Positions 1 through 64,000 of a stretch of 64,000 nucleotides of DNA are shown one piece after another; position 1 is the stretch's first letter, and each line of letters begins with the position of its first letter. The notes beneath the pieces were generated by a model. It worked only from the letters and a program-made list of their open reading frames with translations. It did not search any database and was not told the DNA's origin. Location: contig NZ_CP119988.1 in NCBI RefSeq assembly GCF_029338515.1, positions 1,550,001 to 1,614,000 on the forward strand, given 5' to 3'. A program made the translations under genes and the position numbers. The DNA comes from Haloglomus litoreum (GTDB lineage: Archaea > Halobacteriota > Halobacteria > Halobacteriales > Haloarculaceae).

Positions 1-439
1 GCCCGATGATGACCGTCATGTCGTTGCGGAGGTTGTGGCGGATGAGCCGGTAGAGCAGTCGGAGTCGCCGTGAGCGGGTCTTCGACTCCGTGATGTCGTC
101 CAGTTCGGCCAGGACGTACTCCTCCCCATCGACGGTCACGCTGTGGAGCCGCACGTTGGCCCACCGGAGTTCGCCACAGCTGGTCTTGATCTGCCACTCG
201 AACTCCTGCTCGTCGCCGTCCGCCGTGGCGGCGATGGCCCGTTCGGCCCGCTCCTGTGTGTACTGGTCGGACTCGGAGCTGAACTCCTCGACCGACAGCT
301 GGGTCAGTTCCTCCGGGCGATAGCCGTACAGGTTCTCGACCGCCGGGTTCGCGTCGAGGACCGCCCCAGTCTCCGGGTCGTGAACGATGACGGCGGTGTC
401 CAGGTCGTCGACGACTCCGGAGAGAATCGACTGGCTCAT
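1..439 (-). CDS. PAS-domain sensor histidine kinase, N-terminal part (cut by window edge)
   Basis: Two-component sensor fragment. Translated from the ATG at 439, it gives about 146 residues before the window edge. Residues 1-120 form a PAS domain: the segment 'VIVHDPETGAVLDANPA' is a typical PAS start, and it ends at 'VLAELDDITESK'. A coiled segment then leads to a phosphoacceptor box, 'IRHNLRNDMTVI', with the candidate histidine in 'HNLRND', the haloarchaeal HisKA variant. The ATPase domain lies outside the window. No transmembrane segment precedes the PAS, so the visible part is cytoplasmic. The ligand or signal cannot be inferred. The start is the first in-frame ATG; a weak TATA-like 'gaatagttc' on the minus strand near 485 would give a short leader. 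Confidence 0.85.
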   Translation of the reverse strand, partial: MSQSILSGVVDDLDTAVIVHDPETGAVLDANPAVENLYGYRPEELTQLSVEEFSSESDQYTQERAERAIAATADGDEQEFEWQIKTSCGELRWANVRLHSVTVDGEEYVLAELDDITESKTRSRRLRLLYRLIRHNLRNDMTVIIG

Positions 440-598
440 TGTGAGATACGAGTGGCGCGAGGCGGGGGGCCGTTGGGGCGAACTATTCGCCCCCGTTTAT
501 GGTCTCCCCTGCGGGGCGAATCGAGACCCGGGCGGAAGCGCCCGCCGCGTCCGGACCCACTGCTCGACGCACGACCGACCGGGTGAACGGGAGCCGCG

Positions 599-1309
599 TC
601 AGTCGGAGATGTACGAGCCGATGTAGGCACCCGCCGCGCCGACGAGGGCGGCCGGGATGCCGCTCTCGACGATCTGGCTCGCGAGCGCCGCCTGGTCGAG
701 CGCGCCGCCACCGCCGCCACCGCCGGTGGAGTACTGCGCGATGACGTTGATGGTGAGGAACAGCGTCAGTCCCGTCATCAGGTAGAACCCGACCAGCGAG
801 GCGGTGCCGCCGACGGCGGTCGCGGTGACCGGCCGGTCCGGCAGCGCACGGCCGATGAGCGCGCCGGCGCCGACCGCCATCAGCGGTCCCACCAGGAACG
901 GGGTGATGACGTTGTGCAGCAGCATGATGCTGACGAGCGTGTTGTCGGTCGGGCTCGCCCCGGGCTCGACGAACTGCTCGATGAGGAAGCCGAGGATGAA
1001 GTTCGACCCCAGCCCCAGGCCGACGCCCGCGGCCACGAACACCCCCACGACGCTCCCCACGTAGGCGAGCAGCGAGCGGCCGTTCGGGCTCAGGAGCCCC
1101 GCGTCGGTGTCGGCGGCGGCATCGGGGCCGTCGGCGGCGGTTCCCTCGGTCGGCGGCAGCTCCGTCCCCCGGCCGAGTTCGGCCTGCGGCCGCGCGACCC
1201 CCCCGTCGCTCTCGACCCGCGGTCCGGCCTTGTGGTGCCAGCCGTCGGCCCCGAATTGGTCGTCCTCGGACTCGTCGGTCATACCATCGTGGACGAGAGG
1301 TTCCCCCAT
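599..1309 (-). CDS. Polytopic membrane protein of unknown function
   Basis: This 236-residue protein has an acidic, soluble N-terminal tail (residues 1-80) followed by about four hydrophobic segments: 'YVGSVVGVFVAAGVGLGLG', 'LLHNVITPFLVGPLMAVGAG', 'GGTASLVGFYLMTGLTLFL' and a C-terminal alanine-rich helix. A run of seven or more glycines follows the third segment. I do not recognise the family. A minus-strand TATA-like box (TTTTAA, 1338-1343) lies about 30 nt upstream of the ATG at 1309, which favours that leaderless start. The internal ATG at 1282 ('MTDESEDD') is the alternative. It is monocistronic as far as can be seen. Confidence 0.7.
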   Translation of the reverse strand: MGEPLVHDGMTDESEDDQFGADGWHHKAGPRVESDGGVARPQAELGRGTELPPTEGTAADGPDAAADTDAGLLSPNGRSLLAYVGSVVGVFVAAGVGLGLGSNFILGFLIEQFVEPGASPTDNTLVSIMLLHNVITPFLVGPLMAVGAGALIGRALPDRPVTATAVGGTASLVGFYLMTGLTLFLTINVIAQYSTGGGGGGGALDQAALASQIVESGIPAALVGAAGAYIGSYISD

Positions 1310-1791
1310 AGGGGTGATGCCAGCGTTGCGGGGACGATTAAAAGCCCTCTCCTCTCGAGGCCGTGGTGTTCGGCCGGGACTCGACGCTAGAGTGGTGGTG
1401 CGTCTGTTGCGATTGGTGTGGTGGCGGTAGGAAGAGCAACAGCGACGATGGGGGGCTGTTGAAAGCCCCCGCGCGCTTGACCGGCCGCGGCTCGCTGTCT
1501 CTGAAAATCAGAGGTTTTCAGGATGACGAGAGAGCGCCGCTCTCTCGAACCACGGTCCTCGGCCTCCCTCCGGTCGGCCTGCGGTCCTTTCGTCGCCGGG
1601 GCCGGGTCAAGCACCCAGGGGCTTCCTACCCGTTCCTTGCGGTCATAGAACATCCCGAACCAATCGCTACAACCAGCCGCTACCCCTATCGACCCGCTCG
1701 GTGTCTCCCAACACGACCCACGGAGCGGTGATGGACCACATCCGGGCGCGGTGCTCGGAACGTATATCCGACACCCGGAGCAGTACCGACC
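1310..1791. other. Intergenic region with three hairpins, no credible gene
   Basis: This gap lies between the divergently transcribed membrane protein and moxR. ORFs crossing it have basic, proline/arginine-rich composition unlike real proteins here. Its middle (1451-1547) holds three successive inverted repeats, listed separately. Its right end carries the moxR promoter: TATA-like 'gtatatcc' at about 1762-1769, 27 nt before the ATG. Confidence 0.7.
1451..1547. repeat. Cluster of three inverted repeats (structured intergenic element)
   Basis: There are three perfect hairpins in under 100 nt. The first has arms GGGGGCT/AGCCCCC (1451-1457 and 1464-1470, loop GTTGAA). The second has arms CTGAAAA/TTTTCAG (1501-1507 and 1515-1521). 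The third has 10-nt arms CGAGAGAGCG/CGCTCTCTCG (1527-1536 and 1538-1547) around a single C. From memory, strings like these recur between genes in other haloarchaea; I could not search. It could be a non-autonomous repeat, a structured RNA or a terminator array. Confidence 0.6.
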
Positions 1792-2748
1792 ATGGATATC
1801 GACGACGCGGCTGCGCAGTGCGAGGCTGTGCTGGGGGAGGTGACGGGAACGGTCATCGGGGAGCGGTCGTTCTTCGAGACCGTGCTGACGGGGGTTCTCG
1901 CCGACGGACACGTGCTGCTGGAGGACGTGCCGGGGACGGGGAAGACGCTGACCGCGCGGACGCTGGCGACCGCGCTCGGGCTGGAGTTCAACCGCATCCA
2001 GTTCACGCCGGACCTGCTCCCGTCCGACATCACGGGCACGCACGTCTACAACGAGCACGAGGGGGAGTTCGAGTTCTCCGAGGGGCCCGTGTTCGCGAAC
2101 GTGGTGCTGGCCGACGAGATCAACCGGGCACCGCCGAAGACCCAGGCCGCGCTGCTGGAGGCGATGGAGGAGGGCCAGGTGTCGGTCGACGGCGACACCC
2201 GGGACCTGCCCGAGCCGTTCTTCGTCATCGCGACGCAGAACCCCGTCGAACAGGAGGGGACCTTCCGGCTGCCGGAGGCGCAGGTCGACCGGTTCACGGT
2301 CAAGACCTCGATGGGCTACCCCGACCGCGACGGCGAACTGGAGCTCATCGACCGGCGCGCGGGCCGGACGACCCAGGCCCCCAGCGCCGACGGTGTCACC
2401 GACCGGGAGACCGTCATCGAGCTGCAGGCCGTGCCCGAGACGGTCGAGACCCACGACGACATCCGGGAGTACGTCGTCGACCTGGGCCGCGAGACCCGCC
2501 AGGACAGCCGGGTCGAGGTGGGCGTCTCGCCGCGTGGCGTCCAGCGCCTGTTCGAGGCGGCGCGGGCACGAGCCGTGCTTGAGGGTCGCTCGTTCGTCGC
2601 GCCCGACGACGTCCGCAACGTCGTCTACCCGGTGCTGACCCACCGGCTCGTCCTCACGGGGGAGGCTCAGGTCCGGGATATCGAGAAACGGACGGTCGTC
2701 ACGGACGTCCTCGACCGGGTGCCCGTGCCCGCGATGGACGACCTCTGA
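1792..2748 (+). CDS. moxR: MoxR-family AAA+ ATPase
   Basis: MoxR ATPases are chaperone-like AAA+ proteins that usually act with von Willebrand factor A or DUF58 partners. The 318-residue length is normal. Walker A 'DVPGTGKT' is at about 45-52, Walker B 'VVLADEIN' at about 104-111, and sensor 1 'ATQNP' at about 147-151 followed by the family-typical 'EGTFRLPEAQVDRF'. The C-terminal lid region is present. A TATA box about 27 nt upstream makes the ATG at 1792 a leaderless start. It converges on the DUF58/DUF4129 operon at 2794-8664, separated by 45 nt. These partners normally share an operon, so here the ATPase seems to be transcribed separately. Confidence 0.93.
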   Translation: MDIDDAAAQCEAVLGEVTGTVIGERSFFETVLTGVLADGHVLLEDVPGTGKTLTARTLATALGLEFNRIQFTPDLLPSDITGTHVYNEHEGEFEFSEGPVFANVVLADEINRAPPKTQAALLEAMEEGQVSVDGDTRDLPEPFFVIATQNPVEQEGTFRLPEAQVDRFTVKTSMGYPDRDGELELIDRRAGRTTQAPSADGVTDRETVIELQAVPETVETHDDIREYVVDLGRETRQDSRVEVGVSPRGVQRLFEAARARAVLEGRSFVAPDDVRNVVYPVLTHRLVLTGEAQVRDIEKRTVVTDVLDRVPVPAMDDL

Positions 2749-2793
2749 GGCGGCGGGCCCACTCCGCTGCGGTCCCCTTCCTCCGCGGTCCCC

Positions 2794-4401
2794 TCACAGC
2801 GCGGTGAGCAGCAGCACCGACGCGCCCGTCGCGAGGACGAGCGCGAGCAGGCCGACCGAGGACGGGAGCGCGGCGGCCCCCGCCAGCAGTGCGCCGACCG
2901 CCAGGGCGGCGGCGACGGCGACGAGGCCCACGCCGAGGCTCCCGACCGCGTGGGTCACCTCCGCGCGGGTGGTCGGCGCGTCGGCGACGAGTTCCTCGCC
3001 GAGGCCGCGGCCGTACTCGCCGAGGTCCCACGCGACGATGGCGAGCGCGGCGGCGCCGAACGCGAGCCCCCCGGCCCCGACCAGCAGCGCGACCGCGGCG
3101 AGCAGGAAGGTCGCCAGTCCCGCGAGCGCCGGGCCGACCGCGCGGCGCGTCCCGAGGAGGAGGACGACGAACCCGAGCGTCCGGAGCGCGGCGCCGGCCA
3201 CGACCAGCGCGAGGCCGGCGACGGCGACACCCAGGGCGAACGGGCTGAACCCGGAGACGAGGCCGAACAGGCCCGGCCCGACGACTGCGGCGAGCCGCTC
3301 CTGGAGCGACCCGGCGACGCCGGACGTGGTGAGCAGCGCGGCGATGACGCCGGCCGCGAGCATCCCGCCGAGCGCGGGGGCCAGGCGCTGGGCGACCGAC
3401 TGCGGGCTGGCCCGGCGGGCGAACCCGAACAGCCGGATGGCGGTCGCCACGAGCAGCGACACGGCGGCCACGAGCAGGAGGAGCGCCCGGAGCGCCGTCG
3501 CCGTGACGAGCGTCACGGTCGGGCCGGCGAGGCCCTCGGGGAGCCCCGCACGCAGTCCGTCGAGGTCGAACGAGCCCCCAGCGGCGGTGGCTGCGAGGAA
3601 CCCGACCAGCAGGACGAGGCTCGTGCCGATGGTGACACCCGCGGCGCGCTCGACCGTCGCGAGCCGGGTCACGACCGCCTCGCGGCGCTCCGACGCGACC
3701 AGCACGTCGAGCGGCACCGCCCGGAGCGCCCGCCGGAGGAGTATCGCGGTCGCCGCCAGCAGGACGGGGAAGACGAACGGGGCGAGGTCCGGCGGGGAGG
3801 CGAGCAGGTGGCCGAACGCGGTTCTCGCGAACTCGCCGACGAGGCCGGTCACCTGGCTCGCCAGGCCGAGGTTCGGCACGAGCAGGACCCCGAGGAGGAC
3901 GGCCGGCCCGGTGAGCGCGCTGGCGGCACGGGAGTTCGCCCGGCTCAACTGGCCGTCGTCCGGCACGTCCGACCCGGAGAGCGCCGCGACGAACCCGACG
4001 GCGCCCACCGCCAGGACGGTCGCGAGCACCGCCAGCCCGCTCGCGGCGCTGCCGGCGGCCGCGGCCGCCGGCAGCCCGAGCGTCGCCAGTTCCAGCAGCC
4101 CCGCAGGGAGCAGGAGCGCCGCCCCGAGCGCCTGCACCGGCGGGCGGTCGCTGGCGAGTGCGTAGACGGCCGCGGCGAAGGCGGCCCCCGTCAGCAGCGC
4201 CTGGACGGCCGCCCCGAGACCGAGGACGAGGCGCCCGACGACCAGCGCCACCACCAGCGCGACGGCGCCGCTCCCGACGGAGGCGGCCCGAACCCGACCG
4301 AGCCGTCGGCGGGCGTCGCCGAGTCGCGCGCGGAGTCGCTCGCGGCGCGTCGGCGGCTCCGTCTCGGCGAGCGGTGAGGTGCTCACAGCGACCGCCCCCA
4401 C
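2794..4401 (-). CDS. Polytopic membrane protein of the MoxR-DUF58 cluster (DUF7519-like)
   Basis: This 535-residue, very hydrophobic protein has roughly a dozen alanine/leucine/glycine-rich transmembrane segments and a short charged N-terminus ('PTRRERLRARLGDARRRLGR'). It is the last gene of the minus-strand operon and overlaps the DUF58 gene by 19 nt, so translation is probably coupled. In haloarchaeal MoxR-DUF58 clusters a large membrane protein in this place has been given a DUF7519-type label; I assign that by position and composition, not by alignment. Role unknown; possibly a membrane scaffold for the complex. Confidence 0.75.
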   Translation of the reverse strand: MGAVAVSTSPLAETEPPTRRERLRARLGDARRRLGRVRAASVGSGAVALVVALVVGRLVLGLGAAVQALLTGAAFAAAVYALASDRPPVQALGAALLLPAGLLELATLGLPAAAAAGSAASGLAVLATVLAVGAVGFVAALSGSDVPDDGQLSRANSRAASALTGPAVLLGVLLVPNLGLASQVTGLVGEFARTAFGHLLASPPDLAPFVFPVLLAATAILLRRALRAVPLDVLVASERREAVVTRLATVERAAGVTIGTSLVLLVGFLAATAAGGSFDLDGLRAGLPEGLAGPTVTLVTATALRALLLLVAAVSLLVATAIRLFGFARRASPQSVAQRLAPALGGMLAAGVIAALLTTSGVAGSLQERLAAVVGPGLFGLVSGFSPFALGVAVAGLALVVAGAALRTLGFVVLLLGTRRAVGPALAGLATFLLAAVALLVGAGGLAFGAAALAIVAWDLGEYGRGLGEELVADAPTTRAEVTHAVGSLGVGLVAVAAALAVGALLAGAAALPSSVGLLALVLATGASVLLLTAL

Positions 4402-5741
4402 GAGCCGAAGACGTCCGCGAGCGCCATCGCGAGCGGCGCGTCGAGCGACCAGTCGACGACCGGCACCTCGCGCCGGGTGAGCCGGCGCCGGCGTGTCTCG
4501 CGCCGGACCGCCGCGAGCCGCCGGCCGACCGACGGCCGCTCGCCGTCGGCCACGGCCGACCGCATATCCGGCGAGAGCACCGTCAGCGCGTGGCCGCGGT
4601 GGACCAGCGCGTCGGCCAGCCCGGTCGCGAGGTCGTCGGTCAGCGGCGTACAGCAGACCACCTGCGTCCGGGGTGGGAGCCGCTCGGCGAGCCGGCGACC
4701 GACCTCGGTCCCGGTCGCCTCGCCCGCGCTGGATTCCGTGCTGCCACCGTCCGGGCGCGCCGCGTCGCCAGCGCCGGTCGGTCTATCGTCGGTCGATTGG
4801 TCGCTGGCGGGGCCGTCGCCGGCGTCCCGGAGCGCCGCCTCGCTCGCGGTGCGGACGGCCTCGCCGCCGCCCGGAGCGACGTAGCCCCCGGTCCCGTCGC
4901 CGAGGGCGGAGAGGACGCTCACCCCGACGCGGTGGTTCTCGTCCAGCAGCGCCGGGAGCGCCCGCGAGACGGCGTATACCGACAGGTCGAGCGAGTCCGG
5001 CCCGTAGCCCGGGACCGTCCGCTGGGCGCCCGGCCGGTCGTCGACGAGGAAGACGACGGTCATCGCGCGCTCCTCGCGGAGGTCGACCGTCGTCAGCTCA
5101 CCGGTCCGGGCGTAGCGGCGCCAGTCGATGCGACCCACGGGGTCGCCGGGCTGGTAGTCGCGGGTGGCGTAGAACTCCACGCCGCTGCCGCCCGACTCGG
5201 TGGGGGTGCGCCCGACGTACTGGATGGTGTGGTCCTGCAGCGGGACCGCGTCCAGCAGCGTCTGGCAGGTGACCGCCCCCGTCCCCGCGGCATCGAGGTC
5301 GTGCTCGCCGGCGACGGCGCCCGCGAGGCTCCGGGTACGGACGACCGGCGAGCCGAACTCGAACGTGCCACGGGGGAGGCTCAGCTCGTACTCCAGGGAG
5401 ACGGACTCGCCCGGGCGGAGTGCCGTCGCGAGCTGCGTCGCTCCCTCGACCGGTACCCCGGCGGGCGGGTCGTCGGCCACCCGGAGGTCGGCGAGTGGCC
5501 GCTCGCCCGTGTTCTCGACGGTCAGCGTGACCGTCACGTCGTCGCCCGGCCGCGGGTCCGTGTCGCTCACCGCGCGCTCGACCGAGACGGTCGGCTCGGG
5601 TGCGCCGCTCAGGTAGCCGAAGACGCCGTACGCGAGCGGGACGAGCCCGAGGAACAGGAACAGCGGCTCCCCGGTGAGGAGCCCGAGGACGCCCGCGCCG
5701 AGCGCCGCCAGCAGTCCCGGGCGGAGGCGACCGGTGCTCAT
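4383..5741 (-). CDS. DUF58 domain protein
   Basis: DUF58 proteins have a vWA-like fold and pair with MoxR ATPases. Two hydrophobic segments lie at about residues 9-45, an immunoglobulin-like region at about 50-130, and the DUF58 signature 'GRIDWRRYARTGEL' at about 203-216, followed by the strand 'MTVVFLVDDRPGA'. The 452 residues are typical. The ATG at 5741 overlaps the stop of the upstream gene (5738) by 4 nt (ATGA), and the end overlaps the next gene by 19 nt, so the operon is translationally coupled. An acidic, serine/threonine-rich stretch at about 300-345 looks disordered. Confidence 0.9.
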   Translation of the reverse strand: MSTGRLRPGLLAALGAGVLGLLTGEPLFLFLGLVPLAYGVFGYLSGAPEPTVSVERAVSDTDPRPGDDVTVTLTVENTGERPLADLRVADDPPAGVPVEGATQLATALRPGESVSLEYELSLPRGTFEFGSPVVRTRSLAGAVAGEHDLDAAGTGAVTCQTLLDAVPLQDHTIQYVGRTPTESGGSGVEFYATRDYQPGDPVGRIDWRRYARTGELTTVDLREERAMTVVFLVDDRPGAQRTVPGYGPDSLDLSVYAVSRALPALLDENHRVGVSVLSALGDGTGGYVAPGGGEAVRTASEAALRDAGDGPASDQSTDDRPTGAGDAARPDGGSTESSAGEATGTEVGRRLAERLPPRTQVVCCTPLTDDLATGLADALVHRGHALTVLSPDMRSAVADGERPSVGRRLAAVRRETRRRRLTRREVPVVDWSLDAPLAMALADVFGSWGRSL

Positions 5742-6463
5742 GCGGGCTCACCCCCATCGGCGGGTGCGGTCGCCGGGGGAGCGCGGTCGTTCGGGGTGTC
5801 CGCCTCCGACCGGTCGCCGGTGCCGTCGGGCTCGCGCTCCTCGGTCGGCCCGTCGGTCAGGAGCCGCTCGATCTCGGCGACGGCGTGCCTGACCCGGCGA
5901 TGGTAGGCGCTCTCGCTCCGCAGCAGGTCGAACAGCCACTGCCCCCACGAGGGCGTCGGGGCCTCGGGCCCGCCGACGAGAGCGCTCGCCCGGCGGTCGC
6001 CGGTCCAGTCCCCGGTCACGACGGCCTCGTGTGCCGTCTCGCGGTCGACCCCGACCTCGACCGCGTACGCGTCGACCGCGGCGTCACGGACGATGTTCTC
6101 GACGTTCTCGCGTTCGACGAGGCGCCGCTCGCGCGTCGCGTCGAGGTCGGTCGCGGCGGCCAGGTCGCCGTCGAAGCCGCTACCGAGGGCCGGTGCCCGC
6201 GGTCCGCCCTCTGCCGGTGCCAGCAGCGGATCGAGCTCCGACGCCCGGGAGCGCCGCGAGCGGGCGAACAGCAGGAGGAGGCCGACGAACGCCAGCAGCG
6301 ACAGGACGACCGCCGCGGGGATGGTGTCGAGCAGGGCCTCGACGGCGGGGGGAACCGGGACCGCGCCCGGCGCCACGACGGCGACGACGGCGACGAGGAT
6401 GGCCAGCACCGCCACGACCGCGAGCGCGGTCCCGGTCCGCCCGAGGCCGTCACTCGTGCTCAT
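5738..6463 (-). CDS. Small membrane protein of the MoxR-DUF58 cluster (DUF7269-like)
   Basis: A 241-residue protein with two N-terminal transmembrane segments ('GTALAVVAVLAILVAVVAVVA' region and 'AAVVLSLLAFVGLLLLFARS') and a cytoplasmic part ending in a long acidic tail. The segment 'RRLVERENVENIVRDAAVDA' with a following helical region resembles the haloarchaeal DUF7269 family found between DUF58 and DUF4129 genes; I rely on context for that name. Four-base ATGA overlaps join it to both neighbours (6460-6463 and 5738-5741). Function unknown; it may link the DUF4129 protein to the DUF58 protein. Confidence 0.78.
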   Translation of the reverse strand: MSTSDGLGRTGTALAVVAVLAILVAVVAVVAPGAVPVPPAVEALLDTIPAAVVLSLLAFVGLLLLFARSRRSRASELDPLLAPAEGGPRAPALGSGFDGDLAAATDLDATRERRLVERENVENIVRDAAVDAYAVEVGVDRETAHEAVVTGDWTGDRRASALVGGPEAPTPSWGQWLFDLLRSESAYHRRVRHAVAEIERLLTDGPTEEREPDGTGDRSEADTPNDRAPPATAPADGGEPA

Positions 6464-8664
6464 CGGTCCTCACCCCCGCGCTCGGACCGCGGGCCGCCGT
6501 CCGTGCGTGGCTTGCCGTCCGCCCCTCCGGCGCCACCGTCGCTATCCGTTCCATCGTCGGCGTCGCCACCCTCTGTTCCATCGCCACCGGCCCCGTCCTC
6601 GTCCAGGCCGAGGTCGGCGGCCGCGCGTTCGGCGGTCCCGACGTGGTCCTCGGGGTCGGCGTCGCTGTACTCGACGGTCCGGAAGGCGTCGGTGAGGTCG
6701 CGGACGCTCTCGGCGGGATGGCCCTCCGCGATGCCCCGCCCGGCGACCTGCCCGGGCGTCGTCGTCCGGGTGCGACGGATACCCAGCCGGCCGACGAAGC
6801 GACGCCACGCCGCCTCGATGCGCTCGCGCGCCGTCGCCTCGGTCGCGGTCCCGGTCGTCGCCGCATCAGCCGCCGCCGACCCGCCGTCGCTGCCGAGGCT
6901 CGCTCGGAGTCCCCGGACACGGTCGGCGGGTGCAGCGAGGAGCCCCAGCAGGGCCGCCCGGAACGCCGACAGTCGCTCCCGGAGGAACGTCCCGAGGTCG
7001 ATGTCGGCGTCCGAGACCGCCGCGATGGCCGCCCGGACCTGCTCGCCGAGCGCGGCCGCAGCCTCCTCGATTCCCGAGGCCAGCCCAACGAGTGCGGAGA
7101 GCAGGTCGGCCGCCAGGTTCGCCAGCGTGACTCGGAGCTGTTCGAGCAGTCCACGGCCCGTCCCCTCGGACTGCCGGACGAGGTAGCCGACGCCGCCCAC
7201 GAGCCCCAGCAGCGCGAGCAGGGCCACGAGCGGCAGGACGAAGATCGCCTTCGACCGCGTGACGGTCAGTCCCCCCGGCGTCGTGACGCGCACGTCGACC
7301 GTCGGTGCGAACGGGAGCGTCGTCGCCACCGTCCCGTCGGTCGCGGTCCGCCCGACGGGCGACCCGCCGACCGCGACCGTCGCGTTCGCCACCGGGGACC
7401 CCCCGTCCGTGACGTTCACCGTCGCCGACTGGCCCGGGAGCCCGACCGGGACCGCGCCGGTGGCGAGCGAGACGTCGATGTCCGCGAGCGTCACCGTCCG
7501 CTCGGCCGAGAACTCGCCGCGCTCGGCTCGGACCGTCGCGGACTCCGCGACCGGGAAGGTGACCGCGAGCCGGCCCTGCCCGTCCGTTCGGCCGACCGTC
7601 TCGCCGTCGATGGCCACCCGCGCGTCCGGCACGGGCCGACCGTCGAGTCGCACGCTGACCGTGGCCCCCTCGCCGGGCGCGGGCTCGCCCGCGACCTCGA
7701 CACGGAGTTCGGCGTCGACGGGGACGCTGGCGCCGCCGGTCTGCCGGGCCAGCGAGTACTGCAGGTCCGACGACGGCCGGACCGCGTTCGCCGGGGCGCT
7801 GACGCCGACCGAGAGCTGCCTGACGTACGGAACCCGTGCTGTGAGGGTCCCCTCCGTGTCGCTCCGGCCGACGGCCTCGCCGTTGAACGTGACCGTGACG
7901 CCGGGCGCCGGTTCCCCGTCCCGCAGCACGAGCACGTCCGTCTCCTCGCCCGGCGTGAGCCTGCCGGGGAAGCAGACCTCGTACGGGGCGGCCATCACGC
8001 ACTGGCCACCCGCCTGCTCGATGGACGCTGCCTGCCCGCTCTGCGTGCCGTCCCCACCGCCCGAACCGCCACCGGAGCCGCCACCGGCGCCAGACCCGGC
8101 TCCAGCGCCCCCTCCTCCGCCCCCACCGCCGAACAGCCCCGCGAACGTCTCGAGGAGGCCGCCGCCCGAGCCGCCGCCACCTGCCGGGACACCCGGAGCG
8201 CCACCACCACCGCCCCCGCCGCCCCCGCCCACACCGGCGCCGCCACCGCTCCCGCCGCCACCACCGCCACCACCGCCACCGCTTCCCCCGGACCCACCGC
8301 TCCCACCGGCGAGCCCGGAGAGCGCCTCGAACACCGTGCCTGCGCCGTCGCCACTCAACAGGCCCGACTGGCCGAGCCCGAGGTCGCCGAGACCGCCCCC
8401 GGCGCTCTCACCTCCCGAGCCGCCACTGCCTCCACCGCTACCACCGCCGCTACTGCCACCACCGCCGGGCTGGCTGGCAGCGCTCTGGCTCCCGCCTGCC
8501 CCGCTCGCCCGTTCGCTCCCGGCGAGCGCGCCGATCTCGCGGGCGACCTCGCCCGCCGGTGCGGCGGCGCCGAACAGCGGCAGGACGGTCGCCGAGAGGA
8601 TCAGTGCACAGGCCGCTGCCACCGCCAGCAGCGCCCGGACCGGCTGTCGACCGCTCCCTGTCAC
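6460..8664 (-). CDS. Exported glycine-rich protein with Ig-like domains and DUF4129-type C-terminus
   Basis: First gene of the four-gene operon, 734 residues. A hydrophobic signal or anchor segment (about 9-35) is followed by an extreme Gly/Ser-rich region (about 50-210, largely glycine). Next come three or four Ig-like repeats ('VTVTFNGEAVGRSDTEG', 'PVPDARVAIDGETVGRTDG', 'PVANATVAVGGSPVGRTATDG'), a transmembrane helix ('FVLPLVALLALLGLVGGVGY', about 475-495) and a cytoplasmic part. The C-terminal segment 'TPGQVAGRGIAEGHPAESVRDL' region matches DUF4129, which follows MoxR and DUF58 in many archaea and bacteria. The architecture suggests a surface sensor or scaffold whose cytoplasmic tail is handled by the MoxR/DUF58 machinery (inference). 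Confidence 0.82.
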   Translation of the reverse strand: MTGSGRQPVRALLAVAAACALILSATVLPLFGAAAPAGEVAREIGALAGSERASGAGGSQSAASQPGGGGSSGGGSGGGSGGSGGESAGGGLGDLGLGQSGLLSGDGAGTVFEALSGLAGGSGGSGGSGGGGGGGGGGSGGGAGVGGGGGGGGGGAPGVPAGGGGSGGGLLETFAGLFGGGGGGGGAGAGSGAGGGSGGGSGGGDGTQSGQAASIEQAGGQCVMAAPYEVCFPGRLTPGEETDVLVLRDGEPAPGVTVTFNGEAVGRSDTEGTLTARVPYVRQLSVGVSAPANAVRPSSDLQYSLARQTGGASVPVDAELRVEVAGEPAPGEGATVSVRLDGRPVPDARVAIDGETVGRTDGQGRLAVTFPVAESATVRAERGEFSAERTVTLADIDVSLATGAVPVGLPGQSATVNVTDGGSPVANATVAVGGSPVGRTATDGTVATTLPFAPTVDVRVTTPGGLTVTRSKAIFVLPLVALLALLGLVGGVGYLVRQSEGTGRGLLEQLRVTLANLAADLLSALVGLASGIEEAAAALGEQVRAAIAAVSDADIDLGTFLRERLSAFRAALLGLLAAPADRVRGLRASLGSDGGSAAADAATTGTATEATARERIEAAWRRFVGRLGIRRTRTTTPGQVAGRGIAEGHPAESVRDLTDAFRTVEYSDADPEDHVGTAERAAADLGLDEDGAGGDGTEGGDADDGTDSDGGAGGADGKPRTDGGPRSERGGEDR

Positions 8665-8800
8665 GCGGGTCCCCCCTCTCTCATCGGTCGTATCTTTCGG
8701 AGCGGGTGCTTAGGCGTTGGGGACACATCCCGTGCCGTCGGTCGGTTCTGGTGGCCCGGGTGCCACGGTAGGCCGACCATAGCTATGCGGTCAGGGGTCC

Positions 8801-9022
8801 ATGGGGTACTGCATGACGACGAGCGCCACGGGCGGGGGACTGCTGACCGGCCTCCTCCTGGCGGCCATCACGGTCTGGCTCCTCTGGGACCTCTTCTTCG
8901 CGGGCGTCGACCTGCTGGTGCTCGGCGGGGGCCTGACCTGGCCGGCCGCTGCCGTCGCGCTGCTCGGGTCGCTCCTGTACGGATGGTACCGCCTGAACCG
9001 CTACCAGCAGCGCGGCTACTGA
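8801..9022 (+). CDS. Small two-helix membrane protein
   Basis: A 73-residue protein with two transmembrane segments ('LLTGLLLAAITVWLLWDLFF' and 'GLTWPAAAVALLGSLLYGWY') and a short basic, glutamine-containing tail. The ATG at 8801 and an internal ATG at 8813 are both possible. It is divergent from the DUF4129 gene, 136 nt away. No family recognised. The last codons and stop are imperfectly duplicated just downstream (9032-9054). Confidence 0.6.
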   Translation: MGYCMTTSATGGGLLTGLLLAAITVWLLWDLFFAGVDLLVLGGGLTWPAAAVALLGSLLYGWYRLNRYQQRGY

Positions 9023-9054
9023 GACGGAGCGCTACCAGCGGCCGGGCTACTGAG
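9001..9054 (+). repeat. Imperfect tandem duplication of the gene's 3' end
   Basis: Positions 9001-9023 and 9032-9054 match at 20 of 23 bases with a 31-nt offset. The second copy repeats the codons for 'YQ..GY' and the stop of the preceding small membrane-protein gene, so it lies outside the reading frame in use. It looks like a recent slippage or segmental duplication. Confidence 0.65.
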
Positions 9055-9129
9055 CCAGATGTGCCCCACCGCCACGAGGGACGCTCCGACCGCCCAAAGA
9101 GGGATACGCCAGCCGATGCTGGTGAGGGT

Positions 9130-9738
9130 ATGCTGCTGTCCGAGGTCAACAACGTTCGGCAACTGGTGGAGTTGCTGAGCGACGACGGGTTCACGGAGGC
9201 GCTCACGCAGGCCGAGGACCTGGTGAACGAGGTCAACGACACGCTCGACCGGGTGGAGGAGGTCGAGGACGAGGCCGCCGAGGCGGTCAAGGAGGCGAAC
9301 CAGACGCTCATGGCCGTCGACCGCCGGCTCGGCAAGGTCGACGAGACGATCAGCCTGCTGGAGGCGAAGATCGAGGCCGGCTTCAGCCTCGGCTTCTTCG
9401 TCTTCGCGTTCAACTTCTTCATCGATGGCGACCTGATCTTCGCCGCCAGCCTCGCCTTCCTGGGGCTGCTCGGCGTCGGCCAGTTGCTCGTCACCATCCG
9501 GACCATCCCGCAGGTCCAGAAGCTCCGGGAGCTGCTCCGGTACCTGCTGGAGCGGTTCGGGTTCCGGCGCACCGCCGAGTGGGTCGGCCCCCGCGAGGAG
9601 GTGGACCTCGTCGAGGACCCGCTCCGGGACCCGGTCGACGACGACGACCGTTCGCGTGCCGGGACGAGCGAGGGCCGACGGCGACCGCGAGGGACTGACC
9701 GTCGGCCACGCGAGGAGAGCCGTCCCCGGCGGAAGTAG
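9130..9738 (+). CDS. Coiled-coil membrane protein of unknown function
   Basis: A 202-residue protein starting at the ATG at 9130. Residues 1-75 are heptad-rich and acidic ('LVNEVNDTLDRVEEVEDEAAEA'-like), predicting a coiled coil. Two hydrophobic segments follow at about 80-120 ('GFSLGFFVFAFNFFI' and 'LIFAASLAFLGLLGVGQLLV'), and the tail of about 40 residues is highly charged and arginine-rich. It may oligomerise through the coiled coil at the membrane. No family recognised. The much longer frame that contains it upstream (from 6031) is antisense to the DUF4129 gene and is not real. Confidence 0.72.
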   Translation: MLLSEVNNVRQLVELLSDDGFTEALTQAEDLVNEVNDTLDRVEEVEDEAAEAVKEANQTLMAVDRRLGKVDETISLLEAKIEAGFSLGFFVFAFNFFIDGDLIFAASLAFLGLLGVGQLLVTIRTIPQVQKLRELLRYLLERFGFRRTAEWVGPREEVDLVEDPLRDPVDDDDRSRAGTSEGRRRPRGTDRRPREESRPRRK

Positions 9739-9827
9739 CACGAAGGACTCCGGTTCGGGCGGCCGAGCGACCGGCACCCGGTTCCTGCCACCGTGGCCGG
9801 TTGGGCACCCTGGCCGCCGGACCGCGC

Positions 9828-10952
9828 TCACCCGGCGTCGTGGTGCTCGACGACGTGCGCCGCTGCGGGGTCGAATCCCACCGTCACCTCGCCGGCCACC
9901 GGGTCCGGCGTCCGGAGCAGGAGGTCGTGCCCGGCCCAGTCGAGGTGGACCCGCGTCGTCTCGCCGAGGAACTCCGCGCTCTCGACGGTCGCCGTGAGCC
10001 GGTTCGGCCCGCCCCCGACCGACAGCGCCTCCGGCCGGATGCAGACGGTCAGCCAGTCTCCGACGGATACCGGACGCCCGTCCCAGTCGGCGAGGCCGAC
10101 CGACAGCGTCGGCCCGCCGTCGCCCGTTCCCCTATCCCCGTCGGCTGTCGTCGACCTGTTGCTTACGTCGATGGTCGCGGTATCGTTCTCCACGGCCGTC
10201 ACCCGCCCGTCGAGGACGTTGTTGTCGCCGACGAACTCGGCGACGAACCGGGAGGCCGGCCGGCGGTAGACCGCCCGCGGCTCGCCGACCTGCTCGGCGG
10301 CGCCGTCGCGCATCACGGCAACGCGGTCGGAGACGGCGAGCGCCTCCTCCTGGTCGTGGGTGACGTAGACGGTCGTGATGTCCAGTTCCCGCTGAATCTC
10401 GCGGACCTGGACCCGGAGCCGCTCGCGGAGCCGGGCGTCGAGCGCGCTCATCGGCTCGTCCAGCAGGAGCACGTCCGGCCCGGGCGCCAGGGCTCGTGCC
10501 ATCGCCACGCGCTGTTGCTGCCCGCCCGAGAGGCTGTCCGGGTCCCGGTCGCCGGCGTCGGGGAGGTCCACGAGCTCGAGGAGTTCCGCCACGCGCTCGT
10601 CGTCGCTCACGCCGCCCGGGGGGTCCGCGAAGTGCAGCCCGTACGCGACGTTCTCCGCGACGGTCATGTGCGGGAAGAGGGCGTAGCTCTGGAAGACGAC
10701 GCCCACGTCGCGGTCCTCGGGCGGGACCCCGGCCACGTCGCGGCCGCCGAAGCGGACGGTCCCGCTCGTCGGCGCCTCGAAGCCCGCGATCAGCCGGAGG
10801 GTCGTCGTCTTCCCGCAGCCCGAGGGGCCGACCAGCGTGAAGAACTCCCCCTCGGCGACCGACAGCGAGAGGTCATCGACGGCGGTCGTGCCGCCGTAGC
10901 GGCGGGTCACGCCGTCCAGCTCCAGGGCGGGCTCAGAGGCCAACGCGATCAC
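9828..10952 (-). CDS. thiQ: ABC transporter ATP-binding protein, thiamine-type (ThiQ-like)
   Basis: ATPase that powers import through ThiP. Walker A 'GPSGCGKTT' at about 39-47, signature 'LSGGQQQRVAMARAL' near 141, Walker B 'VLLLDEPMSALD', and a switch histidine in 'VYVTHDQEEAL'. At 374 residues it is longer than bacterial ThiQ (about 230) because it has a C-terminal TOBE-like beta domain ('DVSNRS...LTVCIRPEAL'), as in the PotA/CysA class. Its start overlaps the end of thiP by 20 nt. The name rests on the neighbouring ThiB-like protein; alone it would only be called a spermidine/iron/thiamine-class ATPase. Confidence 0.85.
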   Translation of the reverse strand: MIALASEPALELDGVTRRYGGTTAVDDLSLSVAEGEFFTLVGPSGCGKTTTLRLIAGFEAPTSGTVRFGGRDVAGVPPEDRDVGVVFQSYALFPHMTVAENVAYGLHFADPPGGVSDDERVAELLELVDLPDAGDRDPDSLSGGQQQRVAMARALAPGPDVLLLDEPMSALDARLRERLRVQVREIQRELDITTVYVTHDQEEALAVSDRVAVMRDGAAEQVGEPRAVYRRPASRFVAEFVGDNNVLDGRVTAVENDTATIDVSNRSTTADGDRGTGDGGPTLSVGLADWDGRPVSVGDWLTVCIRPEALSVGGGPNRLTATVESAEFLGETTRVHLDWAGHDLLLRTPDPVAGEVTVGFDPAAAHVVEHHDAG

Positions 10953-12816
10953 CCGCCAGACGGTCGATGAGGAGGAAGCTCCCGCTCGTCACGACCAGCA
11001 GGACGACGCCCATCGCCGTCGCGGGGCCGAGCCGTCGGCCGATGAACCGCTCGATGGCGATGGGCATCGTGTACTGGCCGGTCCCGGAGGCGAGGACGGC
11101 CGTCGAGGAGAACTCCCCCACGGAGAGCGCGAACGCGAAGGCGGCACCCGCCACGACGGCGGGCCACACCAGCGGGAGTTCCACGTCCAGCAGCGCCCGG
11201 GCCCGCGGGGCCCCCAGCGCCCGTGCGGACTCGACCAGCCGCCGGTCCAGCGATGCCAGTCCGGGCGCGACCACCCGGACGACGAACGGGTAGCCGGCGA
11301 CGGCGTGCGCGGCGACGATGGCCAGCGCGCCGCCCACGGCGAGCCGGTAGCCACCCACATCGACGCCGAAGACGAGTCCACGGAGGAGGCCCAGCCCCAC
11401 GACGATGCCCGAGACCGAGAGTGGTGCCATCGCCACGGTGTCGACGAGTTCCCGGCCCCGGTAGTCGCGGGTCGTCAGCACCGAGACGACCACGCCCATC
11501 GGGAGCGCCACCGCGAGCGCGGCGACCCCGAACAGCAGCGAGTTCCGGACCGCGGGCCAGGGGCGGACCTGGAACGCCGCGCCCGTGGCCTGTCGCTCCA
11601 GCAGGAAGCGGTAGTGCGCCAGCGTGAGCCCATCCGGCCCGGAGAGGCTGGCGTACACCATGCTCGCGATGGGGGCGACGAACAGGACCAGCGCGACGGC
11701 GGCGTAGACCGCCAGCCCGACCCGCGGGAGCAGCTCTCGGACCGACCACGACGGGGGCCGGAGCGGCCGGCGCTCCTGTGGCCGGGCGCCGCCCGACCGG
11801 ACGGTGTGGGCCGCCTCGTAGCGGAGGTAGCCGTACAGGAGCGACAGCGAGATGGCCAGTTCGACCAGCGCCAGCGCCGCGCCCTCGGCGTACTGCAGGT
11901 CGCCGATGAGCCCGTAGACGAACACCTCGATGGTCGCCAGCTCGAACCCGCCCAGCGCGAGGACGATGGGGAAGGTCCCGAAGGTGAACACGAAGGTCAG
12001 CGCCGCGCTCATCAGCACAGCCGGGTAGACCTGCGGCCACACCACGTCCCGGAACGCGCGGAACGGGCCGGCGCCGAGGCTCCGCGCCGTCTCCACGGCG
12101 CTGGCGTCGACCGACTCCCACGCCGCGGTCGTGATGCGCGCCACCAGCGGCGCGTTGTAGAACGCGTGGGCGATGACGATGGCCTCCAGGCTCGGCAGGA
12201 GGTCGATCGGGCCCAGGCCGACGGCCCCGAGCGCGGCGTTCAGCGTCCCGTTCGCCCCGAAGGTGGCGAAGAAGCCGACCGCGACCATGATGGAGGGCAG
12301 CACGAACGGCAGTATCGTCAGCGACCGTATCGTCCGCCGGCCGGGGAACTCGTACCGGGCCAGCAGGTAGGCCAGCGGCACCCCCACCGCGACGCTGACG
12401 ACCGTCGAGAGCGCCGCCTGGTACGCGGTGAAGCCGACGATGCCGAGCCGGCGGTCCGGCGAGAGCGCCGACTCGACGACGGCCAGCGGGGGCTCGCCCG
12501 CCAGCAGCCGCGCCAGTTCCCCGAGGTAGAACGGGTCGGTCAGGATGCCGGCGAACACCCGCAGCGTCGCCCGCCCTTCCACGACGACGGCGTCGACGAA
12601 CACCGTCGCCACCGGGTAGTAGAACACGACGACCAGCAGCGCGAGGGTGCCGGCCGCGAGCGCGGGGAGCGAGTGCCGCTCGACGGCCGCGCGGACCCGC
12701 CTCACCGGCCGGTCCCGTTCCCCGGGGTCGTCCGGGCCGCCCGCGTCCGCGGCGCGTTCGTCGGGCACCGTCTCAGTTGCTCGCGAACTGCCGTTCCCAG
12801 TCGTCGATCCAGCCAC
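10933..12816 (-). CDS. thiP: ABC transporter permease, fused two-domain thiamine-type (ThiP-like)
   Basis: A 627-residue permease with two tandem MetI-type domains of about six helices each, the ThiP/FbpB architecture. Both carry the coupling (EAA) loop: 'ARSLGAGPFRAFRDVVWPQV' in the first half and 'ALGAPRARALLDVELPLVWP' in the second. These contact the ATPase encoded next. The listed start at 12816 overlaps thiB by 44 nt. A GTG within the first 20 codons ('VPDERAAD'), just after the thiB stop, is a plausible alternative start that would remove the overlap. Confidence 0.88.
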   Translation of the reverse strand: MAGSTTGNGSSRATETVPDERAADAGGPDDPGERDRPVRRVRAAVERHSLPALAAGTLALLVVVFYYPVATVFVDAVVVEGRATLRVFAGILTDPFYLGELARLLAGEPPLAVVESALSPDRRLGIVGFTAYQAALSTVVSVAVGVPLAYLLARYEFPGRRTIRSLTILPFVLPSIMVAVGFFATFGANGTLNAALGAVGLGPIDLLPSLEAIVIAHAFYNAPLVARITTAAWESVDASAVETARSLGAGPFRAFRDVVWPQVYPAVLMSAALTFVFTFGTFPIVLALGGFELATIEVFVYGLIGDLQYAEGAALALVELAISLSLLYGYLRYEAAHTVRSGGARPQERRPLRPPSWSVRELLPRVGLAVYAAVALVLFVAPIASMVYASLSGPDGLTLAHYRFLLERQATGAAFQVRPWPAVRNSLLFGVAALAVALPMGVVVSVLTTRDYRGRELVDTVAMAPLSVSGIVVGLGLLRGLVFGVDVGGYRLAVGGALAIVAAHAVAGYPFVVRVVAPGLASLDRRLVESARALGAPRARALLDVELPLVWPAVVAGAAFAFALSVGEFSSTAVLASGTGQYTMPIAIERFIGRRLGPATAMGVVLLVVTSGSFLLIDRLAGDRVGL

Positions 12817-13834
12817 TCACGTTCCCCTGTAGCTCCTCGTAGGTGAACGTCACGGGCTCGGGCGGTTCTCGGGCCAGCTCGGCGTAGTCCTCGGGCAGCT
12901 CGGCGCTCTCGGTCGCCGGGAACTGGACGTTCCGGACGGCGATCTCGCCCTGGATCTCCGGGCGCAGGCAGAACGACATGAACTGCCGCGCGGCGTCGGG
13001 CTGGTCGGCGTCGGCGAAGACGGCCATCCCCTCGGGGTTGGCGTACCCCTGGTCGTTCAGGAACCGGATCTGGTGTTCGGCCAGGTCCGCGCCCTCCTGG
13101 TCGGCGAACACCTGGTCGGTGGAGTAGGAGACGACCATCGGCGCCTCCCCGTTGCTCCAGGCGCCGTACGCGTCCGACCACGAGCCCAGCACCTGCACCT
13201 CGTTGTCCTGCAGGTCGGCCCAGTAGTCGAGGTAGCCGTCCGCGCCGAACTGCTTGATGGTGTGCAGGAGGAACGCCCGACCCGTCGCCGAACTCCCGGG
13301 GTTCTGTGCGATGAGGTCGCCCCGCATCTCCTCGGCCAGCAGCCCCTCGAACGTCTCCGGCGCGGTCATCTCGGTGCCGTCGAAGACGAGGCTGATGTAG
13401 CCCGTGTCGTACGGCACCGCGCGCTCCTGCGGGTCGAACTCCAGCCCGGGCTTGATGTCCGAGCGCCCCTCGACGTCGCCGGCCGCGGCGAACAGCTCCT
13501 CGTCGAGTTCGCGGTCGACCCGGACGAGGTCGTCGGGGTTGAGCCCCAGGTAGAGGTCGGCCTCGATGTCGACGCCCGCCTGCTGGCGCTGAATGTAGTG
13601 GTTCAGCTCGTTGCTGGGCGTCTGCCAGACCAGGTCGACGTCGAACTCGTCCTCGAAGGCCGACTTGAGCCACGCCCCCGGCGACGAGGAGGGCGAGTCG
13701 ATGAGGGAACTGTACGTCCCGACGACCAGCGTGTCCGTCCCGCCGCTGGTGCCGGGATTGCTACCGAAGGTGCAGCCGGCCAGCGCGACCGTCGCCGCGC
13801 CGCCCGCCGCGGTCAGGAACTTCCGTCGGTTCAC
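12773..13834 (-). CDS. thiB: Thiamine ABC transporter substrate-binding lipoprotein (ThiB/TbpA-like)
   Basis: Captures thiamine or its phosphate outside the cell. The N-terminus has a twin-arginine motif ('NRRKFL') and a lipobox ending 'ALAGC' (Cys21), so it is a Tat-exported lipoprotein. The mature part closely follows E. coli TbpA, as I remember it: 'LYLGLNPDDL', 'VPYDTGYISLVFD', 'LGSWSDAYGAWSNGEAPMVVSY' region and the C-terminal 'GWIDDWERQF'. Its 353 residues fit. A minus-strand TATA-like 'TTAAATAC' lies at about 13857-13864, giving a very short leader, so there is no room for a TPP riboswitch. Control is more likely by a DNA-binding repressor. Confidence 0.9.
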   Translation of the reverse strand: MNRRKFLTAAGGAATVALAGCTFGSNPGTSGGTDTLVVGTYSSLIDSPSSSPGAWLKSAFEDEFDVDLVWQTPSNELNHYIQRQQAGVDIEADLYLGLNPDDLVRVDRELDEELFAAAGDVEGRSDIKPGLEFDPQERAVPYDTGYISLVFDGTEMTAPETFEGLLAEEMRGDLIAQNPGSSATGRAFLLHTIKQFGADGYLDYWADLQDNEVQVLGSWSDAYGAWSNGEAPMVVSYSTDQVFADQEGADLAEHQIRFLNDQGYANPEGMAVFADADQPDAARQFMSFCLRPEIQGEIAVRNVQFPATESAELPEDYAELAREPPEPVTFTYEELQGNVSGWIDDWERQFASN

Positions 13835-13935
13835 TACCGCGTGGTTACACCTCGTTGTATTTAATCGGACGGTTCCCCGGGGCCGTCCTGTCGCCCGACG
13901 AGCGGCTCGCTCCTCACGTGGGTCCCTCGCAGGAA

Positions 13936-13957
13936 GGGTCGGGGCGGATCCGAACCG
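13936..13957 (-). repeat. Partial copy of the tRNA-Val 3' end
   Basis: This 22-nt segment differs at one base from 14066-14087, the acceptor/T-arm end of the tRNA-Val gene, in the same orientation and 130 nt away. Only the 3' part is copied; no D arm or anticodon arm follows. Such 3'-end duplications are typical att-site remnants or tRNA-derived repeats. Confidence 0.7.
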
Positions 13958-13959
13958 GA

Positions 13960-14002
13960 GTCACTTCGCTCGCTCAGCTCGCTCGTGACAGGGTTCGAAT
14001 CC
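13960..14002. repeat. Inverted repeat followed by a T-arm-like motif
   Basis: The arms GTCAC/GTGAC (13960-13964 and 13985-13989) enclose a CGCTCG-rich, near-palindromic core, and a plus-strand T-arm-like string 'gggttcgaatcc' follows at 13991-14002. With the partial tRNA copy on the left, the segment shows two oppositely oriented T-arm-like pieces flanking a palindrome. From memory, strings of this type are frequent in haloarchaea. Confidence 0.5.
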
Positions 14003-14064
14003 TTCGGACCCATCCCGATTCCACGGACGCCTCGCTGTCGCTCGTCGTTGCGAGGAATCAGGGA

Positions 14065-14139
14065 TGGGTCGGGGCGGATTCGAACCGCCGGCCTGCTCCG
14101 TGTGAAGGAGCCGTCATAACCGGACTAGACCACCGACCC
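14065..14139 (-). tRNA. tRNA-Val (anticodon CAC)
   Basis: The 75-nt gene folds as a cloverleaf: acceptor stem GGGTCGG/CCGACCC, anticodon stem GCTCC/GGAGC with loop TTCACAC (anticodon CAC, reads GTG), T arm GGCGG-TTCGAAT-CCGCC, and discriminator A. The CCA is not encoded and there is no intron. Upstream on the minus strand, a 'cccttaagg' TATA-like motif at about 14166-14174 lies at promoter distance. Confidence 0.95.
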
Positions 14140-14331
14140 GCGTCCCGAGGTAGCGGCGGCGCGAACCTTAAGGGTTGCCGATTGTGCGGACCGGACGGAC
14201 CGCCCAGAGGGGGCCCAGCCCACCGGGAACCAACGGCTCACTCGTTAGAAATCCGATATATCCGTCAGATCTCGAAGTTTGGATGAGAATTGACGGATCA
14301 AAGCAATTATTCGCACTGTATCGTCATCTCT

Positions 14332-14556
14332 CTACGCGACGGGCTTGCGTTCCGCCTCGTCCTCGCGGCCGCGGTTGAACCGGCTGCGGGCGCGGGCGAC
14401 GTACGCCTGTGACTCCACGGTGGCCCGCTCGCGTCGCTCGGAGATGTCGTCGCGCGCCCGGCCACGCAGGGTGTCGACCTCGTAGCGGATGCCCCGCCGG
14501 ATGCTCTGTACGGTCCGTCGGAGGTAGTACGCCGCGTCCTCGAAGTAGCGGTTCAT
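14332..14556 (-). CDS. Small charged helical protein, unknown function
   Basis: A 74-residue protein, almost entirely charged and predicted helical, rich in Arg and Glu ('YYLRRTVQSIRRGIRYEVD', 'DDISERRERATVES'). It has no cysteines and no membrane segment. It is more basic than most neighbours. The ATG at 14556 is the only good start. The AT-rich stretch at 14236-14330 behind its stop contains no gene and may hold the terminator. Confidence 0.55.
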   Translation of the reverse strand: MNRYFEDAAYYLRRTVQSIRRGIRYEVDTLRGRARDDISERRERATVESQAYVARARSRFNRGREDEAERKPVA

Positions 14557-14656
14557 ACCGGGGAGAGGCGCCGTGAACGGATGAACGTGTCGTGCGCCCG
14601 CCCGGTGGCTGTGGAGCAGGTGGATTTACGCCACGACACGCCGACCGGCGTGGCAG

Positions 14657-15694
14657 ATGCCGTACGAGCGCCTTCGCGACCACCTCGTCGCCGCCGACGG
14701 TCTGCCGGTCGTCTGTCTCCCGGACGGGAGCGTGGACACGCTGTGCCGGGTGTACGACGGCGGCCACACCTGGGTCGAGTCGCGCGAGGTGTTCGGCCGG
14801 CGGATCGCGGCGGGCGAGTCCAGGTCGTTCCGGCTGGAGCCATACGACCGACAGCCGGGCGGGCAGTCGGTCAACGCCGCCCGGCAGGCCCACGCGCTGG
14901 GCGACGAGGTGACGCTGTTCGGCCACCTGGACCATCCGTTGCTGGCCCTGCCGTTCGAGACGTTCTCGATGGGTACGCCGGCCGAGGTGACGGTGCTCTC
15001 GTTCGACCGGACGGACCTGATGCTCTCGCAGGGGTCCCTGGCCACCGACGAGTGGTCGTTCGCCGACCTCCACGAGGGCGGCGCGCCGTTCCGCGCCCGG
15101 GTCGAGCGCGCCGGGTCGGTCGTACTGGCGAACTGGGTGTCGTTCCGCGACCTGACGCCGGCGATGCGGACGCTCGCGACCTACGACCTCGGGGCCCCCG
15201 TGGTGCTGGATCCGGGCGATCTGAGCGGCAGCGCGCCGGACGAGATCGGGGCCCTGCGCGACGCGATGGCGACGCTCGACGGGACGACACCGGTCGTCCT
15301 GAGCGCGAACGGTGCCGAGGTCGGGGCGCTGGCGGACGCCCTCGGCGTCATGGCGGCCGAGAGCCCGGCGCGCGAGCGGGCCCTCCGTGAGGCGCTCGGC
15401 ATCGCGGCCGTCGTCCGTCACGATACCGCCGCGGCGGTGGCGGCCACCGACGACCGGTTCGGTGGCGCTGCGGTCCGGGTCGAGAACTTCGAGGCCCGGG
15501 AGATCCGGCGCCGGACGGGCGCCGGCGACCGGTTCACCGCCGGGCTGGCCCACGCGCTGGGGAGCGGCCTCGCGGTCGCGCCGGCCCTGGCGCTCGGCAA
15601 CGCCTGTGCGACCTACTTCATCGAGCACGGTGAGACCGGCACTCGCGAGGACCTCGCCGCGTTCCTCGAGGCCCGGTCGTTCCCGTCCGGGTGA
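14657..15694 (+). CDS. PfkB-family carbohydrate/nucleoside kinase
   Basis: Ribokinase/PfkB fold, 345 residues. The substrate-side glycine motif 'PGGQSVNAARQAHALG' lies at about 67-82, and the C-terminal catalytic motif 'RRTGAGDRFTAG' at about 285-296, with the GAGD anion hole and the catalytic Asp at about 291. It therefore phosphorylates a sugar, nucleoside or similar alcohol with ATP. An N-terminal extension of about 25 residues precedes the fold. The substrate cannot be assigned: the neighbours (tRNA, acyl-CoA synthetase) give no clue. A TATA-like 'tttacg' about 30 nt upstream supports the ATG at 14657. Confidence 0.85.
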   Translation: MPYERLRDHLVAADGLPVVCLPDGSVDTLCRVYDGGHTWVESREVFGRRIAAGESRSFRLEPYDRQPGGQSVNAARQAHALGDEVTLFGHLDHPLLALPFETFSMGTPAEVTVLSFDRTDLMLSQGSLATDEWSFADLHEGGAPFRARVERAGSVVLANWVSFRDLTPAMRTLATYDLGAPVVLDPGDLSGSAPDEIGALRDAMATLDGTTPVVLSANGAEVGALADALGVMAAESPARERALREALGIAAVVRHDTAAAVAATDDRFGGAAVRVENFEAREIRRRTGAGDRFTAGLAHALGSGLAVAPALALGNACATYFIEHGETGTREDLAAFLEARSFPSG

Positions 15695-15928
15695 GACGGC
15701 CCCGTCACTCCCGTTCGGCGTCCCGCTCGAGAGGGTCACCGCGCGGACCCAGCACCCGCACCGTCCGTGCATCCCCGAGAGCCGGTCCCCCCCGTCCATC
15801 CGTGGGGGATCGGCCATGGATGGCCAGGGTGCGGCGACGGTATCAGACCCGTCCGATTCTCCCTGCCCTATCAGGGTACCTGTCGAACGGGCCCCTACAA
15901 TTAAGGTCGACGGGTGGTACCGCCCCGC

Positions 15929-17926
15929 ATGGATTGGCGTCAGGCCGAAGCCGAGTACACCGACGAGGTCATCGGGGAGACGACCATCCCCGTCGCGTTC
16001 TTCGATGCGGTCGAGCGCCACGGGGACCTCGACTGCCAGCTCTACAAGGGGGGCATCTACGACCGGTCGCTCGTCTCGGGCGACATCGTCCCGGCGGCGC
16101 CGTCGGGCGAGTACGCCGCCATCACGTACGAGTCGGTGGGCGACATCGTCGCCCGGCTGGCGGCGGGCTTCCGTGCGCTCGGGGTCGAGGCCGACGACCG
16201 CGTGAGCATCTACGCCGACACGCGGATGGAGTGGGCCCACGCCGACATGGCCATCCAGACCGCCGAGGGCGTCGCGACGACGGTGTACACCGAGTCCAGC
16301 CCCCGGCAGGTGAAGTACCTCCTCGAGGACCCCGGGTCGATGGGCGTCGTCGTCGAGAACGCGGACCTGCTGGAGACGCTGGGCGAGGTCGAGGGCGAGC
16401 TCGAGCTCTCGTTCGTCGTCACGCTGGACGAGGTGCCCAGCGACGCCGCGGAGGGGTTCGACGCGGACCTCCACACGCTCGCCGAGGTGTACGAACTCGG
16501 GAGCGAGGGCTTCGACCGCGACGAGGTGGACCGGTGGCTCGACCGCCGGGACTGGACCGACCTCTCCTCGCTCGTCTACACCTCCGGGACGACGGGCGAC
16601 CCGAAGGGCGTGATGCTCCAGCACAAGCACTGGCGGAGCCTGATGAACGCCGTCCGCAAGCGGCTCGGCCCCCGCCCGGACAAGCCCGCGGACATGCCGA
16701 AGTTCGAGGCCGGCAAGACCTCGCTGGCGTTCCTGCCGCTGGCGCACGCGTTCGAGCGCTCGGGGCACTTCCAGTCGCTCGCCTCCGGTATCACCATCGG
16801 CTACGCCGAGTCCACCGACACCATCGCCGACGACATCCAGCAGGTGCAGCCACAGCTCGCCAACTCCGTCCCCCGTGTGTACGAACGCATCTACAACGGG
16901 ATGCGCGAGCAGGCCAGCGACTCCCCCGTCTCGAAGCGCATCTTCGAGTGGGCCGTCGAGACCGGGAAGGCATACGACGAGGCCGAGTCGCCCGGACTCG
17001 GCCTCCGGACGAAGTTCGCGCTCGCGGACCGACTCGTCTTCTCGAAGGTCCGTGAGGCGCTGGGCGGCAACATCGAGATGTTCGTCTCCGGCGGTGGCTC
17101 GCTCTCCACGGACCTCGCCAAGCTGTATCGCGCGATGGGTATCACCATCATCGAGGGGTACGGCCTGACCGAGACGGCGCCCGGTCTCGTGTTCAACCCG
17201 CCCGAGGACATCAGGGTCGGAACGATGGGCCCGCCGCTGCACGACGTGCAGCTCAAGCTCGACCGTGGCGTGGTCTCACCCGAACAGAAGGAGGCCGCCG
17301 AGGGCGAGGTCGGCGAGCTGCTGGCGAAGGGCCCCAACGTCTTCGAGGGCTACTGGAACAAGCCCGACAAGACGGAGGAGGCGTTCACGGAGGCCGGCTG
17401 GTTCCGCACCGGCGACATCGTCGCGCGCGACGAGGACGACTACTACTCGTTCGTCGACCGCCGGAAGAACCTCATCGTCCTCGACACGGGGAAGAACGTC
17501 GCCCCCGAGCCCATCGAGGACGAGTTCGCCACCTCCGCCCGCATCGACCAGGTGATGGTCGTCGGCGACAACGAGAAGTTCATCGGCGCGGTCATCGTGC
17601 CGAACTTCGAGCAACTGCGGGAGTGGGCCGACGAGGAGGGCATCGACCTGCCCGACGACCCGGAAGCCGTGGCGAACGACGAGCGGGTGCGCGAGTGGAT
17701 CGCCGAGGACGTCGAGGCGGTCAACGCGGACCTCGGCAAGTCCGAGCGGATCAAGGAGTTCCGGCTCGCCCCGGAGGAGTGGACCGCGGAGAACGACGCA
17801 CTGACGCCGTCGCTGAAGAAGAAGCGCCGCGTCATCCGGAGCCGCCACGAGCACCTCATCGACGACATCTACGGGCGGACGCCGGCCGAGGCGGACGCCG
17901 ACACCGGGGCCGCGGCCGACGACTGA
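15929..17926 (+). CDS. Long-chain acyl-CoA synthetase (AMP-forming)
   Basis: Activates fatty acids to acyl-CoA through an acyl-adenylate. The 665 residues fit the ACSL/FadD15 class. Motifs: P-loop 'YTSGTTGDPKGVML', 'GYGLTETAPGLVFNP', and 'WFRTGDIVARDEDDYYSFVD' followed by 'RRKNLIVLDTGKNVAPEPIE', which holds the hinge and fatty-acid signature. The start chosen is the ATG at 15929, because TATA-like 'aattaagg' is centred about 27 nt upstream, making it leaderless. A GTG at 15914 is in frame but would overlap the expected transcription start. Confidence 0.92.
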   Translation: MDWRQAEAEYTDEVIGETTIPVAFFDAVERHGDLDCQLYKGGIYDRSLVSGDIVPAAPSGEYAAITYESVGDIVARLAAGFRALGVEADDRVSIYADTRMEWAHADMAIQTAEGVATTVYTESSPRQVKYLLEDPGSMGVVVENADLLETLGEVEGELELSFVVTLDEVPSDAAEGFDADLHTLAEVYELGSEGFDRDEVDRWLDRRDWTDLSSLVYTSGTTGDPKGVMLQHKHWRSLMNAVRKRLGPRPDKPADMPKFEAGKTSLAFLPLAHAFERSGHFQSLASGITIGYAESTDTIADDIQQVQPQLANSVPRVYERIYNGMREQASDSPVSKRIFEWAVETGKAYDEAESPGLGLRTKFALADRLVFSKVREALGGNIEMFVSGGGSLSTDLAKLYRAMGITIIEGYGLTETAPGLVFNPPEDIRVGTMGPPLHDVQLKLDRGVVSPEQKEAAEGEVGELLAKGPNVFEGYWNKPDKTEEAFTEAGWFRTGDIVARDEDDYYSFVDRRKNLIVLDTGKNVAPEPIEDEFATSARIDQVMVVGDNEKFIGAVIVPNFEQLREWADEEGIDLPDDPEAVANDERVREWIAEDVEAVNADLGKSERIKEFRLAPEEWTAENDALTPSLKKKRRVIRSRHEHLIDDIYGRTPAEADADTGAAADD

Positions 17927-17955
17927 GGCCGTTCGGGGTCCCCCGGCCCGGGCGC

Positions 17956-18492
17956 TCAGTAGCTCGGCGACTCCTCGGGGACGCCGTCGCGCTGGTTGAC
18001 GACGCGCGCCAGCACGAACAGCGCGTCCGAGAGCCGGTTCAGGTAGGCGATGGCCGTCTCGTTGACGGGCTGGTCGGTCGCCAGCTCCACGGAGCGGCGC
18101 TCGGCCCGACGGACCACGGCGCGGGCGTGATGCAGGTGCGCGCCGGCCTCGCTCCCGCCGGGGAGGATGAACCGGTCCAGCGGCTCCAGCTCCTCGTCCA
18201 GGTCGTCCATCCAGTCCTCCAGTTCGTCGACGTGGCGTTCCTCGATGTGCGGGGCATCCTCGTCGTCGGCATCGGGGTTCGCGAAGTCGGCCTGCACGAT
18301 GTGGAGGTGGTTCTGGACGGCCTCCAGCAGCTCGTCGATGTCGTCGTGGCCCGAGGGCCGGACCATCCCGACGACGGTGTTGGCCTCGTCGACGGTGCCG
18401 TAGGCCTCGATACGCGGGCTCGTCTTCGAGACGCGACTCATGTCCCGGAGGTCGGTCATCCCCTCGTCGCCACGACCGGTGTAGATCTTCAT
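17956..18492 (-). CDS. PduO-type cob(I)alamin adenosyltransferase
   Basis: Transfers the adenosyl group of ATP to cob(I)alamin to form coenzyme B12. The 178-residue protein carries the family ATP-binding N-terminus 'YTGRGDEGMTDL' (about 4-15), 'YGTVDEANTVVG' (about 31-42), 'FILPGG' and the C-terminal 'YLNRLSDALFVLARVVN'. The minus-strand TATA-like 'tataaga' about 28 nt upstream of the ATG at 18492 identifies this start; the frame extends far upstream but that part is not real. It is convergent with the acyl-CoA synthetase and divergent from the aminotransferase. In haloarchaea it serves B12-dependent enzymes elsewhere in the genome. Confidence 0.93.
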   Translation of the reverse strand: MKIYTGRGDEGMTDLRDMSRVSKTSPRIEAYGTVDEANTVVGMVRPSGHDDIDELLEAVQNHLHIVQADFANPDADDEDAPHIEERHVDELEDWMDDLDEELEPLDRFILPGGSEAGAHLHHARAVVRRAERRSVELATDQPVNETAIAYLNRLSDALFVLARVVNQRDGVPEESPSY

Positions 18493-18708
18493 GGCCGCCG
18501 CTTCGGGTGGCGATGTCTTATAGGCGGGTGGCGGAGGTGGGGTGGTGCCGAGCGAGGCGAGTGCCACCAACCCGTCGCCGCCGTCGTCATCCAGGGACCT
18601 GGTGCGAACGTACCACCGGTCCATCGGGGGCCACCGTCCGAACACCGCCTGCCGTCCGGGTACGGTGCCCCGCCAGCCTTTTGCCACGGGTTCGCGTAGC
18701 CAGATGGC

Positions 18709-20064
18709 ATGGGTCTGGACCGCGACAGGGCGGAGCCACGCGTGGAGGAACTCCCGGGCGAGAAGGCCCGAAGCCGAGTTGACTACCACCGGTCGTTCGC
18801 CGCGCCGTCGACGTACGTCTACGACTTCGTCTGGGACCACACAGCCCCCGCCGACGGCCCGTTCTGCACGGACGTCGACGGCAACGTCCTCCTCGATTTC
18901 ACGAGCCACGTCGGGGCGGCGCCGCTGGGCTACCAGAACCCGAAGATCACCGAACCGATGGCCGCGTTCGATCTCCCCGAACCCGCGAAGATCGCGGGCC
19001 AGGACTTCTACCTCTCGGCCGGCGACCCGGACGACCCGCAGTTCCCGGGCCCGGCCGAGCTGATGGACCGGCTCGTCGAGGCGACGAGCCACTACGGGAT
19101 GGACACCGTCTTCCTCTCGAACTCCGGCGCCGAGGCCGTCGAGAACGCGATGAAGATCTGCTACGACAACACCGGCGGGAAGTACGCCATCACCTTCGAC
19201 GGAGCCTTCCACGGTCGGACGCTGGGGACGCTCTCGCTCAACCGGTCGAAGGAGATCTATCGGCGGGAGTTCCCCGAGATCGGACCCGTCCACGACGCAC
19301 CGTTCTGCCGCGACCGCTCCTGTGACCCCGCGTCCTGTGCCTGTGGGTTCTTCCCCGACCCCTCAGGCGAGGGGCCCTCGGCGCTGCGCCGGATGCTCGA
19401 CCCGGAGCGTGGGTACGTCAACCCCGAGGAGGTCGCCTTCCTCATCATGGAGCCGGTCCAGGGCGAGGGCGGCTACCACGTCCCCAGCGAGGCGTTCATG
19501 GCGGAGGTGGCCGACATCTGCGGGACCCACGACATCCCGCTCGTCGCCGACGAGATCCAGTCAGGGGTGGGGCGCTCGGGCGAGCTGTGGGCCAGCGACC
19601 ACTACCCCATCGAGCCGGACGTCATCTCGGCCGCGAAGGCGCTGCGCGTCGGCGCGACCGTCGCCAGCGGGGACGTCTTCCCCGACGAGCGGAGCCGACT
19701 CTCCTCGACGTGGGGTGCGGGCGACATCGTGGGCTCGCTCCAGGGGGCGCTCACGCTCGACGCCATCCACGAGCACGACCTGCTGACCAACGCGACCGAG
19801 CGCGGGCGGCAGGCCCGCGAGCTGCTGGTCGATGCCGACCTCCCGGGCGCGACGGACGTGCGCGGGCTGGGACTGTTGCTCGCCGTCGAGTTCGACACCA
19901 GGGAACGGCGTGACGACGTGCAGGCGGCAGCGATGCAGCGCGGCCTCCTGACGCTGGGCTGTGGCCACAGCACCCTCCGGCTCCTGCCGCCGCTCGACGC
20001 CACCGAGCGCGAGATCCGGCTGGGTGTGGACCTGCTGGCGGAGGCGGCCCGGGACGTGGCCTGA
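18709..20064 (+). CDS. Class III pyridoxal-phosphate aminotransferase
   Basis: Omega-amino-acid/ornithine/4-aminobutyrate type aminotransferase, 451 residues. PLP site: 'SNSGAEAVENAMK' (about 137-149), 'FDGAFHGRTLG', 'VADEIQSGVGRSG' with Asp281, and the Schiff-base lysine Lys310 in 'ISAAKALRVG'. A cysteine-rich insert lies at about 200-212 (Cys200, 205, 210 and 212), which is unusual for the family. The amino donor cannot be fixed by eye; 4-aminobutyrate, leucine/isoleucine epimerase-like and diaminobutyrate activities share this fold. Single gene, with a divergent promoter shared with the adenosyltransferase. Confidence 0.88.
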   Translation: MGLDRDRAEPRVEELPGEKARSRVDYHRSFAAPSTYVYDFVWDHTAPADGPFCTDVDGNVLLDFTSHVGAAPLGYQNPKITEPMAAFDLPEPAKIAGQDFYLSAGDPDDPQFPGPAELMDRLVEATSHYGMDTVFLSNSGAEAVENAMKICYDNTGGKYAITFDGAFHGRTLGTLSLNRSKEIYRREFPEIGPVHDAPFCRDRSCDPASCACGFFPDPSGEGPSALRRMLDPERGYVNPEEVAFLIMEPVQGEGGYHVPSEAFMAEVADICGTHDIPLVADEIQSGVGRSGELWASDHYPIEPDVISAAKALRVGATVASGDVFPDERSRLSSTWGAGDIVGSLQGALTLDAIHEHDLLTNATERGRQARELLVDADLPGATDVRGLGLLLAVEFDTRERRDDVQAAAMQRGLLTLGCGHSTLRLLPPLDATEREIRLGVDLLAEAARDVA

Positions 20065-20152
20065 ACGACCGTCCTCGGGACGTAGCCTCCCCGGCCGTGT
20101 CCGCCGGCCGTCTGCCGAAGCTTCATTACTGTGCTCCGCGTCAACACGCCAC

Positions 20153-20350
20153 ATGTCGACCGACGACCGTGGCTCGATGGAGTTCGTACTGGACCACGAC
20201 AACACGTTCGGGGCGCTCCCCGGGGCGATGACGGCGGTGGCGTGCCCGTCCTGCTTCAACCAGCAGCTCCTGAAGGACGTCATCGACACCGGGCGCTGTC
20301 GGAGCTGTGAGGCGGACCTGGAACTGACGCTCTCGGTGCAGTCAGATTGA
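20153..20350 (+). CDS. Small zinc-ribbon protein
   Basis: A 65-residue microprotein with two CPxC-type knuckles, 'CPSC' (about 31-34) and 'CRSC' (about 49-52), spaced as in a zinc ribbon. The ATG at 20153 lies about 27 nt after a TATA-like 'cttcatta'. Small zinc-finger proteins of this sort are abundant in haloarchaea and often regulatory. The target is unknown. Confidence 0.72.
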   Translation: MSTDDRGSMEFVLDHDNTFGALPGAMTAVACPSCFNQQLLKDVIDTGRCRSCEADLELTLSVQSD

Positions 20351-20443
20351 GTCGGGTGCTCGCCCCGTACCTCGTCTTCACGTCCACAATTATGGAGGTT
20401 CGTCGGTAATGTGGTGTATAATCTGATAACCTCTGCTTCCCCG

Positions 20444-20469
20444 GGGCGCTGCTGGCGCTGCCAGCGCCC
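20444..20469. repeat. Inverted repeat between two plus-strand genes
   Basis: Eight-base arms GGGCGCTG (20444-20451) and CAGCGCCC (20462-20469) surround a 10-nt loop. It sits after the zinc-ribbon gene and about 18 nt before the TATA-like 'gttgatagg' of the next gene. It may be a terminator stem or an operator. Confidence 0.5.
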
Positions 20470-20513
20470 GGAAAGCGCGTCGTTGATAGGGCTCGGTCCG
20501 GTACCCGCAGTCG

Positions 20514-21329
20514 ATGCGGGTCGAGCAGCTTGGTGACGGCGAGCCGGAGATCGCGGTGGTCGGGGGTATCCACGGCGACGAGCCGTGCGGCCCCCGGGCC
20601 ATCGATGCGGTGTTGCAGGCCGACCCGGACGTCGCGCGCCCGGTGAAGTTCATCGTCGCCAACGAGGAGGCGATGGCGCGGAACCTCCGGTACGTCGAGG
20701 AGGACCTCAACCGGGCCTTCCCGGGCGCGCCCGACGCCGACACCCACGAGGCGCGGCTGGCCCACGAGCTGCTGGCCGAGCTGCGTGACTGTGTCGTCTT
20801 CTCGATGCACTCGACCCAGTCCTACGCCGGCCCGTTCGCGCTGTGCAACACGGTGAACGCCCTGGCGCGCTCGGCGTGCCCCTACCTCTCGGTCGACGCG
20901 CTGGTCGAGACCTCGCAGTTCTCGGAGGGCCGGCTCATCGAGCGCGAGGAGGTGCTGGAGGTCGAGTGCGGGCTGCAGGGCAGCGACCAGGCCGCCGAGA
21001 ACGCCGAGCAACTCATCCACGAGTTCCTCGCCGCCGTCGGCGCCCTCCCGGGTGAGCCCCACCGGGACCGTGAGGTCCCGGTCTTCCGGATGCACCGGCG
21101 CATCCCGAAGCGGCGGGGCGACCGCTACGAGGTGCTGGTCGACAACTTCGAGCGCGTGGACGCGGGCGTCCCCTTCGCGGCCGTCGACGGCGAGCAACTC
21201 GTCGCCGACGAACCGTTCTATCCCATCCTGATGTCGGCCTACGGCTACGAGGACGTGTTCGGCTACACCGGCGAACTCGTCGGGAAGCTCGGAGTCGATG
21301 GGGAAGCGACCGCGCGGGCGGAGCGCTAG
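20514..21329 (+). CDS. Succinylglutamate desuccinylase/aspartoacylase-family zinc hydrolase
   Basis: M14-like zinc amidohydrolase that removes an acyl group from an N-acyl amino acid or related amide. Zinc ligands are visible as 'GGIHGDEPCG' (His20, Glu23) and 'FSMHSTQS' (His99). The arginine of 'EEDLNRAFPG' is the substrate-carboxylate ligand and 'VECG' (Glu151) the likely general base. The 271 residues fit. The C-terminal third is a beta domain typical of the AstE/AspA group. TATA-like 'gttgatagg' 27 nt upstream supports the ATG at 20514. The natural substrate is unknown. Confidence 0.87.
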   Translation: MRVEQLGDGEPEIAVVGGIHGDEPCGPRAIDAVLQADPDVARPVKFIVANEEAMARNLRYVEEDLNRAFPGAPDADTHEARLAHELLAELRDCVVFSMHSTQSYAGPFALCNTVNALARSACPYLSVDALVETSQFSEGRLIEREEVLEVECGLQGSDQAAENAEQLIHEFLAAVGALPGEPHRDREVPVFRMHRRIPKRRGDRYEVLVDNFERVDAGVPFAAVDGEQLVADEPFYPILMSAYGYEDVFGYTGELVGKLGVDGEATARAER

Positions 21330-22066
21330 CGCCCCACGACGAGCATCTCGGTCGCGCCAGGCTGGAACTCGTAGGGAACCGTCCGGGTCTCGACGGCGAT
21401 GCCGTCGGCCCGGAGTCGCTCGATGGTCGGCTCGACGAGCTTCGAGCGTTCGGTGTCCAGCGACGCCAGCGGGAACACCCGGACCTCGCCCGCGACCCGG
21501 GCGAGTTCACGCAGCGCGGCCGCGTGGAACGCCCCGTCCAGCCGGTCGTCGTAGAGGAACAGCAGGTTGGCCGACAGCGCCAGGTCGAAGCTGTCGTCCG
21601 GGAACGGGAGGTCCGGGAGCCCGGCCGCGAGGTAGGGGCCGTCGGGGTAGTCGGCGAGGAACGTCCGGTGGGCCCGCCGGAGGTGCTCGGCCCGGCTGTC
21701 GAGGTCGCCGTACCAGTCCCAGGTGAACAGGTCCCGGGACCCGCGTAACTGGTCGACGGTCGCCTCGCAGTCCTCGCGGGCCGTCTCCGCGATGGCCCCA
21801 CGTGGATGGTCGTACAGGATGTCGGCTCCGATCGCCGACAGGCCCCGGTCCCGCGCGGTCGTCACGAACGAGCCGACCCCGGAGGGGCAGTCCAGCACGC
21901 GGTCGCCGGCCAGCCGGTCGACATCGAGGTCGAACATCGCGGCGTACTCCTCGAAGGTCCGGCCGATGGTCAGGAACTCGGCCTCGACCTCGAACCGCAC
22001 GGGGTCGTCCGTGCTCCCCTCGCGGGTCGCGTCGTCGCCGGCCGTGCCGTGCTCCGGGTCGCCCAC
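21326..22066 (-). CDS. SAM-dependent methyltransferase (class I)
   Basis: A 246-residue class I methyltransferase. Motif I is 'VLDCPSGVGSF', with Pro/Ser in place of the usual Gly-Cys, followed by 'SAIGADILYD' (acidic loop), 'LPFPDDSFDLALSANLLFLY' (motifs for the SAM edge and catalytic face) and a terminal beta hairpin ending 'EMLVVGR'. The GTG at 22066 begins one base after the UPF0179 stop (TAA at 22068-22070), so the genes are cotranscribed and coupled; longer frames overlap UPF0179. It converges with the AstE-like gene, overlapping by 4 nt. Substrate unknown. Confidence 0.78.
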   Translation of the reverse strand: MGDPEHGTAGDDATREGSTDDPVRFEVEAEFLTIGRTFEEYAAMFDLDVDRLAGDRVLDCPSGVGSFVTTARDRGLSAIGADILYDHPRGAIAETAREDCEATVDQLRGSRDLFTWDWYGDLDSRAEHLRRAHRTFLADYPDGPYLAAGLPDLPFPDDSFDLALSANLLFLYDDRLDGAFHAAALRELARVAGEVRVFPLASLDTERSKLVEPTIERLRADGIAVETRTVPYEFQPGATEMLVVGR

Positions 22067-22067
22067 G

Positions 22068-22517
22068 TTACTCCCCGGGCGCCTCGAACTCGACCAGTTC
22101 GAGGTCCCGGCCGAGGGCGCAGTGGTCGTGCGGGGGGTCGCCCAGCACCTCGTCGATGCGGTACTCCGCGTCGAACTCCGCGCCGTCGGGGACGCAGAAC
22201 TCGTGGCTCGGACACTCCGTGTGGGGGCAGGGCCCCTCCAGCGAGACGCGGCTCCCGGCGTACGCGGAGGTCGCGGCGACGTTCGCGGTGATGCTCGCGG
22301 GTTCGACCTCCACCGCCCGGACGCCGGTGTCGTGCATCGCACACTCCAGCGTCTGGCCGCCGTCGCGGACCTCGGTGACGCGGTACTTCCGGCCCTCGGT
22401 CAGGTTGAGACACTGGTTGCGGTAGGGACAGCCCGCACAGCCGCTCGCCTCGCCGCCGTAGACGAACTCGGTCCCCGGCTGCGCGAGGCGGGTCCCGATG
22501 AGCGTGACCTTCGACAT
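22068..22517 (-). CDS. UPF0179 family cysteine-rich protein
   Basis: A 149-residue archaeal conserved protein of unknown function. It contains two cysteine clusters: 'CAGCPYRNQC' (about 27-36) and 'CPHTECPSHEFC' region (about 97-108), plus single cysteines, suggesting metal or Fe-S binding. Length and N-terminus ('VTLIGTRLAQPGTEF') agree with the UPF0179 family. It is the first gene of a two-gene unit with the methyltransferase, whose GTG follows the stop by one base. Confidence 0.85.
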   Translation of the reverse strand: MSKVTLIGTRLAQPGTEFVYGGEASGCAGCPYRNQCLNLTEGRKYRVTEVRDGGQTLECAMHDTGVRAVEVEPASITANVAATSAYAGSRVSLEGPCPHTECPSHEFCVPDGAEFDAEYRIDEVLGDPPHDHCALGRDLELVEFEAPGE

Positions 22518-22615
22518 GGCGATGGGTTGGCGGCCGGTGGGTGTAAGTCTCCGGGGTCGAGCTCCCGGTGGTGTATCCGGTGGGTGTGATGGGCTCGTCG
22601 TGCGTGGCTCCCGGG

Positions 22616-23029
22616 CTACCCGCCGGTCAGCTCGTCAAGCGCCTCGAAGTACTCCTCGCGGGGGACCTGGTAGAGGTCGCGGTAGTCCACGTCGCCGCGC
22701 GCGAAGCGGGCGGCCAGGTCGCGCGCGCCCTCGAGTGCGGCCGGACGCGAGTCGAACAGTTCCTCGGGTGCCGACACGTCCGGCTCCAGGTAGAGCGTCA
22801 CGACCCAGCTGGCACCGGGCGGTGCCTCGCGCTCGACGCCGGGGCGCCGGTTCCGCCGGCCGTGGGTGACGTAGATGGTCGGCAGGCAGGGCGCGGGGAA
22901 GTCGCCGCCGTCGAAGACGTCCGGTCGGTAGACCAGAACGGTCCGGGCGTCGTCGTCACTCCAGACCTGCCACCCGTTGGGGAGCGCCGCCGGGTCCAGC
23001 GAGGACGGCTCGCGTGCGTCGTCGGTCAT
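22616..23029 (-). CDS. Haloarchaeal conserved protein (DUF5820-like)
   Basis: A 137-residue soluble acidic protein. The segment 'LPNGWQVWSDDDARTVLVYRPDVFDG' region is the recognisable core, and the C-terminus is helical ('VPREEYFEALDEL'). I link it to DUF5820 from memory. The ATG at 23029 is the natural start; the frame runs on to 23560 but that part is basic, low-complexity shadow. A palindromic TATATA at about 23114-23120 lies upstream. No function known. Confidence 0.65.
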   Translation of the reverse strand: MTDDAREPSSLDPAALPNGWQVWSDDDARTVLVYRPDVFDGGDFPAPCLPTIYVTHGRRNRRPGVEREAPPGASWVVTLYLEPDVSAPEELFDSRPAALEGARDLAARFARGDVDYRDLYQVPREEYFEALDELTGG

Positions 23030-23532
23030 CGCCCCGGGGTACGCGCTCGGCCATCCTGAGTGCGGTGGTCCACGCCGCTCGCCGCGCCCGTGGCCGCCCC
23101 CGCTGGCCGGCAAGTATATAAGTGGGCGTTTGACGGGTCGTGTGGGGATTCGTGCCACCAGGGCGTCGGGTGGTGGTTTCGGTGGTGGACGGTCGTGTCG
23201 TTCGCGCGGTATTGCGGCAAAACTTATGAGTGACGGACTCTCATGGTTAATATAGTGCGGTGGCATCGAGCCACCGAACGCCCCGGCCGCGCTCCCGTCC
23301 GTCGCCCCGCGACGTCGGGGCCGGCAGCGGAGTGTGGTAGGCCCACTCATCACATGGAACGCACTCATCCCCGGGCCCGTGCGAGCGGGGTTCCCGGACC
23401 GCGCCCCGGTGCCCGCGGGTCCTCCCGTCGGTGCAGCGAGGGCGGGCCCTACCTCCGTGTCGACCCCGGCGGCGGTCGCCGTGACGACCGACCCGACGGC
23501 CGTGACTCCCCCAGCGAGAACCAGACCAACAC
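23030..23532. promoter_or_regulatory. Long divergent promoter/leader region ahead of the prkA operon
   Basis: About 500 nt without a convincing gene. It holds three AT-rich promoter-like sites: 'gtatataag' near 23114-23122, 'aaaactta' near 23219-23226 and 'ttaatata' near 23247-23254. The last two would start transcription about 255-285 nt before prkA1, an unusually long leader for a haloarchaeon. A 97-codon frame (23243-23536) ends in an ATGA overlap with prkA1 but is arginine/proline-rich and non-acidic, so I treat it as leader sequence. A perfect inverted repeat is listed separately. Confidence 0.55.
23258..23276. promoter_or_regulatory. Perfect inverted repeat just downstream of a TATA box (candidate operator)
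   Basis: Seven-base arms CGGTGGC (23258-23264) and GCCACCG (23270-23276) flank the loop ATCGA. The repeat lies between 'ttaatata' (23247-23254) and the predicted transcription start near 23277, where a repressor would block initiation. It could instead form a hairpin at the 5' end of a transcript started from the upstream TATA. Confidence 0.5.
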
Positions 23533-25602
23533 ATGAGCGAACGAGAGAGCCTCGAAGCACTCAGCCAGGAGTACCGTGAGACCATCCCCGAGGACCTCCG
23601 CGAGACCCACTCCTTCGAGTGGTACCTCGACGAGGTCTACGAGCACCCGCACATCGCCCGCAACGCCCACCAGCGCGTGGCGGATATGTTCGACTACTAC
23701 GGGACCGAATACGACGAGGACGCCGGCGTCGTCGAGTACCGCCTCGCCAGCCAGGACCCACTCAACGACGGCGAGAACACCTTCTACGGCCGGGCCGTCC
23801 ACGAGTCCATCCACGAGTTCGTCAACAAGGTGAAATCCGGTGCCCGCGGGCTGGGCCCCGAGAAGCGCATCAAACTGCTGCTCGGGCCGGTCGGGTCGGG
23901 CAAGTCCGAGTTCGACCGCCAGGTCCGGACCTACTACGAGGACTACACCGCCACCGACGAGGGTCGGATGTACACCTTCCGGTGGACCAACCTCGGCGAC
24001 GTCATCCGCGACCAGGACCCCGCGGACGATACGGTCCGGTCGCCGATGAACCAGGACCCGCTAGTGTTGCTGCCACAGAAGCAGCGCGACCGCGTGCTCG
24101 AACGCATCAACGAGGAACTCGACGCGCCCTACACCATCCGGAACGAGCAGTCGCTGGACCCGGCCAGCGAGTTCTACATGGACCGGCTGCTGGAGGAGTA
24201 CGACGACGACCTCCAGACCGTCCTCGAGAACCACGTCGAGGTCATCCGATTCATCGCCGACGAGAACAAGCGCCAGGGTATCGAGACGTTCGAGCCCAAG
24301 GACAAGAAGAACCAGGACGAGACCGAACTCACCGGCGACGTCAACTACTCGAAGATCGCGGTCTACGGGGAGTCGGACCCGCGGGCGTTCGACTACAGCG
24401 GCGCGTTCTGCAACGCGAACCGTGGCATCTTCTCCGGCGAGGAGCTGCTGAAGCTCCAGCGCGAGTTCCTGTACGACTTCCTGCACGCCACCCAGGAGCA
24501 GACGATCAAGCCGAAGAACAACCCGCGCATCGACATCGACCAGGTCATCGTCGGTCGGACGAACATGCCCGAGTACCGGGACAAGAAGGGCGACGAGAAG
24601 ATGGAGGCGTTCAACGACCGAACGAAGCGCATCGACTTCCCGTACGTCCTCCAGTACGCCGAGGAGGCGAAGATCTACCGGAAGATGCTGAACAACGCCG
24701 ACGTGCCGGACATCCACGTCGAGCCCCACACGCTGGAGATGGCCGGCCTGTTCGGCGTCCTCACGCGTATCGCCGAACCCGACGGCGGCCAGGTCGGCGT
24801 CGTCCAGAAGGCCAAGGCCTACAACGGCGAGATCGACGAGGGCGAGGACATCGACGTGAAGAAGCTCCGCGACGAGGCCGCGGAGACGACCGACCTCGGC
24901 GAGGGGATGGACGGCGTGTCCCCGCGGTTCATCGGCGACGAGATCGCCGAGGCCATCATGGACTCGATGCACCGCGGTCGCGGCTTCCTCTCGCCGCTCA
25001 CGACGTTCAACCACCTCGAGGAGAACCTGGAGAACCACGGCTCCATCCCCCAGGAGAACTTCCAGACCTACTACCGCTACCTCGAACTCGTCCGCGAGGA
25101 GTACAAGGAGCGCGCCATCGAGGACGTCCGGCACGCGCTCGCGTACGATCTCGACGAGATCCAGCGCCAGGGCGAGAAGTACATGGACCACGTCATGGCC
25201 TACATCGACGACGACACGGTCGAGGACGAGATCACCGGCCGCGAACAGGAACCGGACGAGAAGTTCCTCCGCGACGTCGAGGAGAAACTCGACATCCCGG
25301 AGGACCGCAAGGACGACTTCCGCCAGGAGGTCGCCAACTGGGTCAGCCGCAGAGCGCGCGAGGGCGAGACGTTCGACCCACAGGACAACGACCGCCTGCG
25401 CCGGGCGCTCGAGCGCAAGCTCTGGGAGGACAAGAAGCACAACATCAACTTCTCCGCACTCGTCTCCAGCGGGGAGATGGACGACGACGAGCGGTCGGCC
25501 TGGGTGCAGGCCCTGACCGACCAGGGCTACTCCGAGGACGGGGCCAGAGAGGTGCTCGAGTTCGCCGGCGCGGAGGTCGCCAAGACGGAGATGGAAGACT
25601 GA
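23533..25602 (+). CDS. prkA: PrkA family serine protein kinase, copy 1
   Basis: PrkA (YeaG in E. coli) couples an N-terminal AAA+ domain to a C-terminal kinase-like domain and acts in stress or sporulation responses with YeaH and SpoVR/YcgB. The 689 residues fit. Walker A 'GPVGSGKS' is at about 118-125. The typical segment 'NRGIFSGEELLKLQREFLYD' and 'HATQEQ' matches the family region around Walker B, followed by 'VIVGRTNMPEY' (sensor 1 equivalent). It starts the operon. The downstream prkA2 begins one base after its stop. Confidence 0.92.
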   Translation: MSERESLEALSQEYRETIPEDLRETHSFEWYLDEVYEHPHIARNAHQRVADMFDYYGTEYDEDAGVVEYRLASQDPLNDGENTFYGRAVHESIHEFVNKVKSGARGLGPEKRIKLLLGPVGSGKSEFDRQVRTYYEDYTATDEGRMYTFRWTNLGDVIRDQDPADDTVRSPMNQDPLVLLPQKQRDRVLERINEELDAPYTIRNEQSLDPASEFYMDRLLEEYDDDLQTVLENHVEVIRFIADENKRQGIETFEPKDKKNQDETELTGDVNYSKIAVYGESDPRAFDYSGAFCNANRGIFSGEELLKLQREFLYDFLHATQEQTIKPKNNPRIDIDQVIVGRTNMPEYRDKKGDEKMEAFNDRTKRIDFPYVLQYAEEAKIYRKMLNNADVPDIHVEPHTLEMAGLFGVLTRIAEPDGGQVGVVQKAKAYNGEIDEGEDIDVKKLRDEAAETTDLGEGMDGVSPRFIGDEIAEAIMDSMHRGRGFLSPLTTFNHLEENLENHGSIPQENFQTYYRYLELVREEYKERAIEDVRHALAYDLDEIQRQGEKYMDHVMAYIDDDTVEDEITGREQEPDEKFLRDVEEKLDIPEDRKDDFRQEVANWVSRRAREGETFDPQDNDRLRRALERKLWEDKKHNINFSALVSSGEMDDDERSAWVQALTDQGYSEDGAREVLEFAGAEVAKTEMED

Positions 25603-25603
25603 T

Positions 25604-27991
25604 ATGACCGACACGAACCGGGGTGTGGGACCGGGCGACGACGGGGCCGCCGACGGTGGCGAGGCGAGCCGAGCCTCGTCGGATCGCAAGTCCGACGGTG
25701 GCGTCCGTGACGCTGCCTCGTTCATCGACGCGGCCGACGAGAGCCTGCAGGCGACCTACGAGCCGCCGATGTCGCTCCCGGAGTACGTCGACGCGCTGTT
25801 CGAGCAGCCGGCGCTGGCGAGCCACGCCTCGAAGTACCTGCTCCGGGCCATCGAGGCGGCCGGCCGGCGCACCGTCGTCGAGGAGGGCGAGGAGAAGCAG
25901 CGCTACCGCTTCTTCGACGACCCGCACAACGACGGCGAGCACGCCATCCTCGGCAACACGGAGGTCCTGAACGCCTTCGTCGACGACCTCCGGTCCATCG
26001 CGGCGGGGCGGGGCAAGGACGAGAAGATCGTCTGGCTGGAGGGCCCCACGGCGACCGGGAAGTCGGAGCTGAAGCGCTGTCTCATCAACGGGCTCCGGGA
26101 GTACAGCAAGACCCCAGAGGGTCGGCGCTACACCGTCGAGTGGAATGTCGCGGGCGCCGACGACGGCGCGAGCGCGATGACCTACGGCGGCGGTCCCCCC
26201 GAGCCGGACGAGGACGACTGGTACGCCTCGCCGGTGCAGGCCCACCCGCTGACGGTGTTCCCGGAGGACGTCCGCGCGGAGCTGGTCGCCGAGCTCAACG
26301 CCCGGCTGGACGACCACATCCCCTTCCGCGTCGAGGGCCGACTCGACCCGTTCTCGCGCGAGGCCTACGACTACCTCGAGGAGCAGTACCGTCGCCAGGG
26401 CGTCGAGGACCTGTTCTCGGCGGTCACCGACCCCAAGCACCTCCGCGTGAAGAACTACGTCGCCGACGTGGGCCAGGGCATCGGGGTGCTGCACTCCGAG
26501 GACGACGGCTCGCCGAAGGAGCGACTGGTCGGCTCGTGGATGGCCGGGATGCTGCGCGAACTCGACTCGCGGGGGCGCAAGAACCCGCAGGCGTTCAGCT
26601 ACGACGGCGTCCTCTCGCAGGGGAACGGGCTCCTCACCATCGTCGAGGACGCCGCCCAGCACGCCGACCTGCTGCAGAAACTGCTCAACGTCCCCGACGA
26701 GGGGAGCGTGAAGCTGGACAAGGGCATCGGGATGGACATCGACACGCAGCTGGTCATCATCTCGAACCCGGACCTCGAGGCGCGGCTCAACCAGCACGCC
26801 GACCGCTCGGGGTCGGACCCGCTGAAGGCGCTGAAGCGCCGGCTCGACAAGCACGAGTTCACCTACCTGACGAACCTCTCGCTGGAGGCCGAGCTCATCC
26901 GGCGCGAGCTGACCAACGAGACCGCCGTCTGGACGGCCGACTCCTACGAGGACCTCGCCGAGATGATCCGCCAGCCGGTCCGGGTCCGGGTCCGCGACGG
27001 CGAGGGGGTCGTCCGGGAGAAGGAGCTCGCCCCCCACGCCATCGAGGCCGCGGCGCTGTACGCGGTCGTCACGCGGCTGGACGGGGAGGACGTGCCCCCC
27101 GGGCTCGACCTGGTGGACAAGGCGCTGGTCTTCGACCGGGGCTACCTCCAGGACGGCGACGAGCGCCGGGAGAAGGAGGAGTTCGACTTCGACCCCGACG
27201 CCGAGGACGGCGAGACGGGCATCCCGGTCACGTACACGCGGGACATCATCGCGGACCTGCTCCACGAGGTGCAGGACCGCCACCACCCCGACCTCCCGGT
27301 CGAGGACGTGGTGATGCCGCGCGACCTGCTCAACCGGATGGCCGAGGAGCTGAGCGACACGCCGGTCTTCGGCCCCAACGAGAAGACGGAGTTCGAGAAC
27401 CGGCTCGTCCCCATCAAGAACCACGTGTTCACCGAGCAGGAGGACGACGTGCTGGAGGCCATCATGCGCGAGAAGCGCGTCGACGAGGCCACCGTCGAGG
27501 AGTACATCGAGCACGTCTACGCCTGGGTCGAGGACGAGCAGATCGAGAACGAGCGCGGCGAACTCCAGGACCCGGACCCGCTGAAGATGAAGGTGTTCGA
27601 GACCGAGCACCTCGGGCGGTTCGGCGAGGACGACTACGACGGGACCGACCCCGAGGCCGCGGTCGCGGAGTTCCGCGCCGAGAAGGTCGTCACCGCACTC
27701 AATCGCCACGCCTGGCGCCACCGCGACGAGGACTTCCGGGTGGCGGACGTGAACGTCAAGGAGATCCCCGTCATCAAGACCGTCCTCGGGAGCCACGACT
27801 GGGACGACGTCCGCCGGACGTTCCCGGACTTCGACCCCGTCCAGTGGGACGACCCGCCGTCGGGGACGCAGACGGAGTCGGTGAAGGCCGACACCATCCG
27901 GAACATGCAGGAGCTGTTCGACTACTCCGAAGCGTCGGCCGAACTCACGAGCCGCCACGTCATGGACCAGGTGAGTTACCGATGGGAATGA
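25604..27991 (+). CDS. prkA: PrkA family protein kinase, divergent copy 2
   Basis: A 795-residue paralogue of the preceding gene. Residues 1-45 are a low-complexity acidic/serine extension. Walker A is 'GPTATGKS' (about 147-154) and the Walker B/sensor area reads 'VLSQGNGLLTIVED' and 'QLVIISNPDLEARL'. The C-terminal region is about 100 residues longer than copy 1. The ATG follows the prkA1 stop by one base. Two different PrkA subunits in one operon suggests a hetero-oligomer or a kinase/regulator pair (inference). Confidence 0.9.
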   Translation: MTDTNRGVGPGDDGAADGGEASRASSDRKSDGGVRDAASFIDAADESLQATYEPPMSLPEYVDALFEQPALASHASKYLLRAIEAAGRRTVVEEGEEKQRYRFFDDPHNDGEHAILGNTEVLNAFVDDLRSIAAGRGKDEKIVWLEGPTATGKSELKRCLINGLREYSKTPEGRRYTVEWNVAGADDGASAMTYGGGPPEPDEDDWYASPVQAHPLTVFPEDVRAELVAELNARLDDHIPFRVEGRLDPFSREAYDYLEEQYRRQGVEDLFSAVTDPKHLRVKNYVADVGQGIGVLHSEDDGSPKERLVGSWMAGMLRELDSRGRKNPQAFSYDGVLSQGNGLLTIVEDAAQHADLLQKLLNVPDEGSVKLDKGIGMDIDTQLVIISNPDLEARLNQHADRSGSDPLKALKRRLDKHEFTYLTNLSLEAELIRRELTNETAVWTADSYEDLAEMIRQPVRVRVRDGEGVVREKELAPHAIEAAALYAVVTRLDGEDVPPGLDLVDKALVFDRGYLQDGDERREKEEFDFDPDAEDGETGIPVTYTRDIIADLLHEVQDRHHPDLPVEDVVMPRDLLNRMAEELSDTPVFGPNEKTEFENRLVPIKNHVFTEQEDDVLEAIMREKRVDEATVEEYIEHVYAWVEDEQIENERGELQDPDPLKMKVFETEHLGRFGEDDYDGTDPEAAVAEFRAEKVVTALNRHAWRHRDEDFRVADVNVKEIPVIKTVLGSHDWDDVRRTFPDFDPVQWDDPPSGTQTESVKADTIRNMQELFDYSEASAELTSRHVMDQVSYRWE

Positions 27992-28050
27992 GCGATTACC
28001 GATCAATGAACGACTCGATCAACAGAACCGGACGAGAACTGGTGAGGTAG
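27988..28050 (+). CDS. Possible microprotein between prkA2 and yeaH
   Basis: A 20-codon frame whose ATG overlaps the prkA2 stop (ATGA, 27988-27991) and which fills most of the 66-nt gap before yeaH. The predicted peptide begins '[13 protein letters not shown]'. The base composition is clearly lower in GC than its neighbours. The overlap geometry is the same as for real genes here, but a frame this short can arise by chance, and the stretch may only carry the ribosome site for yeaH. Confidence 0.25.
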
Positions 28051-28057
28051 ACACGTA

Positions 28058-29392
28058 ATGGGACTGAAAGACGACCTCGAACGGTATCGGGAAGTGGGCG
28101 AGGAGAAGCGACAGGACCTCTCCGAGTTCATCCAGTACGGCGACATGGGCCAGTCGCTGCCGGACGAGGTCCGCATCCCGATCAAGATCGTCGACCTGCC
28201 CGAGTTCGCCTACGACCAGCGCGACATGGGTGGCGTTGGCCAGGGCGACGGGGACACGCCGGACGTGGGCCAGCCCGTCGGCCAGCCACAGCCCCAGCCG
28301 GGCGACGGCGACGAGGAGGGCGAACCCGGCGAGGAGGGCGGCGAGCACGAGTACTACGAGATGGACCCCGAGGAGTTCGCCCAGGAGCTGGACGAGGAAC
28401 TCGGGCTCGACCTCGACCCGAAGGGCAAGAAGGTGATCGAGGAGAAGGAGGGCGACTTCACCGACATCACGCGCAGCGGCCCCGCATCGACGCTCGACTT
28501 CGAGCGCCTGTTCAAGCAGGGGCTGAAGCGCAAGCTCGCGATGGACTTCGACGAGGAGTACCTGCGGGAGGCCCTGCGCGTCGAGGGGTGGGGCCCGTCG
28601 ACGGTGTTCGAGTGGGCCCGCGAGCAGCATATCCCCGTCTCGCGGGCGTGGATCGAGACGGCGTACGAGGAGCTCCCACGCGAGGAGCGCGACCGCTGGG
28701 CCAGCATCGAGGAGATGGAGGCCACCGTCGAGCGCGAGTCGACCGCCGCGCGCATCCGGCGGGACGGCATCGACGAGGTGCCGTTCCGGCGCGACGACGA
28801 GCGGTACCGCTACCCCGAGATCGTCGAGGAGCGCGAGAAGAACGTCGTCGTCGTCAACATCCGCGACGTGAGCGGGTCGATGCGCGAGAAGAAACGGGAA
28901 CTCGTCGAGCGGACGTTCACGCCGCTGGACTGGTACCTGACGGGCAAGTACGACAACGCCGAGTTCGTCTACATCGCCCACGACGCCGACGCGTGGGAGG
29001 TTGAGCGCGAGGAGTTCTTCGGCATCCGGAGCGGCGGGGGCACGCGCATCTCCAGTGCGTACGACCTCGCCGCGGAGATCCTGGAGGAGCGCTACCCGTG
29101 GAACGAGTGGAACCGCTACGTGTTCGCCGCCGGTGACTCGGAGAACTCCTCGAACGATACCGAGGAGCGGGTCATCCCGGCGATGGAGGAGATCCCAGCG
29201 AACCTCCACGCGTACGTGGAGACCCAGCCCTCGGGCAACGCCATCAACGCGACCCACGCCGAGGAGGTGGAGGCCCACTTCGGCGACGACTCCAACGTCG
29301 CCGTCGCGTACGTCTCCAGCCCGGAGGACGTGGTCGACGCCATCTACACCATCCTCAGCACGGAGCAGCGCGAGGAGGTGACCGCACAATGA
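28058..29392 (+). CDS. yeaH: YeaH/DUF444 (UPF0229) family protein
   Basis: Partner of PrkA. The 444 residues match the family. Residues 60-100 are a Gly/Pro/Glu-rich linker. The C-terminal half is a von Willebrand factor A-like domain with a metal-site motif 'DVSGSM' (about 270-275), '[11 protein letters not shown]' and '[11 protein letters not shown]', the characteristic DUF444 string. It lies downstream of prkA2 (66-nt gap) and overlaps spoVR by 4 nt (ATGA). Confidence 0.92.
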
Positions 29393-31380
29393 GCCAGCCG
29401 GACCGCATCGCACAGCAGCGCATCGCCGAGGGACTCGAGGAGCCAGTCCGCGAGGCGTCGAACCTCGCACGTAAGCTGGGCCTGGACCCGTTCCCGGTCA
29501 ACTACTGGATCGTCGACTACGACGACATGAACGAGCTCATCGCCTACGGCGGGTTCCAGACCCGGTACCCGCACTGGCGGTGGGGGATGCAGTACGACCG
29601 CCAGCAGAAACAGGGCCAGTTCATGGGCGGCAAGGCCTTCGAGATCGTCAACAACGACAACCCGGCCCACGCCTTCCTGCAGGAGTCCAACAGCCTCGCG
29701 GACCAGAAGGCCGTCATCACGCACGTCGAGGCCCACTCCGACTTCTTCAAGAACAACGAGTGGTTCGGCCTGTTCGCGAAGGACCCCGACGCGGCGGCGA
29801 TGCTCGAACGCCACGCCGAGACCATCCGGGAGTACATGGAGGACCCGGAGATCGACCGCGACGACGTCGAGGCGTGGATCGACCACGTCCTGTGTCTGGA
29901 GGACAACGTCGACCAGCACCGGGCGTTCGTCCCGGCCGAGACGCGCGGCGGCGACGCCGAGGACATCGAGGCGGAGGTCGTCGCCGAGCGGCTCGACGAG
30001 CTGAACCTCTCCGACGAGGTCCGCGACCAGGTGTTCGACGAGGAGTGGCTCGCGGCCCAGGAGGACGACGAGGAGGTCCGCTTCCCGGCCGAACCGGAGA
30101 AGGACATCCTCGCGTTCCTCTGGAACCACGGGAAGGCCTACGACGAGGACGCGGGGAAGGCCGTGGAGATGACCGAGTGGCAGCGCGACGTGCTCGAACT
30201 CCTCCGGAAGGAGGCCTACTACTTCGCCCCGCAGAAGATGACGAAGGTGATGAACGAGGGGTGGGCCGCCTACTGGGAGTCGAAGATGATGACCGACGAG
30301 GCGTTCGCCGGCGACGACGAGTTCCTCTCGTACGCCGACCACATGGCCGCCGTCCTGGGCTCACCGGGCCTCAACCCGTACAAGCTGGGGCTGCAGCTCT
30401 GGAACTACGTCGAGAACACGACCAACCGACGCGAGGTCGTCGAGAAGCTCCTCCGGGTCGAGGGGGTCACCTGGCGGAACTTCGACGACACGGTCGACCT
30501 CGACCACGTGCGGGACCTGCTCGAACCCGAGCCGTGGCTGGTCGACGTGGTCGGCCACCTCGACGACCTCGACCCCGAGGACCCGCGCGTGGACGCCGAC
30601 GCGCTCGCAGCCGCCCGTGAGGGCGAGGTCGACGTCCAGCGCTACCCGTGGAAGGTCCTCACCTACGAGGGCCTGACCCAGCGCCACTACTCGCTGGTGA
30701 AGCCGGCGTTCCGGGGCTTCCTCAAGCGCATCAGCCAGTCGGAGCTGGAGCGCATCGCGCGCTACCTGTTCGACACCGACCGCTACGACTCCGTCGACGA
30801 GGCGGTGGCGGACGTCGACCGCGCGGCCGGCTGGGACCGGATGCGCGAGATCCGCGAGTCCCACAACGACGTGACCTTCCTCGACGAGTTCCTCACCCAG
30901 GAGTTCGTCGACGACAACGACTACTTCACCTACGAGTACACGCACACGACCCAGGACTACCGCGTCACGTCGACGGACTACCGCGACGTGAAGAAGAAGC
31001 TGATGCTGCGGTTCACCAACTTCGGCAAGCCCACCATCGCCGTCGAGGACGGCAACTACGAGAACCGCAACGAGCTGCTGCTGGCCCACCAGTACAACGG
31101 CGTGATGCTGGACATCCGACAGGCCCAGCAGACGCTGGAGCGCGTGTTCCAGCTCTGGGGGCGCCCGGTCAACCTGAAGACCATCGTCAAGGAGGTCGAC
31201 GAGCACGACATCGAGGTGGCGCGGCGGCGCGACCGCGAGCCCGAGCCCGAGGAGGTCGGCAAGCTCCTCCGGTACGACGGCACGGAGTTCTCCGTCGAGG
31301 ACCTCCCGTGGGAGGAGGTCGAGGACATCGCCGCCACGGACGTCGACTACGACACGAAACCCGACGAGTGGCTGGCCTGA
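29389..31380 (+). CDS. spoVR: SpoVR/YcgB family protein
   Basis: Third conserved partner of the PrkA system, 663 residues. Family landmarks include '[19 protein letters not shown]', 'PTRYPHW'-like '[14 protein letters not shown]', '[14 protein letters not shown]', '[12 protein letters not shown]' with conserved histidines, and '[14 protein letters not shown]'. The histidine/glutamate-rich core suggests a metal site. A strong Shine-Dalgarno-like 'gaggaggtgacc' precedes the ATG, which overlaps the yeaH stop. It is the last gene of the operon. Biochemical role unknown. Confidence 0.93.
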
Positions 31381-31505
31381 CCAGGCGCCGGGCCGGCTAT
31401 CACTGGGCCCGGCCCCCGGAGACATGGCCCACGGAGAACCGGCACGCTCCGGTTCGAGGATGGGCTGTGGACAGGTTCTTGACCCCCGGCCCGCAACCCC
31501 GGGTA

Positions 31506-32069
31506 GTGTCCGAGGGTAGCACCGCAACAGTGGAACCCGATGCCCCGACGGAGATGGAGCCGAGCGACATCCACGACATCCTCCGGAACGACCGGCGCCG
31601 GCTCACCATCAAGAACCTGCAGGAGCATCCGGATGGGACGATGGGCGTCCGCGAGCTGTCGGAGGCCATCGCCGCGCTGGAGACCGGTGAGGACCCCCCG
31701 CCGAGCGACAAGCGCCAGTCGGTCTACGTCTCGCTCCACCAGACCCACCTGCCCAAACTGGAGGAGTTCGGCATCGTCTCCTACGATTCGGACGAGAAGA
31801 CGGTCTGCCTGGAGGAGCGGGTCCGGGAGGTCGAGGTCTACATGGAGGTCGTCCCCCGGTACGGGCTGTCCTGGGGCGAGTTCTACTTCGGCCTGGGACT
31901 GCTCGGGACCCTCACCACCATCGCCGTCCTGCTGGGCGTGCCGGGCGTCGAGGCGCTCGGCGTGACCGTCACCGCCACCGTCTTCTTCGTCATCCTGATG
32001 CTGTCGGCGACCTACCACGTCTACGCCCAGCAGGACCGCATCCTGTTCCAGCGGTTCCGGAAGGAGTAG
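31506..32069 (+). CDS. DUF7344 winged-helix membrane-associated regulator
   Basis: Haloarchaeal DUF7344 domain at about residues 20-105: 'SDIHDILRNDRRRLTIKNL' and 'KRQSVYVSLHQTHLPKLEE' are the family's winged-helix landmarks. Two transmembrane helices follow ('FYFGLGLLGTLTTIAVLLGV', 'VTVTATVFFVILMLSAT'). It is a putative DNA-binding protein tethered to the membrane. The GTG at 31506 (187 residues) is favoured by a weak TATA-like site near 31477; the ATG at 31554 is the alternative. It follows spoVR by 125 nt and has a relative at 44021. Confidence 0.8.
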   Translation: MSEGSTATVEPDAPTEMEPSDIHDILRNDRRRLTIKNLQEHPDGTMGVRELSEAIAALETGEDPPPSDKRQSVYVSLHQTHLPKLEEFGIVSYDSDEKTVCLEERVREVEVYMEVVPRYGLSWGEFYFGLGLLGTLTTIAVLLGVPGVEALGVTVTATVFFVILMLSATYHVYAQQDRILFQRFRKE

Positions 32070-32113
32070 GCGGTCCCGTGGGGTGTTTTGGCGGTCGCCC
32101 GCGTGCGCCCTGT

Positions 32114-32497
32114 ATGCGCGAGTCGTTCACCGTCGAGACCGACGACCGCCTGCAAGCTATCGACATCACCGACCGGGTCGAGCGGGCCCTGCCCGACGAC
32201 GCCGACGGCCCCGTCACGGTCCGTTCGAGACACACCACGGCCGGGATCGTCGTCAACGAGGCCGAGCGGCGACTCCTGGCCGATATCGAGGCCTTCCTCG
32301 ACGACGTCGTCGCGGACGAGGGGTGGCGCCACGACGAGATCGACGACAACGCCGATTCGCACCTGCGCGCGCTCCTCTGTGGCGGGTCCGAGACGGTCCC
32401 GGCGCGTGATGGGGTCCTGGACCTGGGTACGTGGCAGTCGGTCCTGCTGGTCGAGTGTGACGGCCCCCGGACCCGGACGGTCGAACTGCTGCGGTGA
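32114..32497 (+). CDS. YjbQ family (UPF0047) protein
   Basis: A 127-residue YjbQ-fold protein. The family signature is nearly complete: 'HTTAGIVVNEAE', then 'DNADSHLRALLCGGSETVP', then 'LGTWQSVLLVECDGPR' near the C-terminus, with conserved His and Asp residues lining the trimer cleft. Members have been reported with weak thiamine-phosphate synthase activity and the true role is unclear. The start at 32114 ('MRESF') lies about 27 nt after an AT-rich 'tgttttgg'; the upstream in-frame extension is arginine/proline-rich and not credible. Confidence 0.9.
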   Translation: MRESFTVETDDRLQAIDITDRVERALPDDADGPVTVRSRHTTAGIVVNEAERRLLADIEAFLDDVVADEGWRHDEIDDNADSHLRALLCGGSETVPARDGVLDLGTWQSVLLVECDGPRTRTVELLR

Positions 32498-32563
32498 GGG
32501 GGGCGTCCCCTGCCGCCGCCCGAGTGTTCAGGTTCCCGTGGCCCGAACCAGGCGTACGTTCTC

Positions 32564-34015
32564 ATGTCCGAGACAGCCGTGGTCTGGTTCCGCGACGACC
32601 TGCGGGTCCACGACAACGAGACGCTGGTCGAGGCGGTGCGGGCCGCCGACGAGGTGGTGCCGCTGTACGTCTTCGACGAGCGCGAGCACGCCGGGGCCGG
32701 GATGTTCGACCGTCCGAAGAAAGGGGCCCGCTGGGGTCGTTTCCGCCGGGAGGCCGTCCTGGACCTGCGCGAGTCGCTGCGTGACCTGGGCGGGGAACTG
32801 CTCGTCCGCCACGGTGACCCACGGGCGGTCGTGCCCGCCGTGGCGGAGACGCTGGACGCCGATACGGTCCACCTGCAGACGAAGCCGGCCACGGAGGAAC
32901 TCGCGGACGAGCACGCCGTGAAGTCGTTGCTCGCAGAGCGTGACGTCGGCGTGGAGCGCCACTGGACCCACACGCTCTACCACGTCGACGACCTGCCGAC
33001 GCCGTACACGGATATCCAGGATACCTTCACGCCTTGGCGCAAGGAGGTCGAGCGCGAGGCGGCCGTCCGGGACTCCCTCCCGGCACCCGAGACGGTCCCG
33101 ACGCCGGACCTCGGCGAGGCCGGCGACGCCGCGGTCCCGACGCTCGCCGACCTGGGTCACGACCCGGACGAGGCGACCGCCGACGACCGCGGCGTCCTGG
33201 CGTTCGAGGGCGGGGAGACGGCGGCGCTGGAGCGACTCGAGGACTACGTCTGGACCGGCGACCACCTCCGGAACTACAAGGAGACGCGCAACGGCCTCCT
33301 CGGGGCCGACTACTCATCGAAGTTCTCGGCGTGGCTGGCTCACGGCTGTCTCTCACCCCGGTACGTCCACGCCGAGGTCGACCGCTACGAGGACGAGCGC
33401 GTCTCGAACGAGGACACGTACTGGCTCGTCTTCGAGCTGCTGTGGCGCGATTTCTTCCAGTTCCAGTTCCTCAAGCACGGCGCCGACTTCTTCGCACCGA
33501 ACGGCATCCGCGACGTACGGAAGGAGTGGCGCCGTGACGAGGAGGCCCGCGAGGCCTTCGAGCGCTGGGCCGCCGGGGAGACGGGCGTGCCGTTCGTCGA
33601 TGCCAACATGCGCGAACTGAACGCGACCGGCTATATGTCGAACCGTGGGCGCCAGAACGTCGCCTCCTTCCTCGCGGACGCGATGGGGGTGGACTGGCGG
33701 CTCGGGGCAGCCTACTTCGAGTCCCGGCTGGTGGACTACGACGTGGCCTCGAACTGGGGGAACTGGGCCTACCAGGCCGGCGTCGGCAACGACTCCCGGG
33801 ACAACTACTTCGACGTGCTCGGGCAGGCCGAGCGCTACGACCCCGGCGCCGAGTACGTCACCCACTGGCTGCCGGAACTGGCGGGACTCCCGGCAGAGTA
33901 CGCCCACCGGCCGTGGCGGCTATCCGAGGCCGAGCAGGCCGAGTACGGGGTGGACCTCGGCCGTGACTATCCGGCCCCCCTCTTCGACGTCGAGGCGCGG
34001 TACCGGAACCTCTGA
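32564..34015 (+). CDS. DASH-type cryptochrome/photolyase
   Basis: Blue-light flavoprotein of the photolyase superfamily, 483 residues. The N-terminal Rossmann-like domain begins 'VVWFRDDLRVHDNETL'. The C-terminal FAD domain has 'YKETRNGLLGADYSSKFSAW', 'ELLWRDFFQF', 'TGYMSNRGRQNVASFL' and 'VASNWGNWAYQAGVGNDSR', all diagnostic of the DASH clade, which repairs pyrimidine dimers in single-stranded DNA or signals light. A TATA-like site lies about 30 nt before the ATG. It is followed by a Bat-like HTH_10 regulator. Confidence 0.94.
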   Translation: MSETAVVWFRDDLRVHDNETLVEAVRAADEVVPLYVFDEREHAGAGMFDRPKKGARWGRFRREAVLDLRESLRDLGGELLVRHGDPRAVVPAVAETLDADTVHLQTKPATEELADEHAVKSLLAERDVGVERHWTHTLYHVDDLPTPYTDIQDTFTPWRKEVEREAAVRDSLPAPETVPTPDLGEAGDAAVPTLADLGHDPDEATADDRGVLAFEGGETAALERLEDYVWTGDHLRNYKETRNGLLGADYSSKFSAWLAHGCLSPRYVHAEVDRYEDERVSNEDTYWLVFELLWRDFFQFQFLKHGADFFAPNGIRDVRKEWRRDEEAREAFERWAAGETGVPFVDANMRELNATGYMSNRGRQNVASFLADAMGVDWRLGAAYFESRLVDYDVASNWGNWAYQAGVGNDSRDNYFDVLGQAERYDPGAEYVTHWLPELAGLPAEYAHRPWRLSEAEQAEYGVDLGRDYPAPLFDVEARYRNL

Positions 34016-34272
34016 TCCGGTTCGGATGACTCCCTCGGAATCTCCTCTACCGCCCGTATTCGTGCTCTGCGGCGCAGCTCGGGCCGCTTCGTGGTGACGG
34101 TACACTTATATTCACCCGCCCGCTTATCTCCGGTAATTGTTATGCCACGTGGAATGGGAACTGTTCGCACGGACTGGGGGCCCGGGCGGGCGGTTGGGTG
34201 CACGGCGTCGACGAAGCCACAACGCCTAACCGGCCGGCGTCGAACGAGGTGGCAACCCGCGAGGACGCCGCC

Positions 34273-34929
34273 ATGAGATACTTCGACTTCACCCTGACTC
34301 CGGAGGACGGGACCATCCACCCCGTGGACGCGCTCATCGCGGAGACGCCGGGCGTCAAGCGGGAGGCCCTCATGCACGTCAACGCGCTGGGCGACGGGAC
34401 CGGGGTGATGCTGTACCGGCTCCGGGGCGAGCCCGACGACCTCGCGGCCGTCCTCGAGGAGTCCGAGGAGGTACTCGCCTACGACATGATGAACGTCCGC
34501 GGCGAGCGGTTCCACTGCTACGTCCACGTCCCGCCGGGCGAGCCGGCGGGGTCGCTGATGACGCTCGCCCAGCGCTACGCGCTCATGATCGACACCCCCC
34601 TGGAGTTCACGGACCGGGGCGGCCTCCGGACGACGCTGGTCGGCACCCACGAGATGCTGCGGCAGGCACTCGACCAGATCCCCGACGACGTCCAGGTCAC
34701 GGTCGAGCAGGTCGGGCAGTACACCCCCGAGCGCGGCGACATGCTCTCCATGCTCACCGACCGTCAGCTGGAGGTCTTCCGGACGGCCGTGGACCTCGGC
34801 TACTACGAGATCCCCCGCCGCGCCACCCACGAGGACATCGCCGAGAACCTGGGCTGTGCCCCCTCGACCGTCGACGAGCACCTCCGGAAGGCAGAGTCGC
34901 GCGTGCTGTCGACGCTAGTCACCGGATAG
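34273..34929 (+). CDS. Bat-like HTH_10 transcription regulator
   Basis: Bacterio-opsin-activator-type regulator of 218 residues. The C-terminal HTH_10 domain reads 'LTDRQLEVFRTAVDLGYYEI', 'ATHEDIAENLGCAPSTVDEH' and 'LRKAESRVLSTLV'. Residues 1-150 form the sensory N-terminal domain common to this family. The ATG at 34273 ('MRYFDF') is preferred over an in-frame GTG at 34198 whose extension lacks similarity. A good TATA-like 'cttatattc' near 34105 implies a leader of about 135 nt. The 257-nt gap before it otherwise shows no gene. Confidence 0.87.
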   Translation: MRYFDFTLTPEDGTIHPVDALIAETPGVKREALMHVNALGDGTGVMLYRLRGEPDDLAAVLEESEEVLAYDMMNVRGERFHCYVHVPPGEPAGSLMTLAQRYALMIDTPLEFTDRGGLRTTLVGTHEMLRQALDQIPDDVQVTVEQVGQYTPERGDMLSMLTDRQLEVFRTAVDLGYYEIPRRATHEDIAENLGCAPSTVDEHLRKAESRVLSTLVTG

Positions 34930-34959
34930 CGCAGGGTCTCGACCGTATCGCCCCCCGGT

Positions 34960-36216
34960 TCACTCGTTCTCGTCCCCGTCGGCTTCCGATTCCTCAGCGT
35001 CTGCCCTCCCGTCGTCCCCGGACGCTACCGCCTCGACACCCCTCCAGCGTGGCTCCGGCGGTGGGTCGAACCGGTAGGTCCGCTCGTCATCGAGGACCAG
35101 GTACCCACCCTGTTCGAGGTCCTCGATGACCCGATTGTCCGTGTCAATGGCCACGTCGACCAGTCCTTCCAGGGAATCGACCTCGATCCGGGCGTCCGGA
35201 CGCTCGGGCAGAGCCACCGTCCCCGGGGTGATCCAGTCGTCGAACTCCCGCCGGTCGGCCTCGAAGGTCAGCCGCTCCCGGGCGTCGTCGGGGACGTCCA
35301 GCCGACCCGTCGCCCCCGCTCCAGCGAGACCGACGACCCCGACCGCGCCGACGAGGAGCACCAGTGGGGACCCGAGCCGACGGAGCGGGCCGTAACTGTT
35401 CCTCACCGTCAGTTCCCGGGTCGTGTTCTGCCGCGTTCGGGATGTCTCGCTGTCGGTCACCTGGTAGGTCCCCTCGTCGAGCTCGACGGTGACGGCGTGC
35501 TCCGTGAACCGGCTGACCGACTGGCCGTTCACGGTTCCGGTAGCACGGACCCGTGCGAGTACCCTTGCCTCGGTCTCGCCCGGCGTCCCCCCGAGCCGTG
35601 CCTCGATGCGGTCGACGCGCTGCTGGACGGCGGAGACGTTCATCTCAAACGGTGTGCGGAGTCGCTCTCCGGGGGAGAGTCGCGCCGAGCTGGGCGGGCC
35701 GAGCGGCTCCGTCACCCGCCAGTACTCCACCTGTTCACCCTCCTGCTCGCCCACCGACCGCAGTACCAGCGTCGTCGTCACGTCCGTGGAGAGGTTCCCA
35801 CGATCCGAGGCGGTGTATCCGTATCTGAAGGTCCCCTCCAGGCGCGGTGCGATGGACATGAAGTAGACGGGCCGGTCCGAGAGCGTCGTCCCCCGGGTGA
35901 ACACCGGGTTCGAGCGCGTCACCCGGGCCTCGTGACTCCAGGCCGCCGTCGACTCCCAGGTCGAGACGGTCCGGGTCTCGACGTGCGTCCCGGGGTCGAC
36001 GTGTGTCGTGTACGTGAGGCCGCCGCCGAGGAGGACGAGCAGCACGAACAGCGCGAGGAGCGGCTGGGACCGGTCGCGGATGGCCAGACGGGTCCGATAC
36101 CCGGGGGTGGCGGGCCCCCGTGTGGACGTCCCCAGCGTGCCCCCTGGCCCGTCATCGTCGGCCACCTCCGACGTGCCGTCGTCACCGCTGTTCCCAGCCA
36201 TCCTGGTCAGACCCAC
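34960..36216 (-). CDS. DUF5305 family membrane protein
   Basis: A 418-residue protein with a cytoplasmic disordered N-terminus, a transmembrane helix at about 52-72 ('LLALFVLLVLLGGGLTYTT'), a large extracellular beta-rich domain (about 75-285, many 'TRTVSTWESTAAWSHEA'-like strands), a second helix at about 290-312 and an acidic cytoplasmic tail. This matches DUF5305, often found beside SipW-like peptidases in haloarchaea. It is the last gene of the six-gene fibre operon, 42 nt after the signal peptidase. It may anchor, assemble or sense the secreted subunits (inference). Confidence 0.82.
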   Translation of the reverse strand: MGLTRMAGNSGDDGTSEVADDDGPGGTLGTSTRGPATPGYRTRLAIRDRSQPLLALFVLLVLLGGGLTYTTHVDPGTHVETRTVSTWESTAAWSHEARVTRSNPVFTRGTTLSDRPVYFMSIAPRLEGTFRYGYTASDRGNLSTDVTTTLVLRSVGEQEGEQVEYWRVTEPLGPPSSARLSPGERLRTPFEMNVSAVQQRVDRIEARLGGTPGETEARVLARVRATGTVNGQSVSRFTEHAVTVELDEGTYQVTDSETSRTRQNTTRELTVRNSYGPLRRLGSPLVLLVGAVGVVGLAGAGATGRLDVPDDARERLTFEADRREFDDWITPGTVALPERPDARIEVDSLEGLVDVAIDTDNRVIEDLEQGGYLVLDDERTYRFDPPPEPRWRGVEAVASGDDGRADAEESEADGDENE

Positions 36217-36258
36217 CTCCCGGCCGTCGCCGCTAAAGCGTTCCGCTCCACGGTCTCC

Positions 36259-37410
36259 TTATCCCCACAGCCGCCGGAGGCGTCGCGAGAGGCGACTCCC
36301 CTTGTCGGCCTCTCGGCGGCGCAACTGCCCGGAGCCCAGCAGCGCCGCCCCGAGCAGATAGAACCCCCCGCCGTAGACGCCCAGCGTCACCAGTATCGGG
36401 AGCCACGGGTGGACGTCGTGACAGATGTCGAGCAGCCCGACCGGGAGCAACAGGAGGTACCGATGTTCGGTTATGCTGCGGACGTAGTAGCCGGTCTCCG
36501 GGGGCGCGGAGAGCGTCACGGTCGCGTTGACCCGCTCGCCGCCCTGGACCACCATCGGCTCCTGGGGCGTCTCGACCCCCTGACTGGTCGATTCGAGGTA
36601 CGTCACCACCGGCAGGACCCCGCCGTTCCTGACGACGTACGTCCGGTCCTCCGCGGTCCCCTGGCGCACGACCTGCGGCGCCGGCGAGTCCGTCTCGGCA
36701 CTGACGATGCCGTACTCGGTCGGCCCGCTGGGGACGACCATCGCAGCGGTCACGGGTGCCACCATCACCAGCGTCAGCAGGAGGAGGAACACGTGTGGAC
36801 GGCGCCCGCTTCCGGCCCGCTGACGACCCGGGCGCGTGCGCTCCCGGCCCCGTGTCTCCCCCCCGACCGTCTCGAGCCCGTAGAGGACGAGGCCGCAGCC
36901 GAGGACGACGAGCCCGACGACCTGAAGCGCCCCGGTCCCGAGCAGCCCCGAGGTCGACTGCCCGACCGCCCCGGCGAGTCCGGTGACGGCGTCCACGGCC
37001 GTCCCCAGCCCCGGAAGCACGACGACGCTCCCGCCCACCTGGAGCGCGACGGCCCGGATCTGTCCCCGGGTCACCGGTGGCTCCTGGCTGTCCTGGTCCG
37101 TGAAGGGGTTGGCGTCCCCCTTGGTGACGAACCCGGCGTCGGTCTTGCCCACGACCCGGTGTGTCGTCAGTCCGCCGCCGTTCAACTGCTTGGCCTCGTA
37201 CACGACGACGTCCCCCTCCTCGACGGGGCCGGCGAGTTCCGGCGGCACCGCGACGAACCCGTCGCCAGCCGACAGTGTGGGGGCCATGCTCCCTGTCTCG
37301 ACGTAGCTCAGCAGAATCGGCTGCCCCAGCACCGAGCCGGCGACGAGGGCGACGACCCCCACCAGCGCGAGCCCGCGCACCGCGTGCCACGCCGCGCGAC
37401 GACCGTTCAC
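36259..37410 (-). CDS. Type I signal peptidase, archaeal/SipW (S26B) type, with extra membrane domain
   Basis: Serine protease that removes signal peptides. The catalytic serine is Ser41 in 'VETGSMAPTLSAGD'. Histidine 84 in 'LTTHRVVG' replaces the bacterial lysine, as in SipW and archaeal enzymes, and Asp99 lies in 'TKGDAN'. The peptidase core ends near 125. About 260 further residues carry three or four helices and an exterior beta domain, so it is much longer than a plain Sec11 protein. Its place in a cluster of GTGAF-type precursors makes it the likely cognate peptidase. The start forms an ATGA overlap with a 16-codon frame. Confidence 0.9.
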   Translation of the reverse strand: MNGRRAAWHAVRGLALVGVVALVAGSVLGQPILLSYVETGSMAPTLSAGDGFVAVPPELAGPVEEGDVVVYEAKQLNGGGLTTHRVVGKTDAGFVTKGDANPFTDQDSQEPPVTRGQIRAVALQVGGSVVVLPGLGTAVDAVTGLAGAVGQSTSGLLGTGALQVVGLVVLGCGLVLYGLETVGGETRGRERTRPGRQRAGSGRRPHVFLLLLTLVMVAPVTAAMVVPSGPTEYGIVSAETDSPAPQVVRQGTAEDRTYVVRNGGVLPVVTYLESTSQGVETPQEPMVVQGGERVNATVTLSAPPETGYYVRSITEHRYLLLLPVGLLDICHDVHPWLPILVTLGVYGGGFYLLGAALLGSGQLRRREADKGSRLSRRLRRLWG

Positions 37411-37464
37411 GGGCGCTCGTTCGTGCCGTCGGTCAAGTAGTTGGCGACCCGGTTCATCGTGGGA

Positions 37465-39036
37465 TCACCCTTCCTCTTCGAGGTAGATACGGGCGCCCAG
37501 CAGCCCCCCGGCGAGCAGCACCAGCACGGCGAGCGCCGCGAGCACCTCGCCGGGGCCGATGCCCTGTCCGTCGGGCTGTGGCGTCGCGCTCTCCGTCGGT
37601 GGCACTGCTGTCCCGGTCGCGGTCGCTGTGGGCTCGTCCGGCTCGGTCGGCGTCTCCGGCGTCGGCGTCGCCGTCGCCTGCTGCTCGACCACCGCGAACC
37701 GCGAGAACCCGGGGGTGGAAGCACGGATCCGCACCGTGTCACCCTGGCGGCTCACCTGGGCGTCCACCGGTGCCCACGACCCGTCGTGCAGCCGCAGCAC
37801 CCGCAGCGACTCGGCGTCGGCCTCGTCGGCGGGCACCGCGAACTCGACGGTGGCCGGCTGGTCCTCGAGCCTCGGTGGCACGTAGATGTCGGTGGCCTGG
37901 ACGACCTGTCCCGACGGCTGCGGGTCGCCCGGGGGCAGGTCCCGCAGGTCCCGGACCCGGACGCGGCCCTCGGCCGGCGTCATGAACGTGATACGGCGGA
38001 CGCTGGTCGTCTCGAAGACGACCTGCACGCCCGGTGCCTCGGAATCTGTGTCGGCCACGGGGTGTGACTCGTCCGCGGTGACCAGCTCGGGCGGAATCGG
38101 GTCGCCCGGCAGGCCGGGCGTCGACGTCGTCCGCGGCACCACCTGGACGACACCCGCCTCACGCCCATTGACACTGACAGTCCGGTTGCCCGGCTCCGTC
38201 GGGTCGTAGCGGAGTCTCACCGTCGACTGGGTGACCCCGCCGACCTCGACCGTCCGGCTCCCGATCGCGGTTCCGTCCTCCTGGACGGTGAGCTCGATGT
38301 CGTCGGGGGCGCCCGCGGCGTTGATGAGGTCGACCCGGATCCGGGCGGTCTCGTCGATGCCGATGCGCTCGTCGAGCAGCCGGACCTCATCGACCTGCGC
38401 GTCGCCCGTCCTGGGCTCCGGTGGGGCGCCGACGCCACCGCCGCCGCCTCCGCCGCCACCACCGCCGGGAGCACCGCCACCCGGGGGCTCACCCTGGCCT
38501 GGCGGCGTCTCCGGTGGCGTGCCCGGCGGCGGACTCTCGACGGGTGGTGTTCCGGGTGTGGGTGTCGGGACCCGCGTGACGAGATCGATCGACTCCAGGA
38601 GGAGCGCCTCACGCTGTGTACCGGCGCTCTCGACCCGGAGTCCGACCGCCAGGGTCTCCGAGGGTGCCAGCTCCCGGGCGTTCGACTCGCCCTCGACGCT
38701 CTCGCGTTCCTCCCCCGCGTAGAGGGTCACGCTGTCGCTCTCATCGCGGAGGAAGACGGTGACCGGTCGCGAGCGCTCGTTCCTGACGACGAACACCCCG
38801 TCGATCAGGGTTCGGGAGTCGGGATTGATCCCCTCGTACGATACACCCTCGCCGCCCTCGATGCGGATGTCAAGCTGCCCGTCGTCGCCGATCTCGGCGT
38901 ACTCCCCGTTCGGCCCCGACGCCGGCGCCAACTCGACCCGTTCGACGGGCTCGTCGGTGTCGACGGCGACGGTAGCCACGGCTCCGGAGAGGGCCAGCAC
39001 GGCGACGACCGCGGCGACGATGGTGTACCGGTTCAC
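37465..39036 (-). CDS. Membrane-anchored surface protein with DUF1102-like domain
   Basis: A 523-residue exported protein. A hydrophobic signal segment (about 4-25) is followed by a DUF1102-like domain to about 150: 'PASGPNGEYAEIGDDG' parallels the 'PNG.KYVS' block of the three proteins encoded upstream. A Pro/Gly spacer with eleven or more consecutive glycines (about 155-205) follows, then two beta-sandwich-like regions, a Thr/Pro stalk ('TATPTPETPTEPDEPTATA') and a C-terminal transmembrane helix (about 492-516) with a short charged tail. It would display the domain at the cell surface, a possible base for the secreted subunits (inference). Confidence 0.82.
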   Translation of the reverse strand: MNRYTIVAAVVAVLALSGAVATVAVDTDEPVERVELAPASGPNGEYAEIGDDGQLDIRIEGGEGVSYEGINPDSRTLIDGVFVVRNERSRPVTVFLRDESDSVTLYAGEERESVEGESNARELAPSETLAVGLRVESAGTQREALLLESIDLVTRVPTPTPGTPPVESPPPGTPPETPPGQGEPPGGGAPGGGGGGGGGGGVGAPPEPRTGDAQVDEVRLLDERIGIDETARIRVDLINAAGAPDDIELTVQEDGTAIGSRTVEVGGVTQSTVRLRYDPTEPGNRTVSVNGREAGVVQVVPRTTSTPGLPGDPIPPELVTADESHPVADTDSEAPGVQVVFETTSVRRITFMTPAEGRVRVRDLRDLPPGDPQPSGQVVQATDIYVPPRLEDQPATVEFAVPADEADAESLRVLRLHDGSWAPVDAQVSRQGDTVRIRASTPGFSRFAVVEQQATATPTPETPTEPDEPTATATGTAVPPTESATPQPDGQGIGPGEVLAALAVLVLLAGGLLGARIYLEEEG

Positions 39037-39135
39037 GTGTCGGCTCCTGCCTCGATGTGGGGTCGGGGGTACTGCGACTCGACTCGGCGTGGTTCGAGAG
39101 GAACCCGGGGCGTTCCCGGACTGCCTGGCTGCTCG

Positions 39136-39705
39136 TCAGGTGGACCCGGAACCGCTCGACGCCATGTTCGCGACGAACGTCACGCTGTCGAGGATGGTGT
39201 CCGGTCCGTTACCGTCACCGTTGCCGAAGCTGGTGCCGGTGGTATCCACGACGATGTCGACGTCCAGCACGTTTCCGGTCCCCAGTTCGACCGCGTTCGC
39301 CGACCCCTCGATGGAGCCGCCGTTCGCCTCGAACGTCACGAGGTCCTGGCTCACGCCCTGGGGCGTGCTGTCGGTGACGTGGAAGTCCACGGCCTGGGTG
39401 CCCTGGTTCGTCACCGTCAGCACGTCGTTCGCGCGCGTGACCGCGTTCGGCGCCACGCCGTCGGCGTCCTCCGTCGAGAGGTCGATGATGATCTCGCCGG
39501 TCTGTGCGTCCGTCGAGACGTACTTGTTCCCGTTCGGACCGCCGCCGGGGGTGATGGACAGCAGGCTGCCCGCGTCCCCCGCGACCTGGACCGTCGCGTC
39601 ACGCTCGGCCGTGATCTGCGTGAACGCGCCGGTACCGGCGAGGGTGCCGCCCGTGGCGGCGGCCGCTCCGAGACCGATCAGTAGTGTGCGTCGGTTGAGT
39701 TGCAC
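39136..39705 (-). CDS. DUF1102 secreted protein, candidate major fibre subunit
   Basis: The smallest of the three GTGAF-signal proteins, 189 residues. The Tat signal is 'NRRTLLIGLG' (Arg5, Arg6) and the SipW-type cleavage region is 'GTLAGTGAFTQ'. The mature part is one acidic all-beta DUF1102 domain of about 155 residues with 'GPNGNKYVSTD', 'VLTVTNQGTQAVDFHV' and a C-terminal strand 'TILDSVTFVAN'. It has no membrane anchor. DUF1102 is related to camelysin/TasA, which forms biofilm fibres, and to archaeal bundling-pilus subunits. Single-domain architecture makes it the best candidate for the repeating subunit. Confidence 0.85.
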   Translation of the reverse strand: MQLNRRTLLIGLGAAAATGGTLAGTGAFTQITAERDATVQVAGDAGSLLSITPGGGPNGNKYVSTDAQTGEIIIDLSTEDADGVAPNAVTRANDVLTVTNQGTQAVDFHVTDSTPQGVSQDLVTFEANGGSIEGSANAVELGTGNVLDVDIVVDTTGTSFGNGDGNGPDTILDSVTFVANMASSGSGST

Positions 39706-39714
39706 TGTTAACGC

Positions 39715-41769
39715 TCACTGAATACCGGCATCTTCGTTCGGCGTGGTCACGACGTTTTTCACGGTGATGTTGGTCGTGTCATCGTCAGTGGCAACCACTT
39801 CGCCGTCCTCACCGTTCGTTCCGAAGAAGTCCCCGTCGGAGGTGATGGCGTCGTTATCGTAAGCGCGCAGGAACACGCCTTCGCCGTAATTGTTGTTCCG
39901 GGAGGTCGTCGGGGCCGATGCACCGAGACCCTCGGGGCTCTTGTTGTAGTCCCCGCTGATGAGACCGGTGAAGTCCGAACTCTCCACGAGGTGGGGACCG
40001 GACCCGGAGGGACTGACCCCGACCTGTGAGTTCCGAACCGTCACATTCCGGGCCGTATTGTTGCTGCTGCCCGAATAGAACTGGATACCCGTCAGGCAGT
40101 TCTCCGCCAGTACGTCCTCGACCAGGCTGTCCGATCCAGCAAAGCCGACCCCGCTCTCCCCAGATAGGCTCGTATCGGTTCCAAGCACCTCGAAGCCACG
40201 GAGGACGAACCCTGTCCGACCGCTCTTCAACTGGACGATTCGGCTGGATGTCCCTTTGCCGAGATTCGCGTCGATGGTCGGGCGGACACCCGGTGCGGCC
40301 TCGATTGTGAGGTCGTCGACACCGACGTTGAACCCCGCGTAGTCCCCGTCTTTCACGAGGAGGTAGCCACCCTGACCGGCCTGACTGATAGCACTACTGA
40401 TGGTGTTGAACACGCTGGAGGCGGTCTCGTCGGCGTCGACGGTGACTCCGTCCCCGCCCGCGACGCGAGCGGTGTCCACCGTGTTCTCGGTAATCAGCGT
40501 GCGGAACAGTCCATCCTTCGTCGACGCACCGTTGATGGTGACCGACGTACTCTGGACCTCCAGCTTCTGGAGCCCGTTCGTCGAACCGTTGTTCTGGACC
40601 CGGTTGTCCCGGATGGAGTACTCGCCGCCACTGATGCTCCCGTAGATGACGATCCCCTCGGCGGGCGGCGCGTCGAAGTCGTTCCCGAGGAAGGTCCCGG
40701 AGCTCAGGCTCTTGATGACGGCTCCGGCCTTCTGGAACGCACTGTTGTTCACCGCAAGACCGCTGACGGCCTCCGCGTAGAGGCCTGGCGTTCCCGGCGA
40801 GTCACCGTTGATGAGCCGGACCGCTCCGTTGCGGAAGGTGCCGTCGTCGCCACGGAACTCCACCATGTACGGGAAGCTCTGGGGTGAACCGAGGGCGCCG
40901 TAGTCTGTCTCGACCTCGATGCCGTCGAAGGTGACACCGCTGGAATGGACCTGGATCAGGCCGTCGCTGGTGCCGACCTTCACATCGCCGATCTCAGTAT
41001 TCTGCAGCGTGACCGACCCCGACAGCGAGGTGAACGTCAGCCCCGCCTTGTCGATGTAGAGTGCCCCGTTCTGTCCGCCGTAGCTGTACCCACTGGGGGC
41101 ATTGATGATGTCGTCGCTGATGTCGTACGTGCCGGACTCGAAGCCAATCGTCGAACCGGGCTCGGCGGCCACGACCGCTTCGACAACGCTACTGAAGCGG
41201 TTGTTGTCACCACCGGTCGCGCTCGGGCTGACCACGTACTGCGGGGTCGGCGAGGACTGCCCGGCGCCGACCGGGTCCACCGTCGCGTTGATTGTCACCG
41301 AGTCGAGCAGTGCCCCATCCACGTCGTTGTTCAGGGTGTCGACGGTAGCGCCGACCCGGATCTGGCTGCCGACGCCGAGCGAAACAGCGTTGTCGACGCC
41401 TTCGAGCGACGTGTCGTCGCCCGTCGTGCGGAAGGTGACGGCGTCGGAGTCGTCCTCGAAGTAGACGTTCACCGGCTGGGTCCCTTCGTTCTGAACGACG
41501 AGTAACCCCTCTACCTCCGTGACTGCGTCCTTGTTCACGTTCGGGAGGCGGAGTTTGAGCGTTCCGTCGCTCTCCTCGGTCACGAACTCGTCCGCGTTGC
41601 TCGAATCAGCTGGAGTGATGCTCAGTAACGCACTGGCGTCACCCACAGCCGTAACGTTCGCGCTACGTCGGGCCGTCACACTACTGAACGCGCCCGTACC
41701 CGCGAGGGCGCCACTTGTCGCTGCGATTCCACCGAGACCGATCAGCACGTTGCGTCGATTGAGTTCCAT
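39715..41769 (-). CDS. Secreted DUF1102 plus right-handed beta-helix protein A
   Basis: A 684-residue protein. The Tat/SipW signal is 'NRRNVLIGLGG' with 'ALAGTGAFSS'. The DUF1102 domain (about 33-170) includes 'NADEFVTEESDG' and 'LLVVQNEGTQPVNVYFED'. From about 180 to 670 there are two stretches of pectin-lyase-like parallel beta-helix rungs ('FRNGAVRLIN', 'YSIRDNRVQNNGS', 'NNTARNVTVRNSQVGV'). It has no C-terminal anchor. The DNA is lower in GC than the surroundings. It is probably an adhesive or glycan-binding subunit attached through its TasA-like domain (inference). Confidence 0.82.
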   Translation of the reverse strand: MELNRRNVLIGLGGIAATSGALAGTGAFSSVTARRSANVTAVGDASALLSITPADSSNADEFVTEESDGTLKLRLPNVNKDAVTEVEGLLVVQNEGTQPVNVYFEDDSDAVTFRTTGDDTSLEGVDNAVSLGVGSQIRVGATVDTLNNDVDGALLDSVTINATVDPVGAGQSSPTPQYVVSPSATGGDNNRFSSVVEAVVAAEPGSTIGFESGTYDISDDIINAPSGYSYGGQNGALYIDKAGLTFTSLSGSVTLQNTEIGDVKVGTSDGLIQVHSSGVTFDGIEVETDYGALGSPQSFPYMVEFRGDDGTFRNGAVRLINGDSPGTPGLYAEAVSGLAVNNSAFQKAGAVIKSLSSGTFLGNDFDAPPAEGIVIYGSISGGEYSIRDNRVQNNGSTNGLQKLEVQSTSVTINGASTKDGLFRTLITENTVDTARVAGGDGVTVDADETASSVFNTISSAISQAGQGGYLLVKDGDYAGFNVGVDDLTIEAAPGVRPTIDANLGKGTSSRIVQLKSGRTGFVLRGFEVLGTDTSLSGESGVGFAGSDSLVEDVLAENCLTGIQFYSGSSNNTARNVTVRNSQVGVSPSGSGPHLVESSDFTGLISGDYNKSPEGLGASAPTTSRNNNYGEGVFLRAYDNDAITSDGDFFGTNGEDGEVVATDDDTTNITVKNVVTTPNEDAGIQ

Positions 41770-41802
41770 TGTTGTATCGTTGTGAGGTTGGTTGGCGAGC
41801 TA

Positions 41803-43650
41803 TCAGATGCTGAACTTCGAGGTCGCGAACGGTGAGAAGTCGACCTGGACGACGCCGTCGTCGTCGTTGGTACCGGATGCCCGGTCCCCGACGTAGGCGC
41901 CGCTGCCGTCGGCCACGGCCCCGTCGGGATCTTCGACCGGATCGTTGTCTACGACCGGTCCCTCCGACGTCCCGTCGCCGTCGATGTCGCCGAGATTGAA
42001 CGTGTCCGGACCGCTCGTATCTCCCCACCAGTTGTTGGTGGCATCGAGAACGACCGGTTCGGCACCGGAACTCGGGTCGACAGCTTCGTCGACCTGGTTG
42101 ATGACACCTCCCTTGCCGGTCAGGTTGTTCCGGTTGATTCGGGTCGTGCGTACGCTGTCGACATTGGTCGATCCCTCGACGACGACGCCGAAGCCCGGGA
42201 GGGTGTCTTCGCCGTCGTCCTCGTAGTTCCCGCTCCCGTCAGACCCTCCGCTGTCGGTGTCGGATGTGACGTTTAGTTCGTTGTCGAGGATATCGACATC
42301 CGTCGGAGCACCGTTCTTGCTACCCAGAGAGACGCCCTGTGCGAATTCGTTGGCGTCGGTCTTGCCGTCGTCCTTATCGAACGACGGATCCTCCGCGGGC
42401 TCGTCGACATCCGCGTTGATGTTCACCGTGTTGCCGCTGAATCTGATAGTTGAGACGTTACCCTGGGCCTGCAGGCCGTAGACAGCCGGGAACTCTCGCG
42501 AGGTGTCACTCCCGATGTTCACGTTCTTGATCGAGTTATTCCGTACCAGAAGGCCGCTGATGGGGCGTGGCGTGTTTCCGCCTGGATTGGTACCGGCGAA
42601 GATTCCCTTGGGGAAGTCTCCGCCAGTGATTCCGAAGTCTGTCGAGGGGTCGCCACCGATGGTGTTGCCCTCGATGATTACGTCCGACGCACCCTTGCCG
42701 ACGGCGATACCCAGCGCGTTCGTCGAGAGGCCGGTGTCCGCGCCGACTTCCGCAATGCGGTTGTTCAAAACCGAGATTCTGGAGACGCCCTGGCCAAGGC
42801 TGATACCCGCGCTACCACCGGGATTCCGGACCTCGAACCCGTCGACGGTCACGTCGTCCGCAATGATGGTGAACGGATCTGTACTGCTCGCGCTCGAGCT
42901 CTTGACCTCCGGACGCGAGCTCCCGCTGCCGTCACGCCGAATGGTTACGTCGGGTACGTCGACTGTCACCGGGCCTAGGCCAGTCAGCCCGTCCTGCACC
43001 TCGATGGTGTCGGCCGCGGCTGAGCCACTCCGGACGGCGTCGAGTGCGTCCGCGATGGTCGCGAACGTCGTGGCGGTACTGCCGGTTCCATCCACCAGAA
43101 GCGGCCCGACCTGCGCGTTACCGCTGGGCAGGTCCGCAGCCGTGGCGTGGAAGGTGACGCTGCTGAGGATACTCAGGTCCTTGCTCGTCTTCCCCGTCGT
43201 GTCGATGACGAGGTCGATGGTCCGGCTCTCGCCGGGGATCATCTCCTGTGGGCTGTCCAGCCGCGTCCCGTCGGTCGAGCCCTCCACGGAGGCGCCGTTG
43301 ACCTCGAAGGTCGCGAGGTCGCTGTTGGTCCCCGTGTCGGTCACGTAGAAGTTGACCGGCTGAGCGCCCTGGTTGGTGACCGTCAGCAGGTCCTCGAACC
43401 GGGTCCTCGCCTTCGGATTGACCTTGTCGAGCGTGACCGTGATGGTGTCCCCGTTCTTGCTCACGTACTTGTCGCCGTTCGGGCTGTTCGCCGCCTCGAT
43501 TGCGAAGTACGCGCCGGCGTCGCCGGCAGTGGAGACACTGAAGCTGCGCTGTGCCTCCACGCTGGTGAACGCTCCGGTGCCAGCGACGGCGCCGCCGGCC
43601 GTTGCGATACCCCCGAGACCGATCAGCATGTTGCGTCGATTTAGTTCCAT
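41803..43650 (-). CDS. Secreted DUF1102 plus right-handed beta-helix protein B
   Basis: First gene of the minus-strand operon, 615 residues from the ATG at 43650 ('MELNRRNML'). The Tat motif and 'AVAGTGAFTS' cleavage region match its two paralogues. The DUF1102 domain (about 35-180) contains 'NSPNGDKYVSKNGD' and 'LLTVTNQGAQPVNFYV'. The beta-helix region follows, with rungs such as 'ISVLNNRIAEVGAD', 'LLVRNNSIKNVNIG' and a terminal 'TNNWWGDTSGP' typical of such proteins. The frame upstream of this ATG is not needed. A TATA-like site near 43730 would give a leader of about 50 nt. Confidence 0.83.
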   Translation of the reverse strand: MELNRRNMLIGLGGIATAGGAVAGTGAFTSVEAQRSFSVSTAGDAGAYFAIEAANSPNGDKYVSKNGDTITVTLDKVNPKARTRFEDLLTVTNQGAQPVNFYVTDTGTNSDLATFEVNGASVEGSTDGTRLDSPQEMIPGESRTIDLVIDTTGKTSKDLSILSSVTFHATAADLPSGNAQVGPLLVDGTGSTATTFATIADALDAVRSGSAAADTIEVQDGLTGLGPVTVDVPDVTIRRDGSGSSRPEVKSSSASSTDPFTIIADDVTVDGFEVRNPGGSAGISLGQGVSRISVLNNRIAEVGADTGLSTNALGIAVGKGASDVIIEGNTIGGDPSTDFGITGGDFPKGIFAGTNPGGNTPRPISGLLVRNNSIKNVNIGSDTSREFPAVYGLQAQGNVSTIRFSGNTVNINADVDEPAEDPSFDKDDGKTDANEFAQGVSLGSKNGAPTDVDILDNELNVTSDTDSGGSDGSGNYEDDGEDTLPGFGVVVEGSTNVDSVRTTRINRNNLTGKGGVINQVDEAVDPSSGAEPVVLDATNNWWGDTSGPDTFNLGDIDGDGTSEGPVVDNDPVEDPDGAVADGSGAYVGDRASGTNDDDGVVQVDFSPFATSKFSI

Positions 43651-44020
43651 GTTACGTGCGTGCCCGACCCCCCCCACGACCGCGGCAGGACCCGGGCACC
43701 TGGCAATGAACCTGGGGGCTACCCACTTCGTATTAGGCTGCGAGAGATTCTACAGGCGAGCATAGATGCATCACAGGGAAGTATAGAAGTCTATAATGTT
43801 TCATTAAAGCAGCCTATGGTTCTTGTATTCGGATTACTGTATCAAGATATCTGATATACTTCTTCCCGGGGTGACCGAGTGTTCAGGGGGGTGTTGGCTT
43901 TCGCCGGGCGGGCATCCCCGGTCTTTGATAGATGGTTCGAGAGCACAATATTTATCCGAGGGAAAGCATCGAATTACACTGTATATTGGCGGATGGCGTC
44001 AACCGACGCTACAGAAAGCC
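43651..44020. promoter_or_regulatory. AT-rich divergent promoter region of the fibre locus
   Basis: This 370-nt spacer separates the secreted-protein operon (minus) from the DUF7344 regulator (plus) and is much more AT-rich than the rest of the window, especially 43725-43860. Minus-strand 'cctaatacg' near 43730 is a candidate TATA for the operon; 'caatatttatc' near 43947-43957 fits the regulator, with a leader of about 45 nt. Alternative TTG starts here would only extend the regulator with low-quality sequence. No further gene is evident. Confidence 0.6.
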
Positions 44021-44605
44021 ATGGGGGGAAATCTGTCGGAACATCGGGATGAACTGTTCGATCTGCTCAGCAACAGTCGCCGGCGCTACGCGTGGCACTA
44101 CCTGAAGTCGTGCGAGGGCCGCGAGGCGATACCGCTCGGTGAGGTGGCCGAGCAGGTGGCCGCCTGGGAGAACGACAAGCGGGTCGGAGAACTGGACACG
44201 GCCGAACGGAAGCGCGTCTACACGTCGCTGCAGCAGCAGCACCTGCCACGGATGGACCGGGCCGACATCGTGGACTTCGAGGACAACGAGATACGGCTCG
44301 CCGACCGGGCCGACGAGTTCGACGTCTACATCGACATCGTCGACGATGACGACATCCCCTGGAGCGAGTACTACCTCGGTCTGGGGGCGGTGTGTGCGGC
44401 GCTCATCACGGCGGTATGGGTGACGGGTATCCGGCTCCCGTTCGTCTCCGGCCTAGGCTGGGCGGCCATCGTGGTGCTGGCGTTCGTCGGCTCGGCGGCG
44501 GTCCACGTGTACATCGACCACCGGCGGAAGCTCGGCCAGTACGAGGAACCGCCGGGTGTCCGTAGCTCGCGGGAGACGGCTAACGCCGTCCCCGCCGACG
44601 ACTGA
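44021..44605 (+). CDS. DUF7344 winged-helix membrane-associated regulator (fibre locus)
   Basis: A 194-residue protein of the same family as the one at 31506. The winged-helix domain reads 'DELFDLLSNSRRRYAWHYL' and 'ERKRVYTSLQQQHLPRMD', followed by 'DDIPWSEYYLGLGAV', two transmembrane helices (about 125-170) and a short tail. It is the likely local transcription regulator of the divergent operon and of its own partner gene. The ATG at 44021 ('MGGNLSEH') is the first credible start. Its stop overlaps the next ATG by one base (TGATG). Confidence 0.82.
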   Translation: MGGNLSEHRDELFDLLSNSRRRYAWHYLKSCEGREAIPLGEVAEQVAAWENDKRVGELDTAERKRVYTSLQQQHLPRMDRADIVDFEDNEIRLADRADEFDVYIDIVDDDDIPWSEYYLGLGAVCAALITAVWVTGIRLPFVSGLGWAAIVVLAFVGSAAVHVYIDHRRKLGQYEEPPGVRSSRETANAVPADD

Positions 44606-45084
44606 TGGAGGGACTCAGACGGCGCGCTGGGCTGGTACTCATCGCTGTGGGTGTCGTCCTGCTAGCCACGGCGACGTACGGATTCAGCTCCATCGCCGCC
44701 GACCGGACGGTAGACGTGGGAACCACCCCCGACAGCGGTGCGTACCTGGGCATCACGGAATCCGGCGCCGGCGAGGTCAACGTCAGTCGCTCGCCGTCAC
44801 CCGACGTTCTGGACCTGACCAACAACTTCGAAGGCGATCTCTCTCGGGTCTCGGTGGCGGTCGCCTCGACCGACGGAACGGCGGTCGGCCCCGCTGACCT
44901 GGAGGCGACAGGTCCCCAATCCATCGCGGTCGGGGCGACGGGGTCTGTCTCGCTCCAGTGTGCGAGCGATAGCGACGCCGAGGAGGACGCGGTGACGGTG
45001 ACCGTCGAGATTACGGCGACTGGGGAGGGCGTGTCTGTCGAGACCAGCGAGGCGGTGACGCTCGACGTGGACTGCAAGGAGTAG
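44605..45084 (+). CDS. Small exported protein related to the DUF1102 set
   Basis: A 159-residue protein. It has an N-terminal hydrophobic signal/anchor ('AGLVLIAVGVVLLATATYGF', about 8-27) and a mature beta-rich domain. 'RTVDVGTTPDSGAYLGI' resembles 'VSTAGDAGAYFAI' of the secreted proteins across the divergent promoter, and 'LDLTNNFEGDLSRVSV' resembles their 'LTVTNQG' strand. It lacks the Tat motif and the GTGAF box. Two cysteines lie in the C-terminal half. One-base coupling to the regulator suggests co-expression. It could be a minor or inhibitory subunit (inference). Confidence 0.7.
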   Translation: MEGLRRRAGLVLIAVGVVLLATATYGFSSIAADRTVDVGTTPDSGAYLGITESGAGEVNVSRSPSPDVLDLTNNFEGDLSRVSVAVASTDGTAVGPADLEATGPQSIAVGATGSVSLQCASDSDAEEDAVTVTVEITATGEGVSVETSEAVTLDVDCKE

Positions 45085-45149
45085 TCTTCCTGCCGAGGCC
45101 TAGCCAGGGGACACTACGCGGGTCGCAGCACGCGCCGCGCCCGTCAGAA

Positions 45150-45485
45150 TCAGTCGTCGGCCGCGGCCTCGCCGCTGCCGGCCTGCATGTCGTTCTCGAT
45201 GCTCGGCGGGTACTTCCCGCGCTCCAGTTTCAGGTCCGAGAGCGGCCGGGCCATGCAGGTGAGGGCGTAGTCCTCGGCCTCCTCCTCGGTCAGCCCGCGG
45301 CGGACGGCGACGGTCTGCTCGACCTCGCCCTCGAGTATCTCGGCGGAACAGGCCAGGCACATCCCGACGCGGCAGGAGTACTCCTGGGCGATGCCCTCCT
45401 CGATGCACCGCTTCAGGATGGTCTCCTTGTCGGAACAGGTGATGGTCTCGCCCGTCCCGACGAACTCGACGGTGTACTCGGTCAT
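45150..45485 (-). CDS. Plant-type [2Fe-2S] ferredoxin
   Basis: A 111-residue ferredoxin. The cluster ligands are in 'YSCRVGMCLACSAEI' (C-x4-C-x2-C, about 37-46) and a fourth cysteine in 'LTCMARP' (about 77). The C-terminal tail of about 30 residues is acidic. It starts at the ATG at 45485; the long frame behind it is antisense to the neighbour. It is divergent from the geranylgeranyl reductase gene (123 nt apart). In Methanosarcina, geranylgeranyl reductase depends on a ferredoxin encoded next to it, so this protein is a good candidate electron donor. Confidence 0.92.
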   Translation of the reverse strand: MTEYTVEFVGTGETITCSDKETILKRCIEEGIAQEYSCRVGMCLACSAEILEGEVEQTVAVRRGLTEEEAEDYALTCMARPLSDLKLERGKYPPSIENDMQAGSGEAAADD

Positions 45486-45608
45486 GTCGGGTCGTTCGAC
45501 AACGCCCGACAAAACTCTTGTCGAACGAACCGGGTGTTGGACGGGGCGACGGTCCCGCCCGGGGGCCGGTAATAAAGAGTTTTGCCGGTCCGGTGACCAG
45601 GGGCGGGT

Positions 45609-47015
45609 ATGAGTACCGACGATGCCGGGACGGCGGCGGGGACCCGGCACACGCACGAGGTCGACGTCGTCGTCGTTGGCGCCGGGACGTCGGGCTGTTA
45701 CGCCGCGGCGACCATCGCGGAGGCGGGCTACGACGTGACCATCGTCGAGCGCAAGACCGCGGAGGAGGCGGGCCACATCGCCTGCGGGGACGCGCTGAAG
45801 GGGGCCGACAAGTTCCCCGAGGTCATCCCCAAGTCGAAGATCGAGCCCGCGCTGACGAACACCGTCGTCGACCACGGGCAGTTCGAGATCCCAGCCGAGG
45901 ACGCCGTCCTCGACATCCCCGTGCCCGGGGAACTGGCGGTCATCGACCGGAAGCTGTACGGCGAACTCCTCATCGAGGGGGCCGAGGAGTCGGGTGTCGA
46001 GTTCCACTACGACACGGTCGTCCAGGACGTCCTGCAGGACGAGGACGGCCGTGCCACGGGCGTCACCGGCATCCGGAAGGGCGACCCCATGCGCTACGAC
46101 GGCGAGCTGGTCATCGACGGCGCGGGGGCGCTGTCGATCCTCCAGGACGAGGCCGACCTCTCGGACGCGACCTTCGACACGAACGTCCGGTTCTCGCAGT
46201 TCTCGTCGGCGTACCGCGAGATCATCGAGGTCGAGGAGCCGGTCGACTACCACGACGCGCTCGTGTTCAAGCCGACGAAGCGCTCGGCCGGCTACCTCTG
46301 GTACTTCCCCCGCACGGAGACGGAGATCAACGCCGGCCTCGGCTTCCAGATGAACGAGGAGCCGATGAAGCTGGTCGACGACCTCCGCGACGACATGCGG
46401 AGCCGGCCGGAGTTCGAGAACGCCGAGGTGAAGGACAAACTCGGTGCCGCGGTCCCGACCCGTCGGCCGTACGACTCGGCCACCGCGCCCGGGTTCATGT
46501 CCGTCGGTGACGCCGCGGGCCACGTCAACCCGACCACGGGCGGCGGCATCGCGGGTGCCGCGTACGCCGGCACGTACGCGGGCGACGCAGCCATCGACGC
46601 GCTCGAACAGGGCGACGTCTCCGAGGACGTCCTCTGGTCGTACAACGAGCGGGTGATGGAGCACTTCGGCGGACGCTACGCCGCGCTCGACGTCTACAAC
46701 ATCTTCACGACAGCGTACGACCTGGACGACCTGATGGCGCTGCTGGCGTCGTTGCCGGCGGACAAGCTCTCCGAACAGCTCTACGACGGGAAGGCCGAGA
46801 TCGGCCTCAAACTCAAGGTCCAGACCGCCATCAAGTCGTTCGGTCACTGGGGGACGCTGTACGACTTCTACCAGACGAAGAAGCTTGCGGACCGGCTGAC
46901 CGAGCACTACGAGGAGTACCCGGGCGGCCCCGACGAGTTCGGCCCCTGGCAGTCGGCCCGGGACGAGATCATGGAGGACATCTACGAGACGACCGGCGCC
47001 GAGCCGAAGTACTGA
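45609..47015 (+). CDS. Geranylgeranyl reductase family flavoprotein
   Basis: FAD-dependent reductase that saturates the isoprenoid chains of archaeal membrane lipids. The 468-residue protein has the Rossmann motif 'VVVVGAGTSGCYAA' near residue 20, the 'YLWYFPRTETEINAGLGF' substrate-domain segment and the second FAD motif 'GDAAGHVNPTTGGGI'. The cysteines at 'GTSGCY' and 'HIACGD' lie where related enzymes carry catalytic ones. It starts at the ATG at 45609 and is divergent from a [2Fe-2S] ferredoxin. Assignment to digeranylgeranylglycerophospholipid versus polyprenol reduction is not certain. Confidence 0.88.
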   Translation: MSTDDAGTAAGTRHTHEVDVVVVGAGTSGCYAAATIAEAGYDVTIVERKTAEEAGHIACGDALKGADKFPEVIPKSKIEPALTNTVVDHGQFEIPAEDAVLDIPVPGELAVIDRKLYGELLIEGAEESGVEFHYDTVVQDVLQDEDGRATGVTGIRKGDPMRYDGELVIDGAGALSILQDEADLSDATFDTNVRFSQFSSAYREIIEVEEPVDYHDALVFKPTKRSAGYLWYFPRTETEINAGLGFQMNEEPMKLVDDLRDDMRSRPEFENAEVKDKLGAAVPTRRPYDSATAPGFMSVGDAAGHVNPTTGGGIAGAAYAGTYAGDAAIDALEQGDVSEDVLWSYNERVMEHFGGRYAALDVYNIFTTAYDLDDLMALLASLPADKLSEQLYDGKAEIGLKLKVQTAIKSFGHWGTLYDFYQTKKLADRLTEHYEEYPGGPDEFGPWQSARDEIMEDIYETTGAEPKY

Positions 47016-47137
47016 GCGGCTCCGTTCTGCCGGGCGATCCGACCTGTTCAACTCGCCGAGATGTTCTACTGATGAAATACCGGTGTGTGCCGGGGTAGCG
47101 CGAGCCATTATATGCCTACTGTCGAAACCGGCGTTCG

Positions 47138-48025
47138 ATGGCCGACACCACCGTTCCCGGAGATGAGGCCGAGGAGGAAGGGTGGCTGGTGGGCTGGTAT
47201 CGGACGTACATCGGGGTTCCGCAGCGTCGAGTCGACGTGTACGTCGGGTTCGGGGTCTTCGTGGCGGGGCTGGCGCTCGCGCTCGCGGGACTGGCCCTGT
47301 TCCTCGCGGAACGGGGGATGGTCCCGGGGCGTGACTTCGCACTCCGCGAGGCCGCGTTCGCTGCCGGGGCACTGGGGCTCCCGGTCCTGTTGAGCGGCGT
47401 CGTGGTCCTCCTGCCGGGTGACCGACGGGTGCTGGCAGTCGGCGTGGGCGGCACGGCGGTCTGCCTCGTCGCCGTCGCGTTCTTCGTCTCGGTGTATCCT
47501 GGCGACTGGAACGTGACAAGCGGGCCCGACTACAGCGCACTCGGGACCGCCCTGTACGCCGCCGGCGTCGTACCTGTCGTCGCGGCCGCCGCCGCGGCCC
47601 TCGTGGGGTACCACGTCGAACGGGTGAGCGGCGCCGGCGCTGGGGAGCCCGAGGGCGAGACTGACGAGTCCGAGTCGTGGACTGCCGCGGAGATCGAGGC
47701 CGACATCGAAGCGGCACTCGCCGACGCCGAACTCTCCTGGGGCGGCGTCCCCGTCGAGGAGACCCGCAAACTGACCGTCACCGCCGACGATTCCCTGGAG
47801 GCCGGTTTCGAGGGTGCCGGGCGCGAGGCCGTCCGTTCGCAGGGGGTCGACGACGCCGTCGCCGGACTCCAGGGCCTCAAAGGTGGTACGGACCGCACAG
47901 CCCGCGGCAGCAGCACGGACGACCAGGCCGCCGCGCTCCGCGAACTCCGCGAGCAACAGGCTGCCGAACCGGAGGGTGACGGCGGCGTCATCGCCCGCGT
48001 CCGGGGGTGGTTCGACCGGACCTGA
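47138..48025 (+). CDS. Membrane protein with cytoplasmic C-terminal tail (DUF7139-like)
   Basis: A 295-residue protein with four transmembrane helices (about 40-165: 'VFVAGLALALAGLALFLA', 'AAGALGLPVLLSGVVVLL', 'VGGTAVCLVAVAFFVSVY', 'ALYAAGVVPVVAAAAAALV') and a cytoplasmic acidic tail with 'WTAAEIEADIEAALADAELS' and 'VIARVRGWFDRT'. TATA-like 'ttatatgc' about 28 nt upstream makes it leaderless at 47138. The family name is from memory. It directly precedes the actin-like gene in the same direction (134-nt gap), so a cell-envelope link is possible but unproven. Confidence 0.72.
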   Translation: MADTTVPGDEAEEEGWLVGWYRTYIGVPQRRVDVYVGFGVFVAGLALALAGLALFLAERGMVPGRDFALREAAFAAGALGLPVLLSGVVVLLPGDRRVLAVGVGGTAVCLVAVAFFVSVYPGDWNVTSGPDYSALGTALYAAGVVPVVAAAAAALVGYHVERVSGAGAGEPEGETDESESWTAAEIEADIEAALADAELSWGGVPVEETRKLTVTADDSLEAGFEGAGREAVRSQGVDDAVAGLQGLKGGTDRTARGSSTDDQAAALRELREQQAAEPEGDGGVIARVRGWFDRT

Positions 48026-48159
48026 CGAGCCCCCGATGTCGATTGGTGATGTGGGGGGATGGGCGAATAATCCATAAGCAACTGCTATATTTAGTCTATA
48101 TATCACATTTTCAATTTCTAGTGCAAACATTTATCGTATGACGCTCGTCAGACGCTGAC

Positions 48160-49230
48160 ATGGCACGAGGAATCGATGTCGGTACCATGAACATCGTCAG
48201 CTCGCGGCAGGAGGGCGACGAGACGGTGTTCGTGGGCCAGCGGAATTCGTTCGTGGAGATCGAGTACAGCGACATGGCAAAGCGGATGCTGAGTCGGAGC
48301 GACGTGCTCCACATCCGGAAGGGTGACGAGGTGTACGTCGTCGGCGACGACGCGCTCACGTTCGCGAACGTGTTCAACCAGGAGACCCGCCGGCCGATGA
48401 AGCGGGGCATCCTGTCCAACGACGAGCAGTCGGCCATCCCGATGATCAAGCTCATCATCGAGCAGGTGGTCGGCGAGCCCGAACACGACGGCGAGCGGGT
48501 GTTCTTCTCGACACCGGCCGATCCCATCGACTCGGAGGTGTCGACCCTGTACCACCGCAAGACCCTGGAGTCGTTCCTGCAGGACCAGGGGTTCGACCCC
48601 GAGCCCATCAACGAGGGGATGGCGGTCATCTACTCCGAGCTCGCGGACTCGAACTTCACCGGGCTCGGTATCAGCTTCGGCGCCGGCATGACCAACGTCT
48701 GCCTGGCGTACTACGCGGTCCCGGTGATGACGTTCAGCATCGCCCGCGGGGGCGACTGGATCGACGAGCAGGCGGCCCGCGCGACGGGCACGAGCGTCGA
48801 CAAGGTGACCGCGGTCAAGGAGGACGAGTTCCGCCTCGACTTCACGACCGACGCGGGCGGTGTCGAGGGTGCACTGTCCATCTACTACGACAACCTGCTC
48901 GACTACGTCATCGAGAACATCCGCGCGGAACTCGACGAGGAGGATGTCGAGGAGGGGCTCGATGTCCCCGTGGTCGTTACGGGGGGTACCTCGAGTCCGC
49001 CGGGGTTCGAGGAGCTGTTCGAGGAACGACTCTCGGAGGGGGGCCTCCCGTTCGACGTCAGCACCGTCCGCCGGGCGGAGGAACCGCTGTACAGCGTCGC
49101 GCGGGGGGCGCTGGTCGCCTCCAGGACCGAGGAGGAGTCCGACCCGGAGGACAGCCCGAGCGCGGATACCGACGAGGACACCGATATCGAGGCCGAGGCC
49201 GATGGCGGTCGGGTTCTCGAAGAGGAGTAG
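48160..49230 (+). CDS. Actin-superfamily protein, salactin/volactin-type
   Basis: An actin/MreB-fold ATPase of 356 residues. Phosphate loop 1 is '[13 protein letters not shown]' at the N-terminus (Asp6), phosphate loop 2 '[13 protein letters not shown]' mid-protein and the adenosine loop '[19 protein letters not shown]' near residue 275. A tail of about 35 acidic residues follows the fold. Haloarchaeal actin homologues (salactin in Halobacterium, volactin in Haloferax) form dynamic filaments and influence cell shape; this protein has that character. An AT-rich upstream region with TATA-like 'catttatc' about 30 nt before the ATG supports this start. Confidence 0.85.
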
Positions 49231-49325
49231 CTCGACACCATCGTCGCTGTTCTCTCACCGCCCGCGAGCGACCGCGTCGTCCACTGTCGCGGATTCGACG
49301 ACCAGCTCTCGACGCCGATTCGCGG

Positions 49326-49520
49326 TCAGCTATCGATGCTCTCGTCCTGCTCCTCGCGGAAGCGTGCCAGCGCTTCGGCCCAGTCCTCGCCCGGTCGCCG
49401 CTCGACGTGCAGGTCGAGCGGGCTGTCGAGATAGCCACACGTCTCGCAGGCGACCGTCTCCCCGTCGCCCCCGGCGACGGCGAACGCGACGAGGTCGCTC
49501 CCACAGCGGGGACACTCCAT
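49326..49520 (-). CDS. Small zinc-ribbon protein
   Basis: A 64-residue protein with 'CPRC' (about 3-6) and 'CETC' (about 25-28) zinc knuckles in the N-terminal half and an acidic amphipathic helix ('GEDWAEALARFREEQDES') in the C-terminal half. It is divergent from the CDC48-like gene, 103 nt apart. Related microproteins are common in haloarchaea; the role of this one is not known. Confidence 0.75.
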   Translation of the reverse strand: MECPRCGSDLVAFAVAGGDGETVACETCGYLDSPLDLHVERRPGEDWAEALARFREEQDESIDS

Positions 49521-49623
49521 GCCGGACCCTTGGGGCGCGGGTACAAACCAGTTCGCACGGCCACGACGCTCCCGGCCCGTGCGCCCCGGAACGGTAATCC
49601 GTTGGCCCCTCCTTCTCGCGTCC

Positions 49624-51819
49624 ATGAGCGAGGACGGCCGGAGCGTGACCCTCGTCGTCCGCGGCGCGGAGAAACGCGACGCTGGGCGCGGGGTCGCTCG
49701 ACTGCCCGAACACGCCCGCCGGGCACTCGGGGTCCTCAGCGGCGACACCGTCGTCGTCGAGGGCACGCGCCCGACGGTGGCGAAGGTGTGGCCCGGGGGT
49801 GACGCCGAGGGCATCCGCATCGACGCTGACACCCGGGCCAACGCCGGTGTCAACATCGGTGACGAGGTGACAGTTCGACCGGTGGCCGTGGCGGACGCCG
49901 ACGAGGTGACGCTGGACGTCCCCGTCCAGGTGGACGAGGACACGCTGGACGCACTCCGGCGTGACCTGCTCGATCGCCCGCTGCGTGCGGGGGAGACGGT
50001 CCGTCTGGAGCGACTCGGCGCCCGAGCCGACATCCGTGCGACCGATCCCGACGGAACGGTCCGCGTGACCGACCGGACGGACGTGCGTGTCGTCTCCCAT
50101 CCCCAGCCTGAGACCGGAGGGGAATCCGGGACGGAGCGAGCGGATTCCCCGTCATCCGGCCGCGGTCCCAGGGCGGATCGCGACGGCAACCGCGGCCGGA
50201 CCACCGTCGAGACGGGGAGTCCCGCGTCGGAAGAGACCGGCGCCGGCCTGAGCGTCACCTACGAGGACATCGGGGGTCTGGACGAGGAGCTCGACCTCGT
50301 CAAGGAGATGATCGAGCTCCCACTGTCGGAGCCCGAACTGTTCCGCCAGCTCGGCATCGACCCGCCGAAGGGCGTGCTCCTGCACGGTCCGCCGGGGACC
50401 GGCAAGACCCTCATCGCGCGGGCCGTTGCCGGTGAGGTGGATGCACACTTCGAGACCATCTCCGGCCCGGAGATCGTCTCGAAGTACAAGGGCGACAGCG
50501 AGGAGCGCCTCCGCGAGACGTTCGACCGCGCGGAGGCCAACGCCCCGGCCATCGTCTTCATCGACGAGATCGACTCCATCGCCGGCGCTCGTGACGAGGA
50601 CGCGGACATGGAGAACCGCCTGGTCGCCCAGCTGCTGACGCTGATGGACGGCCTCGACGACCGGGGCGAGGTCGTCGTCATCGGCGCGACCAACCGGGTC
50701 GACAGCATCGACCCGGCGCTCCGGCGGGGCGGCCGGTTCGACCGTGAGATAGAGATCGGCGCCCCACGTGCCGAGGGGCGCCGGGAGATCCTGGACGTCC
50801 ATACCCGAGGGGTGCAGCTCGCGGACGATGTCGACCTCGACACGTACGCGGCGCGCACCCACGGCTTCGTCGGGGCGGACCTCGCGTCGCTGGTGAAGGA
50901 GGCCGGGATGGTCGCCCTGCGGGACCGAGCGAACCGTGACCCGCTGCAGGTGACGAAGGCCGACTTCGAGGCCGCGATGAACGCGGTCGAGCCCAGCGCC
51001 ATGCGCGAGTACGTCGCCGAGGCACCGGATACGACGTACGCGGACGTGGGCGGGCTGGACGAGGCCAAACAGACACTGCGGGAGGCCGTCGAGTGGCCGC
51101 TCCAGTACGGCGCCCTGTTCGAGGCGACCCGCACCGACCCGCCGTCTGGGGTGCTGCTGTACGGTCCACCGGGGACGGGCAAGACCCTCCTCGCGCGGGC
51201 GCTGGCCGGCGAGTCCGAGGTCAACTTCATCGCGGTCGACGGGCCGGAACTGCTCGACCGCTACGTCGGCGAGTCCGAGAAGGCCGTCCGCGAGGTGTTC
51301 GACCGCGCGCGACAGGCTGCTCCGTCTATCCTCTTCTTCGACGAGATCGACGCCGTCGCCGGTGCCCGCGGCTCCGGCCAGCACGAGGTGACGGAGCGTG
51401 TCGTCTCCCAGCTCCTGACGGAGCTCGACGGGCTCGAGGACAACCCGAACGTGGTGGTCCTGGCCGCGACCAACCGCCGGGACGCGCTCGACCCGGCGCT
51501 CCTCCGTCCGGGACGCCTCGAGGAGCACGTCGAGGTGCCGGCGCCAGATGCCGAGGGCCGCCGGGCCATCCTCCGGGTCCACGGGCGGGGGAAGCCGTTC
51601 GCCGACGACGTCGACCTCGACGAGTTCGTCCCCGTCACCGAGGGGTTCTCCGGGGCCGACCTCGAGGCTCTCGTCCGGACGGCGTCGATGCGGGCCATCC
51701 GCGAGTTCGCGAGCGAGATGGGGCCGGAAGCCGCGAACGAGCGGGCCGACGAGGTCCGCATCACGCGGGCGCACTTCGAGCAGGCGCTGGAGTCCGTGGA
51801 GCCGTCGCTCGGGGACTGA
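49624..51819 (+). CDS. CDC48/VAT-family AAA+ ATPase
   Basis: A 731-residue double-AAA unfoldase. An N-terminal substrate-binding barrel (about 1-165: '[20 protein letters not shown]' and a second module) is joined by a disordered charged linker (about 170-210) to D1 (Walker A 'GPPGTGKT' at about 257, Walker B '[12 protein letters not shown]') and D2 (Walker A at about 515, Walker B '[12 protein letters not shown]'). Arginine-finger motifs follow each domain. It extracts and unfolds proteins, often for the proteasome. It lacks the usual C-terminal hydrophobic tyrosine tail; it is probably one of several haloarchaeal CDC48 paralogues. Confidence 0.93.
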
Positions 51820-51978
51820 GGCAAGCAGGCGGCACCGCTCCCGAACGCCGGACCGTGGCACCGCGCTGGCGGAACCGACCGTGGCGTGGCGTCCACCCCG
51901 GTCGGGTCGGCGGCCCGGCGCTGACTCGTCAGGGCACGCGCGGTCTCCTGCGGAATCGCATTTGGATGCTCGGGTGGG

Positions 51979-52686
51979 TCAGCGCTTCTCCAGTCTCGCG
52001 CGGTAGTGGACGGCCTCCTCGTCGCTCCGGGTGTCGGCCAGCCACCAGTCCGTCCCGACGGTGGCCTCGCGGAGCCGTTCCGGACCGAACAGACAGAAGA
52101 GGAGCGTCTCGCCCACCTCGCCCTCGTACTCGAAGTGGAAGACCCGATGGGCCAGCCCCCGCTCCGGGCGCTCCCGGTAGCCGAGCATCTCCTCGGGGTC
52201 GACGTTCGCGGGGTCGTAGCTGTCGATGACGGCCGTCGCCCCGTACGTGGTCACGGCCGAGAGGTCGTTCAGGAACGCACGGAGTCCGGCCATCGACCCG
52301 GACAGACTGACCTGCGTGCCGATGGCGAGCGCACTCTCGAAGCGGTCACGCGGGAACGACTCCCGCAATGCGAACATGTCCGCGACGCGAGCGTCCTCGA
52401 CGCCGCGGTCCTCGGTGACCGCCACCAGGTGTTCGCTCACGTCCGTCGCGACGGTCTCGAACCGCTCCTGGAACGCCAGCGCGTGCCGGCCCGCGCCACA
52501 GCCGAGGTCGACCAGCGGGCCATCCAGCGCCTCGGCGAGCCAGGGATCCTCCTCGGGGTCGAACTCGCCGAAGTAGAACGCTTCGATGGGATGCTCGAAC
52601 GTCTCCGCGCCGTCGCGCTGGACGAGTGGCGACTCGCGGGTCCCCTCGTGATGGTCACGGACCGCACGACCGAACGGGTCGGGCAT
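51979..52686 (-). CDS. SAM-dependent methyltransferase (class I)
   Basis: A 235-residue methyltransferase. Motif I '[15 protein letters not shown]' is canonical, followed by '[19 protein letters not shown]' (acidic end of beta 2) and '[13 protein letters not shown]' (motif IV area). The C-terminal half is a beta sheet with '[19 protein letters not shown]'. The start is at 52686 ('MPDPFG'), about 24 nt from a minus-strand TATA-like 'caataac'. The upstream in-frame extension has no family character. Substrate unknown. It is divergent from the lipoprotein gene. Confidence 0.82.
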
Positions 52687-52805
52687 GGTCGGAGGACGAT
52701 GCCTCGGGTTATTGAGCGGTTCCCCGCCATGTGGGGCTCTCACACCACGGCCGGGGGAGACGACGTGGGGAAGACATATGCTGGGTGGGCCGCGACTCCT
52801 CGCCG

Positions 52806-53315
52806 ATGCCCCGTCTCCCAGCCCTCCTCCTGGTCGGGACCATCCTGCTCGCAGGCTGTACCGGGTTCGCGCCGACCGACGGAGCGCCCTCCCCGACAGC
52901 CTCCCCGACCACGACGCCGACCGACACCGCCACGCCAGACGACACCGCCACGCCGGACGACACCGCCACGCCGACCCGCGACTCGACGCCGGGAACGCCG
53001 CACTACGGGCCGGAACCGGACCACGAGGTCGTGGTCGTGAACCGCCTCGACGGTGAGGCTACCATCCACGTCCGGGTAATCCGCGAGGCGACGAACGGGT
53101 CCGTCCACGACGAGTCCGTGACGCTTCCGCCCGGTGAGCGCGTCGTCTACAACACGAAGCAGGCCGACCCGGACGGCATCGAGGAGTTCCGGGTCGTCGG
53201 CGAGCGCGGCGGCGACCGCGCCTCGGTCACCATCGAGACCAGTGAGTGCTACGGCGACGCCATCGTCTCGGCGACCGATGACGGTGGTGTGGACGCGACC
53301 TACAGCGTCTGCTGA
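52806..53315 (+). CDS. Secreted lipoprotein with TPDDTA repeats
   Basis: A 169-residue lipoprotein. Signal peptide 'LPALLLVGTILLAGC' has a lipobox cysteine at about 17. A Thr/Pro/Asp linker (about 25-65) contains a tandem six-residue repeat TATPDD (three copies), followed by a beta domain of about 100 residues with 'EVVVVNRLDGEATIHVRV', 'TLPPGERVVYN' and two cysteines near the C-terminus. It is convergent with the helicase gene, one base apart. No enzyme motif. The start at 52806 lies about 30 nt after TATA-like 'gacatatg'. Confidence 0.78.
   Translation: MPRLPALLLVGTILLAGCTGFAPTDGAPSPTASPTTTPTDTATPDDTATPDDTATPTRDSTPGTPHYGPEPDHEVVVVNRLDGEATIHVRVIREATNGSVHDESVTLPPGERVVYNTKQADPDGIEEFRVVGERGGDRASVTIETSECYGDAIVSATDDGGVDATYSVC
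52917..52980 (+). repeat. Tandem 18-nt repeat encoding TATPDD
   Basis: Three near-identical 18-nt units encode Thr-Ala-Thr-Pro-Asp-Asp in the linker of the lipoprotein, one of them diverged at its end (TATPTRD). Such in-frame tandem repeats change copy number easily and only alter linker length. Confidence 0.7.
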
Positions 53316-53316
53316 C

Positions 53317-56217
53317 TCAGTCCCAGAACGACTTCGTCCGGGCGTACTGGCGCTCCTTCGTGAGGATGTCCCGGTAGAAGTCGTCCTCGTTCTCGCGGAG
53401 CTTGTTGATGACCTGCGCCGCGTTGTGCGGTCCCACCCCTCGGGCGGCCAGCGCGATGACCGCCTGTTTCCCGTGGCTCTGGACCAGACTCGCCGCGCGG
53501 TAGGCGCGCTCGGTCTGCTTCTCCTGCTCCTCGTCCTTCTCGTTCGCGCGGACGGCCTGCACCACCTCGTCGGCCCACGGGTTGAGTGCGGCCACCCGCG
53601 TCGAGCCACACTCGGGGCACTCGGGCTGGTCGGGGACGCGTTTCACCTGCTGGCGGCGGTCCCACCCCTGGCAGTGGCAACAGAGGAGGATGACGCGGTC
53701 GTTCTGCAACCGCTCCCTGACGGTCGCGATGACGCTCGCGTCGGCGTTCTCCGGGGCGAGCAGCTCGCGCCCGGAGGAGCGGCCGCCGAGGCCGATGGGG
53801 GTTCGGTCGCCGTGGACGGTGACCTCGATGGGGACGAGGCCGTCGCCCCCGGGGTCCGGGGTGTCGTCGCTCCCGGCCTGCACCCGCCGGAGCACGTCCG
53901 CGGCCCGCCCGACCGCGAGGTCCTCGTGGAGCGTCTCCCGGACGGCCTCGTCGTAGACGGGCGAGTCCTTCAGCGCCTCTAGCAGGCGTGAGCGGCCGAA
54001 ATTGGCGGCGCCCGCCCCGCGATACCGCTTGAGCGCGCCGAACTTCGCGGCGACCTGCGCGAGCTTGAACTTCAGCGAGTCGGCGTTCTTCAGGCTCAAC
54101 TCCACGAGTGGCCGGAGGTGGTCTGGGTCGGTGGTCTCCAGTTTCTCCACCACGTCGCTGGCCCGGATGCCGCCGGGCACCTCCAGTTCGATGCGGTACG
54201 GGTCCACCTCCATCGCCACGCTCGACCCCGACTGCTGGCCCAGCAGGGCCGAGAGCACGCGCCCCAGCGTCTCGTTCGTCCGGTGGCCGAAGGCGGCGTT
54301 CAGCACCACCTCGCGGGCCTTGAACTCGACGACGACGTGCGACGGTCCGGGCACGGGGGCGTCTGCCTCGACGTGGTCGGCGACCTGTTCGAGGGCGGAG
54401 TGTGCGGTGTGGTGGTCGGTCGGGTACGTCTCGGCCAGCCACGCGGCCACCTGGTCGTGCGAGTCGCCGCGCTCGAACCGCCGTGCTGCTTTCTCGCGCA
54501 GGCGGGCGACGTGCTGGGCCACGTCGTACGGCACGGGAATCTCCTGGCCGACCCAGGAGGGGACCTCGCCGCCGGGGTCCTCGACGGGCGTGACCTTCAC
54601 CGCCTCTTCCTCCTCGTCGACCTCGGTGATGCGCCACATCTCGCCGCCCTGGATGAACACCTCGCCCGGCCCGGCGAAGTTGACGACGAAGCGCTCCGCG
54701 AGGGTTCCGACCGTCCGCCCGGAGGCCATGTCCTCGACGGTGTAGTTGGCCTCGTCCGGGATCATCGAGAGGTTGGCGTAGAAGTACTGCCACGTCCCCC
54801 GCGACTTCTCCAGCCGGTCGGCCTCCTCGTCGAGCCAGAGGACGCGGTTCTCGCTCAACTCGCGGACGACCTCCTTGAACTCGGCCTCGTCGAGGTCGCG
54901 GAAGGGGTAGGCTCGCGTGATGATCTCGTAGGCGCCCCGCGCCGAGATCTCGCCGAAGCCCATCAGCAGCCCACAGATCTGGTTCGCGACCGTGTCCAGC
55001 GAGCCGTGGTGGATGCGTGCCGGCTCCACGTCGCCGTCGAGGGCGCGCTCCGTTATCGCGAGCGCCTCGAACGTGTCGTCCGGGCGCGTCGTGATGACCG
55101 TCCCCGAGGAGACGGCGTCCCGGCGGTGACCCGCCCGGCCGACGCGCTGGAGCAGCCGGCAGACCTGCCTCGGTGACTGGTACTGCACGACGTGGTCGAT
55201 GTGGCCCACGTCGATGCCGAGCTCCATCGAGGAGGTGCAGAGCAGCCCGTCCAGGTCGCCGGCCTTGAACCCGTCCTCGACGTCGATGCGGGCCTCCTTC
55301 GAGAGCGAGCCGTGGTGGATGCCGATGTTCGTCCCCAGTTCCTTCAGCCGAGACCCCAGCGCCTCTGCGGTCTGGCGGGTGTTGACGAAGACGAGCGTCG
55401 CCTCGTGCTCGCGGACGAGGTCGTCGATGACGCGGACGTGGCTCGCGACGTTCGCCTCGGTCATCAGCTGTCCCGACAGCTTCTCGTCGCGCTCGGTCAC
55501 CTCGGGTTCGCGGACCGTGATGTCGAGCCGCGAGCCCACGTCCACCTCCACGATTGTCGGCTCGGCGCCGCCGGTGAGGAAGCGCCCCACCTCCGCAGGG
55601 TCACCCACCGTGGCCGAGAGCCCGACGCGCTGGAAGCGGTCGGCGTACTCCCGGAGGTGTTCGAGGCCGATGGTCAACTGGGCACCCCGTTTGGCGGCCG
55701 CGAGTTCGTGGACCTCGTCGATGACGACGTGCTCGACGTCCGCCAGCGCCCGCCGGAGCTTCTTGCCCGTGAACATCGCCTGCAGCGTCTCCGGCGTCGT
55801 CACCAGCACGTCCGGTGGGTTGTCGGCCTGCTTGCTTCGCTGGTAGTCCGTGGTGTCGCCGTGCCGGACATCGACGTCGACGCCGAGCGTGTCGCCCCAC
55901 CACTCCAGTCGTTCGCGCATGTCGCGGTTCAGCGCGCGAAGCGGCGTGATGTAGAGCGCCTGCACGCCGTGGGTGTCCTCGTCGGTCCGCTCGCGCCGCT
56001 CGACGATGGCGGAGAGGACCGGTAGCATCGCGGTCTCGGTCTTGCCGGTACCGGTCGGCGCGACGACGAGGCAGTCCTCGCCCCGCGCCAGCGGCGGGAT
56101 GGCGCGGCGCTGTGGCTCCGTCGGCGTGCTGAAGCCGCGCTCGGAGAGGGCCGCCCGAACGTCCGCGTGCAGATGGGTGAACGCGTCCGCGCCCGCGACC
56201 GGCTCCGGTTCGCTCAC
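53317..56217 (-). CDS. Lhr-like superfamily 2 DNA/RNA helicase
   Basis: A 966-residue ATP-dependent helicase. Motif I 'APTGTGKTE' lies at about 53-61, motif Ia 'YITPLRALNRDM', motif II 'VVIDEVHEL' (DEVH), motif III 'GLSATVGDP', motif V 'CTSSMELGIDVGHIDHVVQ' and motif VI 'QRVGRAGHR'. A winged-helix/Lhr-core region and a C-terminal zinc-binding segment ('LLCCHCQGWDRRQQ', 'PECPECGSTR') follow. It probably acts in DNA repair; Lhr proteins unwind RNA:DNA hybrids. Single gene. Confidence 0.92.
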   Translation of the reverse strand: MSEPEPVAGADAFTHLHADVRAALSERGFSTPTEPQRRAIPPLARGEDCLVVAPTGTGKTETAMLPVLSAIVERRERTDEDTHGVQALYITPLRALNRDMRERLEWWGDTLGVDVDVRHGDTTDYQRSKQADNPPDVLVTTPETLQAMFTGKKLRRALADVEHVVIDEVHELAAAKRGAQLTIGLEHLREYADRFQRVGLSATVGDPAEVGRFLTGGAEPTIVEVDVGSRLDITVREPEVTERDEKLSGQLMTEANVASHVRVIDDLVREHEATLVFVNTRQTAEALGSRLKELGTNIGIHHGSLSKEARIDVEDGFKAGDLDGLLCTSSMELGIDVGHIDHVVQYQSPRQVCRLLQRVGRAGHRRDAVSSGTVITTRPDDTFEALAITERALDGDVEPARIHHGSLDTVANQICGLLMGFGEISARGAYEIITRAYPFRDLDEAEFKEVVRELSENRVLWLDEEADRLEKSRGTWQYFYANLSMIPDEANYTVEDMASGRTVGTLAERFVVNFAGPGEVFIQGGEMWRITEVDEEEEAVKVTPVEDPGGEVPSWVGQEIPVPYDVAQHVARLREKAARRFERGDSHDQVAAWLAETYPTDHHTAHSALEQVADHVEADAPVPGPSHVVVEFKAREVVLNAAFGHRTNETLGRVLSALLGQQSGSSVAMEVDPYRIELEVPGGIRASDVVEKLETTDPDHLRPLVELSLKNADSLKFKLAQVAAKFGALKRYRGAGAANFGRSRLLEALKDSPVYDEAVRETLHEDLAVGRAADVLRRVQAGSDDTPDPGGDGLVPIEVTVHGDRTPIGLGGRSSGRELLAPENADASVIATVRERLQNDRVILLCCHCQGWDRRQQVKRVPDQPECPECGSTRVAALNPWADEVVQAVRANEKDEEQEKQTERAYRAASLVQSHGKQAVIALAARGVGPHNAAQVINKLRENEDDFYRDILTKERQYARTKSFWD

Positions 56218-56524
56218 TACTCGCTACGTGGGGTTGCGGGCTCTTGAGGGGTGTGGTCGCCGGAGGATGTCGGATGCTGTGGCAAGTCGCTTCGGCAGAC
56301 GCTGTCTCGAACGTGACTCATAACTTCGTAGGATTTGTCATAAAGGAATTGTGTTCTTGATTTCCTCTCAAATATTCGAATTCTGTATATCTGGGCGGTT
56401 GGAGATATCGCGGGCGCTTCCGGCGTCGCGGACTCCGTGGAACCGTCGGGGCCCCATCGCCGTCACTACAACCTGGGTTTGTCCCTACGGAGCGTATTAG
56501 GCTCCGCTCGCACACAGTGCAATC
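56218..56524. promoter_or_regulatory. AT-rich intergenic region between helicase and membrane protein
   Basis: A 307-nt divergent spacer. Its middle (about 56310-56400) is markedly AT-rich for this genome. It shows a TATA-like 'cgtattagg' at about 56494-56502, 27 nt from the ATG at 56525. No credible ORF: the minus-strand frame across it (56318-56728) overlaps the real gene. Confidence 0.55.
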
Positions 56525-57022
56525 ATGACTGCCGACGAAGGGAGACCGCCCCCGAACCGAGCCGACGTCCTGGCCACCTTCCGCACCGTGGTTCTCGGCT
56601 CGAACCGAGGGGCCCCTCGACGGACTGTACTGATCGGCCTGGGACTCGGACTCGTTGTGCTGACCTTCCTGGCGTACGAGCTCGATATCTTCTATGACTC
56701 CGGTGGTGTCGTCTTCATCCCGTTCCACGCCGCCCTCGTCGGGCTGGCCGCCGCGTTCTGGACGGGATACAGTCGAACTGGACTGCTCTCCGGATGGGCA
56801 CTCACGTTCCTTTCGTTCCTCGGCTGGCGGGCGGAGTGGGCGACGGAGATATCGCCTCGGCCACCCGTCGAGCGCGTAGCCTACGTCGTCCGGCCGGACG
56901 GCCTGGTGGCTCTCGCCATCATCGGGTTGGGAGTGGCGGCCATCGGGTTCACCGCTGGCGCGCTGACCAGAAGAGGGATCGACGCAGTGCGAACCGGGTC
57001 GCGAACGGCCAGCGACACCTGA
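56525..57022 (+). CDS. Hypothetical membrane protein
   Basis: A 165-residue protein with about four helices: 'LIGLGLGLVVLTFLAYELD', 'VFIPFHAALVGLAAAFWTGY', 'GLLSGWALTFLSFLG' and 'LVALAIIGLGVAAIGFTAGA'. The tails are short and polar. No family recognised. A TATA-like box 27 nt before the ATG suggests a leaderless single gene. Confidence 0.65.
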   Translation: MTADEGRPPPNRADVLATFRTVVLGSNRGAPRRTVLIGLGLGLVVLTFLAYELDIFYDSGGVVFIPFHAALVGLAAAFWTGYSRTGLLSGWALTFLSFLGWRAEWATEISPRPPVERVAYVVRPDGLVALAIIGLGVAAIGFTAGALTRRGIDAVRTGSRTASDT

Positions 57023-57200
57023 CTCGGCGCTTCAGGGGTATCCGCCCGCTCGATCAGGGACGGATACCCCATCACGGCCGCGGCTGCCGATGATGGATCG
57101 GGGGGTTCGGCAGGGCCCCGGCGGCAACATCGTGAGTGGGTGCGACGGTTCGGAGGCAGCCCCGCTGCCGTCATCCACCAGGGCGGACTTCCGTCCCTCG

Positions 57201-57623
57201 CTACTCCGTCGTGACGAGCAGCACCGCCACCACCGCCAGGGCGATGCCCAGTCCCTTCCGGAGCGTGAGCGACTCGTTCAGGAAGGCGATGCCGACGAGC
57301 GAGGACGTGACGAGGAACATCCCGAAGACCGGCACGACGACCGAGACGGGGCCGGCCTTCAGGGCGCGGTAGTAGGCGATGATGCCGACCGAGAGACAGA
57401 CTCCGGCCCCGAGGACGTAGACGCGGTCGGGGTGGGTCAGCGTCCGGGTGACCGAGTCCCCGGCGTACAGCGTCAGGCCGAGGGCGGCGACGGCGAGCAT
57501 CCCGTTCGTGACGGCGGCGACGGCGTCGCTTGAGAGGTCCCGCGTGGCGAGTTTCGTCAGCGGGGAGACGAGCGTGTACGCCGCGAGCGCGACGAGCGAG
57601 TAGCCGAGGTAGCCGATGTTCAC
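57201..57623 (-). CDS. EamA-like drug/metabolite transporter, single-repeat
   Basis: A 140-residue protein with four or five helices matching one EamA repeat: 'YSLVALAAYTLVSPLTKLAT' region, 'YVLGAGVCLSVGIIAYYRAL', 'VVVPVFGMFLVTSSLVGIAF' and 'GLGIALAVVAVLLVTTE'. The motif 'AYYRALKAGPVSVVVPV' is the family hallmark. Most EamA transporters contain two repeats (about 300 residues), so this must dimerise, like EmrE/PagO-type short members. Substrate unknown. Confidence 0.82.
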   Translation of the reverse strand: MNIGYLGYSLVALAAYTLVSPLTKLATRDLSSDAVAAVTNGMLAVAALGLTLYAGDSVTRTLTHPDRVYVLGAGVCLSVGIIAYYRALKAGPVSVVVPVFGMFLVTSSLVGIAFLNESLTLRKGLGIALAVVAVLLVTTE

Positions 57624-57717
57624 ACCCGCGCTGGGCGTGCCGCCCCCTTAGCCGCCGGGGGTACGCCGGATGGCCAACACGCTTTACAGCCGCGAAGAAG
57701 TATCGCACGTAACTGTG

Positions 57718-59610
57718 GTGTCAACGAAGGTCGCGGCAGCGGTCGGTGGAATCGTACTGCTGGCTGCCGCCGGTGGGGGGGCAGCGCTGTACTTCACTGG
57801 TGGTGATCTCTCGTTCGAGCAGCCGGTCGTCGAGTCGGTCCAGACGGACTTCGGCACCGTCACCGAGGAATCGACCGGCGTCGAGACCGAGGTGGTGGTG
57901 ACCAACCCCAACAACCAGTCGTTCCCGGGCGCGGCGAGCCTCGACTACCAGATCTACATGAACTCGGTCCGGGTCTCCGACGGGTCCGAGGGCGGCATCG
58001 GCCTCGACCCCGGCCGGAACGTCATCAACTTCACCGCCCAGCTGGACAACTCGCGCATCCCTGCCTGGTGGGTCACCCACGTCAACAACGACGAGCGGAC
58101 GGTCGTCTCCACGCAGGCACGCGTCGGCGTGGCCGGGTTCGGCGCGTCGCTCCCGCCGCAGAACCGCTCCATCGAGACGGACCTGCTCGGCGCGTTCACC
58201 AACGACTCCTCGAGCACGGTCGCCATCGCCGACCGTGAGATCATGTCCGTCTCGAACCAGCGCGCCGAGTGGGGGACCGCCGACGCCGAGGAGACGCCCA
58301 TCGCCTTCTCGGTCGACCTCTCGAACGTCCACGACCGCGATGTCAGGCTCGACGGCACGGAGTACCGCATCGTGATGAACGACGTGGTCGTCGGCGAGGG
58401 CCGGACGAACGACTCCATCGTCCTCGAACCCGGCGAGTCGGACACCTTCACCGCGAACGCGGCGCTGGACACGCCCCGGATGGAGCAGTGGTGGGTCACG
58501 CACCTGCGCGACTCGCAGACGACCGACCTCCGGGTGGAGGTGTTCGGGCTGGTCCGGGACGACGGCGAGCTCAAGCGGGTCCCGCTGAACGTCTTCGACC
58601 GGCGCATCCGCTTCGAGACGGATTTCCTCGGCGACGAGCCGACCCAGGTCACGGAGCTCCCGGCCGAGGACGGCGTCGCGCCGGAGTTCGGCGAGCCGGA
58701 GGTCACGGACACGACGAGCCGCTGGGGCGGCGTGACCGAGGACACGACCGAGATCATCACCAGCGTCGACGTCCGGAACCCGAACGAGGGCGAGTTCAAC
58801 GACCTGCTCTCGCTCCGGGTCAACCAGACGACCACCGTCAACGATGTCCCGTTCGCGCGTGACACCTCGACGGTCGAGGAGCTGCCCGCGGGCAACAGTT
58901 CGTTCACCATCAGCGCGCTGGCGGACAACGACGCCGTCCCGCGGTGGTGGTCGCGCCACATCAACAACGGCGAGCGCTCGACCGTCGTGACGGCCGCCAG
59001 TGGGACCGCCGACATCGCGGTCACGACGCTCCCGGTCGACCTGCCGGACCGGCGGACCACCCAGGAGACCGACATCCTCGCCTCCATCGAGAGCGAGGAG
59101 AACCGCGCCGTCAGGACCGAGGGCGGCCAGCGGGTCCTGACCATCCTGGACACGCAGGCCGAGTGGGGCGAGTCAACGCCCGAGCGCGCACCCCTGCTCG
59201 TGACGGCCCAGGTGCGCAACGAGCAGGTCGCCCCGATCACCATCGAGCGACTCGACTACGTGGTCGACCTCAACAGCGTGACCATCGCGGACAACTCCAC
59301 CGCGCGGTCGTACAACCTGGGCCCCGGCGCCACCCGCGACATCACCTTCCGGATCTACCTGGACAACCAGAAGATGGACGAGTGGTGGCCGACCCACGTC
59401 CGCAACGACGAGGTGACCCGGATGACGACCAACACGACGGCCGTCGTCGACACGCCCGACGGGACCCGGCGCGCCACCTTCGACATCTTCGGCAACGGGA
59501 CCACCATCGAGACGGACTTCCTCGGCACGAAGGGCGACGCCGACGACGGGAGCGGTACGGACGGCTCCGCGTCGCTCGCGCCGCCGCCCACGGCCGCGAC
59601 GGCCGACTGA
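57718..59610 (+). CDS. Exported LEA14-like (WHy-type) protein with four tandem repeats
   Basis: About 630 residues. An N-terminal signal/anchor helix ('VAAAVGGIVLLAAAGGGAAL') is followed by four repeats of about 150 residues. Each ends with a variant of 'WWVTHVNNDERT' (also 'WWVTHLRDSQTT', 'WWSRHINNGERS', 'WWPTHVRNDEVT') and carries 'ETDLLG/ETDFLG' and 'VTNPNN/VRNPNE'-like strands, as in LEA type-2/water-stress domains. The tail is disordered. The GTG at 57718 is chosen because TATA-like 'ctttacag' (about 57681-57688) lies 30 nt before it; the ATG at 57670 would place the TATA inside the gene. Confidence 0.8.
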   Translation: MSTKVAAAVGGIVLLAAAGGGAALYFTGGDLSFEQPVVESVQTDFGTVTEESTGVETEVVVTNPNNQSFPGAASLDYQIYMNSVRVSDGSEGGIGLDPGRNVINFTAQLDNSRIPAWWVTHVNNDERTVVSTQARVGVAGFGASLPPQNRSIETDLLGAFTNDSSSTVAIADREIMSVSNQRAEWGTADAEETPIAFSVDLSNVHDRDVRLDGTEYRIVMNDVVVGEGRTNDSIVLEPGESDTFTANAALDTPRMEQWWVTHLRDSQTTDLRVEVFGLVRDDGELKRVPLNVFDRRIRFETDFLGDEPTQVTELPAEDGVAPEFGEPEVTDTTSRWGGVTEDTTEIITSVDVRNPNEGEFNDLLSLRVNQTTTVNDVPFARDTSTVEELPAGNSSFTISALADNDAVPRWWSRHINNGERSTVVTAASGTADIAVTTLPVDLPDRRTTQETDILASIESEENRAVRTEGGQRVLTILDTQAEWGESTPERAPLLVTAQVRNEQVAPITIERLDYVVDLNSVTIADNSTARSYNLGPGATRDITFRIYLDNQKMDEWWPTHVRNDEVTRMTTNTTAVVDTPDGTRRATFDIFGNGTTIETDFLGTKGDADDGSGTDGSASLAPPPTAATAD

Positions 59611-59766
59611 GGCGGGCCCTCTCGACGCCGTTGCGCGGAGCGATTCCTCTCAGGAGGACGAGGCAGGCGAAGCGGATGCTGGGCTGGGGGAGTCCGAACG
59701 GAGTTGGTCAGAAGGACGACTCGATTCTGCGGGCGGGGCTGGAGGGCGCAGTCGCCGCTGGAGCGC

Positions 59767-59973
59767 TCAGTCCGCGGAGACGTTGAGGCGCTCGCGGGAG
59801 GTCGTCCGGGCGGTCGGGGTCTGTCCGAGGCGTCGGGCGGCCCGCTCGATACGGTCCGTCGAGACACCCGCCTGCCGGGCGGCCGTCTCCAGGTCCAGTG
59901 TCCCACCTGTGTACAGCGCCATCGCCGTTCGCACCGCGTGCTGGTGCATGTCCCTGCCCAGAGGATGTGGCAT
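59767..59973 (-). CDS. Small helix-turn-helix-like protein
   Basis: About 68 residues from the ATG at 59973. The core 'AMALYTGGTLDLETAARQAGVSTDRIERAARRLG' region reads as a short HTH: helix, 'AARQAGVS' turn and recognition helix 'DRIERAARRL'. A histidine-rich start ('PHPLGRDMHQHAV') precedes it. The AT-rich 'ataatatatc' at about 59991-60000 is 24-27 nt away, fixing this start over the ATG at 60012. It is probably a transcription or toxin-antitoxin-type regulator; no partner gene is adjacent. Confidence 0.65.
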   Translation of the reverse strand: MPHPLGRDMHQHAVRTAMALYTGGTLDLETAARQAGVSTDRIERAARRLGQTPTARTTSRERLNVSAD

Positions 59974-60015
59974 AATAAGAATATCGTGAGATAATATATC
60001 ACTAAGGGACATTAT

Positions 60016-60081
60016 ATGTCAGACAAGCGGCTGCAGAATCGTTATACTACACGGTCTATCATGGCCGATATACAAGGGTGA
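60016..60081 (+). CDS. Possible microprotein divergent from the HTH gene
   Basis: A 21-codon frame (peptide starting 'MSDKRLQNRYTTRS') in the AT-rich divergent spacer. TATA-like sequences at about 59971-59985 would place transcription near 60004. Its stop falls in a small hairpin (GGGTGA-ggc-TCACCC, 60076-60090). It may be a real microprotein, a leader or chance. Confidence 0.2.
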   Translation: MSDKRLQNRYTTRSIMADIQG

Positions 60082-60143
60082 GGCTCACCCACACGGAGAG
60101 CTGATTCGCCGGCCCGGTCCCGGGGCCGGACGGGGCAGTCCGG

Positions 60144-60878
60144 TCAGTCCTCGTCGAGCGCGGCGACCGCGTCCAGCGAGATGCCGATGGCCCGCTCGAC
60201 GTTGTTCCGTGCCTTCTCGGGCAGTTCCTCCTCGTCCGTCGCGCCCTTCTGGGTCCCCTCGACGAGGTTCCCGTCGACGGTGCAGATGGCCCCCGCGTCC
60301 AGCCCCTTCCGGCGGGCCAGGGTGAACAGCGCGGCGGCCTCCATCTCCACGCAGAGCAGTCCGGCGGCCTCCCACCGCTCGACGTACTCCTCGGTCTCGG
60401 CGTAGAACGCGTCGTCGGTCGCGATGGGACCGACGTGGACGTCCTCGTCGCGTGCCCGGGCGCCGGCCAGCAGCGAGGTGACGACCTCGTGGGTCGCGAC
60501 CGCCGGGACGGTGGCGTCCTCGTACCGCTTGGTGGTCCCCTCGTCCTTCGCGGCAGCCGTCGCGACGACCATGTCGCCGATCTCGATGCCGCGTTGGAGC
60601 GCGCCGGTCGTCCCCACGCGGATGAACGTCTCCACCCCGACGTTCGACAGCTCCTCGACCGCGATGGCCGTGGAGGGTGCGCCGATCCCCGTCGAGCAGA
60701 GCGTCAGGTCGACGCCCTCGTAGGTGGCGTTCACGACGCGGTACTCCCGGTTCTCGGCCACAGTCTCGTGGCTGTCGCACTGTGCGGCGATGCGCTCGAC
60801 CCGGCCGGGATCGCCCGGCACCAGAGCGATGTCGTTCACGTCGCCCGGCTCGCAGAGGATATGCGGCTGCTTGGCCAT
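60144..60878 (-). CDS. udp: Uridine phosphorylase (nucleoside phosphorylase-I family)
   Basis: Cleaves uridine with phosphate to uracil and ribose-1-phosphate. The 244-residue protein shows 'LVPGDPGRVERIA' near residue 19 (phosphate site), 'LCSTGIGAPSTAIAVEEL' (about 60-77), 'FIRVGTTGAL' and the nucleoside-site glutamate segment 'CVEMEAAALFTLA' (about 174-186), all family motifs. Haloarchaea use such phosphorylases in nucleoside breakdown to ribose-phosphates. Other nucleosides are possible substrates. The start at 60878 is unambiguous. Confidence 0.9.
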   Translation of the reverse strand: MAKQPHILCEPGDVNDIALVPGDPGRVERIAAQCDSHETVAENREYRVVNATYEGVDLTLCSTGIGAPSTAIAVEELSNVGVETFIRVGTTGALQRGIEIGDMVVATAAAKDEGTTKRYEDATVPAVATHEVVTSLLAGARARDEDVHVGPIATDDAFYAETEEYVERWEAAGLLCVEMEAAALFTLARRKGLDAGAICTVDGNLVEGTQKGATDEEELPEKARNNVERAIGISLDAVAALDED

Positions 60879-60932
60879 GGGCCCGCTCCACGGCCGGGCG
60901 ACAAAAGTCCGGGCGGTCCCGGCTCCGGTGGC

Positions 60933-61184
60933 TCAGGTGACGCGGAACCCGAGCAGACCCCAGACCGCCATGCTGGCCGTGAAGATGGCGACCGACGCAC
61001 CGATGCCGAAGGCCGGATGGACCGCGTACAACGTATCGACGGCGTCGGCGACCCACCAGCCAGCGAAGTCGAACGGGCCGGTCCGGAGGTAGGCGTAGGC
61101 CACGCCGAACAACAGGCCGAAGCCGGCGCCCATGAGCGCGCCGAACAGGCCACGGCGGGCGGGTGGTTGCTCGCGGAGGGACAC
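60933..61184 (-). CDS. Small membrane protein, unknown function
   Basis: About 83 residues with two transmembrane helices ('GALMGAGFGLLFGVAYAYL' and 'GIGASVAIFTASMAVWGLLG'). The start is uncertain: the GTG at 61184 ('VSLREQ') sits 27 nt after TATA-like 'cttttt' near 61211, the GTG at 61196 is also possible and the TTG at 61235 is unlikely. No family recognised. It lies between two other minus-strand genes. Confidence 0.55.
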   Translation of the reverse strand: MSLREQPPARRGLFGALMGAGFGLLFGVAYAYLRTGPFDFAGWWVADAVDTLYAVHPAFGIGASVAIFTASMAVWGLLGFRVT

Positions 61185-61238
61185 ACGTCGTCGCACGGAC
61201 CTGGTCGGAAAAAGTCCGTCGTCAACCGGGCGCAATCA

Positions 61239-61772
61239 TCACCCGAGTACGACCGTCAGCACCGGGAGGATGAGTGTCAGCGCGGCGGTGTAGACCGCGG
61301 CCGAGATGGCCCAGTCGTTGCGTACCTGCCGGGCCCGGCTGGCGGCGTCCTTGCCGAACAGCGGGAGGACGACGTACGCGAAGAAGAGGAAGAGGACCGA
61401 GAAGGTCACCATGGCGGCGATGAAGTGCGGGACGATGAGCAGACCCGTCCCGACGAGTACGAGGTTGAACCCCGGGGCGCCGCCCTGCGCGGCGACGACC
61501 GTCTCGATGCCCTCCGCCGCCAGGACGAACCCGACGCCGGCCAGCGTGCCCGCGGCGTAGTGGACGAGGCTGGCCAGGCCCGCGGAGACCTCCGAGAGCG
61601 CCTCGCCGGTGAGCGCGCCGGCGGCGACGAACGGCGGCGTGCTGCCCTCCGGGAGCCGCTGCATCGGCAAGTTCATCAGGATCGTCGCGAGCAGTCCCGC
61701 GAACGCGCCGACTCCGATGGCGGCTTGCAACCCCAGCGTCGAGCCGACGTGCGCCACGACGAACCAGCTCAT
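61239..61772 (-). CDS. Polytopic membrane protein, unknown function
   Basis: A 177-residue protein from the ATG at 61772 ('MSWFVV'). About five hydrophobic segments: 'AIGVGAFAGLLATILMNLPM', 'LVHYAAGTLAGVGFVLAAEG', 'LVLVGTGLLIVPHFIAAMV', 'SVLFLFFAYVVLPLFG' and 'AAVYTAALTLILPVLTVVLG'. Histidines occur in or next to two of the helices. It may be a small transporter or a metal- or quinone-related membrane protein, but I recognise no family. The upstream part of the frame is not hydrophobic and is rejected. Confidence 0.65.
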   Translation of the reverse strand: MSWFVVAHVGSTLGLQAAIGVGAFAGLLATILMNLPMQRLPEGSTPPFVAAGALTGEALSEVSAGLASLVHYAAGTLAGVGFVLAAEGIETVVAAQGGAPGFNLVLVGTGLLIVPHFIAAMVTFSVLFLFFAYVVLPLFGKDAASRARQVRNDWAISAAVYTAALTLILPVLTVVLG

Positions 61773-61888
61773 ACTGTCTCCGCCTCGCCGCTGCACAAAA
61801 GCGCTCACGGTTCGGCACGGTCCTGTGGCGTGGGACCACAACCAGCGACCACGGCGGGTGTGGTCCGGCGGCTACGGGGGGAGCCGTG

Positions 61889-62368
61889 CTATTCGAGCAG
61901 CTGTTTCGTCTTCCGGTGCCGCCCCGCGAACATCGGCTCGAAGCCGATGTCGCCGAACGGTTCGGCCAGCCGGCCGAGCGGGCCACCCGGGAGCCGGTAG
62001 CGGACCCGGTCCCGGCAGATGGTCTCGCCGTCGTCGGCGTAGAACAGGTGCGTGTGCTCCCACTCGGGGAACGGGCCGTCCTCCATCGTGTCGACGAAGT
62101 AGGCCGCGCCGTCGTGGGCCTCGCGGGCACGGATGACGGAGGTCCAGGTCTGTCGTGGCCCGACGTCGAACGGGCGCATCGACATATCGATGCGTGCGCC
62201 CGTCTCCAGCACCTCCGGGTCCGGCTCGCCGTCGGGACCGACGACCCGCTCGACCCGCAGGTTCATGAAGTCCGGCGTGAGCGCCTCCAGTCCCGAAACC
62301 CGGGAGTGGAACTCCCACACCTCGTCCAGCGGGGCGGCGACACGCGTCGTCCGCTCGTAGGTCGGCAT
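61889..62368 (-). CDS. SRPBCC (START-like) family protein
   Basis: A 159-residue protein of the Bet v1/SRPBCC fold. The opening 'TRVAAPLDEVWEFHSRVSGL' and the strands 'WTSVIRAREAHDGAAYFVD' and 'ICRDRVRYRLPGGPLGRLAE' are typical of the polyketide-cyclase-like subfamily. These proteins bind hydrophobic ligands in an internal cavity; no ligand is known here. The real start is the ATG at 62368; the frame continues upstream only as shadow. Confidence 0.82.
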   Translation of the reverse strand: MPTYERTTRVAAPLDEVWEFHSRVSGLEALTPDFMNLRVERVVGPDGEPDPEVLETGARIDMSMRPFDVGPRQTWTSVIRAREAHDGAAYFVDTMEDGPFPEWEHTHLFYADDGETICRDRVRYRLPGGPLGRLAEPFGDIGFEPMFAGRHRKTKQLLE

Positions 62369-62503
62369 GGCTGGAAGTAGGTGCGGGCGGCGGATAACGG
62401 TGACCGTCGCGGCCAACGCGAGCGGCCGATTCGCCGGTGCGCCACGACGGAGAGCACCGTGGGTGCAGCTACTTCTTCTCCTCTCCCAGCGTACGGGGGT
62501 ATC

Positions 62504-62914
62504 ATGACGGAGATACCTGCGGAGTACATGGACCTGTTCGAGACGCGGTCGTTCGCGTTCGTCGCCACGTTGCTCCCCGACGGAGCCCCGCACGTGACAC
62601 CGACGTGGGTCGATTTCGACGGTGAACACGTGCTCGTGAACACGATACGTGACAACCGCAAGGACCGGAACATCCGAAAGGACCCTCGCATCACACTGGC
62701 TATCGCCGACCCCGAGAACCCGTATCGATACCTCTCTGTTCGCGGTGAGGTCATCGAACGACGGGAGGACGGTGCCCGCGAGCACCTGGACCAGCTGGCC
62801 GAGCGCTACACGGGCGAGGCGAAGTACCCTGGCCCGGGTGGGCAGGAGCGGGTCGTCCTCGTCATCCGCCCCGACGCGGTGAGCGGGCAGTCGCCGCCGG
62901 CACGGAACCAGTGA
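62504..62914 (+). CDS. PPOX-class (probably F420-dependent) flavin/deazaflavin enzyme
   Basis: A 136-residue split-barrel protein of the pyridoxamine-phosphate-oxidase superfamily. 'FAFVATLLPDGAPHVTPTWV', 'VLVNTIRDNRKDRNIRKDPR' and 'YRYLSVRGEVIER' match the PPOX/F420-dependent subgroup (TIGR03618-type) that reduces or oxidises small organic substrates with F420. The DNA uses somewhat less GC-biased codons. Starts at the ATG at 62504. Substrate unknown. Confidence 0.85.
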   Translation: MTEIPAEYMDLFETRSFAFVATLLPDGAPHVTPTWVDFDGEHVLVNTIRDNRKDRNIRKDPRITLAIADPENPYRYLSVRGEVIERREDGAREHLDQLAERYTGEAKYPGPGGQERVVLVIRPDAVSGQSPPARNQ

Positions 62915-62983
62915 CTCGGAGGGTCGTGGATATCCGCCGTAACCCTGTGGATACGGGCGAGCGCAGCGAGCGCGTTTCACTTC

Positions 62984-63129
62984 CGTCGGAGCGAGCTCCG
63001 ACGACGTTCGGGCTGTCGCCCTCACCGCTGGCGACCCCTGGGAGCCAGCGGCATTTTTCTGAACGTTTTTTGCGCCGAGCGATTTCTCGGCGGAGCCGAG
63101 AAATGTATCGCTGGCGGCCACGCCGCCAG
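62984..63129. repeat. Cluster of four inverted repeats between convergent genes
   Basis: Four perfect stems in 146 nt: CGTCGGAG/CTCCGACG (62984-62991, 62996-63003), CCGCTGGC/GCCAGCGG (63025-63032, 63044-63051), ATTTCTCGGC/GCCGAGAAAT (63082-63091, 63095-63104) and CTGGCGGC/GCCGCCAG (63111-63118, 63122-63129). A T-rich 'ttttttgcgc' lies between. It may be a bidirectional terminator, but the size and structure look like a dispersed haloarchaeal repeat element. Confidence 0.6.
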
Positions 63130-63155
63130 TCGGTACCCGGGGCGTCAAAAAAGCT

Positions 63156-63584
63156 CTATTTCAGCCGTTCCTGGAGGAAGGACGGGTGGGCCTCCGTGAC
63201 CCCCGCGATGGTGAGGATGTCGTCGGCGATGACCTCGCCGAGGGCGTCCCCGTCGGCGGCACGCACCTCGGCCATCAGCGTGTGGTCGCCGCTGGAGGAG
63301 TACAGCGCCTCCACCGCGTCGAGGTCTTTCAGGGCGCGGGTCGCCTCGACGTAGGACTCGCTGGCGACCTCGATGCCGACCATGGCGATGGACTGGCCCG
63401 AGAGCTTCTTCGGGTCCACGTCGGCCGAGTAGCCGACGATGACGCCCTCGGATTCGAGGCGGTCGATGTACTTGCGGACGGTCGGCTTCGAGACGCCGGC
63501 CCGGTCCGCGATCTCGGCGTAGGAGGCCTGTGCGTCCTCCTCCAGGACGGACAGGATCCGGTCCTCCGTGGACTCCGCGCTCAT
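63156..63584 (-). CDS. Lrp/AsnC-family transcription regulator
   Basis: A 142-residue feast/famine regulator. The N-terminal helix-turn-helix reads 'DAQASYAEIADRAGVSKPTV' and 'RKYIDRLESEGVI'. The C-terminal RAM ligand-binding domain spans about 65-140, with 'VEALYSSSGDHTLMAEVRA'. The first residues ('MSAESTEDRILSVLEED') resemble haloarchaeal Lrp proteins. A TATA-like 'aggttttt' about 27-30 nt upstream supports a leaderless start at 63584. Effector and targets are unknown. Confidence 0.9.
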   Translation of the reverse strand: MSAESTEDRILSVLEEDAQASYAEIADRAGVSKPTVRKYIDRLESEGVIVGYSADVDPKKLSGQSIAMVGIEVASESYVEATRALKDLDAVEALYSSSGDHTLMAEVRAADGDALGEVIADDILTIAGVTEAHPSFLQERLK

Positions 63585-63834
63585 ACCCTAGTGTTTGCCG
63601 CCGCCGAAAAACCTCTTTCGGAAACGTAAACCGAAGTTGGTGCCCATCGCGCCATCCGCTCGCCACCTGCCCTCCACCCGCTTGCCATCCGCTCACGGCA
63701 ACGCTCGGCCGGGTCGCGGCGGTTCCGTCGCCGTAGGCTCGGCCCCCTCTTCCGCCGGATTCCGGTGGGAGCCCCCGGTGTGTGAGTCCCGCCCACCGAG
63801 AAGCCTTAAAGGGGGCCGTCACGAACGACCTCGC

Positions 63835-64000
63835 ATGCAGCACGTGACGATTCCGCAGGACCGCGTCGGCGTCCTCATCGGCGAGGGGGGCGAGACGATG
63901 CGGGAGATCGAGTCCCGTGCCGAGGTCCGCCTCGACATCGACAGCGAGACGGGCGCGGTGCGGGTGGAGACGGTCGGCGACCCGGTGAAGGGGCTGAAGG
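63835..64000 (+). CDS. KH-domain RNA-binding protein, N-terminal part (cut by window edge)
   Basis: 55 residues are visible before the window ends. The start 'MQHVTIPQDRVGVLIGEGGE' is a KH domain with the GxxG-type loop 'GEGG' (about 16-19), followed by 'LDIDSETGAVRVETVGDPVK'. It matches the archaeal Dim2/Pno1-like (Krr1) family involved in rRNA maturation. TATA-like 'ccttaaag' lies 27-30 nt upstream, so the start at 63835 is leaderless. The rest of the protein lies outside the window. Confidence 0.88.
   Translation, partial: MQHVTIPQDRVGVLIGEGGETMREIESRAEVRLDIDSETGAVRVETVGDPVKGLK

Follow-up and report, generated by a model that had tools for sequence, protein, structure and literature searches.

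Haloarchaeal Tat-fimbriae (tafi) were described in 2025 (Galeva et al. iScience 2025, cited in PMC12687288). Their families are curated as NCBIfam NF052520-NF052523 (TafA, TafC, TafE and TafF, with cut-offs of 190, 410, 155 and 420 bits, respectively), and the structure of the Tafi pilus of Natrinema sp. J7-2 is available as PDB 9p0a. Other systems of this kind are the bundling pili of Pyrobaculum calidifontis, whose subunit AbpA (7ueg) has been described as TasA-like (PMC9674648), the TasA-SipW-TapA system of Bacillus (PF12389), and the Sulfolobus thread filament (7pnb), whose subunit is also a beta-sandwich. Here we analysed a window of 64,000 nucleotides from the haloarchaeon Haloglomus litoreum and infer, with a probability of about 0.72, that one locus in it specifies a surface fibre of the Tat-fimbria (tafi-like) type, in a divergent, beta-helix-bearing variant.

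Results

The locus consists of six co-directional genes on the minus strand (34960-43677) and two divergent genes on the plus strand (44021-45084). All eight open reading frames, with intergenic gaps of 9-99 nt, were found where the earlier note on this DNA had placed them, and an independent codon-usage gene caller chose the same genes. The features are as follows.

34960..36201, minus strand: DUF5305 membrane protein with two predicted membrane segments (PF17231, 182.5 bits, over the cut-off)
36259..37410, minus strand: long (~380 aa) archaeal-type S26 signal peptidase (TIGR02228; Ser-His-Asp motif)
37465..39036, minus strand: membrane-anchored Taf-domain protein, 523 aa (profile A1; sub-threshold DUF1102; C-terminal hydrophobic segment)
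39136..39705, minus strand: small Tat-signal Taf-domain subunit, 189 aa (TafE 98.5 bits; AlphaFold pLDDT 82)
39715..41769, minus strand: Tat-signal Taf-domain protein with a right-handed beta-helix (NosD-like), 684 aa (TafE 73.5 bits; NosD 5.5e-7)
41803..43650, minus strand, start corrected to ATG: Tat-signal Taf-domain protein with a beta-helix-like region (TafE 94.7 bits; NosD 9.8e-6)
43651..44020, no strand: candidate AT-rich divergent promoter region, proposed from its low GC
44021..44605, plus strand: DUF7344 winged-helix-type, membrane-tethered putative regulator (PF24035, 94.1 bits, over the cut-off)
44605..45084, plus strand: TafC-like exported protein with the TafC N-terminal domain only (NCBIfam TafC 64.4 bits)

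The products of 39136-39705, 39715-41769 and 41803-43677 each carry a Tat-type RR signal followed by a GTGAF-type box and one homologous domain, as the earlier note had read them, and its assignments of DUF5305 and DUF7344 are borne out by the Pfam scores given above. The starts 39705, 41769 and 43650 share, in register, an imperfect repeat of 142 nt (66-74% identity), so that ATG 43650 is a likelier start for the third Tat gene than GTG 43677. The divergent intergenic region is AT-rich, as had been noticed, with a GC content of 50.6% (43678-44019) against 67.6% in the operon. An Rfam search found nothing.

We compared these proteins with the curated tafi families. The window shares with the canonical taf clusters a divergent module of long signal peptidase, DUF5305, DUF7344 and TafC-type protein, as seen in a locus (L063) where TafA, TafC, TafE and TafF are all above cut-off and the long peptidase, DUF5305 and DUF7344 are also present. 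No window protein reaches any curated cut-off. The TafE scores of the small subunit and of the two beta-helix proteins are all under 155 bits, and TafA matches the window proteins at 32-40 bits, mostly across the signal region, with no protein above the TafA cut-off in the whole genome. The TafC-like product of 44605-45084 aligns with positions 7-143 of the 373 of TafC, far from 410 bits, and is 34% identical to residues 7-147 of the L063 TafC; it is without the extra C-terminal domain of canonical TafC (a lectin where identified). With the TafF model, the anchor protein gave no hit, even with E values of up to 1 allowed. In the tree, the window Taf domains fall outside the canonical TafE clade, deep support being weak. 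The window also differs from tafi in having three paralogous subunits in tandem, two of them fused to beta-helices.

In the AlphaFold model, the mature form of the 189-aa protein is a beta-sandwich, and Foldseek against the PDB gave E < 0.001 only for 7ueg and 9p0a among the matches listed, in agreement with the bundling-pilus likeness expected by the earlier note. The top match was 7ueg (E 2.3e-4; VIA Z 8.2, 4.1 A over 129), at an identity of only 14%. The model superimposes on the Natrinema pilus 9p0a with VIA Z 9.3 (3.3 A over 132), and here sequence agrees with fold, since the 189-aa protein alone matches the 9p0a pilin (E 3e-11) and a profile of 40 Taf domains does so at E 1.2e-21. Homology and fold thus place the subunit in the superfamily of the Tafi pilin. 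The Sulfolobus thread subunit is matched at Z 6.4 with 6% identity, no better than unrelated folds listed. The TasA entries 8aur and 5of1 are absent among the 50 fold matches listed, an absence that by itself shows nothing. An origin from type IV pili or archaella was set aside in view of the Tat signals and the beta-sandwich fold of the subunits.

The DUF1102 assignment made earlier holds at the level of the superfamily, as homologues in other genomes pass the cut-off of this family, and fails for the window proteins themselves: the three secreted proteins gave no hit and the anchor protein scored 17.7 bits versus a gathering threshold of 22.2 (PF06510). A whole-genome DUF1102 search gave no match, the controls likewise being without match.

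The peptidase encoded by 36259-37410 scored 52.5 bits with the archaeal signal peptidase model TIGR02228, just above the cut-off of 51.85; towards its C-terminus, an exported Ig/CARDB-like domain lies between membrane segments. Residues S31, H74, D89 and D95 (counted from the Met at 37380) are invariant in 33 homologues. Its dedication to fibre-type substrates, previously suggested, is supported by genome context: in 45 genomes, 40 of the 46 long peptidases have a Taf-domain gene within 10 kb, and all 33 peptidase-bearing genomes also contain Taf genes (Fisher 2e-8). DUF5305 is a constant partner of this module, present in 31 of the 37 loci compared, and the DUF7344 gene is found in 29 of them.

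The 523-aa protein starts with a Sec-like signal, followed by a Taf domain without the N-terminal segment (profile A1 is matched only from position 13), a CARDB/filamin-like region and a C-terminal transmembrane segment. None of the 64 Taf proteins that have the N-terminal segment ends in a membrane helix, versus 22 of the 38 that lack it, a contrast that may partly reflect the ancestry of one anchor family. An RR signal occurs in 45 of the 64 homologues as called versus 1 of the 38. Judging from their sequences, the membrane-anchored members lack the N-terminal stretch expected to act as donor strand, and the product of 37465-39036 is likely the fibre base, a role for which a membrane-anchored relative had already been put forward.

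Unusual in this locus are the beta-helix domains on two subunits, next to a TafC-like protein without the extra domain. With the Beta_helix model, the product of 39715-41769 scored 23.2 bits, under the cut-off of 25.9, and relatives of its beta-helix region were few in the 382 genomes searched, suggesting that these modules change fast. Fusion partners of Taf or TafC domains, as possible cargo, are of the VWA, lectin, PKD, beta-helix or bactofilin-like type.

The gene set was expected in other Halobacteria, and it indeed recurs in dozens of haloarchaeal genomes; therefore, it is no chance grouping.

Discussion

Based on these results, we propose the following model. The three subunits would be exported folded by Tat, as their conserved RR signals suggest, and the signal peptidase of the locus would cut at the GTGA|F box. 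The 9p0a model contains 188 residues and ends at residue 215 of a 215-residue sequence, so the N-terminus of that pilin would be the F of the GTGAF-type box. In the monomer model of the window subunit, the putative donor segment (residues 1-20) is unplaced, with a pLDDT around 44-52. This unplaced N-terminus, considered together with the fold, points to donor-strand assembly, in which the N-terminal ~18-20 residues (AFTxxxAxR...) would fill the open beta-sandwich of the following subunit, as in TasA. The 523-aa protein, with its membrane helix at the end, would be the base and accept the first subunit. The two beta-helix subunits may present modules for adhesion or carbohydrate binding, either at the fibre tip or along its length, the bare TafC-like protein could be a minor or cap subunit, and DUF7344 would regulate the operon.

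It is also conceivable, if unlikely, that there is no fibre and that the locus encodes surface proteins, secreted and each anchored on its own (adhesins with a beta-helix or carbohydrate-active proteins), which merely share a Taf-type N-terminal domain and a dedicated peptidase. The syntenic loci of another genome (G307) and of Halosegnis rubeus, which hold only an anchor and one fused subunit (about 750-790 aa), speak for this. In Halosegnis rubeus this 792-aa fusion is the sole Taf subunit and no small Taf protein was found anywhere in the genome, so any polymer there would have to be built from the large fusion; its beta-helix part found no match in a PDB sequence search. These relatives also do without the small repeating subunit that the earlier note had built its fibre on. 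Moreover, large fusions are common among Taf proteins elsewhere, 25 of 64 having >100 aa after the Taf domain. Against this stand the best match in fold and sequence, a pilus from the same family with a solved structure, the module content, equal to that of canonical taf clusters, and the unplaced N-terminal segment, as in donor-strand subunits.

Quite improbable, in our opinion, is a short tip fibrillum, with the window Taf subunits forming the minor tip of a fibre whose rod comes from elsewhere. The same genome does contain a second full Taf module (C1:3964721) with a small 186-aa subunit that, like some other small subunit, could provide the rod, the window proteins resemble TafE, the named adapter, more than TafA, and beta-helix domains suit tip adhesins. 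However, a small subunit, an anchor and a peptidase are all encoded in the window locus itself, and Halosegnis rubeus has a Taf locus of the window type only.

A true TasA/camelysin homologue with SipW, as had been proposed first, is hardly tenable, despite a shared signal-box geometry with an aromatic residue right after the cleavage box (and a likely N-terminal donor strand), a substrate paired with a dedicated archaeal-type signal peptidase, 31% identity of the catalytic part to Paenibacillus SipW and the TasA-like AbpA among the top fold matches, since hhalign of the Taf profile against 19 TasA-family sequences (Paenibacillales) gave a probability under 1% and the peptidase scored only 22.5 bits with the SipW model, for which 190 are required. 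TasA has a Sec-type signal whereas the window subunits have Tat-type ones; the tafi pilus is nearer.

Returning to the tafi-like fibre, we regard as rather doubtful its boldest version, in which every repeating subunit of the Tat-exported fibre carries a large beta-helix, giving a densely decorated scaffold for carbohydrate-binding or -cleaving modules, the cargo domain having passed from TafC to the subunit of the shaft in the course of evolution. More generally, most of the haloarchaeal genomes sampled contain Taf-type domains, for which a signal peptidase of their own is usually encoded close by, and Taf subunits are joined to many binding domains, among them lectin, VWA, PKD and beta-helix. 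The comparison offers a testable rule for such fibres, by which anchoring would depend on a membrane-fixed Taf domain without the N-terminal segment, and which also concerns where the cargo sits.

Genes of the locus and their families

All eight open reading frames described in the earlier note are present in the window, positions 1550001-1614000 of contig C1 in this haloarchaeal genome of 4.7 Mb, the same genes being picked by a codon-usage gene caller, and the intergenic gaps are indeed 9-99 nt.

34960-43677, minus strand: six co-directional genes, including the next five
36259-37410, minus strand: long signal peptidase
37465-39036, minus strand: membrane-anchored Taf-domain protein (anchor)
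39136-39705, minus strand: 189-aa Tat-signal subunit
39715-41769, minus strand: 684-aa Tat-signal subunit
41803-43677, minus strand: third Tat-signal subunit, as first called
44021-45084, plus strand: two divergent genes
44605-45084, plus strand: TafC-like protein, the second of these

As an imperfect 142-nt repeat sits in register at 39705, 41769 and 43650, the ATG at 43650 is the more likely start of the third subunit. DUF5305, the archaeal signal peptidase and DUF7344 scored over their curated cut-offs. Another DUF7344 gene follows a cluster (23533-32069) that we take to resemble PrkA-type kinases, a YeaH-like protein and SpoVR. The DUF1102 domain ascribed to the Tat-signal subunits was matched by the anchor alone, below cut-off. 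The three Tat-signal proteins matched NCBIfam TafE at 98.5, 73.5 and 94.7 bits (cut-off 155), and TafC was matched by the small divergent protein (64.4; cut-off 410); therefore, we considered as a related system the Tat-fimbriae ("tafi") reported by Galeva et al. (iScience 2025, as cited in PMC12687288). Since all curated tafi cut-offs were missed, the locus was not placed in those equivalog families.

In a tree of Taf domains, the 189-aa and 624-aa window proteins group with a protein of a syntenic locus in another genome, G307 (support 95/97). The 684-aa protein clusters with beta-helix fusions from other genera, Halosegnis among them, at a support (85/92) short of the threshold set for the tree. 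Canonical TafE falls in other clades, deep nodes being weak.

Fold of the small subunit

Forty mature Taf domains were aligned, and the alignment gave one clear PDB match, the Tafi pilus 9p0a (E 1.2e-21). AlphaFold2 predicted an all-beta fold for the mature 189-aa protein (pLDDT 82), with residues 1-20 unplaced (pLDDT 44-52). Among the matches listed, only 9p0a and 7ueg, the bundling pilus, reached Foldseek E < 0.001, in line with the proposed likeness to AbpA. By VIA-align, 9p0a (Natrinema sp. J7-2) scored Z 9.3 (3.3 A, 132 residues) and 7ueg (Pyrobaculum calidifontis) Z 8.2 (4.1 A, 129 residues), the next rows, from Z 8.0 downward, being general Ig-like or PapD-like folds; these values are modest, 7ueg being tied with the first unrelated row, and firmer evidence comes from the match of sequence to 9p0a. 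Because the 188 modelled residues of the 9p0a chain end at residue 215 of its 215-residue sequence, its N-terminus would be the F of the GTGAF box, provided that there are no internal gaps. The suggested relationship between Taf and TasA domains was not detectable by sequence. Two TasA-family genes stand in tandem in a sipW-tasA-tasA operon of Paenibacillus albidus (L150, 814-2720).

A recurrent module with a dedicated peptidase

Of 392 genomes of the order, 284 encode TafE-type domains. The gene set sought in other Halobacteria recurs: among 37 large stretches (36 loci and the window), mostly picked for TafE matches and thus biased towards taf neighbourhoods, 32 carry the long signal peptidase, 31 DUF5305, 29 DUF7344 and 27 a TafC-type protein. 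Typically, DUF7344-TafC is divergent to Taf subunit(s) and anchor, with peptidase and DUF5305 close by. The canonical reference cluster L063, whose TafA (243.9 bits), TafC (574.3), TafE (227.1) and TafF (516) are all over cut-off, likewise carries long peptidase, DUF5305 and DUF7344.

Linkage was also tested in 45 genomes of the family, a less biased sampling. A Taf-domain gene lies within 10 kb of 40/46 long peptidases; five of the six unlinked ones are on contigs, mostly short draft contigs, without any Taf match. Taf genes are present in each of the 33 genomes that encode the long peptidase (Fisher 2e-8), and short peptidase-like matches are mostly unlinked (1/11 near a Taf gene). Across 33 long peptidases, the catalytic Ser, His and Asp do not vary. 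The C-terminal exported domain of the window peptidase (36262-36810), weakly similar to CARDB repeats of anchors in related loci, might help hand over cleaved subunits.

The host genome carries two such modules, plus a single short peptidase that is unlinked. The second module (L010, 4913-12926, in 3956000-3975000 of the same contig) comprises DUF5305, long peptidase, TafC-like protein, DUF7344, a 186-aa subunit and a 728-aa anchor; a CetZ-like tubulin gene lies 85 nt downstream on the same strand.

Cargo domains and the membrane anchor

Two of the window's Taf subunits bear beta-helix (NosD-like) regions, and in homologues the same N-terminal domain is fused to VWA, lectin, PKD, NosL or beta-helix domains. 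At L059 (2350-9504), a Taf-domain protein of 2409 aa, which has six PKD repeats and may include a beta-propeller, adjoins long peptidase and DUF5305. The sole Taf locus of Halosegnis rubeus (L077, NZ_QJOW01000001, 7731-15266) has a 792-aa beta-helix fusion as its single Tat-signal subunit, and no small Taf subunit was found in that genome. Canonical TafC has a lectin domain, whereas the window TafC-like protein has only the N-terminal domain; that of L074 has a bactofilin-like solenoid attached. TafC is shorter where the largest Taf subunit is longer (Spearman -0.64, p 3e-4, 27 loci), being under 230 aa in 10/13 loci with large subunits versus 1/14 others; this is only suggestive, as the loci are related, the lengths were hand-compiled from gene calls and the pattern was noticed before testing.

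Among 102 Taf-domain proteins, a C-terminal membrane helix is found in 0/64 with the N-terminal segment versus 22/38 without (Fisher 1.9e-12), and RR in 45/64, as called, versus 1/38, part of the 38 being gene calls with a truncated start. The contrast between segment and helix matches the prediction of donor-strand assembly from a membrane base, with shared anchor ancestry as a confounder.

A divergent variant of the tafi kind

On the reading that fits best, subunits would be exported by Tat, cut by the dedicated peptidase, presumably at GTGA|F, and polymerised by donor-strand exchange upon the membrane-anchored Taf base, with beta-helix modules displayed at the fibre tip or along the fibre in a putative adhesive role; regulation of the locus we also infer. 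Homology, fold, module, peptidase coupling and domain architectures are observed. The window locus is a divergent tafi variant bearing beta-helix domains, and very probably works like tafi.
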